Source: Cucumis sativus (taxonomy: Eukaryota > Streptophyta > Magnoliopsida > Cucurbitales > Cucurbitaceae). From it: DNA of 64,000 nt. The notes under the pieces were generated by a model that saw nothing but the letters and a program-made list of their open reading frames with translations, did no database searches and was not told where the DNA came from. The stretch is taken from positions 12,772,001 through 12,836,000 of the forward strand of contig NC_026657.2 of the NCBI RefSeq assembly GCF_000004075.3. Direction: 5' to 3'. Each line of letters begins with the position of its first letter. Position 1 is the stretch's first letter. Position numbers and translations under genes: made by a program. Below are positions 1-64,000 of the stretch, piece after piece.

Positions 1-1633
1 TTAAAAATTCTGTACAACCCATCTTTGAGGATCTTGGATTGGTTCTTTGGACCCGAAAAAGGAGGTGAATTCAAATGTTACCAACGGTTAAGGTGGAGGA
101 GTATGTTAAGTAATTGGAAGTAAAGCAGAGGATTGAAAGCGCTAGAGGTTCCGGTAACGTCTACTGTAACGGGGGAGTAAAGAGATGCTGTTTCAATGTA
201 CCAAATGTTATTACCTTTTTTATGGGGAATATCGAAGCTTAAATTAATCTTAACAGTTGAGGTGCGAATTCTAAGTTGAGAATCTGAGATTTGAAAAAAG
301 AGCGGGTTGTTTGGATGTCTGCTAAGTGCTATGTGCTAAGTAACTATAAAAGTAAATACTTTTTCTTTTCTTTTCTTTTCTTTCTTTCAAAAAGTCAAAG
401 AGAATGCATAATTTGTTTTTGGGCTTTCAACTTCAAACTAATTATACATCTTTTTTGAGTTTGAATTACTTCTGCTCTCTGCTCTCTGCTCTCTGCTCTC
501 TCTTTTTTTTCCTTTTCTTTTTTAATATTTTATGGTTAATGACAATGGCTCGTTTTCTTAAAAAACTACAAAAACTGTTCAGTGGGTTATAATACTTAGA
601 AGTCTTTGGAAATCTAGAATGTAATCAACATTAGTGGAAGTCCTAGGATCTTTGGAATGCATGTCAAATTGAGAGTGAAACAAAAATGAAGTCGTAAAAT
701 GTGAAAATGATGAAAAAACAAAGTTCGATTGAAACTTGTTGAAACAAAATGATAAACAGTGTAGCAAAGAAGAAACTAGAGGATGAGCTAATGATAATAA
801 ATACTTTAGCAAATAAACTTATGAAATAGTATTTATTACTACATTTAGTTGTAGGTTGTAAGTACTTGTACATGTTATAGTCATGTACAAAGCTATGCTA
901 TCTTCATCGATGTCATGCATGATATAGTCATGACTGAGTTATCAGGCACAGTAGGTTAAGTTAGTTACTATTGTGACCGAGTTTTCAGGATATAGAATTA
1001 ACATAAATGAGCAAGCATATATTTGTAGAAATCAAAAGATCTATTTAAAGATATAAATAGTTATTTAAAGGTAGAAAGAATTTACGAAAACAAAGATTTT
1101 AAAGATTCTATGTTTTATGTTATATCTCATGAATTATTTATGCAAAAAAGGCTAAGGTTCAATGTTATAAAATTAAGCTTTGCTGGCTTGACATATTCAA
1201 AATCTTGACCTTACACATTGCAACCTTAACCATCTATGAACATCCAAGTAAAGTGAAAGATGGAAATGTTATTGGTTGTGTAATAAAATATAGAATTATA
1301 TAATATCAACTATAAAGATGACGTTATGTAATATGAAAATGTTACATTATGACCCTAATAACATAGGACATTGATAGTATTAAAACGTATAGAATTAAAA
1401 CGTTTGTTTTAACATGGAGATTGAAAAGTTATGCAACTCTACCTTGAATGTGAAAAGTTTCTCAACATCCATCTTTATATATATATACACACACACATAG
1501 AGAGAAATATAGGGATTTGCAAACAAAATAATAAATAATAAACACATAAAAGCTCCTCTTTTTACGCTTTTGTTTTTGTAAAAGCAAAGACCCGCCCAAG
1601 GGAAAGCCAAGCCAAAACCTCTTCACTGAAGAA
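1..1633. other. Upstream spacer of SEND1
   Basis: No gene recognised. The first 250 bases are less AT-rich than the rest but show no readable family in any frame; they could be the edge of a neighbouring transcript or an old repeat. The stretch holds a four-fold 7-base repeat (471-498) and a TA/CA dinucleotide run (1476-1498) about 135 bases before the SEND1 start. The last 100 bases are probably the 5' UTR of SEND1. Confidence 0.5.
471..498. repeat. 7-base tandem repeat (TCTGCTC)4
   Basis: Four exact tandem copies of TCTGCTC followed by a pyrimidine run. A simple minisatellite-type repeat in spacer DNA, with no sign of function. Confidence 0.8.
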
Positions 1634-4600
1634 ATGGGAGTGAAGAACTTGTGGGATATCTTAGAATCGTGCAAGAAAACTCTCCCACTTCACCGTCTTC
1701 AGTAAGTTCTTTTCTTTCTATCATTTTCTTGAAAACTAAACAGGGGGTTTCATTTTTATTCATCTTTCAGTTGCCCTGTTTGAGTTTTTGCCATTTTAAA
1801 TTTGGGGTTCAGGAATAAGAGGTTATGCATCGATCTCTCATGTTGGATAGTTGAGCTTTCCAGTGTAAGCAAATCCCATTGTCATTCGAACAGTAAGTTT
1901 TACCTAAAGGGGCTCTTTTACCGCCTTCGAACTCTCATTGCCTTGAATTGCAGCCTCATTTTCGTGACAGGCATGCTCCTTTTCATCATCTTCTTTCTTT
2001 CTTTCTTTTTATCTTCTCGTATAATTTGGTAATGGGTACTTATTTTTGTGTTTAATGAGCACTTATGGCCTATAGATGGTTCGATTCCTGGGATTAAACT
2101 GTCAACTTATAGACGCCGCTTGAACAATGGAAATGAGGTGAGGATTCTCATAACCCACATTCGTTTTTTCTTTACCCCTTTCCACTTGAGTCTTACTTAC
2201 CAAAACTGCAACAAAAACAGGTTGCTCAAACTGATGCAAATCCTCAGCAGATTTGCTCACTGAAAAGAAACAAGGGTTCTGAGTTCTCTTTAATGATAAA
2301 AGAGGCACAAGCCTTAGGACTGGCGCTTGGTATCCCTTGTCTAGATGCGTAAGTTCCTTTCTTCTTTAAAAAATCTCGTGATGTCTCTAAGTTGTTAAAC
2401 AGTAAAAGAAAGTTTATCACTGCATTTGCTGTCAGCAAAGCAAATTTTAAGTTTTTATTTAGTATTTAGCTAAATACTACAATTTAGAAGGGTCATTAGA
2501 TTTTAATCAGAACTATATTTAAAAGTTAAGTTTGATGAGAATCAAGGCTTGGTAACGGGTGTAATTTAATCAAGGTTTGGATATCTTGTGGTTTTCACTC
2601 TGTTTTCTAACTGAGCTCTTCAACCTTGTAACATATTCTTCTAAATATAGGGTAGAGGAAGCTGAGGCACAATGTGCATTGCTGAATTCAGAATTATTAT
2701 GCGTAAGTATAGGCTTAGACCTTGTCTAGTAATCATTTGGTTTTTGGATGATAGTTCTTGAAAACTAAGCTTATAAACATCTATTCCACTTAAATTTCTT
2801 GTTTTTTTATCTACTTTGTAGCTTTTAGAAAATTTATTGTTGTTTTTGGAATTTCATTTTTGAATTCAACTCTTATACTTAAGAAAAATGAAAACTATTG
2901 TATGAAATAAGAGAAAATAGGCTTAATTTAAAAAAATCAAAAACAAAAAACAAAATGATTACCAAACGAGATCTTAGTAGGTATATTTCAGTGTGCTGGA
3001 TGATTATTGCTTCTGTAGTCTTGAACATCATTACTATTATTAAGTCTCATTTCATGATCAGGATGGATGCTTTACTTCAGATTCAGATGCTTTCCTTTTT
3101 GGTGCTAGGACAGTATATAGGGATATCTGCCTTGGTGAGTGCCATACTAGTGCATACTCATTTTCTATCCAGTTGATTTAGATTTTGAAATAATGTACTC
3201 ATTATGCCATTAATTGTTAAATTAGGAGATTCTGGTCATGTGGTTTGTTATGAAATGGATGACATCGAAACACGGTTAGGATTCGGAAGGAACTCAATGG
3301 TAAACTTTTTTTTTTTTGTTGCTCTGCCTCTACAGTTCGAGCAATGTAGTTTTTAGCAGGGTGGGAAGTTTCACTTATAAGATAAGTTTTCTTTCGTATG
3401 ACCAAATATTTAACCAACATCCACGAATCATTTCGAAATGGTTTGCAGATTACGTTTGCTCTACTTCTCGGTAGTGACTACTCGCAAGGCGTTTATGGCA
3501 TGGGACGTGTAAGTTTAAATTTCCTTTTTGCTCGGTTGGATTGCTGTTTATAAGTACAACCCCTTCGCAGTGTTTAACATTGCAGTGTTTAACTGTGTCT
3601 ATGCTGTCATTATACCCTTTGTAGGAATCAGCTTGTCAGCTTGTTAAAGCAGTAGGTGATGGTGCTGTTCTTCAAAAAATTACATCTGAGGGACTGGCTC
3701 TCGCGAAGAAGGGGGAAAATTCCAAGAAGCAAGGACTTCCTAAATCTGGTTACCCTACTACTATGAAATGCATTTCTCTTTTCGAAACACTAAAATAAGT
3801 GGGATAGAGAAATTTAAACCTTGTATAGAAATTAGAAACTGAACGGCAACCAGTTTTTGCCAATTGAGCCATCAAGAGAAGACTTAGGATCTTAAACATT
3901 GTAGACTTGAGAATAATCTGATATGATATAGGTCAATCAAGTTTAAATTTTGATTTGGATGATTTTGGTTGCATAGGGCATGGGCATTATATGCTTAAAT
4001 GTGATGAGTTTTCAGAAGTCATTGATGCCTATTTGAAACCCAAATGCCACTCAGCGGATTCTGAAGCTGTGACTAGGTGAGTTTGTTGAACCTTTGGAAT
4101 TACAATATAAATTTTGTTTTAGTTTTTTTTTTTGGCTGTGGTGCAGCAATATATCCACTTCTTCTACCTCAACTCTGCACCTAAATTTCCTTATAAGATA
4201 TGTTTATGTATATGTTACACCGCCAATTAAGAATGCTTATAAGAGGGGTAAGAAAGGCAGTTCACCCAAGACAGGAGAGTAGCTGGCAGTGGGGTTGGAA
4301 GTGCACGGTTGCCAGGAATGTTGTTTATGGCCTTGGTAGCTATTTGGTTTTTTATTTTTAGTTTTTGAAAAATTAAGTCTATAAACAATTCTTCTAAATT
4401 TCTTTTTTTGTAATCTATTTTTTCACTTAATACTCTCCTTGTTTGGTAGTTGTTTGGTTTCTGGTTTTTAATTTTTGAAAAATAATGTCAATAAACAGTT
4501 CTTTTATCTCTAATTTGTTTTGTTTTGTACTTTATTTGTTTACTTGTGCTCTCAAAAATCAAGTCAAATTTTGAAAACTGGAATTCAACTAAGATTTCAA

Positions 4601-6086
4601 AACTGGAATTCAACTAAGATTTCAAAACTGGAATTCAACTAAGATTTCAACTCTTTTACTTAAAAGTAATGCATACTCTTGTAAGAATATGAAAGGAAAT
4701 AGGCTTAATTTTTAGAAACAAAAAACAGAAGATGAAATGATTTTGAACTAGGCCTAATACTTTTGTTTTAGATAGAGGTAATATCTTGATATTTGTAGCA
4801 TGGGAATTCTTGTGAAGAGCCTAGCCCTCTCGTCAAAGCTGGTTGTTTGTTGGTTTCTTCCGGTTATTTGAAGAACCTTTCCCAGTACATTTTTGTTCGA
4901 AAGTGAAGTAACTCTTAGAGTATATTACACATTTATGCAGTCATTGACTCATTATTATGGTATATCTGGTGATAATTCAATGCTTCCATTTTCTTCCTCT
5001 ACAGGGTTCTTGATCAGCACCCTTTTCAACATGTCAAACTTCAGCAGATATGTGCCGAATTTTTTGAATGGTCTCCTGAGAAAACAGGTTCTCTTTTCTC
5101 TCATCTTTGCTAAGTAGATAAAATTATTTGGTTTAGTTTGTGAATACATCCATCATCCACTTGTGGTTTAGATGAGAACATTCTCCCAAAGATAGCAGAA
5201 AGAGATCTACGGCGATTTGCAAACATTCGGTCTAGAACATCAGAACTTGGTTTCAATATTCCACTTCAAGAGGTAATAGCCATGGAAACCTGTTGAACAG
5301 TCATTATACTGTATCTGTTCGGTTACTTTTTTTTTTAACAGATACCAGTTAGCTGTCCTATTTCTGGAATTGTCAAGCATCGAAAAGTCCAGGGCAATGA
5401 GTGTTATGAGGTTTCTTGGAAAAATATTGGACTTAATTTATCTGTTGTCTCAGCAGATCTCTTGCAAAGGTATTGAATTTCTTTAAATGATTCTGTTATT
5501 TACAAGTATACTGTTTATTTTTGCATCTCAGTTTCTTCCGTAACATTGAAGTACTTCTAAGGTGAGACTATTATTTCTAACCTTTTCTTTTCATATGTTT
5601 TACAGGGCCTGTCCCGAGATGATTATAGAATTTGAAGAGAAAAGAGCCGATGGAAAAAAGCAAAACAAGGGCAAAACTAAAACAAAGAAGTCGGCGGCTG
5701 TTATGGCTGAAATTGATAAAAGACTTAAAACGCTGTTGCTCGAAATTGAATCCGAAAGCAGGGTAGTTCATAATATCTCCCACGTTCCCATTGATTCAAA
5801 GACTTCTGGTACTGGTGTTCATGAACTGAACCAAGAGGTTTTTCTCAACATTGAACCAATCATTGTTGATCATGCTCGTAGCTGTAGCACAAAGAGGATT
5901 GAGGTCATCGATCTCTTAAGCCCTTCACCTGCAATTCAAACCCGTAATGTTTCAAAATTTCAACAGAAAACTAGTCAAAAGATTGATGTAATTGATTTGA
6001 GTGATACAGAAATTGATCAGTCACCAGAACATGAGAGAAAGGCAAGAGAGTTGAGATCTTTCTTAGCTTCATTAAAGGGTAAATGA
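1634..6086 (+). CDS. SEND1: SEND1, XPG/GEN1-family Holliday-junction resolvase
   Basis: Structure-specific nuclease acting on Holliday junctions and flaps in the nucleus. Exons: 1634-1701, 1813-1970, 2076-2137, 2221-2348, 2651-2702, 3062-3134, 3226-3299, 3449-3508, 3625-3748, 3977-4076, 5005-5087, 5172-5272, 5342-5469, 5606-6086; total 1692 nt, 563 residues, no internal stop. The start MGVKNLWDIL is the family's conserved N-terminus. XPG-N carries D30 and D76, XPG-I carries E142, E144, D163 and D165 (EEAEAQC, SDSDAFLFG), and the helix-hairpin region has LLLGSDYSQG around 210-219. A chromodomain-like segment follows (about 362-420), then a Lys-rich tail with two VIDL motifs. The N-terminus matches the SEND1 branch rather than GEN1. 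All introns are GT-AG except intron 2, which is GC-AG. Exon model inferred by eye. Confidence 0.93.
2714..2975. mobile_element. MITE-like element in SEND1 intron 5
   Basis: A roughly 260-base element with imperfect terminal inverted repeats: the left end reads TAGTAATCATTTGG and the right end, reversed, reads TGGTAATCATTTTG, with homology continuing through the TTTTTGAAAA and AAGCTTATA blocks. No coding potential. From memory it resembles a small element abundant in cucurbit genomes. Superfamily not determined. Confidence 0.6.
4325..4757. mobile_element. Nested MITE-like copies in SEND1 intron 10
   Basis: Related to the element in intron 5, with similar ends (TGGTAGCTATTTGG at the left, ATTAAGCC-type sequence reversed at the right). 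A second left-end copy begins near 4445, so this looks like a nested or tandem insertion. It contains a 25-base triplication at 4576-4650. The 928-base intron 10 is otherwise featureless. Confidence 0.5.
4576..4650. repeat. 25-base direct repeat, three exact copies
   Basis: Three identical head-to-tail 25-base units at 4576-4600, 4601-4625 and 4626-4650, each starting AACTGGAATTC. They lie inside an intronic MITE-like element. Exact identity points to recent slippage or unequal exchange. Confidence 0.9.
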
Positions 6087-6497
6087 CTTCTTCTTAAGGA
6101 CAGTAACGTACCAATGTATATTGCAATAGAAGTTGCATATCTGTTGCAATGAGACCATTGCTGACAGAAGATATATAATTTGGAATTTTGTTTACACGAA
6201 TGAATCCAATTCCTCTATTCCTCAACAAGATGGATTTCTGTACGCAAAGGCCATTTCAAAAAAGAAAAGAAAGAAAGAAAGCCACTAATAATATATATTT
6301 GAAAATCAGACTGAACTAATGCCCTTTGTACACTCTGCAAGGGGTCTCCTCACTGCTCGCCCAAAAAAACTCATTGATTATCCACTCCAAGATGAGTGAG
6401 TTCTATCACCTGTCATTTCATACATTAAAATAAAAGAAATGACTAAAGCATGACAGCAGTACAATAGATAAAGTAATTAAGGTCAAAATACTGTGTT
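6087..6497. other. Convergent spacer SEND1/MSH3
   Basis: 411 bases between the two stop codons. It must hold the 3' UTRs and poly(A) sites of both genes; the transcripts may overlap. No other feature seen. Confidence 0.7.
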
Positions 6498-9400
6498 TTA
6501 CCTTCCTAACAAGTCCATGGCCATGCTTCTAGCTTGGTAAATTTGATGGCACCATGTTCCCACATCAGCAGAACGTACTGTAGCTTTCAAGAATAGAAAG
6601 AATTCCTCATAACCATCAATTCTCTCGAGGAAGGACTGGAAGCTTTGCCATTCCAATCCCTTAACTGATGCTTCTGCCAAATGTTGTTCTGTGGATTTGC
6701 GCTGTGCTCTTCTTGTTACTATTTCTTCCAACCAGACCCCCATTTCTGTGGCCCGTGCAATACACGATAAAGGTATCTAAAAACATAACAAAGGCAAAAA
6801 GAACTTGGGTCACAACAGGTAAACAGCATTCACACAGGTTTTTCAAGGGAGGATGCTTCATAAAATTTCAAACAGAGGGCAGGACAGCAGGATAAATGAA
6901 GTTACCTGTGCAAGTTGTGCTACTTTGAAACCAAAACTACTCTCCGCAACACCAGAAATGAGCTTATACAAGTAAGTCACATCCTCAGTTGATTTTGGGC
7001 CTGACAAGCTTGGACTTTTGTGTGATGTAAGATATGAAACATGGTATACCCCCGCAGATGCTGGGAATTCCTTTGCAATCTCAGCAACTTTGGGATAGTG
7101 GGTGACAAAGAGAACCAAACATTTCTTCTGCTGGAGTAGACTATGCAGAGCTGCGTATGCAATGGCCACACCATCGTGGGTGCTTGTACCTCTCCCAAGT
7201 TCATCAATTATGACCAAGGAACGTGATGAGGAATGACGGAGTATATGTGAAGTCTCAGTCATTTCTTCTAAGAAGGTGCTTCTACCTTGTTGAATACTGT
7301 CAGAAGCACCCATTCGAGTGTATATACCGTCCAGGACATGAAGTTTCGCAGAGAATGCTGGTACAAAGGAACCCACCTACATGGATGAGAAAAAATATTT
7401 GTGTGGTAAACTTGAAGAAATGTGATTGAGGAATAGAAAAGAAAAGAAAGCATGTCTAATGATAGAATAATCTAATGTATTGAGACTTGGAAGATGATGA
7501 AGGCGGGAAGGTGGAAGTGAAAATAAAAAACACAACAGATCATTCACATACCAAGCATATTGTTACATTTGTGAATTGTGAGCAGTTTTTTGTTTTCCCC
7601 TTCTTTTTTGGTTTAAATAATTTTGTTTATTATAAATATGTGTGTGCGTGACACAGTTACAAATAGGGTTTGGTTTACCTGAGACATTAGAGCAATGAGA
7701 GCAACTTGTCGAATGTAGCAACTTTTTCCACCCATGTTCGGTCCTGTTACAATTTGACAATGCTCTCCATTCGCGTCCAAATTTGTGTCGTTTGGGACAA
7801 AATTGCCTTGTAATGTACCTTCCAAAACCTGCCTCATCGTACATGGTAAACATATCTAAAAGCCACAACAAGAAAGTCGCCTATGTTCTCTATATATTTA
7901 GCTTCGTGACAGAAAAATGGAAATTCCAACATCTATAGTGATAAATATCTGACAATTGTAAAGAGCTATCCCAGTTGATTTCAATGAAAAGTAGATCCCA
8001 ACTATGGGATGAAATGCAAAACCAAACTGTTTCAATTGCTTTTGGTACTATCCAATGCCTCATCCCAAAAATATGGGGAAAAAAGACACTAGAAAGTAAT
8101 TTAGTTGAATGAATAGTGAACATTGGTAAGTAATTGTACCGGATGGCGTCCAGAACATAAATGTATCTGGGCAGGTTCATCATCAGGTACAAACTCTGGG
8201 CGAGCATAGTTCTGTATGAAATTCAAGTTAGAAAGAATAACATTTTGATATCATATAATGAAAATTGAAGCAGCTTTTCTATATGACCTTATTTCTTGAG
8301 AGGATTGCTAACGAATACAGACAGTCTATGGAAGCCAATGCTTGAACAGCAGCTTGAAACTCTGCATAATATCTGCTGAATCCTCTCAGAAAGTCATCCC
8401 AAGCATCACGAGACGCAACCATGAGCTCTTCATTTGCCAGTGATAGCTCATCTAATGCAGCCAATACTTCAGGTGGGTGATACCTTACAGTTTTCTTGGT
8501 ACTATTGATCTTAACCCACTGTGAAGGCACCTTTACATCTATGGCTAGCTGTACACAAGACATTAAGCATGAAATTAAAGAAAATCATTTTATGCATCCC
8601 TTCCAGTCCTAATTTTAGACTTTAGTATCTGAAAGGTTTCCATGACATTATTTTACATGGTAGTTTGAAATGAACAACCTCAATCAAATGTGTAGTTCCA
8701 GACACACTAGTGAACTCCAACTTCCGCATTCCAAGCTGCTTGCGGTAGAAGGTGATCAGAGCATCCAATTTCTCTCTTGCAGATTGAGCCTCCTTCCGAG
8801 CTCTAGCAACCTGAAAAAAAACTAGTGTTAAAAACGATAATGAAAGCAGAATGTATGGAGCAGTACAGCAAATACTTAAGAAAATGACTGTAGACAAGGA
8901 CATTTCTAGTAAAAAACATATACACCTTTGGAAATTGGTCACTGTAGATGATCATTAGGTTTGGAAAGTCCCCTTGATCTGCAGCTTCTTTGCTGATCGT
9001 TGACAAAAGCTTTGCAGCAATGTTTATTAAACCAGAGGAAGAAGCAGATAAAATCAGCTTTCTTAGGAGCTTGGAGCCAATAATACTTTCACTGGAACAA
9101 TTGTCATCTTCTTCATCAATGTGAAACTGCTGAAGCTGTTTTCCCGCAAATAAAATAGCTTGAATAACTGCAATGAACTGCATCATACATTATTTGGAAA
9201 TGTCACCGTGCAATATAGAAAACGCAAAATCAATAGGAAGTCTATTAGAAGTAATAAGAGTAAATCATAAACTAAAAAAGGACCAGTGCAGTAATGGCAG
9301 GTATCGGAACCATCAACTTTTTAAAGAAACCAAAATATACGAAAAGGTCCAATTTTTTACGAATCCACCAACCCCACAGATGACAAATCCCCCACTCCTG

Positions 9401-12400
9401 CACTGCAAGAGGGAAAAATGATGGCAATAGATATACCTACACGGTATGTAGAAATGCCATTAACTGAACTACCATATAATCAGTTGAGCACAATGCACAA
9501 TGCACAATGTTCATAAGCTGTTTCACAATGCCATTACATTTGAATGTAAATTAGCTCGTATTGCAGGTATATGAAGTGAAAATAAAAATAAAAATTATCA
9601 CTGATGCTCAAGAAAATACACCCCTATTCCTGTCGCTACAAGGATAAAAGTAACTTTTAGTACCTCTGATGGGGCTGCTGTTCGGTGAAAGATTCTTGTT
9701 ATTCCACGCTGAATATCTGGTGCCCTTCCCAAGGTTGTCAACACAGAAGAAAGTATGTAATTCAATTCTGGTTCAATGACAATGACATCAGAATATTCTT
9801 CATCCAACGCTCTGTTATTTGGAGATACTTTTGAAGATACCATAGATGCAGCAATCTCAGAAACAGCCTCTTGACGAGCAATTATCATGTTTCTATCACA
9901 TAAAGGATGTGTTATCTGTACCATAAATTGTAAATTTTAGAAGTGGAAAAATGATCGACCTAATAACATGAAAGACAACATAATATGATACATACCCATT
10001 GGCGAAGAAGCCTTGAGCCAAATATTGTAAGAGTATGATTCATGCAATGTAATAAAGATCCAGTTTCAGAACCGTCATCATTATTCTTCAAAACCTAAAT
10101 CATAGGACATAAAGACAGTAAGAAAAACAAGTGAAGCACTTGAACATGTAAAGATATGGCATACAAAGAAATTAACTAAAGATAGAAGAAAGGTTAAAAT
10201 ATTTTTGAAGAAAGGGTCAAATATTTTCCATTGAGCCTCTAGGTTTTAATTTCTATTTAGACTCTAGCTTGTTCAAAACTGACATTTTGAATCCTTGATA
10301 TTTAAATTCAGTTTCTATTTCATTTTAAGGTTTCAAAAGTTAAATGTTTGATCCTTGAGGTTTGAATTTGAGTCTTAATTGATCCCTGAAGTTTAAAATT
10401 AGTTTCTAAATAGTCCCCAAGCAGGGTTGACTGCTAGTTGATACAACAATAATGACGTGTCAGTTAAACTATACAGATTAAACTTGGCACATATGTATTC
10501 TTTAAATGAGTTGGAGTTCTTAATAACTTTTTTATACTCATGGAACAATTAGCAATCACTGTCAAACTGAAAAAAACTAATAAGAAACCAAATTTACATT
10601 TTAGGATTAACCAAGTGAAATTTGAACCTCCAGAACCAAATCGAAAGTTCAAAGATAAAAAGTGTATGTTTTGAAAACTAAGGACCTTAGAAATGAAGTC
10701 TAAATCTCCAAAAAAGGAAAAAATAAAGGAAAAAACAGTTCAAAAGATTAAAATATTGGCTTAAACAAATGTCCATGAGTTTGTTTTTTTAGTATATTTA
10801 CATATGAAATTACCTCGAGTTGTGTAAGCGTATTGCCTGAGAGGGTCATCTCCATTTTGCATGAGAATGGCCTAAAAGAAGATGCCAAAGACACAATCCT
10901 TTCTAAACCAAATTGCTTCAAGTGACGAATGGTTAAGGCCAATGCTTGAAGAGCTAAATTTGGCATGTTCACTATTTCCTTCAAATTCAGCATAAAATAG
11001 TCTCAGAAGAAGAAAATACATTTTAGTAAAATGAGAAACATAAAAGAAGAAATAATGCATAAATAAATAACAAAAAAGGGCGGTCATGACCATATCTAGG
11101 AAACTATATGTCTATAACAAGGTCCTGAAACAGACCTACAAAAAGTTAAAAGCAGAAAATCCCTAACAAGCTGTACCTTAATTGCTGAGCGGTTACTTTT
11201 TTGTCCAACCAACACTTTTTCAGGGTTGTTATCTTCAGTGAAGTTATTTTGGTCAATGTTTTCATACAAAGACATCACTTCAGCAAGTGCACTGCCATCT
11301 TTAAAGCAATCTCCCGATACACGCTCCACACGGACATTCAAAGCAGGTCCAGCATAACCTAGCAATAACTAGTCACAAACAATCCCCATCAGAAAATAAT
11401 GGTAAGTTACAGCTATAAAGGAACAGAAACCAACAACCAAGAAAGAGGGGGAAATACACAAGTCATAGGAAAGCATGCTTTATAATGAGACCATCAATTT
11501 GATTATGTAAATTTTTTTAAATAGCTATAGGAACAAGTAAGGTTTTAGCAACTACACGGTGTTGTAGTATGGATGACTAAAAGTTGCAGTTGATAGAAGA
11601 AAGTGCAATTTAAAACATAGCACCAAGCATGAGAGCACGATTTCCAGGCCTATTCTGTTTGAGTCCATCTCTTGAAAGGCATACCATCCAAAACCAAACA
11701 GGTGCATGTGCACTGACCAAGTTGGAGGAAAGCCTAGAACTATTCCTACCCCGGCTCCTGGATCTCTCCTCTCCTTGGAAAAATCCTCCTCGAAATAGCA
11801 TCGAAGCAATCTCTGATTAGGGCTATCAAACCACACACCCAACATTTTCCTAGAAAATATCCACTGCCTTCCTCCATCTACATGTACCCCATAATGCTAT
11901 TCCAAGGCCAAGATAACAATTAAACAAAACACCTGAAAAAGTTGGGCCAAATATAAACGAATCAAATAAAAATCCAAGTGAAGATGTCCAAGAACCATAT
12001 TTGCACAATCGGCATTCTTCTACCCCGATGGTTGAAGAACACTGCTGGCATTGATGAGCATAATTGGGTTGTTGTCAAGATGATGATACAAAAGCGGGTT
12101 GTACATGTCAAAGTTGAAGAAATTTTATGTTCAAAGGATAGTTCAAGCTGTAGCCATCAGATATTTATATTATCTTTTTCATCTTATAATCTGACATCCA
12201 TCCTAACAGAAACTTCAACTACCCTATCACACAATCAAGAGGCATACAACCTACATGATCAATACAGCAAGCAACAAAGTCCAAGCAGGCAGTAAAAGCA
12301 AGGCTTCCTACTCAATCTAAAACTAGGCAGGCACAATCAAAACGTACAATTGCCCATTAAGTTAAACAGAACAGACAAAAAGGAAGGAAGAATGTGCAAA

Positions 12401-13529
12401 AAGCTGTTTTCTCATTTCTTCCTTGACACAACGTTATATTTTAGCTACAATAAATAATTTACACCTTCTCTGTTGGCTTTGATATGGGATCTCCAAGAAG
12501 TAACTCAGCAGGAGACAGGCTCAAGAGCATTGCCTCAAGTCCATTTCTCATAAAGTTATCGTCATATTCCCCATAAATAACATCCCCAGTTGATATCTCC
12601 ATGGCAACCATCCCAATTTTCACATCAACCCCATTTTCGATTCTACAGTCCACATTTTGCACCGACATACTATTTTCAACCAAACAGAACAAGTAATTAC
12701 TCTCCCCAGCACATCCCTCTTCAGCTCCCCCTAAATCCTGTGCTGCCTCCAATGTTGCTTTAGTATACAAAGCCGATAATCCCCTACAAAACGGGCCCAA
12801 CTTATTCGACCCATGAGCCTTAATCGCAGCAGTTTCAGTTTGCTTGACAACACCCACCTTATACCCTGCACTAACCAGCCTTCTCACGTGCACATTCAAT
12901 CTAAAGGTGGGTATACTCGCAGTCATAAAATTATGATCCAAATGAGCATAAATACCCAAAACACGAGCCGCTATTACAGCATCTTGGCCAAAAAATCTGT
13001 ACCTATAACCAACCTCCACCATGAGAAGAACATCAGGGTACCTCTTCTTAAGGTCCACAACCTGTTGTTCCAAAGGTGTGTATTTGTATTTGGGATCAGC
13101 ACCATTTGAGGTTCTGGGGTTTTGATTAGAAGGTTGGAAAGAGTCATCCGTGGGTTCAAGGAGCTTGTCGAGAAATCTTTGGTGAAGTGAGGGATTGGGG
13201 ATGGAAGGTAGAGGGTTGTGGGTGTGAGGCGAGAGTTTTGGGCGTTTAGAGGATTTGGGCGGTGTTAACTGAGAGGCGATGGCAGAAGAAATGAGGCGTT
13301 TGGAAGGGGAGAAAGTGACTGTAGCCGATACCTTAGCAGGTGAAAACGGTTGGGTCGGCGGAGTTATGTCGGCGGCGGTGGCAGAGGAGGAAGAAGAAGA
13401 AGAAGAAGAAGAAGAAGAAAGAGAAGGGGACTTGGGTTTTGGAGCAAAGAATCGAGAGATCACTTGTTGCTTCTGTTTCCCCATGAAATTTTCAGAAAGA
13501 AATCCGTTGTTGCTTCTTCTTTTACTCAC
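6498..13529 (-). CDS. MSH3: MSH3, MutS-homologue mismatch recognition ATPase
   Basis: Partner of MSH2 in MutS-beta, which recognises insertion/deletion loops in the nucleus. Exons in transcript order: 13529-12465, 11368-11177, 10978-10814, 10094-9996, 9915-9664, 9177-8926, 8810-8679, 8548-8288, 8211-8140, 7828-7679, 7376-6906, 6776-6498. Every exon ends in phase 0. The frame gives 1129 residues from the first ATG; the family-conserved start [13 protein letters not shown] lies 15 codons in, at 13484, giving 1114, close to the usual 1080-1110. That start holds a PCNA-binding box (QQVISRFF). MutS-I reads [14 protein letters not shown]. The ATPase has Walker A GPNMGGKS (about 844-851) and Walker [16 protein letters not shown] run of 12 serines lies in the disordered N-terminal tail. 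It appears intact. Tail to tail with SEND1. Confidence 0.95.
10200..10740. repeat. Possible dispersed repeat in MSH3 intron 3
   Basis: This part of the intron repeats phrases such as GATCCTTGAGGTTTGAATTT and GATCCCTGAAGTTTAAAATT, and its two ends are weakly similar in inverted orientation. That pattern is common in non-coding plant transposon remnants. Family not assigned. Confidence 0.35.
13390..13419. repeat. (GAA)10 microsatellite coding for poly-Ser in MSH3
   Basis: About ten uninterrupted GAA units on the + strand, read as TCT/TCC serine codons in MSH3 exon 1 on the - strand. They encode most of the 12-serine run in the N-terminal tail, so length changes would be in frame. Confidence 0.9.
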
Positions 13530-14093
13530 GATTCAGGAAGGCATTGCCATTTACACATACACATTGGCCATTGCTTTGGCGCGCTTTTTCATTCTATTCA
13601 CAATTAGTAATAACACTATAGAGTTTTTATAGACTTTTATACTTACGTGCGTCCGGAAGAAGTTTGTGCTTTTAAATTTTCGTAAATGATTCAATATAAA
13701 CTCTTGAATTTCTTTCTAAATCTGTTTACGCATTTGCTCTAATTGTAAGTCAATTTTGTAAAAACAAAATATTGTAAGAATGATTTGATTTTCTCATAAA
13801 TTTTTATGTGTTTAATTTCCACAAAATTAAATTCTAAATCAAATAGGATTGTCAAAAAAATAAACATAGTTTAATTACTTGTGTTAAAAGCTTGATTCTT
13901 CTCCCACACATTGTTAAAAAGAATTGGAGAGTTCATATTATCAACCTCATGTTTGAAATTTAAATATTTACTAAATTCTTAACTCACACTCAAAAGGCAG
14001 AATAGTAGAGTGAGAGTGAGAAATCCTAACTTTTTGACCTCTAATAAAAAATAGGAATAAATGTTAATAGTTGTTCTTCCTATTCAAAATATC
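13530..14093. other. Spacer between the PPR gene and MSH3
   Basis: 564 bases holding the MSH3 promoter and 5' UTR at the low-coordinate side and the 3' region of the PPR gene at the high side. AT-rich; apart from the E2F-like site nothing stands out. Confidence 0.6.
13575..13584 (-). promoter_or_regulatory. E2F-type site upstream of MSH3
   Basis: TTTGGCGCGC on the + strand contains TTTGGCGC, which fits the plant E2F consensus TTTSSCGC. It lies about 46 bases before the first ATG and about 91 before the conserved one. E2F control of DNA replication and repair genes is well known; use of this site is inferred. Confidence 0.5.
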
Positions 14094-15788
14094 TTATAAA
14101 AGATAAGATCTTCCATTGGGTGCATAAATAACACTACTCTGTCCAGTCTTCTTCAAAATATTCTCATTTTCCATTTTTTCCCTTGCATTTACAGCCTCTG
14201 CCCACTGCTCGACTGATGCATACATATTCGAAAAGCTCACATGGATTCCACCTTCTTTTGATCTCAATTTCCTCGCCCTTTCAACTATTTCCCCCGCTCT
14301 CTTGAAATCACCTCTTAACTTACAACCACCCAACAAAGCTCCCCATATTGCAACATCAGCCTCAAATGGCATCTTGTCTACTACATCCAATGCTTCCTCT
14401 AGCCTCCCGTTTCGACTCAGCAAATCAACGATACAACCGAAATGTTCGATTCTAGGTCTAATTTTATATTCCTTCTCCATCATATCAAATATGGTTTGAC
14501 CTTCTTCAACCATCCCTCCATGGCTGCAGGCAAACAAAGCTCCTAAAAAAGTGAAGTCATTTGGCTTCAGGCCTTGTTTCTGCATCAAAGAGAATAGTTT
14601 AAGAGCATCTTGAGCTTGTCCATGAAGAGCAAGTGATTTCAGCATAACGTTCCAAAAAAACACATCTTTCTTTCCTATTTTGATGAAAAGATTAAAAGCT
14701 CTGTTGATGTCTCCACATTTGGCATACATTTCAATCAGAGCAGTTGCAGCAATAACTCCAAGTTGAGAGAAATCATCAATCGCGTAATGTATCTTTGTGC
14801 CAAGCATTAAATTGCCCAAATGAGAACAAGCTGAGAAAACAGATACAAAAGTATACCCATCAGGAGTTATGCCTTCTGATAACATTTGGTTAAAGAGATC
14901 CAATGCTTCCTGAAAATCCCCATGTTGAACATAGCTAGAAATCATGGAATTCCAAGACACCACATTTCTTTGAGGCATTTTATTAAAGAACATTCTGGCT
15001 GTAGCAAGATCTCCAGCTTTGGCATAAGCACTAATCATAGAAGTCCAAGACACAACATTCTTCTCTGGCATTTTTTCAAATAACTCTCTTGCTTTCATTA
15101 CCTCTCCTACCTTTATATAACCGGAAATCATTGTATTCCACGAGACGGTATCTCGATCTTCCATTGTATTAAACAACTTCTGTGCACCACTAACATCCCC
15201 AGTACTCGTATACCTTAAGATCATTCTGTTCCATACTTCAACAGATCTGACACACATTTCATCGAACACCTTGCGAGCATCAGAAGCCATCCCATCAGCA
15301 GCATCCTTAGGTCCAGTAAATTTTGAAAAATTGACATATAAATGAAAAAGAGCATCAGAAACTGAAGAATTCAATGAAAACCCAGTTTTGAGAATTCGAC
15401 AATGCACTTTCTTTCCATCCCAGAACCAACCCAAATCAGCACACGACTTTAGAACAAATGGGTAGGTGAAACTATGGGGTTTGAGTCCTCTTTGAAGCAA
15501 ATCGCCATACAAGGACACAGATTGGTGAGCAGGGCCATTGAAAGCGTAACCCCTGATCATTGCGTTCCAGAATTGAATTTCGGTTTTAAAACTGGGACTG
15601 AGATGAGAAAAGACGAGACTTGCGTAATCCATGATCCTGAATTCGGTGGTTCGTCGAAGAAAGCTGGAGGAAATATGGATGTTTTGGTGAATGGAAGTGG
15701 TTAAGAGAAGAGCGTGGATTTGTTTGAGCTGCGGAAAGTTGCATCTCGGTAATAGCTCTGAAATTTTGGGCTCCAAATTCATCATCAT
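14094..15788 (-). CDS. PLS-class pentatricopeptide repeat protein, E-type tail
   Basis: A sequence-specific organellar RNA-binding protein by family. Single exon, 564 residues, as is usual for plant PPR genes. At least nine repeats are visible, with signatures such as VSWNTMISGY, VSWTSMISAYAKAG, VSWNSMISSYVQHG and FFWNVMLKSLALHG. The alternation of long and short motifs marks the PLS class, whose members mostly serve C-to-U editing. The tail ends in an E-like segment (VAIWGALLGGCKLRG then NMYASVEQW) and a short KKTGQSSVIY block. There is no DYW deaminase, so if it edits it must recruit one. No clear targeting peptide: it begins MMMNLEPKISELLPRC. The start could also be the second or third Met. 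Confidence 0.9.
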   Translation of the reverse strand: MMMNLEPKISELLPRCNFPQLKQIHALLLTTSIHQNIHISSSFLRRTTEFRIMDYASLVFSHLSPSFKTEIQFWNAMIRGYAFNGPAHQSVSLYGDLLQRGLKPHSFTYPFVLKSCADLGWFWDGKKVHCRILKTGFSLNSSVSDALFHLYVNFSKFTGPKDAADGMASDARKVFDEMCVRSVEVWNRMILRYTSTGDVSGAQKLFNTMEDRDTVSWNTMISGYIKVGEVMKARELFEKMPEKNVVSWTSMISAYAKAGDLATARMFFNKMPQRNVVSWNSMISSYVQHGDFQEALDLFNQMLSEGITPDGYTFVSVFSACSHLGNLMLGTKIHYAIDDFSQLGVIAATALIEMYAKCGDINRAFNLFIKIGKKDVFFWNVMLKSLALHGQAQDALKLFSLMQKQGLKPNDFTFLGALFACSHGGMVEEGQTIFDMMEKEYKIRPRIEHFGCIVDLLSRNGRLEEALDVVDKMPFEADVAIWGALLGGCKLRGDFKRAGEIVERARKLRSKEGGIHVSFSNMYASVEQWAEAVNAREKMENENILKKTGQSSVIYAPNGRSYLL

Positions 15789-18700
15789 TTATAACAACTT
15801 ATTACACATTTCATAATTCAGATTGAACTTCGTCCTACATATCAAGCTTTGAAATTCATTTTAAATGGTACTTGAGAGATGAAAAATTTTCAATCATACA
15901 AGCTTTTAAAAACTAAAGAGTTCCATTAACTTTTTAATAGTTTTTAGATAAAACCAAAACGCATAATAAACTTTCAGTGTCTTTCATAAAGATTTTATAA
16001 AATAAAACAGTTCAATGCTTTTTATCATACAAAACTTCCAATCAAACAAAATTTTTGTTCCAGTTGTCCAAAATGAAATTTGACATGGTTTTTTGAAAAC
16101 AGAAGTTTTTCTCTTCTTCCAATTACATCATCTACATGTAAAATTTCCAAAAACAACCAATGAATTAAAATCGATGGTGCTTGTTCATGCTCCTTGCTTT
16201 CATTGCTCGCTCTTCTTCGTTCCAAAATTGCAGTCTTCCACATCCACTTTCCTTCCAATGTCATCTAGTTCGAGCTCCCGCTCCTTCGACGTCTTTCCTT
16301 AATCTTTTTGAACCTCCATTGCTCTCGAGAACTTTTTGTCTTCTTCACCTTTTTTTTTTCTTTCTCATCTTCGCACACACAATGTAAGTCACTAGTAGTG
16401 ATGATCAGTACAAAGCTGTGTACCAAGAAAAATAAAGGTGGGGCTGAGAGGAGGAAGACAGCACGTGAAACGCTACGAGAAACGAGAAGAGAGAAGTGGG
16501 GAGCAACAATCGAAAACTGATCAACCCATAATTCAGTTTTTTTAGATTTTGGATGTTTCATTCAAACAATCCAATTCAAATAATTAATATCAAAATGAGC
16601 CTAACTTAATTGTCACAACACTATAAATTTGAGGTTAGGTATTACAAAATTGCATATTTGCGAGATTAGAACAGTAGCTAAAAATTTTCTATAACACGTG
16701 TAGAAAATTTTTAAATCACATAAAAACAAGTATATAATTGATTTGAAATTAGACATTTAGACGTTGAAAGCTTGTGATATAAAAAAATAACAAATTTTTT
16801 TTTGCTAAATATGCATCAAACAACTCTAAATCCCATAAAACAATTATAAAATTGATTTTAAATTATATATTTAAAGTTTGAACAAATAGAAGAGTTTGTT
16901 GAAGAGTGAATAAAAAGTTTGAGAGAAAAGAAGTCAGAGAAAGACGAGAGAAAACATATGAAAAGAAAAGGAAAAAAGCTTATTTTTTTGTAATTTCCCA
17001 ATAGAATTAGGGCTTCTTGTTGTAAGGGGGAATTTTGATATTTTATCTATTCATTTATCCTAAATGAGTTTAAATTTATAACTCAACCCAAATTTCTTCA
17101 ATTCCCTTTCATTTTATCCTACTTTTTGTAATTTTCCAATGCTCATTTACATATTCATAGTCATTTTGTCTTAAAACTCAAGTTTGAAAGAAACTATCTT
17201 ATAAATTGAGAGGAGAAAAGGAATCTTTAAGCTCACAATAGAGACAAACAAGTGAAGACCAAATATATGCTTATAAAATTAATTATTATAAATTGACAAC
17301 CCATAACATACACAACAATTTGTTATTATTATTTTGTGGAAGCAAAGACAACCTAATATATTATTATTATTATTATTGATAATAGTAATAGACAGTGAAA
17401 ATTGATATAAATTTTATTTATGTTTAAAACTATTGAAATTATGGTATATTTAATATTCTTTCAAGGTAATTGATATATATCTATATATATATATATGAAA
17501 TTGTGAGTCAATTGTTTAATAGAAATTGAAAATGGGGAAAGTGAAAGTGGGAGCATTTAAGTTTTTTAATTTCTAGATTTTCAATTCTGTCGGTGGCTAA
17601 GTTATGGTCAGTGGCGGAACAACTCCAAAATAGTGAACTCAATATTAAAGAAATTGGTGTTGGATAAATTTCAATTTCAATTTTAAACTTTAATAAGTCG
17701 TTCATAGTGTTCAATAAATATACAATATTGTTATATTTTAGATATGGTAACTATACCAAAACTACTATATGTGTATATATATATATTCCAACTTTTTTTT
17801 ATGATTTTTCTAAGATGCTACAATTTTTTTTATGAAAATAGAAATAATTGGACATTAAGTTTAATGTAAACCAAATAATATATGCGATCCACTACCTTCA
17901 TCACCTAAAAATTTGGAAGATAAATTTTATACATGTAAATATTGATTTTTAAAATATAAATGTGGATGAAAAAGACTGTTTTTAAAATAAATCAAAATAT
18001 TTACAAAATATAATAATATTTTCTTTAAATATCTGCTATTAATACATTCCAAAATTTTGTAGAATATTATTGATAAAATTATTTTTCGATCAAAGAAAGT
18101 AAACAATGACGTTAAGGAATTTCTAATCCCAATTATGTTTTCTTAATGAATCACTTCAAATAAAAAACACAATTAAAACCCTTGAAACACAACCAATTTC
18201 CAGATTTTTTATCACAAATTAAATTTATAGGTTGGTGTCGATCTTTTTAAACTTTTAATGCTTTTAAATCACAATTATTAAATTTTAAATATTTATATCT
18301 AAATTCATAGATTTTGGCAAAAAAACAAAAAAAGAAAATACCAAATGGAGGATTTAGATATCTATTAACCACAAAATTACGTTAAAATTTATAACATTAT
18401 TGAACTTAAAAAGTGAAAGTAAAAAAGAAAAAAAAAAAAAAGGAAAAAGGGAGATTTTAGAATACAGAAAAGGACGTAAAGGAAAATGATAAAAGGTGGA
18501 GAACTAAACTTATAATTAACGAAACAAAATATGGCCACAGAACGGAAAGCTTAGCTTAATTAATTATTCTCATTATTTTATGGTCCCATTCAGATTCTTA
18601 AAAATAAAAACGTAAAAAGTGAAGGAATTATGTTGGAGAATTATTTTGATCATTCTTCTACTTCTTCCTCTTCCATTCCAAAACTGTCGGTTACACTCCT

Positions 18701-19518
18701 TTTTTTCAATTTCATCATCAACAATCTTCACTGCTTTACATCCATTTTCCATTTTTAAAAACAACCACAATTACACGATTTTAGTTCATATTTATTTAGT
18801 TACTATCTTATATTTCATCAATTACTTATTTTACTTTCTACCTTACTATTATAATAGCAACCTTTTCATCATTTTCTTAATATACAATTTTGTTCTTGGA
18901 TAGTGTTTTTTTATACACGATTTCACCTAAAACATTTCTTGCTGTATATAATTAGTAAGGGATAAGTATTTTTAATAGTTTGGGGTTTTGATCCCTCTCA
19001 CATGGGTATTTGTGATTAATGTTACACTCTTACATTTATAACATTTTGCTCATGTCATAATCTATTGTCTAATTTTGTTATATCGTAGACACAATGAAAT
19101 CATCCCTATTGCTATCTCCATCTTTATAAAAATAATTTAATAAAGTGGGAGAAAAAAATTCAACATACATTTAACAACGTATCATGTTAGAGAAATTAAG
19201 TTACGACATAAGCAAAATATTATAAATCATAACTTTTGAAAAGAGACGAGTCATCAATCATAAACATTCTTGTCAATCATATATAAAAAACCAAAATAGT
19301 TTGAAAAGCAAAATTGGGAGAATTCTATCTAAACTTAATGATATAATGTGATATGTGGAGTTCTATTGTCATATTTTAAAGGCTTTTTTACTATGGTTGA
19401 AATGAAGAAATAATGAGAAGACATAAAAATAGGAAAAACGGAGTATAAAAGGGGAAGACAAAATGAAAAGAGCTTAAACAATAAAAACTTGGTGGAAAAT
19501 CAAGGAAGAGAAACAGAG
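15789..19518. other. Long AT-rich spacer, 15.8-19.5 kb
   Basis: 3.7 kb without a gene I can support. Around 16.03-16.56 kb the base composition is more even and open frames exist on both strands, but none resembles a protein family or has flanking splice logic. The remainder is AT-rich with short TA and ATT runs (for example near 17.36 and 17.48 kb) and a poly(A) stretch near 18.43 kb. The last 200 bases are the MYB promoter. Confidence 0.5.
19444..19450 (+). promoter_or_regulatory. TATA box of the MYB gene
   Basis: TATAAAA lies 69 bases before the MYB start codon, with purine-rich leader sequence between. Good match and spacing, though transcription start is unknown. Confidence 0.55.
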
Positions 19519-20319
19519 ATGGGATGTAGAGAAACAGAGAAAGAAAAAGTAAAGAAGAAAGGATTATGATCACCTGAGGAAGATGAAAAGTTAAGAAGCT
19601 TCATCCTCAAGAATGGGCATGGCTGTTGGACTTCTGTCCCCATTAAAGCTGGTGAAGCATGCTTTCTTCCTTTGGCTCCCCCAATCAATCATTACAAACA
19701 TTAAAATTTTGAACCCTTTTTGGTAATTACAAGTGCAGGATTATTAAGAAACTCAAAGAGCTGCAGATTGAGATGGTTCAATTACTTGAGGCCAGGGTTG
19801 AAAAGAGGAATGTTTAGCCAGCAAGAAGATGAGAAAATCTTGACCCTTCATCGCTTGTTAGGCAACAGGTAAATCTAATATCTTTAACTAGTTCGGGTAC
19901 CATGTTAAAATTATTGATGGATTAGGATGATGATTTCAATTAGGTGGTCTCAAATAGCACAGCATTTAGCAGGAAGAACAGACAACGAGATAAAGAACTA
20001 TTGGAATTCTCATCTGAAGAAGAAAGTGGTCTTGAATTTCCAAGATTTCAAAAGTGGAGTTTTTTCGAATCGAGATCCGCCGTTGGAGGAGATGGGAAGT
20101 TCGGGAAATGAGCGGATTGAAAGCCAACCGAGGGTCTTGTTTGCAGAATGGCTTTCTGTGTCTGATGTTAATGGCGGGAGCTCCATGGAAGGAAGTTTTG
20201 ATGGTGAGGGAAGAAGAAGAACAAGTAGAGAGGGCTATGGTTTTGAGATGCTCAATTGGGACCTTGATTTTGAGGGACACATTTCTGATGGCTTTGCAAC
20301 TTGTGATCAATTGTGGTAA
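19519..20319 (+). pseudogene. R2R3-MYB transcription factor, LAF1/MYB18-like, with an in-frame stop
   Basis: A nuclear DNA-binding regulator by family; LAF1 promotes phytochrome A signalling in Arabidopsis. Exons 19519-19651, 19739-19868 and 19944-20319 splice cleanly at the usual R2R3-MYB intron positions and total 639 nt (213 codons). R2 should open GLWSPEEDEKL, but codon 17 (19567-19569) is TGA in place of TGG, at the first conserved R2 tryptophan. Everything after it is intact: second R2 Trp in [20 protein letters not shown]3 with GNRWSQIA and [10 protein letters not shown], then a 100-residue tail with LFAEWLS, a motif also seen in LAF1. One G-to-A transition explains the defect, so this is a recent null allele, a sequencing error, or an early pseudogene. 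No alternative start or splice preserves R2. Confidence 0.8.
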
Positions 20320-20753
20320 ATTAATCCTTTGCTCTTTCCCAAAATTAAATTGGCAAGAAATATGTTTATTACATGATATCATATATTAATTTTGATGTAC
20401 ATCATCCATCAACTTAAAATTTTATGTATTCAAACTAACTCGAGCGCAAGAGTAAAATTCTGTTAGGTTCCGACAAGTAACAGAAGATGTTTTACGATAT
20501 AATATTAAATTTATTTCACCCATTTGTTTAAGTTTTTTATTCAACGAATGATTTTAAAGTTACATTTGAATTGAAAGAAGATTATCTTCTCTACAAACTA
20601 TACTTATCATTTTTCTAAGACTAATTTGGTAGAAACAAATTAAAATCTACCTGCATCTTTTGATAGTAGTATTATTTATGAAAGCAAAATGGTTATTAAG
20701 CTATGATTTTAGATTTGAAAAAGAAACCGAATGACAAGCCTTGAATTGGTCTT
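20320..20753. other. Convergent spacer MYB/GT90-A
   Basis: 434 bases between convergent stop codons, containing both 3' ends. AT-rich; nothing else seen. Confidence 0.6.
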
Positions 20754-23698
20754 CTAAAAGGGCATATTTTTCTCCCACATATCAATTTGTTTGATTGGAA
20801 TATCTTTTCTGGTTCGAATGTAGTCGAGAGCAAACGGGCTAAAAGGAGGAAGCAAGAAGCAAGGGCTCGAGAAGGAAGGTCGTTTTATGAGGGTATCCAT
20901 CATGGACTTGGCAGCTAAGCCTTCGGTAGGGCAAGCCAAATCGTTCAAAGAAATTTCAGTAGCATTTGGTGGGATGGTTGGTTTGAAAGTTAAGAGCTTG
21001 GAGTATTCATTTAGAGTATGAAACATGTAATCATACACCTTGTCCATGTTTAGTTGCTCTTCCATGAACTTACTTGCTGCCTTCCCAATTGCTTGTGCCT
21101 AACAAGGACATTTAAGAAACATAAATTTTAGCCAATCAAGGTTTTCATAGTTTTTCTCACACAATCTAATAGTGTTAATGTGATTAATCAATCACATTGT
21201 TGTGTCTATATATCTTTTCAAGGAGACGATAGATATTATTATTTAAAACTAAATTGTTAGATATAATGAAATTAAGCACCTTTTGTTTGTGGGTAGTCCC
21301 CCACTCAACAGCAAATTTGATAGATTTGCACATATCATCATCATCTTTGATTGGCCAATAGTGATGCATTGGCACTAGACTTCTTGTGAAGAAATCATAG
21401 AAATGAGGTTTTACCATTAATGTCATAGAATCACAAGCAAGAATATATTTGAGACTCACTGACCAACCAATCCCCTCGATGTAAACTTTATACCTACAAA
21501 ATAGTTTTCATATCATTGATATATTCACTCAAACAACAAAAGAAATACTTCAATTATATATTTTGCATCAAATAGCTCCACAAAAGTTATAAAAAAGAGA
21601 ATCAAATCAACGTCTAATAAGTGATTAAACTAAAATGTTTAATAGGATTTTAAACATTACAAGCAAATGTCTAATACATTCTTATAATCTTCAATTTTGT
21701 ATCTTAAATTATTCTATATCATTTTAAAAACCTTCATAATTTTCTATTAAACAAACTATTCAATTTTATATTAAAGAATTTATTGTTTTTAAATAAATGT
21801 TAAATATGTGTGTGACATATTAGACACAATCCAAAGTTTAAAGTCCTATATAGCACGTGACATTAATAACTATATATATTTAAAAATTTTAAAGATATAT
21901 TAAAACTCGGGCAAACTTTAACCCAAAGAAAAAACATAACAAAAAAGTTAATAAGTGTAAAAAAGAAATACCTAGAAAAACATTGATCAGCAAGATTTGA
22001 GTTTTTGAATCCTTGTTTACCTTCTTCTTGCCAATCCTGCATAACCATTATTATCGATGAAATTCTAGGTATAATAATAATAATGCCTAAATATTTATAA
22101 ATAAAACAAAATTTCTAATCGATACTGATAAACCTTGATAGATTTTTGATAGAATTTGAAAGTTTACTATATTTGACAACCCTCCTAAGAATAATGGGAG
22201 TAGTAGTAGTGTTATTATAGGGTGTTGGATTAAATTGAAGTAATGGTTCGACTAAAAAAGAAAAATATAGTATTAGAGGTGAATGATAAGTAAATAATTA
22301 AGAAATATAATAACATGTACCTGCATGTAGACACGAAGTTTGGATTGAGTAGAGCGACTGCATTTTAAAAGTTGATATCTGGGCATAGAAATAAAAGTAT
22401 TTCCCTTCCAAAAAGCATAGTTTTCTCTGTCTATCCATTTTTTCCTTTGGTTTGCTTCCTTTAGTTCTTTCATCTCTGTTTCCCATGGCTTTAAATTAAT
22501 CTCTGGCCTTGTATAATTCAATAATTCAATAATTCAATAAATAATCATCACATATATTTACAAATAAAAATAAAAGAAGAGAAATATATTGATGTGGTGC
22601 CTGTCTAAAATCCATCCATCAGTTAAAACAATAAACTTCTATACCTTAAAAATCTATAGTAATAGACCTCTTAACATTTAAACATTTAAACATAAGTATA
22701 GATTTATTCAAATATTGTTTTCAAAATAAATAAAAATAGATTATTATTTATTACTATAAAAAAGATAATAGTTTATTATTTGTATATTTTTGTCATTTAA
22801 AATAATTAAAAAGAAATAGCAAATATTTGAATGGGTTGGAGAAGGGAAGAAATATTTACCATCCCCAGAAGGACCAATCAGGAAAAACGATGTCAAAGGT
22901 GTCATCGTCTCCACAGTACCGGAACAAAGGAGGTGGGGCCGTTGAATTGGGCCCAGGCCCACTATAATTACCAATAAAAACAGTGGGCTGGTCTTCACAA
23001 GCAAACATGAGGTCCAAATCAGGAATTTGATCTGGGTACCACCGTAACAATTGTAGGATCCCCCACAGCGTAAAAACATCCCTCCTTTGAAACACTTCTG
23101 AATACTTCTCCACGTAAGCCCTACCGCCGACGATCACCAGCCTGAAGGTAGCATTCTCCCGCCCTCTCTCCACCATCTCCCTCGTGATCCCTGTCTCAGC
23201 CCACGGCTTTAGATCCTCGTGGATCCAACGGAAGTATTCCGGACACGTGTTTTCATTTTTCCCGTCTCCATCTTCTTCCTCTTCCTCTATTGTGGTGGGA
23301 CCGATCCCACTATCCCATTTCTCGCTCCGTGAATATGCCGTACAATTAATGGGAGAAAATTCGACTTCCTTCTGAGGGTAATTTTGTAATTCCCTTTCTC
23401 TCCTCGCCCCCATCGGCTTCGCCAAAAGTGACAACAAAAATATTTATATCATCCGACACATCGTTTCAATAATCGTCGTAATTTTAAAACAAATATATAT
23501 ATATTAAAAAGAGATTATAAATTTTCTAATCCATAAAATGCAGATTTTGAAAAGTAAAAAAGAGAGAGAGAGAGAAAAAAAACTTACGGATATTTGTGAA
23601 GAGATTATGAAATAGCCAACAACAAAGAGCAAAACGTAGAAGAAAAAATAGGGGAAATAGGGTTTAGGTATTGGGTTTCTATGAACGATGCTACCCAT
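20754..23698 (-). CDS. GT90 (CAP10/rumi-type) O-glycosyltransferase, copy A
   Basis: Type II membrane glycosyltransferase of the ER/Golgi by family; the plant substrate is not established. Exons: 23698-23588, 23416-22860, 22507-22321, 22036-21972, 21493-21280, 21098-20754; 1479 nt, 492 residues. Membrane anchor at about residues 13-33 in exon 1. The catalytic region has TCPEYFRWIHEDLKPW, PDLDLMFACED, FPDWSFWGW, YIEG-WSVS-KYILACDS and FYDFFTRSLVP, all shared with copies B and C. Differences: the stem keeps one NCT but not the downstream ACP-YP cysteine, a Glu-rich insert follows, and exon 3 is two codons shorter and diverges at GNTFISMPRYQLL, where B and C read GNP-VA-TR-DL. The exon 2 acceptor (after GCGAAG) is plausible but not certain. 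Divergent from copy B, 2.7 kb away. Confidence 0.88.
22130..22190. repeat. Fragment of a GATAGA-rich dispersed repeat
   Basis: Contains TTGATAGATTTTTGATAGAA followed by a TTTACTATATTTG block, a pattern resembling sequences at 46.64-46.86 and 54.50-54.69 kb. Lies in intron 3 of GT90 copy A. Probably a short remnant of an abundant cucurbit-type repeat. Confidence 0.35.
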
Positions 23699-26429
23699 TT
23701 ATTTTAAATGATAAAAACCCAAGAATTGTACCCAAACTCTTCTCTCTATTTCTTTCAATACTCAATTTATCTTTTTCAAATTTATACAAGGAGGGGGGCA
23801 GTCAGTACTGTTTTGGAAAATAACCTCACAATTAAATAATCTACTCAATTAGACTTGGAGATTAATGTATGTTCGACAATTGCAATATCCTTACAATCAT
23901 TTTTATGGTTGGCCTTCTATAACACATTGTATTTAAGATTAAAGTGATTATCTTACACATCCATCACATGAGCAAAAAGTCATCTGTCATTTATTTTTCT
24001 TTAGAAAAAAGTATTCATTTTTTCATTTGGGATTCTTATTATAGGCCACCTGTACAAATTTTCAAGGATGGTAAGTTAAATGACACATTTTAGATTTACA
24101 TATTTAATGTACTAACATTCCCTCTTTTCCAACCTCAAATATCAAATGTACCATAAGTTAAATTCTCGAAAAATACGTAGATGTACAGTACTACATCTAT
24201 CTAATTTGTGAAGCTCGCTTAGTTATTTAATTTTAGTTTTAATATGTTAAACCTTTTCAAATTACTTTAGATTTTTTTTGTTGTGTGGTTATAGTTGACT
24301 GCACAAATATAGATACAACAAAATTATACCTAAAATATTGATTATATTCAACGTATTTGGTATGCATATACAACTGTATAGTTTGGTTCGAGCTTGAATT
24401 AATTAAATTTTGTTAATTGTTGTATCATTGACAGGGTGTGGCTTAGTGATATTTATATGAAATTTAACTTTGTTTTTTAGTTTAAACTTATATTTATTTA
24501 AAGTAAATTTTATAGGGAATTAGTTTTTGAAATTAGCTATGGAATTAGTTTTTGAAATTAGCTAGTTTATTTATTGTATTATTGTTATTATATATTCGAG
24601 TTGGAGTTACTTTTGAAATTTGACAATAATAAATAGTATAGATATTATAAGAAATGGTAAAATATATGTTTATTTGGAAAGTACATAATTGTGTACGAGG
24701 CTTATATGTAATGTACAAATCAAGTTATTATTACTGTTTCCAAGTAATTGTTGTCTACACTATTGTAAAATTTGATACAATTAAACAAAAATCATTTTGT
24801 TACTTTTGAAATATTTTTTTTTCTTTCAAATTAATGTTCATGTCACAAAAATATATTGAAAATAGTAGACTTTAATTTTTAGGGATTTAAAATGTATTTC
24901 ATTTGTCATTTTCAGGATAACAATAAAAAAGAATTGACAATTTCTATTTCAAAATTTTAGTTCCATTCACTTGTACCTTTATACCTTTGAAAGTATATAA
25001 TTATTGGAGTTCTTAGTTTGAATTTTGATTCGTTGTAGTCTTTTAATAAACAAAAATAATGAGTAATTGTAAAGGTTAGTAAATATTTTTCTGAATGTCG
25101 GAGAATCATAATTTTGATCGAAGATGAGATCAAATTGGAGATAGGGTGGAGACGAAGACTGGAGGCCCGTCTCCAATCTCACTACGAATATGCTTTTGTT
25201 ACTTTTTAATATGTATGTGTGTATTAGTAGATTTAAAACAATTGATTTTGTTAATTTATTTAACTTTTTTTATTTATGTAATTTCATTTAATAATTAAAT
25301 TAATCTAACCACGTTTAATTAAGTTTACCATTAACGAGTGCTAAAATGTTTTTTTATTATTAGTTCAAATGTCAAATTTTAATTATTTTACTTAAAAAGA
25401 AAACGAAGATTTTTTTTTTCTGTCAAGCCCCAATTCTTGAATGCTAATTCTCTGACCCCCACTCTCCTAAATGGAAAATGGAAAATGAAACAAAGTCGAA
25501 GATGAAAATTTCCCACACCAACAAGAATGGAGAATGCCCCCACCTACAAATATTTTTTTGTTGTTTATTTGTAAAAGGCGTTGATAGTTATTTATTTATA
25601 ATAGACCATAATAATGTACAAACTAATTATATACCTGGAATGAATGATAACATTTTCACTATATATACTTTAAAATATATTTTATTCGAACATAATTAAG
25701 CTCGTATTTTATGAGCTTATTTTATATACGATAATATAATATAAATCAAATTACAACTGATCTAGTAATGGATTAAAAAATGTTTACTCTTTAAATGATA
25801 ATAATGTTCAAGCCAACAATGATTAGATTAACTTAAGCTCCACCTACGAAAAAAATTAAAAATAATTATTAAAGAAAAACCTGCATAGACAACCTAAATT
25901 GCACATATGCAACTTCGAGAGAGTACTTGAATATTTCTCCATTGTATATTAAAATTGAAAATTGAAAAAATTGCTCAAACTAATTTAAATAAACATTGTT
26001 TCTTCCATTTGAAATTACTATACCAAACCAGTCAAGCCAATAGGCTATCGATTTGGTTTGGTCTATTAACAGGTTTGAAGCTTAAAGTGTTATTATATGT
26101 TTAATCGTTAAATTTACAACTATCTCTCCAAAATTTGAATTTTGCCCATAAAATTAATTAGATTACTAAAGCATTATCAAGATCGGTTACATCTAAAATT
26201 TTATATTTTTAATCAACGACAATGACAAGACACCCATTTTGATTTTTCTTAACTAAGTAAAATATATATAATTGAAAGAAGAAAATAAGTTGATTGACCA
26301 AATGGATATCTTCACAAATTTCAATCTCTTCGTTTCCAATTCAACTCTGCAGCCTTAGCTACAACCTTCACCCGCAGTTCTCTTATTTAATATTTCAACT
26401 GATCCATACCATACACTTCATACATAGCA
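23699..26429. other. Bidirectional spacer between GT90 copies A and B
   Basis: 2.7 kb separating two divergent genes, so it holds both promoters. AT-rich throughout, with no recognised coding sequence. A stretch near 25.41-25.56 kb is less AT-rich but its open frame resembles no known protein. Confidence 0.55.
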
Positions 26430-29306
26430 ATGAATGATTCTCGCCGCCCCAAGTTTCCTAAGCAGCACTTCTCCGCTGAGAAACTGCTATCCTTCTCCAA
26501 TGCCTCGCCTCGATCTTCTGTTATCATCTTTTTTGCCGCTGTGATCCTCCTCAGCATGTTTCTCTCCAGCCGACTCCTCGGCCTCTTACTTGTAAGTTCA
26601 TATTAAGCCACGCAATTCAATTCCCCCCCCCCCCCCCTTTTGTTCTACTTTCCTTTCTACAATTCAACTATGTTTTGGTGAAAATCTATCAATTCCTCTT
26701 AAAAGTTATATGAAATAGTAGAAGTGCTAAGAATTCGAACCAAAACCTCTTTTTACTAGTCTTGTTCCATATTTTCAAAAAAATTCAAAATTCAGTAGGT
26801 GTAGTACTCTCAAGTTATAAATAAATGATGTAAGATGCAAGGATTAATTGGTCAATAATATAATTTACATATAGTTGAGTAATCATTTTTGAAAAATGTA
26901 GTGATTTCCGGCCATCCACTTTGGAAAATTTCCAAAGCATGTTGAAATTACACATTTGCCCCAAAATTTAAAGTTATGTATTTGACTGTTTTGATTTTTG
27001 GAGTTATACTTTAACATTTAGAGAACATTCCATGAAATTTATATTTTATTAATTTGATTTAATAGTGTTAATAGCTAGACGATTAATACTTAACTACTAA
27101 ATTGAATAATTTAAGTCAACAATAATAATGTCATGAATCAGATGAATGTGTTTTGAATAAAATGTGGCAAAAAGATTTAAATATTATAATCGACATCATA
27201 GAAGAAATTTATTTTTATTATTATTTTTTCATTAACATTATAGGGATTAAAATCCAATGTTATGAGTCAAGAACCACAAGGACAGAGGAAACAAGATCCT
27301 GATGGTCCAATGGTGGCAACGTGTCCAGAGTACTTCCGTTGGATTCACGAGGACCTAAAACCGTGGGCCGGAAGAGGAATAACGAAGTCGATGTTGGAAG
27401 AGGCCCAAAAGAAGGCCCATTTCAGGGTGGTGGTGGTGGAGGGAAAGGCTTACGTGGAGGCGTATGGAAAGGCATATCAAAGCAGAGATAACCTTACGGT
27501 GTGGGGAGTTGTACAGTTGCTACGTAGGTATCCAGGGAAACTCCCCGATCTCGATCTGATGTTTAGTTGTGATGACCGGCCAGAGATCTATCAAAAGGAT
27601 TACAGCGGGGCCGAGAAGCCGAGCCCACCTCCTCTGTTTCGATACAGCGGAGATGATGCCACGTGGGACATCGTGTTTCCTGATTGGTCCTTTTGGGGAT
27701 GGTAAGTTAAATATTAAACCTAACAAATTTAATTATATTGTTAACTAGTGTACTTCTTTGATTGCTTTTCCTGTGTTGATTATCAAATATTAAATGAATG
27801 TGTGGAAGTAATAAGATGAAAATGTTGGGGGGTAGGCCAGAGATCAACATAAAGGCATGGGAAAGCATGTTAAAGGATATAAAAGAGGGTAACAAGAAAA
27901 TGGGATGGATGAAGAGACAACCATATGCTTATTGGAAGGGAAATCCAGCTGTGGCTTACACAAGAAGAGATCTTCTTAAATGTAATGTCACCCAAAAACA
28001 AGATTGGAGCGCTCGTTTATATAGACAGGTATATATACACAAATATAATCAATTAGTTTTTCAACTATAATATAACTCAATCAATTAATATATAATTAAT
28101 TACTTTTTTTTTTATGTAGAATTGGGATAAAGAGTCTAAAGCAGGGTTTAAAGACTCAAACTTGGCCAACCAATGTGATTATAGGTAAATTAAAAAAATT
28201 GACAACAATTTTCATTGTATATTTTCTTAATTAGTTGAAATATATATATGAATATTATTGGTGATGATGAATGTAGGTATAAAATATATATTGAAGGAAA
28301 GGCATGGTCAGTAAGTGAAAAATACATTCTAGCATGTGATTCAGTAAGTCTAATTGTGAGGCCTCGTTATTATGATTTCTTCACAAGGAGTTTGATTCCA
28401 ATGAAACATTATTGGCCCATTAGCTCTAACCGCAAGTGTTCTTCTATTAAGTTTGCTGTTCATTGGGGCAACACTCATAGTCAAGAGGTATTTTCCTTTT
28501 CTGTCGTTTTAGATTAAATGATATATAAGTTGTTGATATAAGAGATATCAACTATTGACGACTAGGAGTGGTTAATCAAACGGTAAAAATTGAATCGAAC
28601 TTAACTGAAAATGAAACAAAAAAAATGTAGTTTTTCAATTCGATTCAAAAGAAATTTTTAACTGAATTTCTTCGGTTTAGTTTAGTTTCAATTTCAAAAC
28701 CATATGTGTGTCTATATATACAATCTTTAGTGGTGAAAATGGTCGACTTGGTGATGATTATTAAATGAAGTTTTAGAAAAAAATATGTGCAAAATACCGA
28801 ATCAAACCAAATTCGTTTATGTTTATCATTTCAATACAAATCGAAATAGTTAGAGATGTTTTTGTAATGTTGGAAAGCACTTGGAATTGATTTGAGTTTC
28901 AACTTACCCAAATAAAACAATGGGCGGTTATATTTGTCAGGCAATGGCCATTGGGAAAGCAGCAAGCAAGTTGATTGAAGAGGAGCTGAAAATGGAGTAC
29001 ATCTACGATTACATGTTTCATCTTCTAAACCAATATTCCAAGCTCTTAACGTTCAAACCGACTGTACCGCCCAATGCGACGGAGCTCTTGTCGGAGTCCT
29101 TGGCATCGGCTGCAAAAGGGTCTATCAGAAAGTCGATGATGGAGTCGGTGGTGACCAGCCCTGCAGAATCCGGCCCTTGCGCCCTGCAGCCACCATACGA
29201 TCCTCAATCTCTTCAGCTTTTGATTAGAAGCAAAGAAGATTCTATTAAACAAGTCGAAAAATGGGAGAGAAGTTTCTTTAAAAATAATGGTCCAATTGTT
29301 CAATAA
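26430..29306 (+). CDS. GT90 (CAP10/rumi-type) O-glycosyltransferase, copy B
   Basis: Same family as copies A and C. Exons: 26430-26591, 27244-27701, 27836-28028, 28120-28184, 28277-28487, 28941-29306; 1455 nt, 484 residues. Exon phases and the 193/65/211 lengths of exons 3-5 equal those of copy C. The anchor is at about residues 29-54 in exon 1. The catalytic part is complete: TCPEYFRWIHEDLKPW, PDLDLMFSCDD, GDDATWDIVFPDWSFWGW, YAYWKGNPAVAYTRRDLLKC, YIEGKAWSVSEKYILACDS, RYYDFFTRSLIPMKHYWP, IGKAASKLIEEEL. Odd point: the stem is reduced to some 25 polar residues (GLKSNVMSQEPQGQRK and on), without the two cysteine sites and NxT sequons that precede the catalytic domain in copy C. It looks functional apart from the shortened stem. 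Confidence 0.9.
26623..26637. repeat. Homopolymer (C)15 in intron 1 of GT90-B
   Basis: Fifteen consecutive C, about 30 bases after the exon 1 donor. Prone to length error in sequencing. It can also act as part of a pyrimidine stretch but is far from the acceptor. Confidence 0.9.
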
Positions 29307-30339
29307 TGAAGAAGAAAATTTTCTTATTATTGTTATTATTACTTTTTCTTACTTCATTTTGATATTTTGGCCTTTTTGCCATCAATTTGTTTGTGTAAAT
29401 ATTAGCACTCAATAAATTTTAAAAATAAATTTAAATCATACATTTGATACTTTGTTTCCCAACTTTGAATTTTTGTTGGCTAATCTGAGTACACGTGATA
29501 ATATATATAGTTCAATTCAAAGCTTATTACAATGTAAAGGTAGATATTATTTTGATGTTATAAAAACTGAAAAAAAAAAGATAATTAGTACACTTTAAAC
29601 TGCATGTGCATGTTGATCAATATTTCTATTATATCATTAAAAAAATTGAAAAATTCACGAAACATAGAAATAATAAAGAAAATGTCATTATTATAATTCA
29701 TATGTAAACTTGTTTTTAAAATATAAAATATATATGTTTACTGATTTGAATTTTTTCTTTCTATAACTTCTCAAAAAAATCCATGAATATTGGGATTTTA
29801 TCAATAATTTTTAATTTTATTTTATAAAATAAAGACATCAATATTTTTGTTGACAATGACGTTCTAAACTTTGACATAAAAAATCCATTTACATAAAGTT
29901 AATATATATATATATAAAGTAAAATAAAGTTTTGTCCAACACAAAAATAGTTCAAAGAGACATAGAAAAGGTAGTCTCTATCTGCGTAATGTCGAGGAAA
30001 TAATAAAACCTTTCACTAAATAGCACGATGTTAATAACTTTAGATCACTTTAGCACACATCTATTTCAAGAGAAATAATGTAATTAATAAGTGACAATTC
30101 AAAAATGGGATCTATTTCATTATATTGTTGTTTATTTGTGTTCTGTAATCATAATGAAGTATACACTCTATAACAAATTTTATAATTATAGGGTAATCTG
30201 ATCGTAGAGTTGAAAGTGATCAATCTAATTGCATTTCAAAATTATCTGAAATTCGCTCTAATAAAAAAACAATAAATTTAAGAGAATCAGGTTGTGAATT
30301 TTTTCTTTATTGTTTACTTACTAATTCAAATTTTATGGT

Positions 30340-31330
30340 AACTGTTCGCACGAGATTTTCGGAGAAATTTAATTCGTGGACTTGAACTTGAGTGTTGATG
30401 TTGTATTTTTGTTGATTTGATGCGATGCAGTTCAATCTCTATAATTTAATCCTCTTATTCTTTCTAGACTAGATGCTTATGCTTGATTTGGAGGAAGCGG
30501 AGCACATGATGTTCTTGAAGTTTGTTGAACGTCTACGCTTGATTTGGAAAAGCGGAGCACGTGATGTTCTTCAAGTTGATCGAATGCTTACGCTTGATTT
30601 GAGGAAGCGGAGCAGAATGCTTACGCTGATGTTCTTGAAGTTGGAGTCTTGGAAGAAAGTTTGTATCTTCAAAGGAGCTGATCTTCGAGGGTTCTTGAAG
30701 TTGGAGTTTTGGAAGAAAGTCTGTATCTTCAAAGGAGTTTCAATCTTCGAGGGTGGTCGACTTCAATCTTCGAGGGTGGTCGACTTCAATCTTCGAGAGT
30801 GGTCGACTTCAGGAGTTAGGGAGTCTTCTAGTTTTTGGGAGAATTCTCTCTAGACCTTTTGGAGTAAAAAATTTCCAACTCTTGCAAATGAGGAGAATTC
30901 CTCTATTTGTAGAGTTCAGCTTTATGGGCTTAAACCTGGTTGGTCCATGGAACAGACCGATGGGTTCAACCATATGGATTTAGGTTATATTTAGTCTTTG
31001 AGCTCAATTAAGCTTATTTTTGGCTTAATTGAACTTAATCCAAGTAAATAATATTTAATTGAACCAAAATGATTAACTTAATCCAACGATTAAGATGAAA
31101 ACATGTTCAATTTATGTTTTTTTCAATTCTTTAATTTGGGGCACATGTAAATTTTAATTAGTCTCAAATTTAATTATTTGTATTTTTCATCGTTAACTTA
31201 ATAAATGATGTGGTAATTTGTGATTGGTCTCAAAATTTCATATTTAATAATAACATGAAAGTCCTTCACTTTAATAAGAGAAAATATCTCATTTTTAAAT
31301 ATTCAAAGTTCAATATTTTGAGTGATATGA
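30340..31330 (+). mobile_element. LTR-retrotransposon fossil, probably a solo LTR or fragment
   Basis: A block of distinct base composition with internal short duplications and no cellular gene, resembling from memory long terminal repeats common in cucurbit genomes. Boundaries are approximate, no flanking duplication was found, and no protein-coding region of the element is present. Family not assigned; clearly an old, incomplete copy. Confidence 0.4.
30741..30809. repeat. 23-base tandem repeat, three copies
   Basis: Three units at 30741-30763, 30764-30786 and 30787-30809, starting CAATCTTCGAGGG and ending GGTCGACTT; the third differs by one base. Upstream, a looser ~60-base duplication with GCTTGATTTGG-AAGCGGAGCA is repeated about three times (30475-30620). 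Both lie within the LTR-like fossil. Confidence 0.8.
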
Positions 31331-31497
31331 TAGTGCATATCTACTATTTTAATTGATTATTTGACGTGTTATTAAATGATTTATAAATTTATACTATTAA
31401 AAAAGATTTCGTATCTATACAGGCACGTGTAGGTAAAGTGAAAGAAATTAATGGAAGAGAGAGTGGTGTATGGGAAGAAAAGAAATATTAAACAAAA

Positions 31498-33315
31498 TTA
31501 GGGAAACAATTTTCTGTTGTTATATAAAATTACAAATTGATTATGATGAGATAATGAGATGTCGAATAGAAGAAAGGAAGCCCATAGAACGATAAGCACT
31601 ACGCCAAAAGTTACCACCATTGGCGTCCATTTCACACCAATTTCCTGACCATATACACACATATATATACACACAACATAAAGAAAAATAATTAATACAA
31701 TTAAGCTTAATTATTTGATGCTTTATATATACTTTATTTTAATTAATTGTCAATAATTAAAATAAAAGCAAACTAACTTCAATAACTTACCTCAAGATAG
31801 GGAGACCCCCAAATGGAGCAGGAATTACCTTCAGAATTTGTATTATTATTACTCCTTGATCTTTCCACCATATCTGAATTATTAATTATTAACATAACCA
31901 TAATCTTAATATAATTTATATTAACATTATTAATCAAATGATAATCATATGAAATTATCCCTTAAATTTCAAACTTTAGGTATATTTACTTATTATAAGA
32001 AATTTAATTAAAAATAGTTACCGAATTTTCTCCTTCTCTCTAAAATTTCAGAAAGCGAACAAGTGGAAATATCTGGATCAGGTTGACGACGATTTGCATT
32101 GAGCTTGCTAAGATTGGCTTGTGTTCTTGTATCGATATATTGTTTTCTAACATTGCTAATAATACTGTCTACAAAATATATCAATGTCTTAATTATTAAT
32201 TATTAGTCTTTGAATAATTTCCAAATACATTATTATATATAAATAACATTAATTATGGATTATTTAAAATACTAATAGAAAGTAGGACCTTTCTTTGAAA
32301 GGAAGTAAAGTAGGGTGAAAAAGGAGAATATAACAACCATATATAGATATATATATAGATTAAGTTATTACAAATTAAAGTAGTAATTGATATATTCTTT
32401 TCTTTTCATTATTGAGTTGAGGGCATCAAACATTTCTTTAAAAAGATAAAGAAAAACAGCATATTTATGGAGAAATAATAATAATGTTTCCTTGGTGAAC
32501 ACATCTTTGAAAGAAGATTAATATATATATGTATGGAGATGAAGAGAGGGTTGAGAAAAGGTTACCAAATTTGAGAAAACTATAGGGTTTGATAAGCTTA
32601 TTTATCAGAGCATCATCAAACTTCCCAAACTCTTTTTGCAAATCTTGTAAGTAATGGATAGCCAGCTTTCTTGGGTATGAAGAATCGCACAATGTCATAT
32701 AGCATACACCATTTTCCACCAAGTAACTAAATACCAAACAAAAATAAATAAAATGTTGTTGCTTAGTTTTCAATTTTAAAATTGATAATCTAAGGTGGAT
32801 TTTGTAAGTTCGTTTGTGTTATTTAAAATGAACCAAAGCTAATGTTAATGAATCTAAATATATAAAACTCTTTCAACAAACGTTCGAGGTAAATTTTGTA
32901 AATTATATTTTACATTCAATCAATGGATAAATATGAAATGAAATAGAGATAGACGTGAATGAGAATGATTCTAAATCGGTTAAAATCATTATAAAACATA
33001 TTTTTTATGATTTAAAACGATTTTAATTATATGATGAAATGAAAATTGCATTTAAAAGCATGAAACACGCTGTAAAAAAAACAATTAATCAAAAGAGGAG
33101 GTAAAGAGAAGGGGAGAGGAGTACATGAAAGAGTGATGATGCATTAGAATGACCATTTTTGGAGGTGACAAAGTCCCTCTAGAGATCTCTTTGAGTATGA
33201 ATTCAGCTTGCTTTTTGTACCCAAAAACATCATCATTCTCTTCATTAACATACCTAATTCCTTGTGCAATTGGCAATCCATCTCTAACCCTTCCAACCAT
33301 TGTTAGCTTCACCAT
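31498..33315 (-). CDS. SEC22-like longin-domain membrane protein with a degenerate SNARE region
   Basis: Exons: 33315-33125, 32726-32566, 32168-32022, 31873-31791, 31644-31498; 729 nt, 242 residues, all GT-AG. The N-terminal longin domain (about 1-118) opens MVKLTMVGRVRDGLPIAQG and continues with ENGVCYMTLCDSSYPRKLA and KPYSFLKFD, clearly SEC22-type. After YIDTRTQANLSKLN the roughly 60-residue R-SNARE coiled coil of SEC22 is missing; a short, polar, partly basic stretch (SEILERRRKF, then an Asn-rich segment) takes its place. A C-terminal membrane segment follows (KWTPMVVTFGVVLIVLWAS, about 199-221). So it should sit on ER/Golgi membranes but could not form a normal SNARE bundle. SEC22 itself is an ER-Golgi R-SNARE. 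It may match a divergent SEC22-like paralogue known in Arabidopsis; that is from memory. Confidence 0.85.
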
Positions 33316-34440
33316 ATTGTAAAATTTTATGAGATATGGAAGTTTATGTGAAGTTTCCCATTTTATAGTGTAAAGGGGGACACAAGAAAAAGGTTAGTCA
33401 ACTTGCATATCAAGTTGTTCCAATTGTGTTTAAGCTTAAAGAAACCCCCCAAAAAGATTTGTGCAATAAAAGAAGCCCAAAGACCTTATGTAAAAAAAAA
33501 GGGTATTTCTTAATATTATATTTTGGCTTTGTAGGAAGTTTTGTTATATACCCATGCTAGATTCCATTTGTTTCAATTTTGTAATATCAAATTTGGTTCA
33601 CAAATGACTCAACAAACACGAAAATCAAAACGATCGCCTTTAAAAACTATCAAATGAGTATAAAATTTTAGTTTCACATCTCATGAATTAAGTACCACTT
33701 TAAATTTAAATGTGTTAATTCTAGTTAAAATTTTCACTGTATTCTCTAATTTGAAAGTGAATAAAAGGATGAATGATATAAACACTCTAAAAGAGTTGTC
33801 TTGGTTAGTAAGAGAATTATTTTATGTAATTATAATAAATTTTTTTTACCTTGTTACGTAATTTATTTTTAAATTTGGAGTTATTCACGTAAATTCTTAT
33901 ATGTTTTTTTTAACTCTTCTGTCATTGTTTACTTACTTTTGCAATAGAAAGGACAAGTTTTTACTAGCAATTCGAACATTCCTCAAATAAGAATCGTGTT
34001 AAAATAAAAATCTAATTCAACCTTTGTTTTGTTTTTTTTAAAAAAAAAAAAACAAAAATCTAACTTAACAATGGGAGAGGAGAGGCTTGAAGTATCAATC
34101 ATTTCATATATATTTGTTATTCATCAACCTTGGCCATGCGCATATTGATGTGCAAAATAATGAACGAACTAAATTTATCCATTTTGTTGCTTCTAATTCA
34201 TCAACTCCCATCAAGTTTCCTCAATAAATAATTTCCAAACCAAGGGTTAAAAAAAAATAATAATTATCACAACAATAATTTATATATATAAATATATATT
34301 GATTACAAATAAAGAAAGTAGATATTATAAATAAAAGAAACAATAATACAAACAAATTTAAACACCCATCACAATGAAGAAATAAATAATAATAAATAAA
34401 AAAAAAAAACCAAATTTCACATATATAGTTTAATTTAAAA
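33316..34440. other. Spacer between the SEC22-like and remorin genes
   Basis: 1.1 kb holding the promoter of the SEC22-like gene and the 3' end of the remorin. AT-rich with poly(A)/(T) runs; nothing else recognised. Confidence 0.55.
33360..33368 (-). promoter_or_regulatory. TATA-like box of the SEC22-like gene
   Basis: On the - strand CTATAAAAT lies about 45 bases before the start codon. Spacing implies a very short 5' UTR, so the call is tentative. Confidence 0.4.
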
Positions 34441-36309
34441 TTAGAAACAACCGAAAATCTTCTTAGGAGCGGTTCCAGTGGCTCTGTGTTTGGCAGCAAT
34501 TTCCTCTGCCTTCAGCTTTTCTTCTCCACGCTTTGCTTCAATAACAGCCTTCTTTTCTTCTGCTTTTTTGTGTATCGATGCTATTTTGTTCTTCATTTTC
34601 TCTATATGCTCTCCCTTTTTCTTCTCAAATTTTTCCTGTTCTCGTTATAAAATCAATCCAAATGAAATCCACAATCAAAGAAACAACAAAAACATAAACA
34701 TCGGTCCTCTCAATGAAGAGAAATATCAAATCACAGAGGCTGTGATTTTTTATATAATCATAAATAACATATACACACTATACAATAAAATTTAAATACA
34801 TTACATATATTTTGTTTTCTCATTACCTCTATCTGTTTTAGTTCAGCCTCAACAGCTGCTTTCTTGCTGTTCTCCCATGATCCAATTGCTGATAGCTTTT
34901 TGTGAGCTCTGCTCAATAAATTCCATTTAAAAAAACACATACATCCAACAAATAATAGTATCAAAGAGGTTAAATCGTAAATTATTTACTCTATATACTT
35001 TGATAAACAAAATAAAAAAAATGTATATGGTAGAGATTACTTATAATGCTTTTCTCAAACAATAGTGTTTATGAAATGATAAGGACTAAATTTAACAAAA
35101 TTATAATTCTCCATACCACTTATAGCTACTAAACTTGTAATTTAACCTTTTTCAATAAATTAAATTACAAATTTAGTCAGTAAGCTTTTGTGTTAAATAG
35201 GTATCCAATCTTCTTATGTTTGTGCTTAAAATAAATCTCCAAACTATATAAAAAAATTGAATAGATAATATATATCTAATAAGTTTTTGAATTTTGAGTG
35301 GTGTGTAATAGACTTCTAGATTTATTTATCATTTTTAAAGGTTTATGTGAGATATGTATACAATTAAAAGTTGTATAATTTATTAGACATAAATTTCAGT
35401 CAATAAAGAGTGGTTAATTTAAAAAATATTGGTTACAAAATTAAAAATTAATTGACTTATTTGACCTAAAATTAATATCCCAAAAGCCTATTTGATGATT
35501 TTTAAGATTCAAGACCCCTATGAGCTACAAACATTCAGAACAAGTTTGTAAATTAACCATTTTGAAAAAGACAATCTTAATTACCATTTTGTTCTGTCTT
35601 TTTCGAATTTAGTATTTTTAGACTTTTTGATGGACACAATTATTATATTATTTTGTAATTTTCTCTATAAATATGTTTTAAATTATAATTCTTTTTTTCC
35701 AAAATCAGCTAAATGGGAAAATTTTAAAAAGAAAAAAAAAGAAAAAAAGAGGATTTGTTGGTACCTATTCTCTGCCTTTGATTTTTCACTCTCTTCCCAA
35801 GCTTTGATGAGTGACAATCTCTTTTCTGTTGCCACTCTTGCAAGTACCGCATCTAATAACCATCAAAACATGAAAATGAATTTAATACACAATTATTCAT
35901 TTGGTTAATTATATTTACACTAATTATTTGATAATATCTCCATTTAATTACCTCTATTAATTGAGCCTTCACTTTCTTTCTCTTTTTCCTCTGCTTTTTC
36001 ATCACTCTCTATCATTCCATAACAAAAAATTTGTAAATTAAACATAAACCCAATAAGATTAGTTAACTCTAGAGAAAAATAAATAAATTTAGAGCTTTAT
36101 ATATATATAATTATAAATTACTTTCAACGATTGCTAGAGCTTTGGAGTCATCGGCCGGCTTCTCGTCCTCCGGTGGGAGTAAGGGGATAATTGATTTCTC
36201 CTCTGCGACGTCGTCTTTGGTTGGCTCAGCCACAGCCGGGGAGGGGAGGGGGAGGGGCCTCTGAGGGAGATTCTTCAGGCTCTATTTGCTTGGGCTCATC
36301 GGAGGCCAT
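34441..36309 (-). CDS. Remorin (group 1 type), frameshifted near the N-terminus
   Basis: Remorins are plant plasma-membrane nanodomain proteins held on the inner leaflet by a coiled coil and an acylated C-terminus. Exons: 36309-36122, 36008-35952, 35852-35765, 34908-34827, 34635-34441. The conserved C-terminal domain is intact: IKAWEESEKSKAENRAHKKL, GSWENSKKAAVEAELKQIE, KNKIASIHKKAEEKKAVIEA and the Cys-bearing end KKIFGCF. Total length is 610 nt, one base too many. From the ATG the frame reads MASDEPKQIEPEESPSEAP then stops at 36226-36228; after the G/C-rich tract at 36232-36258 the next frame gives AVAEPTKDDVAEEKSI and DDSKALAIVEKSDEKAEEK, as expected of a remorin. One base fewer in that tract would give 202 residues. 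So this is a homopolymer sequencing error or a real frameshift; no in-frame upstream ATG rescues it. Confidence 0.85.
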
Positions 36310-38159
36310 TTGTGAGCTATAAGAGAGAGATTGAAAGATGAGAGAGAGGGAGGAAGGGAGGAAGGGAGGAAGGGAGGGGAGAGGTGGTTGAGATATTATA
36401 GTTGGAAGAATAAGAAGGGAAGTGGTGAGAAATGGACATATATTGTGCCTTGTTATGAGTTGGCATTTGGCATTACCATATGATATTTTATTTACTCAAA
36501 TAAAAGCTTTTCCATTAAAATAATATCTTTTTTCTTTCTAAATTGATAGTAACATTTTACCACTCTCATATAATCAGCCTTGGAAAATATACCTAAATCC
36601 TCTTAAATTTAATCCTTAAATCAATATATAATAATACTTTTTCATGCTATATAATATAATAAATATGTTTGTACGAGCTTTCAAACAAATATATTTTGTG
36701 AATTTATGTTTATTATGGTCTTTGATTATTTGATTTTTTTCAAATATTGTTGGAAGAATATATCTTTAATTGTGTCAGTTGTGACTTATTTAGTCATTTT
36801 TGACATAAATTTCAACATAATTAAAAGGACAAATTTTAAGGGTATATTTTGTCATATAGTTTGACAGTTTGTAATGAGAATCATCAAAATAGTACGAAAT
36901 AAATATAGTGATAGGAAACACAACATAACTTTTCCACTTAAAACGGCGTTGTATGATTATTACGGATCTTACGAAGATTCCCCTCATGGGTTGTGTTAGT
37001 GGTAAAGGGAATATCTGTGGGCCGGGCCGGCTGCCAAATTGTCATCTCATCTTTTTGGATTTTTCTCTCTTTTTCTTTTCTTTTTCAATAAAATATTGTC
37101 TTTTAATAAATCAATCTAAAAACACAATTACATATTTTCGTTTTTATAAATTATTTAAGTTTATATTTTTATATTAATAAAAGAACAATCTTCTTTATAT
37201 CTCGCACACCACTCGTCAATGCTTTTCTTAATATAAAAAATGCGAGCAAAAGATGAAAAAAAAAAGCATATATAACTATGAAGATGAAGTAAAATGAAAA
37301 GCACAAATACAAGTGAATTAGTAATATAAACAATTTTGTACAAGTTTGAGAGTTACATAGATGTAAAAATTTGAACCACTTACCTTTTATATTTATATAT
37401 ATAAAGTAGTTGATATGTATGTGAATGTTATCAATTAAATTTTGAATGATTAAATAAAGAGTTGTAATTACAGGCATAAAGGTTAGGCACATAGCACAGC
37501 TAGGATGACTTGGAAGGTGGGACAGTTTGGAGAAACTTTGCTTTGCAACCACCAAAAAAAACAGAGATGATCTATGTAATTGTCAATGAAAAACAACCAA
37601 ACCAACAAGGGGTCTTTGACAATGCCCTCCTCTTCAATTGTCCCATTCTTCTCAACCCCCTACCCCAACCCAATTTAGGTTTGCATTATGAATTATGTAA
37701 TCAATTGAAGTGATTCAAAAACTAATGTAATTCATTGTTGATATAATTGATGTAAAAGACATCGTGGACTCTAAATTTCCTGAAGAGGAAAAGGTAGTGC
37801 CTAAAGAATGGAGGAATGAGCTATAAACCAAGTCTAAAAAAGCCCTCGGAGATTATCCCATCCAAGCCTTTCCGTTTCAACCCCATGAAATCCAAAAGAA
37901 CAAACATGTTCCTAAAGGGTTTAGAGCAATGAACTCTACAAATACATCCTAAAGACTTTTTGATAAGTGAGTGAAATCTAATTAGTACGAGTTTAACACT
38001 TTTTTTCTAAGATTTCTCAAATAATTCTCTACATAATTCAAATATGAATAGAGGTAAATTAGATATATAAAATATGAATAGAGGTAAATTCGATATATAT
38101 ATGTATAGTATTATATATGATGGTAATGGAAAATGAAAGAAGGTATATATATATATATA
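36310..38159. other. Spacer between the two remorin genes
   Basis: 1.85 kb containing the promoter and leader of the frameshifted remorin and the 3' end of the short one. A (TA)n run is at 38143-38160. Sequence at 37.74-37.97 kb is less AT-rich and looks faintly protein-coding but I could not assign it. Nothing else recognised. Confidence 0.5.
36348..36379. repeat. GGAAGGGA 8-base tandem repeat
   Basis: About four tandem copies of AGGGAGGA just upstream of the remorin start, read as a pyrimidine-rich leader on the - strand. Probably in the 5' UTR. Confidence 0.75.
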
Positions 38160-39460
38160 TTAGTCATTGCAAATGCCAAAACACTTTTTAGGAACAGTAT
38201 TGGTACATCTATGTACTTTAGCTTTCCCTTCAACCTTCAGTTTCTTAAGCTCTCTTTTAGCTTCAATGGATGCCTTCTTTGATTCAACTGCCTTATGAGT
38301 CTCTGCCTCTTTGTTTTTTACTTTCTCCATCCCTCTCAGTCTCAGTTTCACCAAATCAGCCTTTGCTTCCAAATTAATTCATTAATTAACTCCATATGTA
38401 ATTTTAAATTCAATAACTCAAAATCAAAAGAAATTATTTACATCTATCTTCTTCACTTCAGCTTCCAAAGCAGCTTTCTTTGAGTTCTTCCATGCCTCTG
38501 TGGAAGCTAACCTTCTTTCAGCTCTGCACAAACTCATTCAAACACTTCACCTCATAAACTATAAACTTTTTATTATTTTTCTGTTTCTATTTGGAAATTT
38601 TGGATTTAGTTAATTCTCCATTTGGTAAGAAACTTAAATCTGGTGAACATACGTTTTCCAATGTGCTTTCAAACAAAAGTTTTGACGTTTCAAGTGTTTT
38701 TAGATTTTTATACTACTAATTTTTTTTAATTAATTAAATATGTTATCAAATTCATTTTAATTAATTATTTAAGTTAAAATCTAATTCTACCAAAACACAT
38801 ATAATTATTGTCTTCAAAATTACAATTTGGATTTAAAAAAATCAGAATTTTAAATTAATTGAATAAATCCTAACCTTTAAACTTTTAATTTCCTGTCTAA
38901 AATAATTTGTAATAATATAAAAGATGTGGTATTCTTTTTTTTTAAAGAACTTGGAGAATAAATTTTTTTTCGTTAAATGATGTATGTATCTTATGTATGA
39001 CAGATTATAATATTTTTTATAATAGTTACCAAAGTATTAAATTTCAATCAATATTTTCACGTTTCTATGTATTCGATATCGATGTGAGAGACGAATCAAT
39101 GTTTCAATTAAAGACATGTTTATTTATTTGAAAAAATATTTATTTACTAATTTAAATTAATGTTTAAAATTTTTCAAAAATATTCATCGAAATTAATATT
39201 TTATTAATATATCCATCAAATTTTGGGTAGAATTAAGTGTTTGATATTTCATCAACATCGATATTTTAAATCTAGAAAATGACTTAAAAAATTGGTTTAG
39301 TTAATTGATGAAAGTTGAAATTATGAAAAGATAATATTAAAATTGAAAGAGAGAGAACTTACTTATTATCTGCTTTGATCTTTTCTCTATCTTCCCAAAC
39401 CTGAATTTTTATTTCGATCTTCCTTCTATCAGTTGCACTCGCCGGTGTCTCCGCTACCAT
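38160..39460 (-). CDS. Short remorin-like protein
   Basis: Exons: 39460-39363, 38523-38442, 38360-38160; 381 nt, 126 residues. It carries a diverged remorin C-terminal domain: IQVWEDREKIKADNKAERRL, EAWKNSKKAALEAEVKKID, KKASIEAKRELKKLK and the end PKKCFGIC with two cysteines that could be acylated. Its start aligns with the third exon of the neighbouring remorin, so the acidic, Pro-rich N-terminal half is absent; I found no upstream exon. The exon 3 acceptor (after GCAAAG) has a poor pyrimidine tract and was chosen because it alone keeps frame. Tandem duplicate of the gene at 34.4-36.3 kb, much more diverged. It may be a working short remorin or a decaying copy. Confidence 0.65.
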
Positions 39461-42400
39461 TTTAAACACGATAGTTATTAATTTCTAAATTTTATTTTGA
39501 ATTACATCAAATAAATAGTTTTATATATTCTTTTTTAAAAAATTATGTGTCCATGCAAGAAAATTATGTTAATAAACATGAAGAAAGTAAAAGAAAAAAC
39601 TTACACATTTTGTGAGATATAGTAAAACAACAATCCGAAAATAAAAGAATTTTGTGTTCTTTGATAAATCCAAAAAATAACAAATATATTTATGTGTTCT
39701 TTGTGTTTTGGATTTGTATTTAAACTTTTTTGCTTGCAAATATGGAAATTTTGGTATCTATTTATCTTGTAAATTATGATTAGAAGGATCCATAATATAA
39801 TAATAATTAAATGCATTATTATTATTATTATATATATGTAATAGTTTTAATACATTAATAAATGTTTTGTAGTATTTAGTTATGTTTTGCATGCTCACCT
39901 TAATCCACATTTAATTTTAAACCAGGCCGTTATGCTTTGAAATTAATTATTTGCAATGTTTACGATTTTTGTCATTTATATATAAAAAGGTTGACAATGG
40001 GTTTTTCTTATCTTAATGTTTATATTCTTTCCATTCAAATTCTTGTATCAAATTGATTCAAATTTTATCCATATATTATTCAATTCGTTCATTGTTTCTC
40101 TTTAATTAAAGGATTTTCTGAATTAACAAATAAATAAATAAACAAGTAAGATATCCAAAAATTAAACTCATTTATTGTTAATGTCTTGGAATGATTTACA
40201 TTTTTCTATAATTGTTAAATTATTTGTCAAATTTTAGAAACAAAAATAACATTTTGAAAACTATATATATATGTAACAAAAAGAAAGTTATTGCAATTTT
40301 GATTTATTATTTTTAACAAGCATGTGATTATCCGATCTTCTAAATTTTATTATCAATGCTATTACAATACTTTTTTTTTTTTTTTTATCAATTTAAAGGT
40401 TTGTTTGTAAAAGAAAAGTTTTTTATGAAACTCTTTTTCATTTAAATCATTTTCTATAAAATTTGTTTAAAATACATTATTGTTAAACATTAAAATAACT
40501 TATTTTTAAAACTAAAAACTTATATATAATATGTATTGTAAATAAACCAAAAACAATTTATTTAAATTCATAGCCAAATTCGTATAAAAACTTTAGAAAA
40601 TTACATTTTCTTAATTTTGAAATTTTTTATTTACCTTTTGAAAATATATGGGTATAAAATAGATAATGAAATTTAAGATCTTACAAGTGACATATTTAAT
40701 TATAAGCTAAAAATGAAAGGCTTATAAATTCAATTTAGATTTTCAATATTTTTGTTTATTTCAAGGAAAAGTTAAGGTGAATTAATTTGGTGCACGAACA
40801 AATAATTAATTTATAAATAGAATAATTTTAAATTTTATAGTCTATCTATGTTATTTATAATAAAATCTATATAATCGATAAACCATTTTAATATTTTATA
40901 ATCTAATTGACAACTTCTAGGATCACTAACAAACAATTTTTTTTTATCATTGTACAATGTCTGGCCTAACAAACAATCATTTTCTTGTATATTATTGTTA
41001 AGGATCAAATTACCTTCATGACCATTAATATGTCTATTTGTGATAATGTATTTTTTAATTACAGACAAACTTATTTCTTTACGTTTTATTGATAATAATA
41101 TATATATCGCATAGACAATGTATTGGTTAGATGTGATTGATACACTTTCTTTAGTCTTATCGACATGGTAATATCTATGTAGGTAATTGTAGATAAATAT
41201 ATTAAATATCATAATGGTGTAAACACAAGTTTGATGTCGTCAATAATATAGAGCATTTTGTCTTTATATTGATAAGATATACGAGTAACATATCTCAACA
41301 ATTGTTAGAAAACGACAAAAGATATATATATATAACTTTAATTTTGTTATCTTGATACAATATATAGAAGGTAGGTTTAATTGTCGCGACACCCCATGAC
41401 ACTATGTGTGACATTGTAAGGTAGAGAGGGTCTTAATTCGTGAAAAGAGCATGTCGCCTTGACACTTCGAAATTGTCATGCACATGAACGTTTGTTAGCG
41501 CTGCAATGTTGTCCCAACACTACGATGCTATATGAAATTTTATAAATACTATTTTCCACCGTCAAGTTAAAAGATACCTGATTCGAGGTGATTTGCTATT
41601 GTTTTCTCCCCTATTTTCTAATATCTTTCAATCAGTTTAAGTCCTCAAAAAACTTTTCATCATCCGACATGTGGATGAGAAGCTAAGGTACTTGTTCTAA
41701 CTTGTGTTTCTAGAAATCTCCCTTTATTTCTTTGAATTCGTAAGAGTAAACTTAGTTATATTGTAAGTTTGGTTTCAATTTCGTTATTGAATGAATCTTT
41801 GTTATATGTTCGAATGCATGAGAAATGTATGACTTTCGCTTTCAATTGGATCTTTGACTCGTGAATTTTTTTACAAGATTTAGTTAGAAGCAACAAATTA
41901 GGTTAGCTTGTTATTCTATTAGATGAGCATTGTTCTAGCCAATCTAAGATGGTACCTAATGAATGTTTAATTAGACGCTTGAAATTGGTCATTCCGCCCA
42001 AAAATCTCTTGAACTTAAATGCAATTGAAAAAATTCAGTTATCTGTTTGCTTTTTCATCTTGTTGAATTAAAACAATTAGAATTTCGACAACAATTTAGT
42101 TATCTTCTTTAACTAAAATGGTCAGATGAAAAAATGTTACAATAATTGAAAGAACAACTTTTCTAGATTGGGAGAGATTGGTATAACCCAAGCTAGGATT
42201 TCGTTAATTGAATCACATTTACAATTTTCTTTGTTGTTGCATGAGATTTTGCTTGCTTGCAATTCTAAACAACTTCCAAACCCCATTTTTGGTTACCTCA
42301 ATTAGAAAACTAGTTTGTTTGAAAAATTAGCGTGCTCCCTGAGTTCGACTTTGATAACTTATTTGACACATATTTGGACAATGAAATCCATCAGTCAATT

Positions 42401-43364
42401 ATTAATAAAATTAATACCACAATTGTTTCTCTAACTTATTTATATCGTTAATTAAATCAAAGATAGAAACTCTACCAACAACAGTTTATTCACTAAACAT
42501 CTATTTTTACTTGAAGATTAAGAGGTTTCATATATTCAAAATTTTCACTCCTATTTGTACTAAAAAAATAATAACATATCCCATAGGCATATCTCATGAA
42601 CATAAAAAAAAGAGTAAATAAATGTCATATTTACAAATACTTTATAATTGCGCTATATTTTAAACATGCATTCATGATCAACTACTTTAAAAGTGAGTGT
42701 TGAGATAATTTTACCTTTTTTTTAAAAAAAAGTAATTATTTATGTAAAGAAAAAGATGGCTATCATTTTGTTAAAAAAAAATAATGAAAAAACAAAAGTT
42801 GATATCTTTATTTGATTTTTTGAATGTATAAAAATGTAAACTTCTGTTTTCTTTTAATTTTCTTTCAATTATTTTTAGAATAGATTTAAGTTCGACATGT
42901 CGAACGGTGGGAAGTGAAGGCGAGCTGGGTGTGGAGAAACAGAAACGACAATCGACAAGTCTCGAGAGCTGCTTTGTGTTTCAGTTCATGTTACCTTGCC
43001 CTAGCAATCAAGTGGCATCTCTTCTCCTCCTCCACTCTCTCTTCCATTCAATCTGAAGAAGGAACTTTCATCTTGTTTTCAAGCGTTCTCTACAAAATCG
43101 TAAAACCCCAGATAAGTTTTCATTTCAACTTCAGATTTTCCGATGTTACATAGAAATTCAAAGTGCACATTCCTTCTCAAATGAAAATCTTCTGTTGGGA
43201 TTCGTAACCTATTGCAAGATTCGGGGTGTTCATGGTAAATGGGTGCCTCCCAATTTGGGGATACAAACGCTTCGGCGATTTCCCACTTGCCTATTTTTGC
43301 TCTGTTATTCGATTACTTGTTTTGTATAAGTTTTGTGAGTCTTTAGCGATAATGGGTGTCAATC
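39461..43364. other. Spacer 39.5-43.4 kb
   Basis: 3.9 kb, strongly AT-rich at 39.5-41.3 kb with ATT and TA runs. The part at about 41.38-42.48 kb is an LTR-like fossil listed separately. From about 42.9 kb composition shifts and probably belongs to the promoter and 5' UTR of the PPR gene. No other gene seen. Confidence 0.5.
41380..42480 (+). mobile_element. LTR-retrotransposon fossil, probably Ty3/Gypsy-type LTR
   Basis: The right-hand part resembles, from memory, the end of long terminal repeats of large plant Gypsy elements, including a CTCCCTGAGTTCGAC phrase typical of them. No gag or pol region is present. Edges are approximate and no flanking duplication was identified. An old, incomplete copy. 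Confidence 0.35.
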
Positions 43365-44795
43365 ATGAACTCTTTATCGCTTGTGAGTTCGCGGATAGTC
43401 TGCAGATTATTTTCAACTTCTTTTATTGTGCGTCGAACAATTTGGAATCGGAACTTCTGCAGTGACGATCGGTTTCAATTTTTTGTGGAACCCTTTAGTT
43501 ACTTGGCTGATGGGAACTCAGATTCTTTTGAGACTGATAGTCGTAGATGGGATGATTTTTCATTTAGAAGGAGTTTTCTAAAGGATGCGAAAATTGATGC
43601 TGAGAAAGTTATTGAAATTCTTAAACAGGATGGCCCTGGATTTGACACATTTTTGGCTTTAGATGAACTTCAATTAAAGGTCTCAGGGGTGCTTGTTGGA
43701 GAAGTTCTGAAGGGGATTTTGAAAAGTAAAAGTGTTCTAAACAAAACTCAGTGTGCAAAATTGGGGTACAAGTTTTTCATATGGAGCGGTAGGATTGAGA
43801 ATTATAGACACACTGTGAATTCATATCATATAATCATGAAAATATTTGCCGAGTGTGAGGAGTTCAAGGCTATGTGGAGGGTACTAGACGAGATGACTGA
43901 GAAAGGGTACCCTGTTACTGCAAGGACATTTATGATATTGATATGTACTTGTGGTGAGGCAGGCTTGGCTAAGAGAGTTGTTGAGAGGTTTATCAAATCA
44001 AAAACATTCAATTTCAGGCCGTATAAACATTCTTACAATGCCATTCTTCATGGACTAGTTATTGTAAAACAGTACAAGTTGATTGGATGGGTGTATGATC
44101 AAATGCTGCTTGATGATCATAGCCCAGACATTCTTACATATAATGTTTTATTGTTTTCAAGCTGCAAATTGGGGAAATTGGATCAGTTTCACAGATTGCT
44201 TGATGAAATGGCCAGGAAAGGGTTTTCCCCTGATTTTCATACTTATAACATTCTTCTTTATGTTCTTGGCAAAGGAGACAAACCCCTTGCAGCTCTAAAT
44301 CTTTTGAACCACATGAGGGAAGTGGGCTTTGGTCCCAACGTTCTTCACTTCACAACGCTTATAAATGGACTTAGTCGGGCTGGAAATTTGGATGCTTGCA
44401 AATATTTTTTTGATGAACTAGGAAACAATGGTTGCATTCCTGATGTTGTTTGCTACACTGTGATGATCACAAGCTTTACAGAGGCTGGGCAGCACGAGAA
44501 AGCTAGGGCATTTTTTGATGAGATGATAATGAAGGGCCAGCTTCCTAATGTGTTTACGTACAACTCCATGATTCGTGGTTTTTGTATGGTGGGTAAGTTC
44601 AAGGAAGCTTACTCTATGCTCTCTGAAATGGAATCCCGAGGTTGCAGACCAAATTTTCTTGTATATAGTACCCTTGTAAGTTATTTGCGAAATGCAGGCA
44701 AGCTTGGCGAGGCTCACAAAGTTATAAAGCAAATGGTTGAGAATGGGCAATATGCCCATTTAATGACAAAATTCAAGGGATATAGGAGATGCTAG
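43365..44795 (+). CDS. P-class pentatricopeptide repeat protein
   Basis: RNA-binding protein by family, likely mitochondrial: the N-terminus MNSLSLVSSRIVCRLF is hydroxylated, basic and free of acidic residues. Single exon, 476 residues; the start was set at the first ATG of the frame. After a non-repeat region with DGPGFDTFLALDEL come about eight 35-residue P motifs, for example HSYNAILHGLVIVKQYK, LTYNVLLFSSCKLGKLD, HTYNILLYVLGKGDKP, VCYTVMITSFTEAGQHEKA and FTYNSMIRGFCMVGKFKEA. All repeats are P type, the class linked to RNA stability, splicing or translation rather than editing. It ends shortly after the last repeat, with no E or DYW region. No defect seen. Confidence 0.9.
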   Translation: MNSLSLVSSRIVCRLFSTSFIVRRTIWNRNFCSDDRFQFFVEPFSYLADGNSDSFETDSRRWDDFSFRRSFLKDAKIDAEKVIEILKQDGPGFDTFLALDELQLKVSGVLVGEVLKGILKSKSVLNKTQCAKLGYKFFIWSGRIENYRHTVNSYHIIMKIFAECEEFKAMWRVLDEMTEKGYPVTARTFMILICTCGEAGLAKRVVERFIKSKTFNFRPYKHSYNAILHGLVIVKQYKLIGWVYDQMLLDDHSPDILTYNVLLFSSCKLGKLDQFHRLLDEMARKGFSPDFHTYNILLYVLGKGDKPLAALNLLNHMREVGFGPNVLHFTTLINGLSRAGNLDACKYFFDELGNNGCIPDVVCYTVMITSFTEAGQHEKARAFFDEMIMKGQLPNVFTYNSMIRGFCMVGKFKEAYSMLSEMESRGCRPNFLVYSTLVSYLRNAGKLGEAHKVIKQMVENGQYAHLMTKFKGYRRC

Positions 44796-46020
44796 ATCAT
44801 TAGGATGACTCTTTGTAATTCGAGATTATTGATTAGTAACCAAATGAGAGATTCAAGAGGCTGATTTCCAGTCTCCTGATACTAAAATTATCATCCAGAT
44901 GATACAAGGATGTAGCGGCAACGATTATTCCATAGTGAAACTTAGTCTCTGTCTTGTTAACTTTGTGGATTCTTTTCTGTTCCTGAAGTTCTTCCCTCCT
45001 TTATCGTTTTAGGCTTAAAATAAAATGTTTCAAGTTGATTCTTTTACAAACACGAGATTTGGACTGAATGGAAACGTTGATGCTTGTTAATCATGTAACA
45101 TGTCTACGACTTAAATGGAGGAATGAACTTAATCTAACTAATAGTTTTAGGGTTGAATTGAGACGTACAATAGCTTGAGGCACAGTTCAAATATTAGTGG
45201 CATAGTCTCTCTTTTATGACTTTTTGTCTGTCTTTATAAAATGCGCATATCTACTTATGAAACTGGCTGATTCTCATCAGCATCAAAATGGCAATCCTTA
45301 TGCTCTTTTTCTATTTATTCTTTGTGAATGTTGAAAATGAAGTTTTATATAGCTTTTATGGTTGTAAACAGAAGATGGAACACTGTGTTTTTTGGTGCTG
45401 CTGCTTTAGTATTCCAGTGTATAATCTCTAAAGCTTGAATACTCAGACCAACTGAAACCATTTTCCCGTCACAGTAAGCACAGCTCATCATCTATCCCTT
45501 AGGTCAGAGATTTGGATCTTCATATCCCCACTTGATGTACAAGAAAACAATCTCCAGTTCTGACCATTTTCTTCACCAATGCTACTACAATGGATCCCCG
45601 TTGATCAAAATGCCACCTGCTTTTTTCTACTTTGATTAGTCATCAGCCATTGTTAGAACCTGCCATCTGATACAAAAATTATACACATCATCTTTAAGCC
45701 TTGATTCATGCTATTGCTAATTTATTCTCTATGATCTATAGCTTTATAGTTCCCTTAAAAAGTTCTATAAATCTGTATATTTGTGCTTTGTGCAACTTCT
45801 TCTTTTTTCTCACCCCTTGAATTTGACCGTAGATTGCCTACTTTCAAAATGGCTTCATATATATTTTAACTCTGATATTTCCAAATTTTTAGCTCCTAAG
45901 TTCTGAATTTGTATGTACCTTTGACAATTTGGATCTCATGTTTCAAGTCTTAAGATCTATACTTTGAACTGCCACCAACTTCTTAGGTTCTAAAATGTTA
46001 AATTATAATTCTTAAATTAA

Positions 46021-46146
46021 TTAATAGTCATTAACACTAAACATGAAAAAGTTTATTGAAAAATCGATGTTGAAATTGTAAATTTTGAAACCTAACTCGA
46101 GACAAAATTGAAATTAAACTTAAAATTTAGTGTTAATGACTATTAA
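46021..46146. repeat. Perfect 21-base inverted repeat
   Basis: 46021-46041 is the exact reverse complement of 46126-46146, with 84 bases between. Flanking sequence on both sides is also weakly similar in inverted orientation, which suggests the core of a degraded non-coding transposon about 300 bases long. It could fold as a long hairpin. Confidence 0.75.
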
Positions 46147-46639
46147 GATTACAACATTTTGATACGGAGACTCTAAGAACTAAATTTGAAATTTGAAAAT
46201 TAAATCAGCAAGGAAACTTATAAACCAAAACTTTTGTGTTTTTTTTTTCCAAAATAAATTAATTGAAAAGATATATTTCTTTGTATTGTTGTCATTATCG
46301 AACTTAACTTTGTTTCAATTATTAATGCAATAACTATTAAGGTGATGAAAGTTTTCTCAATAAATTATATAATTAAGATTCCTGTTTAATAAGATTGAAT
46401 TATTAATTAAAGTTCCAAACTCTCTCTTAAAATTAATTGAAGAATTAGTTCACAAAAACCCAATGTATTGACATTACAACTTCACTTTAATTCTCACAAT
46501 TAATTTGTAATTAACTATACTACATCAACAATTAATTTCAACCCATTCTCTCCCAATTAGAATTAGATGTGGTTTACAATTATGTTCTCAAAATACAAAA
46601 CAAAACAAAAAAGTTTTTTCAACTCTCCCAATAAACAGT

Positions 46640-46960
46640 ACATAAGCTTTTTAATAATTGTATCTAAAATTTAACATGTGATTGAAGTTTACCATTTACA
46701 GCTATTCAATTAAATTTATGAACATTTTTAAAATAACAAAATAAATTAAAACATTTACGAGTTATAGTAAAATTTTAGATTCTATCAAAAAGTATATTAA
46801 TGTTATTGATATCTATCCATGTCTAGTATTAATAGAATATGAACATTTTCATATATCAGCTACAAGTTTTTAATAAATTGACCGGTGATTAAAGTTTATA
46901 ATTTTTTTAATTAAATTTTATGAAAATTGCAACACTAAGATAATTTACAATTGAGTTATT
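46640..46960. repeat. Dispersed AT-rich repeat (TAGATTCTATC type)
   Basis: Shares order and wording with 54500-54740: AAAATAAATTAAAA, then AAAATTTTAGATTCTATC, then a TATTGATATCTAT block and a tail of TATTAATA. From memory, a repeat very common in cucurbit genomes. No coding potential. Confidence 0.5.
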
Positions 46961-48273
46961 TTTAGAATCTTTTTAAATGATCAAGTTCGAATGAGATTTT
47001 AATATGAGTTTTATTCTAGTACATAGAAAATAAGGATCATCATTTTTTGAAAAAGAAAAGAAAATTAATATTTAATTATTCAAAAGTATATCACAAGCAA
47101 ACAGACATCTCACCAAAACAAGAAAATCTTAAATTTAAATTTATAATTCACAAACACAACACTTTTTAACACATATAACGATTTTTTAAAAATTAGAAAA
47201 ATTTGACAAATTATTTAAACTCCATATAACAAAATGATTGAGAGAAAAAAAAATTACAATTGATTTTTCTATGAATAAATATTATTCTATTTTTTTACAA
47301 TTTTTCTATAAAACTAATTCTAAACATTATATTCCTCTTTAAATTCAAATAAATCATCCTTGGTTAGGTAACGGGGAAAGAAAATGAACTTCTCAAGCAA
47401 GTTCCCCGGCTAATAAGTCATTGACTTTTTTTTATATATGTTTAGTTAATGAATACATAGAGACAAACTTGTGTTTTAATTGATAACGATAGGAAATAAA
47501 TAGATATCGAAAAGGTATCATATGGCAATTTATTTTTTTTAATATGTGTGGGAAAATGGAGTTTGGATATAGGTGTAACCTATGCTACAAAAGTACTATT
47601 TTATACATCAAAATTCAATCTTCGAGATGAAATTAAACTAAATTAAACTAATGTTTAATCACAAATTAGTCATTGTGGTAAAATAGAGGATAGTTTTTGT
47701 TTAGCAATATACAAATTTTTAGAGTTACTATTCCCAAAGAACGATGGAATCATCAAGATATTGTTATTTCTGTGAAAAAATTATTAAAATATTGATATGG
47801 ATATAAAAGATTACAAAAAGAAATAAATTTAAAATAGTTAGTAAACATTTTATTATTTTCAAAGAAGTGAATGTATCCACTATTTATATTATATTTTTTT
47901 GTTAGTGACAATTTGATTTTGTATAGATTTTTGTCCCATTATAATAAAAGTATGGATCACCTAAATTTAATACCTATGATTATTAGACACGTCTAGGAGA
48001 GTAAATATATGTAAAGTTGTAATTTTGAGAATGGAAAAGGGTATTTATCATTATTATATATATGATTTACATCAAAGTTCTTAATTCAATATATGATTTA
48101 CATCCCACCTCATCGAACCCCACATTCTCTAATCTCGCATCTAAAAAATTCAAAATTACAGTCTCTGACCTCTCCGGACGACGGTGGCGGCGATGGTGGT
48201 GGGTCTGTAAAGCCAGAATGTGGGGAATGAAGAATGAGTGAGTGAAGTACGAAAGAGTTAAAGATATTTTAAA

Positions 48274-51200
48274 ATGAGAGAAGGCTCTGGCGGTAGTTTC
48301 CGCAACAGGTTTTCCCATTACGCCTTTTTTCCCGATCATATATTCAAGCCGTTTATCAAATCTCCGGCCACTTTCTCTCTGTTGTTCTTGTTCTTCTCTC
48401 TCTTCCTTCTCGCCGGCGTCTTCCTCTCCACGCGCCTCCTTCATTCCTCTGTAAGTCTCTGTTTTTCTTCTTTTTTTTTTCCTATTGTTACTAAATAAAT
48501 CATTTTATTAATTTTTTTAAAAAAATATTTATCCTAAAAGTAAAGAAACCGACATGTCGTCTTGTGGTGCCGTGACATTTGGATTGGCCGAACTGTCGGC
48601 TCTATATTTTTCCTTGGAACAATAAGGCTCTCTATTTTTCGGACGCTTGTTCCTCCTTTATTTTTACGTTTTTGCCACGCGTCTTCTCTACACCAATTTA
48701 TAATTTGAGTTCATAAATAATTGCTTCCATTTAAATTATGATAATATATTTGGAAATTTTATTTTCAATCAATTAAATTTATAACGTTTTCATTAATTAT
48801 GATTACCTTTTTTTTGAAATTATTCATGGATCGGTTCTCAAATTTGTATAGATTTTTTCAAACGTGGATTTTACAAAAGGATCCAATAAAATGGGTGAAA
48901 GATTGGAATAGAAAACTTTAATAAATAATCTGGATTTATTCACTACGAAAGTTTAAGAATTTTATTTATATAACTATTAAGTGTGTGTTCTTCTAAACGA
49001 AATATAAGATATAGTGTATGAGGTAAAAGTAACCATAATTTTTTATTAAAAAAAAAAAACATCTATGTATTATGATTTAAGACATCACCTTTATATATAT
49101 AAAATAATATAGAAAGAACAAAAAAAAGTTAACACTATATTTGAAAAGTAGGTATGTTTTTTTGTAGGTTTCATATTCTGGGTCTTCCACAAACACTTAA
49201 AATTGAAAGCTACTTTTGTGGAGTATAAATTGGTTTAAGTTTTTGTTGCATAAACAGAATGGATGATTTCGAAGTCAAATTAAAAATAGTATGAAACATA
49301 TAGTTAAAATTTTCCCAGAGATGAGGGATACCGTTAAATTTGTCGGCAGAGAGATTTATTGAAAGTTCGTTGGATCTGATTTTATTTCAGACGACAGCGT
49401 ACAATTTAACCATAAAAGGGAGCGGCAAATCCCAATACTATCCTACCAACACTTCCCAAGTCCCACATAACCCAAACCACCAACCACGACGACCACAAGT
49501 CGAATTCACACTCCATTGTGCGTCCTTCAATAACATCACACCAGGAGCCTGCCCTGCCCACTACCCCACCAATTGGACTACTGACGAAGATCAGAACCCT
49601 CCGTCTTCTTCATCCGCGTGCCCCGATTACTTCCGCTGGATTCACGAGGACCTCAGACCCTGGGCCCGGACGGGGATCACGAGGGCCACGCTGGAGGCTG
49701 GGCAACGGACGGCCAATTTCCGGCTACTGATTCTGAATGGGAAGGCTTACGTGGAGACTTATAAAAAGTCGTTTCAAACGAGAGATACTTTTACGGTGTG
49801 GGGGATCCTACAGTTGTTACGGAGGTACCCCGGAAAAGTGCCTGATTTGGATCTTATGTTTGATTGCGTTGATTGGCCCGTGATTTTGACTAGCCATTTT
49901 AGTGGGCCTAATGGGCCTACCCCACCTCCTTTGTTTCGTTATTGTGGAGATGATGCCACGTTCGATATTGTTTTTCCTGATTGGTCCTTCTGGGGATGGT
50001 TAGTCAATCTTTGACTTTTGATTACATTACTCATTACAGCATGCTCCCAGCAATTAAATGTTTCTTCTTATTGCTTTATTAAAAATTTAGGACACGAACA
50101 TGATAAACACATGTATGTATACACGGTGGCATATTCATAACTTCGCATGATGTGCTGCTGAGTTGAGCATATTCTAATCTTTTAAGTTAGCTGACGAAAT
50201 ATTTAGCTTAGTTAAGCAGAGAAAAAACTAGTTACCCCTTTAGGTTGCTGGCGTGGTGCTATTTATACTGTGCGTCCTTTGACACCTGCTTGGAATATTG
50301 TGTAATATTGGTGGTGTCAGATGACTATGCCCCTCGAAGTTGCAGAGTGTCAGCAGCAAGCTTAAATCTATCATTTTCCCTTTGGTTTATAAACTCTAAT
50401 ACATTGGTTGGTCAATGCAGAAATTAGAGGTTTAACTTTCCCTTTTGGGACATAGGAGCTTGTCCATGAGCTTTGGATCTTAGACTACTCTTGACATCAT
50501 ACGTTATCTAAAATAAAGCTTTTTAGCTTCTTAGAAATTAATAATTGTTTGAAACCGATCATGGGCGTTGCCTTATAGAAGATCAAAATGAACTTTTTAA
50601 ACTTCCGACACTAGCGTGAGTGAAGTGTCGTTTCCTTGAGGTTTTCGGTGTTGTGATGATTTAATAATTAATAGTTAATACAGTGGCCGACTTTTGTAGG
50701 CCAGAGATCAATATAAAGCCATGGGAGCCGTTGTTGAAGGATATAAAAGAAGGGAATAAAAGGATCCCATGGAAGAGTAGAGAGCCTTATGCATACTGGA
50801 AGGGAAATCCAGAGGTCGCCGACACCCGAAAAGATCTAATCAAATGCAATGTGTCTGACCAACAAGACTGGAACGCTCGTGTATTTGCACAGGTATCGAT
50901 TTACATTTAAATATTGTCAAATATAAAATCACTTGAGGATTCATTAGAGATCAGAAACTAGGACAGAAATTCTTATAAACTTGAACAGAACTCGATTGCT
51001 AGTGGATCGAGTTCAGCTCATAATATTGGGTTAGGAACTAGGACAGGAATTCTTATAATTCTTGGAAAAATAATTTTCAGGATTGGACGAAAGAATCCCA
51101 GGAGGGATACAAGCAATCAGATCTTTCAAACCAATGCCTTCATAGGTAAAATTTGAAGCCTCTTTCTTTCTTCAGTCCAATGTTATTAGCTAATCTTTCA

Positions 51201-51933
51201 CTCAACTCAACTCTGTTTTCTTTTGTATGAAACACATTTGCAGATATAAAATCTATATAGAAGGATCAGCTTGGTCTGTTAGCGAAAAGTACATTCTTGC
51301 TTGTGATTCTGTTACCTTAATTGTAAAGCCCCATTACTACGACTTCTTCACGAGAGGTTTGATGCCAGTGCACCACTATTGGCCTGTAAAGGATGACGAC
51401 AAGTGCAAGTCTATAAAATTTGCAGTTGATTGGGGCAACAGCCATAAGCAAAAGGTAATTCTACAATAGGCTAAACCGGTTACTAGCTTTATACAATATT
51501 ACGGGTTAAATTCTCCTTATACGGTTTGAGTTTCGAGTACGAGATTATGTATCTTATTGTGGTTACTCAGGCACAAGCCATTGGTAAAGCAGCTAGCAGT
51601 TTCATCCAAGAGGAGCTGAAGATGGACTATGTCTATGACTACATGTTTCATCTTCTAAGTGAATATTCCAAACTCCTTACTTTCAAGCCGACGCTACCGC
51701 CCAATGCAATCGAGCTTTGTTCTGAAGCCATGGCTTGTCCAGCTGAAGGGCTCACCAAGAAATTCATGACAGAGTCATTAGTGAAGAGGCCTGCAGAGTC
51801 GAACCCATGCACAATGCCGCCCCCATATGATCCCGCGTCGCTTCATTTTGTTCTTAGTAGAAAAGAGAATTCAATCAAACAAGTAGAAAAATGGGAGACG
51901 AGTTTCTGGAATACTCAAAGTAAGCAGCCATAG
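48274..51933 (+). CDS. GT90 (CAP10/rumi-type) O-glycosyltransferase, copy C
   Basis: Most canonical of the three copies. Exons: 48274-48450, 49391-49998, 50700-50892, 51081-51145, 51244-51454, 51571-51933; 1617 nt, 538 residues. Anchor at about residues 33-55. The stem has sequons NLT, NTS, NIT and NWT and cysteines in LHCASFNN and GACPAHYPT, then SACPDYFRWIHEDLRPW. The catalytic part has PDLDLMFDCVD, GDDATFDIVFPDWSFWGW, PYAYWKGNPEVADTRKDLIKC, YIEGSAWSVSEKYILACDS, YYDFFTRGLMPVHHYWP and IGKAASSFIQEELKMDYVYD. Probably a Golgi or ER glycosyltransferase with a disulphide-bonded, N-glycosylated stem. Convergent with the ADF gene, 390 bases apart. No defect seen. Confidence 0.92.
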
Positions 51934-52323
51934 AGAAAGAGACCCTTCTCCTTTTAACTTAAAGAAGATATTCATTGCATACTTCAATACAGAAAGCTTT
52001 ATCAATGATATGATCAAATCATACAAAACTCATTTGGGTGTTCTCTTAAATGTTTTATTCTTTAAGTTGGAATCTTTTACTGCTCAAAACATTAAGTGAA
52101 AAAAGGAACTCCCTTTATGTGTATATATATATAGAATTACAACAGATCATCAATACAGCTTTAGAGATCAGTGAAACCCCATGAAGCAAAAAAGAAACAA
52201 GGCTGTGAAAAAGATTAAAAAAGTACAAAAAGAAAAAAAAAATTGAAAGCGTAATGTCACAACATTAGTTATGCTTAGTCTCAAAAATGAAGATGGAGAA
52301 AGAGAGAGGGAGGAAAACTGAGC
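51934..52323. other. Convergent spacer GT90-C/ADF
   Basis: 390 bases containing the 3' UTRs of both genes. No other feature. Confidence 0.65.
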
Positions 52324-52408
52324 TTAAAATGCTCGAGCCTTGATTATGTCGAAGCTCATTTCGCTAGGATCTGTGGCTTGTAATTCCACCTGAATTCCAT
52401 CCAATTCC

Positions 52409-52439
<31 letters not shown>

Positions 52440-53766
52440 CCATCTTATTTCTCACTTTTGATGTGTCAGGGGACCTTCAAATTAACAGAGACATCATAGA
52501 TAACCATAGTTCATGTGTTTGTCTTCAAGTTTAAGGTTAAGTTTATGCTACAAAATTTGATTGAGAAGAAGTTTTACCGAAGTATGTTGAAGTTCTCTCC
52601 TTACATTTCCCAGGAGGAAATCAAGTAATAATGTTGTGAATAATGTTTGTTAGAATATCATAAACTTCTTGTTCGAGTAAAAGTTGTATTACTTTTGATG
52701 TTTCGTTACTGTTTCAAAACTATCCTTTGGGTAGAAATTCCTCCACCTGTCAAACTGTGCGTTCCCGTGTTCAAATCTCGATTTTTATCAAACATTCCAA
52801 CAGATTGTATTTCAAGCCTAGTTTTGAAATGCTTGTGAAATATTAAAGGTAACAGTAGAATGCAAGTTTTTGATAGAAACATAGATTAAGGGAATGTAAA
52901 TGATGTATTAGATAGAGAGAAAAAAAATTGGAAGTTTACCATGCAATGAAGAAAATCTTGCTTTTCTGGCAGTTCTCATCGGTAGTGAAATCAAAATCAA
53001 AGACAGCATAGCGACACTCATTAGCAGGAATAGCGGCAGAGAAATCATCATAAGTCTCTTCAGGGCTTCCGAGTTTCTCCACAACAACTTCTTGATTCTC
53101 AATCTTGAATATAATGAACCGATAGTTTCTCTTGGTTTTTAACTCCAAAAATTTCAGCTTGCATTCATCCCTTACAGCCATTCCAGAAGCAGCGTTCGCC
53201 TAATTCGTTAACAACCATATATCACTCTATTATATTCTTTTTCAAATCTAAGCATATTTTAAAAGTGTCCGTAAAAACGCAACATATTCTATTTTATATC
53301 AACATGAACTTAGTTTTATAATAAATAACATATACTCCCCTTAAATAAAGGTGGAAGGAACTAATCTTTCATTCTTATATTTCATCATTCCTCTAACACG
53401 ATAGCATTAAAACTAAATGCTTTTAAACTTTGGTCTTAGAGTATCTATTATTTCAACCATTCCCACCATTTTTCATGAATGTTTTAAAACTACCATTGAA
53501 GTAGAAATGTATTAGAATGTTGAACAACAAAAGTTGAGACTTGAAAGGGTGTGTTTGATGACTTATAACGACATGACGATAATAGTTATCATTGTATGTC
53601 ACAATTACACCATTTCAAATTCTAGCAACCATCCAAACGTTGTTATTTAACCTAATTAACAAGAATAATAATGATGATAAACATGTGGGAAATTGAGGAA
53701 AAAAGTAATAATGATTGCAGACAAGAACACTTAGCCATGAAAGATGGTAGAGAGAAAGATCACCAT
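52324..53766 (-). CDS. ADF: Actin-depolymerizing factor (ADF/cofilin)
   Basis: Binds and severs actin filaments in the cytosol. Exons: 53766-53764 (the ATG alone), 53199-52940, 52474-52324; 414 nt, 137 residues, the exact size of plant ADFs. After the Met the protein reads [20 protein letters not shown], then [74 protein letters not shown] and ATDPSEM. The Ser just before GMAV is the usual regulatory phosphorylation site region, and the long helix [19 protein letters not shown] binds actin. An intron directly after the start codon is typical of plant ADF genes and here spans 564 bases. The end KARAF is normal. Confidence 0.95.
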
Positions 53767-55055
53767 TTTTGTGTATGAAGAATGTGTATGAAAGGGGGAG
53801 AAAGATGGGTGTAAGGAAGAAGGGTAGGGAAGAATAATGGAAGAAAAGAGAGAAGAGGAGAAATGTGAGAGATGAAAATGAAAAGGTAGAAGGAGAGATC
53901 CTTATTGAGGGGGAGAGAGATGAGAATAAAAAGGAGTCATTTTAAGGATAAAACTAAGGTTCACAATTGTTTTCAATCCCTAATTATCTCCTCATCCACA
54001 TTTCTTCCTAAAACATAGCACTATTCTTTCCCTTTCCCTAAAATAAACACTTTACCTCTTTTATTTTACTCTTTATTTTCATAATAATAACACAACTCTT
54101 AACTTGCATCTTATCATTTGTTTTTGAGAAATGAAAATTGGGTCTTTGAGAAAAGAAGAAGGCATTTTTAAGATTGTATACTAAACAAGTTTTTTAATTA
54201 TTGATTATTACGAAGAAACAAATACACACGCACACACATAATCATGTACGTACAATACATGTAGTCGTTAAAGAAATTGTATGTATATAGTTGTTAAAAG
54301 AATAAAATTTTCCACTCCCTCTAAGGACGTATTAAATTTTTGTCACAAGTCTTATTTTCATATTATATATTTAAATACTTTTAAGTACAACTTGGTAATG
54401 TGAAGATTTAAACTCTGAACCTCTTATCCTTATAAACATACAATTAAGTTAAGTTTACGTTGACAATAAATCTATATTTTTATTAGTGTAGAAAAAGCAA
54501 CATAAAAAAAAATCATTTTGTCCTTTATAATAATTTAGTGACATTTTTAAAAATAATAAAATAAATTAAAATATTTATTAGCTACCGCAAAATTTTGAAT
54601 TCTAGATTTCTATCATTATCTATCAATATCACTTATAGCATAACCAAAGCTATTAATATCTATTATTAATAAAATATAAAAAAATTATTATATGTTTAAA
54701 TATTTTATCAAATTTACTATTTTTAACCTTTCTCTAATAATTTATGAATAAAAGACATATTTACTAATCTAATAAGAAATATTTGCTGATTTTTTTTTAT
54801 TAAATATGAGATTTAAAGAAGAAAAAAAGTATCGTTTGTATTTTCGTTGCTTCCTCGAAAAAGTCATCAAATAATGAGCCTCCTTTTGAGACATTATCTG
54901 ATGAAAATAAATTGCTATTAGGGAGGGAAGAGAAACGCTTATAAATAATAATGGGCCAACGTTCCAAAACTACCCCGTTTTCTCTTGTGTGCAAAACAAA
55001 GGGTCTTTACAACAAACACAAGAGAACAAATCAATTTATCTCATACAGCTATCAA
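53767..55055. other. Spacer between ADF and the zinc-knuckle gene
   Basis: 1.3 kb with the purine-rich (on +) promoter and leader of ADF at its low end and the 3' end of the zinc-knuckle gene at its high end. It contains a dispersed AT-rich repeat at 54500-54740. No gene seen. Confidence 0.55.
54500..54740. repeat. Dispersed AT-rich repeat, second copy
   Basis: Same family as 46640-46960: AATAAAATAAATTAAAATAT, then AAAATTTTGAATTCTAG, a TATCTATCAATATCAC block, and CTATTAATATCTATTATTAA. Confidence 0.5.
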
Positions 55056-57966
55056 TCAGTCCATGAACTTCACAACTTTAGGACCCTTTTTCTTTCCCAT
55101 TTTTGCATCTTTGATCTGCAAACTACCTTCATCAATCATGAAGTCATCCTCAAGATCATCACCACTGATTAGCTTCGTCTCTGGTCGTCTTGGCATTTCC
55201 ACGTATCCAGATGCTGAGACAAGAAAATAAATAATTACTCATAATAGTATGTTTCGTTTCACCTTTTCCAGATATTATTATAGATAGTTTTAGCAGAAGT
55301 TAGTCAATCCAGAAGTCTTGGTTCCTCATTCCCAGTTATCTCCCACCCTTTTAGTCCACAAATTGGCACATGAGATGATGCTTTTGGAGTAGTAATTTTG
55401 AACCGTGACCTTTCTCCAGTAGAGCATCTTTTATAGAAACATCTGTGGAATACTATTTTTTTGTGTGTTCAAGAAATTATCGATGTGAAAACAAATACTG
55501 GCAAAAAACTTTGGAGTATTTTGACTGGTTAGAGTTGGCCTTAGGAAGCTTCATAATCATTTACTTTGATGAATAAATATGGTAGTAAAGAACAGCTGCA
55601 AACTCCTAGAAAAGGAATGAAGATCATGATGTCAATGTTATTTGATGCTCCTCCAAGTAGGCTTGACCGTGAGTGGGTGAAATGATATGATATCCTTAAG
55701 AACCAAAGGTCATGATTTCTATGTCTGACCCTCGTATCTCAGTCAAATGGAGATGGTTAGCTCAGTTATAATGACTTTGGCTTTGTTGTTCTAATCTCAG
55801 TTATATTGAGTTAAATATCTTCAAGAAAACTGTATAGACAGATAAGGAAGCTCTATTCTTCGATGTACATAATAACCCAATGATAAAGAAGGAATAATGC
55901 ATATGAAGAAATTATGACATCTTTTTTCAAAATGGTTATAATTTTTAGATTGTACCAACAAACATGTCACAACAGCACACACTAAAAACGAAACGATAGA
56001 AACAAAGTTGGAAACTTACAAATAAAAATACAAATAAGAAACAAGAAGCAGGAATACTTACATCTGTAACCAAATACACCAGCCCTATCAAACACTTGGG
56101 TTCCTTTCTTTGGACAATCCTTAGCTAAATGTGTGACTTCTCCACAAGTTTTACAACAACCACCCTGCAGAATATCATCCAAGGAAATTCTTAATGTTGT
56201 ATGATACAAGGAGACTATGGGCAAACCTAGAACATTATAGGGAAGCCAAGAGTTTGGTGTGTGACCATTGCTAATCACATGAAAGTTAAATATGTGAAGG
56301 TTAAACCAAATACCTTAGGGTAGATCCCGTGAGTATTCTTCGGACAATTCTTGCTTAAGTGTCCACTTTCATTACAAATAAAACAACTGGCGAATTTAGT
56401 TCCCCCTGCAGATCCAAGATGGAAAACAATACACATAATTCAGAAAATAAAAAAATAAATCCTTACAAGCTCCAGAGCATATGTATCACAAAAGCACTTC
56501 ATTTCATAGGAATATACGAGAGGCATTTGGTTTAGAAAGATGGGAATACAAGTGCCTCAAGGAAACCCAAAATGAAATATTCTACATATTATGCAAAGCA
56601 CTGATAAATATGAGTTTGAATTTGTAATAAAATTTACCATCTTGAAGGGGTTGTGGACAATTAGCTAGTGAATGTCCTGTTTCACCACAGTTATAGCATA
56701 ACTTCTTGTCCACGGTCCCTTCATTTTTGTCTGGACAATTCTTGAGACTGTGCCCTCGTCTCCGGCAAAGCAAGCATATCTGTGAATGTCAAGTAACAGA
56801 GATGAACATATGACTCCCTTCAGCATGGCAATAATACAAAAAATTTGCTATTAATGTCCTTGAATGCAAAAGCCAAAAACAACCTTAAATTCAAAAGCAT
56901 AAAGGAAGGACCATGTGCCTTTTTTTGGATAAGAAACAATTTCATTGATGAATGGAATATCCACAGTGTTACAAAATGAGCCCATCATGCTTTGTTTAAA
57001 ATGATACAAGGAAATCTAAGTTGTAACTCGAGAACAGATGTATGTTTTTTACACCCAAAAAGTACTTTGAATAAAGCTGAACTAAGAACTTCCACAGGGG
57101 TTCTTGCTTTGTCTTGAAAAAATTTTGTATTTCTTTCATTCCAAATCTTCCACCATATAGCTCAGCCTAGCATAGAAAGAAAATTGGAGACTGCAAGAAC
57201 CAAAGGGTGGAATAAACGAACAAATCACATCCTACCCCAGCAGCATATAAAGTTTCATAAACCTTTGTTTAACACCATTAACATGCCGTAAACAGAATTC
57301 CCACTTTGAAAGCATATCCCCATATTTTTCTTAAAAAACTATTTCTTTACAATCCTTCCACTTCCCCAAGAGATTATCATCACAGAGCTCTTCCAAATAA
57401 TCCATGTCCCTCTATCCCCAAGGACTCTAACAATCGATTCCAAAGTGACAATAGTTGATAGAAGAACCCTAAGCATAGTAACAACTAAGTTAAGAAGTTT
57501 CCCTAAAATTGGAGAGCAGAATCCAATCCTAACCACTGTCACAGATACCACATTCCTTACTATAGTAGCTTTGAAAGAAAATCCTATCCAATGATCAAAT
57601 TTTCCATGAACTGAGCAGACAGTGAAACTCCAGAAACACAAAAGGTAAAACAGAAAGACAGACCTTGTTCTTCTCCCATTGAGCCTTTTCAGGGCAAAGC
57701 TTAGCAATGTGGTCATTAGCTTTGCAGATGAAGCAGCTTTCTCCAGGCTTCATCCCAGGTACTCTAAGAGGGTGTTTCTTAAAACCCTTTTTGTGGGGTT
57801 TAGTTGGGTCTCTGTTTGAGTTCGATTCTTCCTTTTTGCGCTTGAATTTACTCTTCTTCTTCTTCTTGTCCGGGTCTTTCGGTGGCGTTGGCTCTGCTTT
57901 CGGGAAAAGTTCTGGGTGCTCTTCTTTGTACTTTTTCCGAGCAAGTCTTTGCCTTTGGTTCACCAT
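55056..57966 (-). CDS. Protein with five CCHC zinc knuckles
   Basis: Probably an RNA- or single-strand-binding protein, related to plant zinc-knuckle proteins of unknown detail. Exons: 57966-57664, 56779-56638, 56405-56314, 56164-56062, 55213-55056; 798 nt, 265 residues. A Lys-rich N-terminus (DKKKKKSKFKRKKEE) suggests nuclear or nucleolar location. Knuckles of C-x2-C-x4-H-x4-C form: CFICKANDHIAKLC, CLLCRRRGHSLKNC, CYNCGETGHSLANC, CFICNESGHLSKNC, CKTCGEVTHLAKDC, one ending or beginning in nearly every exon. The acidic-then-basic tail is SGDDLEDDFMIDEG and MGKKKGPKVVKF. A possible 5' UTR intron ends just before the ATG (TTTTCAG at about 57974-57980). Intron 1 contains a LINE fragment. Confidence 0.9.
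56908..57595 (-). mobile_element. 5'-truncated L1-type LINE fragment
   Basis: In intron 1 of the zinc-knuckle gene, same strand. Read on the - strand it contains WWKIWNERNTKFFQDKAR, the segment following reverse transcriptase in plant LINE ORF2, and ends GAAATTGTTTCTTATCC followed by a short A run (T run at 56920-56927 on +), the usual plant LINE 3' end. The reading frame is interrupted and the 5' part is absent. The upstream limit is approximate. Confidence 0.65.
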
Positions 57967-59309
57967 CTTCACCTGAAAACAGGGTCCGTAAGAATCGGAA
58001 GGTGACAGCTCCGGTGAAATCCCGATGAGGTTTTCTCAACGAACGGCGTGACGGCGAGGTTTATGCGAACGGGTATAAAGTAAAAACTACATGTCGGTTT
58101 CTTCTCATTCAAAATTGGGCTGATTCATAAAGGAAGGCCCAAGTACAAGTCCAACTCTAATTAAGTTTCAAATCTCACATTTTATAAACAAATTTAATAT
58201 TTCCTTATATGATAATTTGATATTAATCTTTTAAATCATAAATTCATTTAATTTTTTCTTCTTGTTTTTTGTTGGTTTGAAATTAATATTTTAGTTCCTA
58301 TATTTTCAAATTTCTACCCAACATATCATTAGATTATTAAAAAACATATAATAAGTTCTTCACCTTTTATTTTTGTGTAAAGTAAGTTGTTAAGTTTTAA
58401 TTTTACGTGCATAAGTAATATCCCATTTGAACATCTTTTAAGATTTTGCAAATTTATTGTACAAACAATTGAAAATTTACACAAATTTTGCGTTTATGTT
58501 TAATAAAATCGTTAATTTAAGAAACTGTTAAATATGTCTAACACCTAATTAAATATGAAATTGGGAGTGTCAGTATGTAATTAAAATTTAAACTCGATGT
58601 ACTTATTAAATATCAAATTAAAAGTTTAAGTATCCATTAAATATTTTTTCTTGTATCGATCTTGTGTTTTAGTTTATATGTTGTTCTTTGTTATGGCTTC
58701 AATGATATGATATATTTGCATTCATATATCAATAAAAAATTAGCACTTACATAGCAATGTGAATTATAAATAATATCCTAGAGTAATGGTATAACTTGTT
58801 GGTAATCGATAACATAAAGTATTAATTAGACAACAATTAATAGTAAATAACAATTTAAACAGGTTAAAGAATATAAAAACTAATCAAATGACAATCAAAA
58901 GATAATGAACCAATATAAAAAAATTACTATAACAACAAAAAAAAATATGTAAATGATGGAATCACTTTTTCAAGCCAACTAAAATAATTACTTACATGTC
59001 TATGCTGAACATACATTCATTCAATAGGATATAGTTGATGTTAGGCATATTTTTTAATGGTTCAAACTGGATGTATTTTACTACTTCCAAATATAAATAA
59101 AGTAAGAACTAAAATATTTATCAAAGATGATTATTAATTTCATATAATACATAATTTTTATTACAAGAGGAAACCACAGTGAAAATAATGGAAAATAAAA
59201 TGAAAAGGTAAGCATGGTGAAATGAAACCATGAACGTTAACCAAGAGAGGCATACACACCCATAGCTTTTTAGTCTTCTTCTTCCATTATTATAATTCCT
59301 TTTTTCCGA
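57967..59309. other. Spacer 58.0-59.3 kb
   Basis: 1.3 kb containing the promoter of the zinc-knuckle gene and the 3' end of the first PAR1 gene. AT-rich beyond 58.15 kb; no gene seen. Confidence 0.55.
58116..58141 (-). promoter_or_regulatory. Two Site II-type elements upstream of the zinc-knuckle gene
   Basis: TGGGCT at 58116-58121 and GGCCCA at 58136-58141 (TGGGCC on the other strand), 150-176 bases before the start codon. TGGGCY elements are known from promoters of plant ribosome-biogenesis, translation and cell-cycle genes. Use here is inferred. Confidence 0.45.
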
Positions 59310-60551
59310 TCAAACTCCATTTGGGGCCGGAGCAAACGACATAGAGTTGAACTGAAGTGGCTCTTGTGCGACAGCAGGCGCAATCGAAATCGAAGCTGAT
59401 TGAATAGGTCCCGATGCAACAATCCCAGAACTTCTAATATTGGACATTTCTCTTGATCTCATATTTCCTCCTTCAGCATTACAAAGCTTTGGAAGAGACA
59501 AACCTGCCATTGCCAAAGATACAATGTTTATTAAGCTAACCATGGGGACAAAAAGAAAAGTACTAATTTATTTGTTTCGTCTCAGACTAGGCGTGAGTAC
59601 CTTCAGCTGCAGCGAGATTGGTGAAAAGGTGGACGATATTGGGGCAATGGTTATAGCAGCGAGAGGAACAGAGGTTCTGAGTGAAACGAGTATCGAGGAG
59701 GGAATCGGAGGAGATGCCGAGGGTGTTCCTGTCAAGGCCACAACGTCGGACACACTTCTCTGTTTCGACTCTGTTCCTTAGTTTCTTCACTTCCATAATC
59801 TTTGATGTACGACATGTGAATCCTTCTTCTCCGTCGAGTTTCACTGTCTTTTCAAGCACACACCTATTTCCCCACCATGACACTGCAAATGCGCACATGT
59901 TTATCTCTAGATCTTCGCATTTTATCTTCTTCAGGCTTCTTGTTTTTCTTGATTCCCCTGCATCCACTCTGTTTCTGTTGGCCTTCACAAACTACAAAAT
60001 TATTTCATACTTATATATTTGACTTGTGATTACTACACAAGGATTGCCATCCTACGCTCTAATCACAAATGAAACAAAATTGAGAACGTTGTAAGAACAT
60101 TCTTTGTCTACAAACTGCAATCAAATAAACAAACAATTGAGTGTGACGTGTAAAAAAAATAAATGTAATCTAAATAGCAATTGCTTAAATATTTGAAAAA
60201 TTACATTAGATCTAAAAAAAATTTAAAAAAAACAACTCATAACCTAACGGTAGTCTACTCCAGTTTTGTAAAAAACTAAACTCTATTATCATAATTTTTT
60301 TTTTTTTTTTGCTACAAACTTCTCTAAATATTTTAGGTTTACTCTACAATTTATTCAATTTTTATCCTTATATTTATAATAAATCTTAAATTTAGCAAAT
60401 ACAATAGGATAATATATTTTCAAAATTTATAGCAAACATGTTAATAAATAACAAAATATTTTTAAAAATCAACAATGAACTAACCGTTAAAGAAGAAGAA
60501 TTTATACAGAAACAAAGATGGCAATTTAGGAGAAAAATTGTAATTATGCAT
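59310..60551 (-). CDS. PAR1-family secreted protein, copy 1
   Basis: PAR1 (photoassimilate-responsive) proteins are small Cys-rich secreted plant proteins of unknown biochemical role. Exons: 60551-60485, 59957-59601, 59503-59310; 618 nt, 205 residues. Exon 1 is short and codes for a hydrophobic N-terminus (PSLFLYKFFFFN); it was picked because its length (67 nt) and phase equal those of copy 2, but as a signal peptide it is weak. The conserved body reads CEDLEINMCAFAVSWWGNRC, FTCRTSKI, CVRRCGLDRNTLGISSDSLL, NLCSSRCYNHCPNIVHLFTN and LPKLC. The tail has two 16-residue units, VASGPIQSASISIAPA and VAQEPLQFNSMSFAPA (about 170-201). Tandem with copy 2, same strand. Confidence 0.85.
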
Positions 60552-61862
60552 TTTGGCAGAGATTAGGGAAAAGACTTGAGGGCACCAAGAAAGAAAGAAA
60601 GGAAAAAACTTAGAAGTATGGAGTTCTTGAAATGCTATTTACGAGCCCTTGGGGCTTTTATAGATGTTTGTTTGCATATGGGTCTATACATTTTTGGACG
60701 TTGGAAGGGACCAAATTTGAATCATAAATATGTACTTTTACTTTTAAGATTTCAAATTTTCAAATATCTAAGTTTGTGTTATACTATTGAACTAAAAAAT
60801 GTCAAAACCAACTACTTGTTTTTTAATTAGATTAATTGCATATTTAGCCACCAAATTTTGACGTATGTATTAATTCAGTAGATATAAAATTAAAATTTAG
60901 AAGGTATAAACATAGGTAAATTTAAAAAAATGAAAATTTTGAACATTGAGGAAATTACAACATCACAGACTTCAAACATTAGAATTACTTAAGCTTATAA
61001 TTTGACTTTTTTAATTAAGTTTGAATCATTAATACTAAAACAAGTCATATAAAAAGATGTAATAATTATGATTTGATGTAAATGTAGACAACTTTCATTT
61101 TAAACCATGTGCAGTGATGCAACGTAAGTATTGATTAATAAGTTTAGAAGATATTATTTCGATTATAAAACTTTAAACGTGATTTAATTATAATGATTGT
61201 AAAAGATGCCTATTGTTATCTTTTAATAATTAAAAGAAATACATATATGGATACTGTTTACTGATCTTTTGGATATAAAAAGACAATAATATTAATACCA
61301 GGCAGTCCAACATACGTACCATAACCTCTCAATCACATAATCAAATTGCATTCTCAACATGCATGTGTAAGTAAATGTAATCAAAAGCCAACCAACTATG
61401 TGTGCAATTGAAACTCATAGCAAAACTCATAGCAATTTTGATATACTTATGAAACCCATATTTACGAATACATCTATTTAATTCATTATTATGTTTTAAA
61501 AAAAATGAATTATTATTTTTCTATCATGTTATAAATAAAGACTGCAATATCTGTCATTGCTCAAATAATTGAAACAAGCATTTCTCATCAACAATATAAT
61601 TATAATTAAACTTATTTTTATTTCATATGATATATATATATATAGATCCCATATTACAGTATAGAATAAGAAATGGAAAGGCTCCACCAACAACCACAAT
61701 AGCTGATCTTTAGCCTTATTCCATGAAATCCACACTCTATCTATCACACACTCTAAAACTATACTACAATATAGAAATTCATATCTTCTATAATATAATA
61801 ATTAAAACTCTCTAATATTATGATCGTTCTTTCTTTCTTTCTTTTCCTCCTTGTAAAGATGA
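60552..61862. other. Spacer between the PAR1 copies
   Basis: 1.3 kb holding the promoter of copy 1 (TATA box at 60655) and the 3' end of copy 2. AT-rich; no further gene seen. Confidence 0.6.
60655..60663 (-). promoter_or_regulatory. TATA box of PAR1 copy 1
   Basis: On the - strand CTATAAAAG, about 104 bases before the start codon of the inferred exon 1. It supports that exon 1 choice. Confidence 0.5.
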
Positions 61863-62805
61863 TCAAGCTCCATTCATCATGGGAGCCATTGCTGGAGCAG
61901 CTGATAAAGAGATCGCTTGAATCGGCCCTGGTGCAACTGCCGGTGCAATTGACAGAGAAACTGGTCGAATGGGTCCCGGTGCCACAATCCCCGAGCTTCT
62001 AATCTCCGACATTCCTCTTCTCGCATTTCCTCCTTGAACTTCACACAACTTTGGAAGAAAAACACCTACAACAAAAATTTAAAACACATAATAATGTTAA
62101 ACTTAAATGACTGTTTACGTTTTTTTTCTTATCATTATTATTCAAAAACACTTCGTAAATGTTTAAGCCAAAGTCACCTTCTCCAGCGGCCAGGTTGAAG
62201 AAGAGGTCGACAACATTGGCACAATGGTTGTAACAACGAGAGGAACAAAGTTTGCGAGTGAAGCTAGTGTCTAGAAGGGAGTCAGATGAGATGCCGAGAG
62301 TGTTCCTGTCGATTCCACAACCTTCAACGCACTCCTCCGTTTCAACGATATTCTGTAATCGGTCGGCCTCAATCTCGGACGTCCGACATGTGAATGCGTC
62401 TTCTCCGCTGCGTTTCACTGACTTTTCAAGCACACACCTTTTTCCTGACCATGAAACTGCAAATGCACACTTGTTTTTCTCTAAACTCTCGCACTTGATC
62501 ATGTTGCTGTCTCTTGTTCTCGAGTCCCCTGCATAAGCCATTCCCCCCATAAAGTGGGAAATTTTTTATTTTATACGTTTAAACTTTAAAACAATAACAA
62601 TAATATTTTCATACAGATAAACAAAAATATGTGAATAAACTTTAAAGGCGTCTTTCTTAACAAACTTCAAAAGTTAAGAATATAAAAAATAAAAGCTATA
62701 TGCCATTATTACACACTAATCAAAACTTATAAGCATACCTAATGTTATTTGGAAAGAGAGAGGCAGAAGAAGGAGAAGGATGAAGCCAAATGTAGAATAA
62801 TTCAT
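61863..62805 (-). CDS. PAR1-family secreted protein, copy 2
   Basis: Exons: 62805-62739, 62528-62178, 62065-61863; 621 nt, 206 residues. Clear signal peptide MNYSTFGFILLLLLPLSFQ in exon 1. The mature part has CESLEKNKCAFAVSWSGKRC, FTCRTSEIEA, CVEGCGIDRNTLGISSDSLL, KLCSSRCYNHCANVVDLFFN and LPKLCEVQ: twelve or more cysteines in the PAR1 pattern. The tail carries two near-identical 16-residue units, VAPGPIRPVSLSIAPA and VAPGPIQAISLSAAPA (about 167-198), then MAPMMNGA. Function unknown; PAR1 was first described as sugar-responsive in tobacco. Looks fully functional and less diverged than copy 1. Confidence 0.93.
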
Positions 62806-64000
62806 TTTATCAAAGCTTGAAAAGAGAGAGAGAAAAATGGAGGTTAACTAATGGGATACTTTAGGCAAAAAAAAAGAAAGAAAAGAAAAGCTTAATTAGC
62901 CTTTATATTTGTTTGTGACCCAAAAAAATTCTTCTTCTGAGGGAATCAAGAACAATGGGGGACTATTTATAGATGGTTTGAAAAAGGGACTGTAGAATGG
63001 GAAAAAGAGAGTGAAAAGAAAAATATTGGAATTTTTTTATATGTAGGGATAAGGGTTTTAGTTTTCCAAAAAGAAAATAGAAATGATATTCAAAGTCAAA
63101 AGAAGTAGTTTGATTAAATTGTGCTCTCCAATTTTATTGTATGTTAATTTTAAGACTTTGACTTCAAAGACCGTCGGATACGTTCTTTTAGGTAGGTGAT
63201 GTTAATTAATAAACGAAATTAATTCCATACCTCAAGAATTAGTTGGGTATTTAATTATACATGTGTTCATGAGTTTGAAGTTTATATCTACCTAGTCTCT
63301 AAACAAACATTCTGGTTGAAGAAGAGAGTGAGTGTAATTTTTTAAAAAAATATTATAATCATTTTTGCCAAATTAGTTTTATGATTAATTATATTTAACT
63401 GTCACGTCATTTTTTCGTTACTTAACTAAAGATCAATTTGACTTCAAGAATCATTTAAAATTTTCTCAAATCTCGAGAACTAAAACGTTCATTTTAAAAT
63501 TTTAGGAACTAAATAGACATCAACATCGAACCTTACAGATCAAAAGTGCATTTTACCCTTAATAATATTAATCTTCATGACCCACTCTAAAACAATAGTT
63601 ACAGTTTTGTTTAATGTTTCAACTAATTCTACTTTTATTAAAAAAAAATTTAGTTTAGGTTTAAATACTATTTTTTTGTCCCTAAATTTTCAATCTTATT
63701 CTATCTCATAACTTTTAAAAAATGTCTATTTCAATGGGTGCACTTTTAAAAATAGTCTATTTTAGTTTATACCCTTAAAACTATAAGGTGATTTCTATTT
63801 TTGGATAACTAGGTTGTAATATTAGAATGTCTAATAATATGAGTTTTTAATTTTTAATTAAACCTTAGATTTGGTAAATTGATGTTTTATAAAAAATATT
63901 AAAAAAAAAACTCAAAAAGTGACTTTGACTACTAGAATTTGATTGTCACCACTTTGGTATAGTGTCATTCTATCTCAATTTCAACTAATGTGCTAAATAC
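62806..64000. other. Right-end spacer
   Basis: Promoter of PAR1 copy 2 (to about 63.1 kb), then AT-rich DNA. From about 63.42 kb phrases such as GAGAACTAAAACG, TTTTAGGAACTAAAT and TTTTTTTGTCCCTAAATTTTC resemble dispersed plant repeats. No gene seen before the window ends. Confidence 0.5.
62963..62972 (-). promoter_or_regulatory. TATA box of PAR1 copy 2
   Basis: CTATAAATAG on the - strand, about 158 bases before the start codon, in a purine-rich leader. Strong match to the plant TATA consensus. Confidence 0.6.

What the first reader, a model, noticed from the sequence alone, without database searches (positions are those of the whole stretch)
19519..20319. LAF1-type MYB with TGA at the first R2 tryptophan, otherwise intact
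Codon 17 is TGA exactly where GLWSPEEDEKL demands TGG. The other 195 codons, both introns and the LFAEWLS tail motif are undamaged, which is unusual for an old pseudogene. It suggests a recent loss-of-function allele in a light-signalling clade (possible domestication or breeding effect), or a base error. Position 19569 decides it.
Basis: partly seen in the sequence, partly recalled or inferred. Interest (0 to 1): 0.75.

Follow-up and report, generated by a model that had tools for sequence, protein, structure and literature searches.

The report
Cucumber MYB gene with early stop
One of two sister MYB regulator genes in a cucumber genome carries a single early stop codon while the rest of it and its sister look whole, so it is most likely a recently silenced gene, which is ordinary unless other cucumbers still carry a working version.

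Summary
At 19519-20319 lies a three-exon R2R3-MYB gene, open over 212 codons except for TGA at codon 17 (19567-19569), where the first tryptophan of R2 belongs. Splice dinucleotides, start, stop and LFAEWLS tail are present. Protein masses match published cucumber MYB entries, so the genome is cucumber. An intact sister gene lies on the same contig (L039), with TGG at that codon and the same tail motif; the two pair with 100/94 support in a 42-row tree. Of 43 distinct MYB-domain rows examined, 41 have W there, one does not cover the position, and only the window copy has a stop. Best reading: a natural null allele or young pseudogene. The window copy has changed no faster than its sister, and the lack of a second lesion suggests loss within the last few million years under assumed rates. 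A consensus-base error is the main rival and cannot be excluded without reads. No call tested domestication or a light-signalling effect, and the intact sister makes a strong phenotype less expected. Ordinary kind; modest interest.

The parts
19519..19651 (+). Exon 1: start codon, basic N-terminus, first part of R2 with the stop codon inside
   Evidence: open frame apart from codon 17; aligned with the sister gene
19567..19569 (+). TGA, codon 17, at the first R2 tryptophan
   Evidence: TGG in the sister; W in 41 of 42 distinct rows that cover it
19652..19738 (+). Intron 1, 87 bases, GT-AG
19739..19868 (+). Exon 2: end of R2 and first part of R3
19810..19812 (+). In-frame ATG (codon 69) at the start of R3, a conceivable restart giving 144 residues
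   Evidence: six out-of-frame ATGs lie between the first ATG and this one
19869..19943 (+). Intron 2, 75 bases, GT-AG
19944..20319 (+). Exon 3: rest of R3, C-terminal tail and final stop
20137..20157 (+). LFAEWLS tail motif, shared with the sister gene
19444..19450 (+). TATAAAA, 75 bases before the ATG: possible TATA box
   Evidence: position only, no expression data

Best explanation
This is a natural loss-of-function copy (null allele or young pseudogene) of one of two sister LAF1-type R2R3-MYB genes of cucumber, made by a single change in the third base of the codon for the first R2 tryptophan. Shown: the stop codon, the otherwise open frame and splice sites, the intact sister, and equal rates of change in the two copies. 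Inferred: translation ends after 16 residues; the message should be open to nonsense-mediated decay, because the stop lies 82 bases before the first exon junction (rule recalled); no DNA-binding domain is made; the intact sister may cover part of the role. Not known: whether the stop is fixed in cucumber, common, or private to this accession.
For: Open frame, start, stop and splice sites intact. Sister L039 intact with TGG, published as Csa3G914600 by mass. Sister pair 100/94 in the 42-row tree. dN/dS between the copies 0.216 over the gene and 0.129 in R2R3, so both were long under selection. Relative rates equal: 6-8 changes unique to the window copy against 6-9 unique to the sister over six outgroups. 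No second lesion: under assumed rates, median 0.6-2.7 and 95% upper bound 2.4-11.5 million years. One copy of this DNA in the assembly. No other R2 start found upstream.
Against: One assembled base carries the whole case and no reads were seen. Everything else being open is also what a base error in a working gene would look like. A published 299-residue entry (Csa3G182040) may be another model of this locus and was not reproduced.
Confidence: 0.72

Rival explanations
1. Assembly or consensus error: the plant has TGG here and an ordinary working gene.
For: A single base; everything else in the gene is open; rate of change equal to that of the intact sister; a working gene and a very young null look the same in one assembly.
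Against: No sign of error in the neighbourhood was seen, and no other domain row examined has a stop; no direct test was possible. The low prior for a wrong base at one of the places in this gene that make a stop is my own judgement.
Confidence: 0.17
2. The locus still makes a useful product: either an R3-only protein from the ATG at codon 69, or a protein from an unseen first exon.
For: In-frame ATG at the start of R3 gives 144 residues with R3 and the tail. By its number, one published R2R3 entry (Csa3G182040, 299 residues) falls between two genes that I placed on either side of this locus, and the window gene is the only Myb match listed between them (150 of 470 candidates scored).
Against: Six out-of-frame ATGs come first. 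The pattern scan of 10.6 kb upstream gave one match, itself broken by a stop, and no other Myb match of note is in the window. Enumerated models of the locus did not give the published mass.
Confidence: 0.06
3. A null allele picked by domestication or breeding for a light-response trait.
For: The time scale allows it; the family label points to light signalling (passage).
Against: No data on other accessions, sweeps or traits could be reached; an intact sister gene exists. Paper searches with LAF1 and cucumber or Cucumis listed seven papers, none by title on a cucumber LAF1 gene; a search with premature stop, domestication and cucumber listed one paper, on apples and pears.
Confidence: 0.03

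Closest known systems
Cucumber Csa3G914600 (Cs2RMYB-36), locus L039
   Same: Same three-exon layout, 113 of 209 aligned residues identical, same [LF]FAEWL tail motif, sister in the tree
   Different: TGG at the codon in question, intact, 253 residues, second intron of 461 bases instead of 75
Arabidopsis LAF1 (MYB18) with MYB19 and MYB45, subgroup S16
   Same: R2R3-MYB; the KGLWSPEED start and the tail resemble LAF1 as I recall it
   Different: No Arabidopsis sequence was compared in any call; the window copy has a stop in R2
WEREWOLF R2R3-MYB (PDB 6kks)
   Same: Best solved-structure match of the part after the stop, E 4.6e-35
   Different: Another MYB subgroup (recalled), with a complete R2

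Membership tests
R2R3-MYB transcription factor gene | Two Myb repeats, R2 and R3 | tested here: met
   The 195 residues after the stop give two PF00249 stretches, 104.9 bits in all against a cut-off of 24.4
R2R3-MYB transcription factor gene | Complete R2 with its first tryptophan in one open frame | tested here: not met
   TGA at codon 17; W in 41 of 42 distinct rows that cover the position
LAF1 / MYB18-MYB19-MYB45 clade (S16) | Groups with Arabidopsis LAF1, MYB19 and MYB45 in a tree | not testable with these tools
   No Arabidopsis sequence could be fetched; only cucumber rows were in the trees
LAF1 / MYB18-MYB19-MYB45 clade (S16) | Role in phytochrome A signalling | not testable with these tools
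   No expression or trait data
Sister pair with Csa3G914600 | Closest to L039 among cucumber MYB genes | tested here: met
   100/94 in the 42-row tree, 96/86 in the 32-row tree; tail motif found in no other scanned locus
Young pseudogene / null allele | One disabling change in an otherwise conserved gene | tested here: met
Young pseudogene / null allele | Disabling change confirmed in reads and absent from near relatives | not testable with these tools
   No reads or other cucurbit genomes; scans of genome contigs and viral contigs gave no plant relative

The most novel reading that the evidence does not exclude
The early stop turns an R2R3-MYB into an R3-only MYB with its own tail, translated from the ATG at the start of R3, which could act against the intact sister gene instead of being silent.
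Probability: 0.03. Interest if true: 0.55.

Novelty: new member of a known kind. Interest (0 to 1): 0.27.

Why it matters
If the stop is real and variable among cucumbers, it is a ready natural knockout of one of two sister MYB genes, useful for asking whether the pair acts in seedling light response or growth. If it is fixed, it is one more gene loss after duplication. If it is an error, it corrects one reference base.

Tried and rejected
Alternative first exon: a pattern scan of 10.6 kb upstream on the + strand gave one match, at 16439, itself broken by a stop; a domain search of the whole window gave no other Myb match better than E 3.9.

Published gene at the locus: the 2012 list of 55 (PMC3479133; passages, outline and sections 5 and 6 seen) has no chromosome 3 gene between 8.59 and 13.02 Mb of its assembly, but I found no entry for the intact sister there either (no 253-residue gene on chromosome 3), so its silence is weak; three of its genes are on unplaced scaffolds, with lengths unlike this one. 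In the 2020 list (PMC7744742; passages and the section with Table 1 seen) only Csa3G182040 could be this locus by order. Enumerated models gave no mass match (0 models of 299 residues with the sequence as it stands, 45 with the stop read as Trp, none within 0.6 Da). Models with more introns were not tried, so what Csa3G182040 is stays open. Paper searches for Csa3G182040 and Csa3G914600 each listed that one paper.

Relatives elsewhere: genome contigs gave one weak match in a Trichodesmium bin (L047, not followed up) and viral contigs none. RNA fold around the stop: z 0.24, no sign of a read-through structure. The bacterial promoter scan and the tandem repeat scan add nothing. Passages only were seen of PMC10196401, PMC8775554, PMC3462118 and PMC9113232.

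Full report
What is there. The window is part of contig C3 of a 226.6 Mb genome. The genome is cucumber: three genes that I modelled on C3 have masses equal to published cucumber entries within 0.2 Da, 33693.0 against 33693.1 for Csa3G168940 (L044), 28517.4 against 28517.6 for Csa3G914600 (L039) and 25251.3 against 25251.4 for Csa3G199590 (L019) (PMC7744742, passages and the section with Table 1 seen). Their lengths agree if the published ones count the stop for the entries compared; the published isoelectric points are 0.1-0.5 higher than mine, which I put down to different calculators. The accession is not shown.

The gene. Exons 19519-19651, 19739-19868 and 19944-20319, with GT-AG introns of 87 and 75 bases, give a 639-base CDS open over 212 codons save for TGA at codon 17. 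The part after the stop has two Myb repeats and matches WEREWOLF in the PDB. A TATAAAA lies 75 bases before the ATG.

Is the stop out of line? Yes. The sister gene L039 has TGG in that codon, with the same two codons before it and the same two after it. In 43 distinct Myb-domain rows taken from this genome (54 rows before duplicates were dropped) 41 have W, one (L037) does not cover the position, and the window copy alone has a stop. These are the loci that I fetched, not every MYB gene: one search lists 149 Myb-domain matches and scored 150 of 470 candidates.

Kinship. In a 42-row tree (54 rows, less duplicates and the gappy L037) the window gene and L039 pair with 100/94 support; in an earlier 32-row tree with 96/86. 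Both have an [LF]FAEWL motif in the tail, which a pattern scan found in no other fetched MYB locus. A search of the genome with the sister's whole tail finds the sister alone, so the tails have otherwise diverged widely. The LAF1 name is a lead: a passion fruit paper lists AtMYB45, 18 and 19 as one subgroup (S16) with photomorphogenesis (PMC10196401, passage seen), but no Arabidopsis sequence could be compared.

How old is the loss? The two copies differ at dS of about 1.5 in R2R3 and 2.0 overall (close to saturation), with dN/dS 0.129 and 0.216, so both were kept by selection for most of their history. With six outgroups the changes unique to the window copy number 6-8 and those unique to the intact sister 6-9. 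No second stop, frameshift or splice change has appeared. With assumed rates of 4e-9 to 1e-8 per site per year and 5-15% indels per substitution, that gives a median of 0.6-2.7 and a 95% upper bound of 2.4-11.5 million years since constraint ended (a calculation on assumed rates, not a measurement). Against full integrity: alanine for a proline kept in 28 of 28 other typical rows and serine for a glycine kept in 26 of 28; the sister's own departures at such positions are the milder R to K and I to V. This may show slight relaxation or mere drift.

How it works, most likely. The message would give a 16-residue peptide and be open to nonsense-mediated decay, since the stop is 82 bases before the first exon junction (inferred; rule recalled). 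A restart at codon 69 would give 144 residues, R3 with the tail, but six out-of-frame ATGs come first. No other R2 start was found upstream. So the locus should be null, with the intact sister as a possible substitute.

What is not settled. One base decides between a null copy and a consensus error, and no reads, accessions or cucurbit relatives could be reached. Only one full copy of this DNA is in the assembly. One published entry, Csa3G182040, may be a different model of this locus; its mass was not reproduced.

Verdict. Observation confirmed; recent loss of function likely; base error possible; domestication untested; an ordinary kind of event.

Noticed in passing
window 20754-23443 (-), 27244-29306 (+), 49325-51933 (+): Three stretches of glycosyl transferase family 90 (rumi-like) genes lie around the MYB gene, the nearest on the opposite strand just downstream. 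First parts of all three match PF05686; the ends were read by eye from the ORF list.
   Followed up: partly
window 6858-13532 (-): ORFs with MutS domains V and I, at the two ends of what looks like one DNA mismatch repair gene.
   Followed up: no
window 14094-15788 (-) and 43353-44795 (+): Two pentatricopeptide-repeat genes, each in one long open frame.
   Followed up: no
window 59587-59991 (-) and 62041-62565 (-): Two neighbouring PAR1 protein ORFs, PF06521, perhaps a tandem pair.
   Followed up: no
L047:4312-4386: A Trichodesmium metagenome bin contig with a short Myb-like match (56% over 25 residues), perhaps eukaryotic contamination.
   Followed up: no
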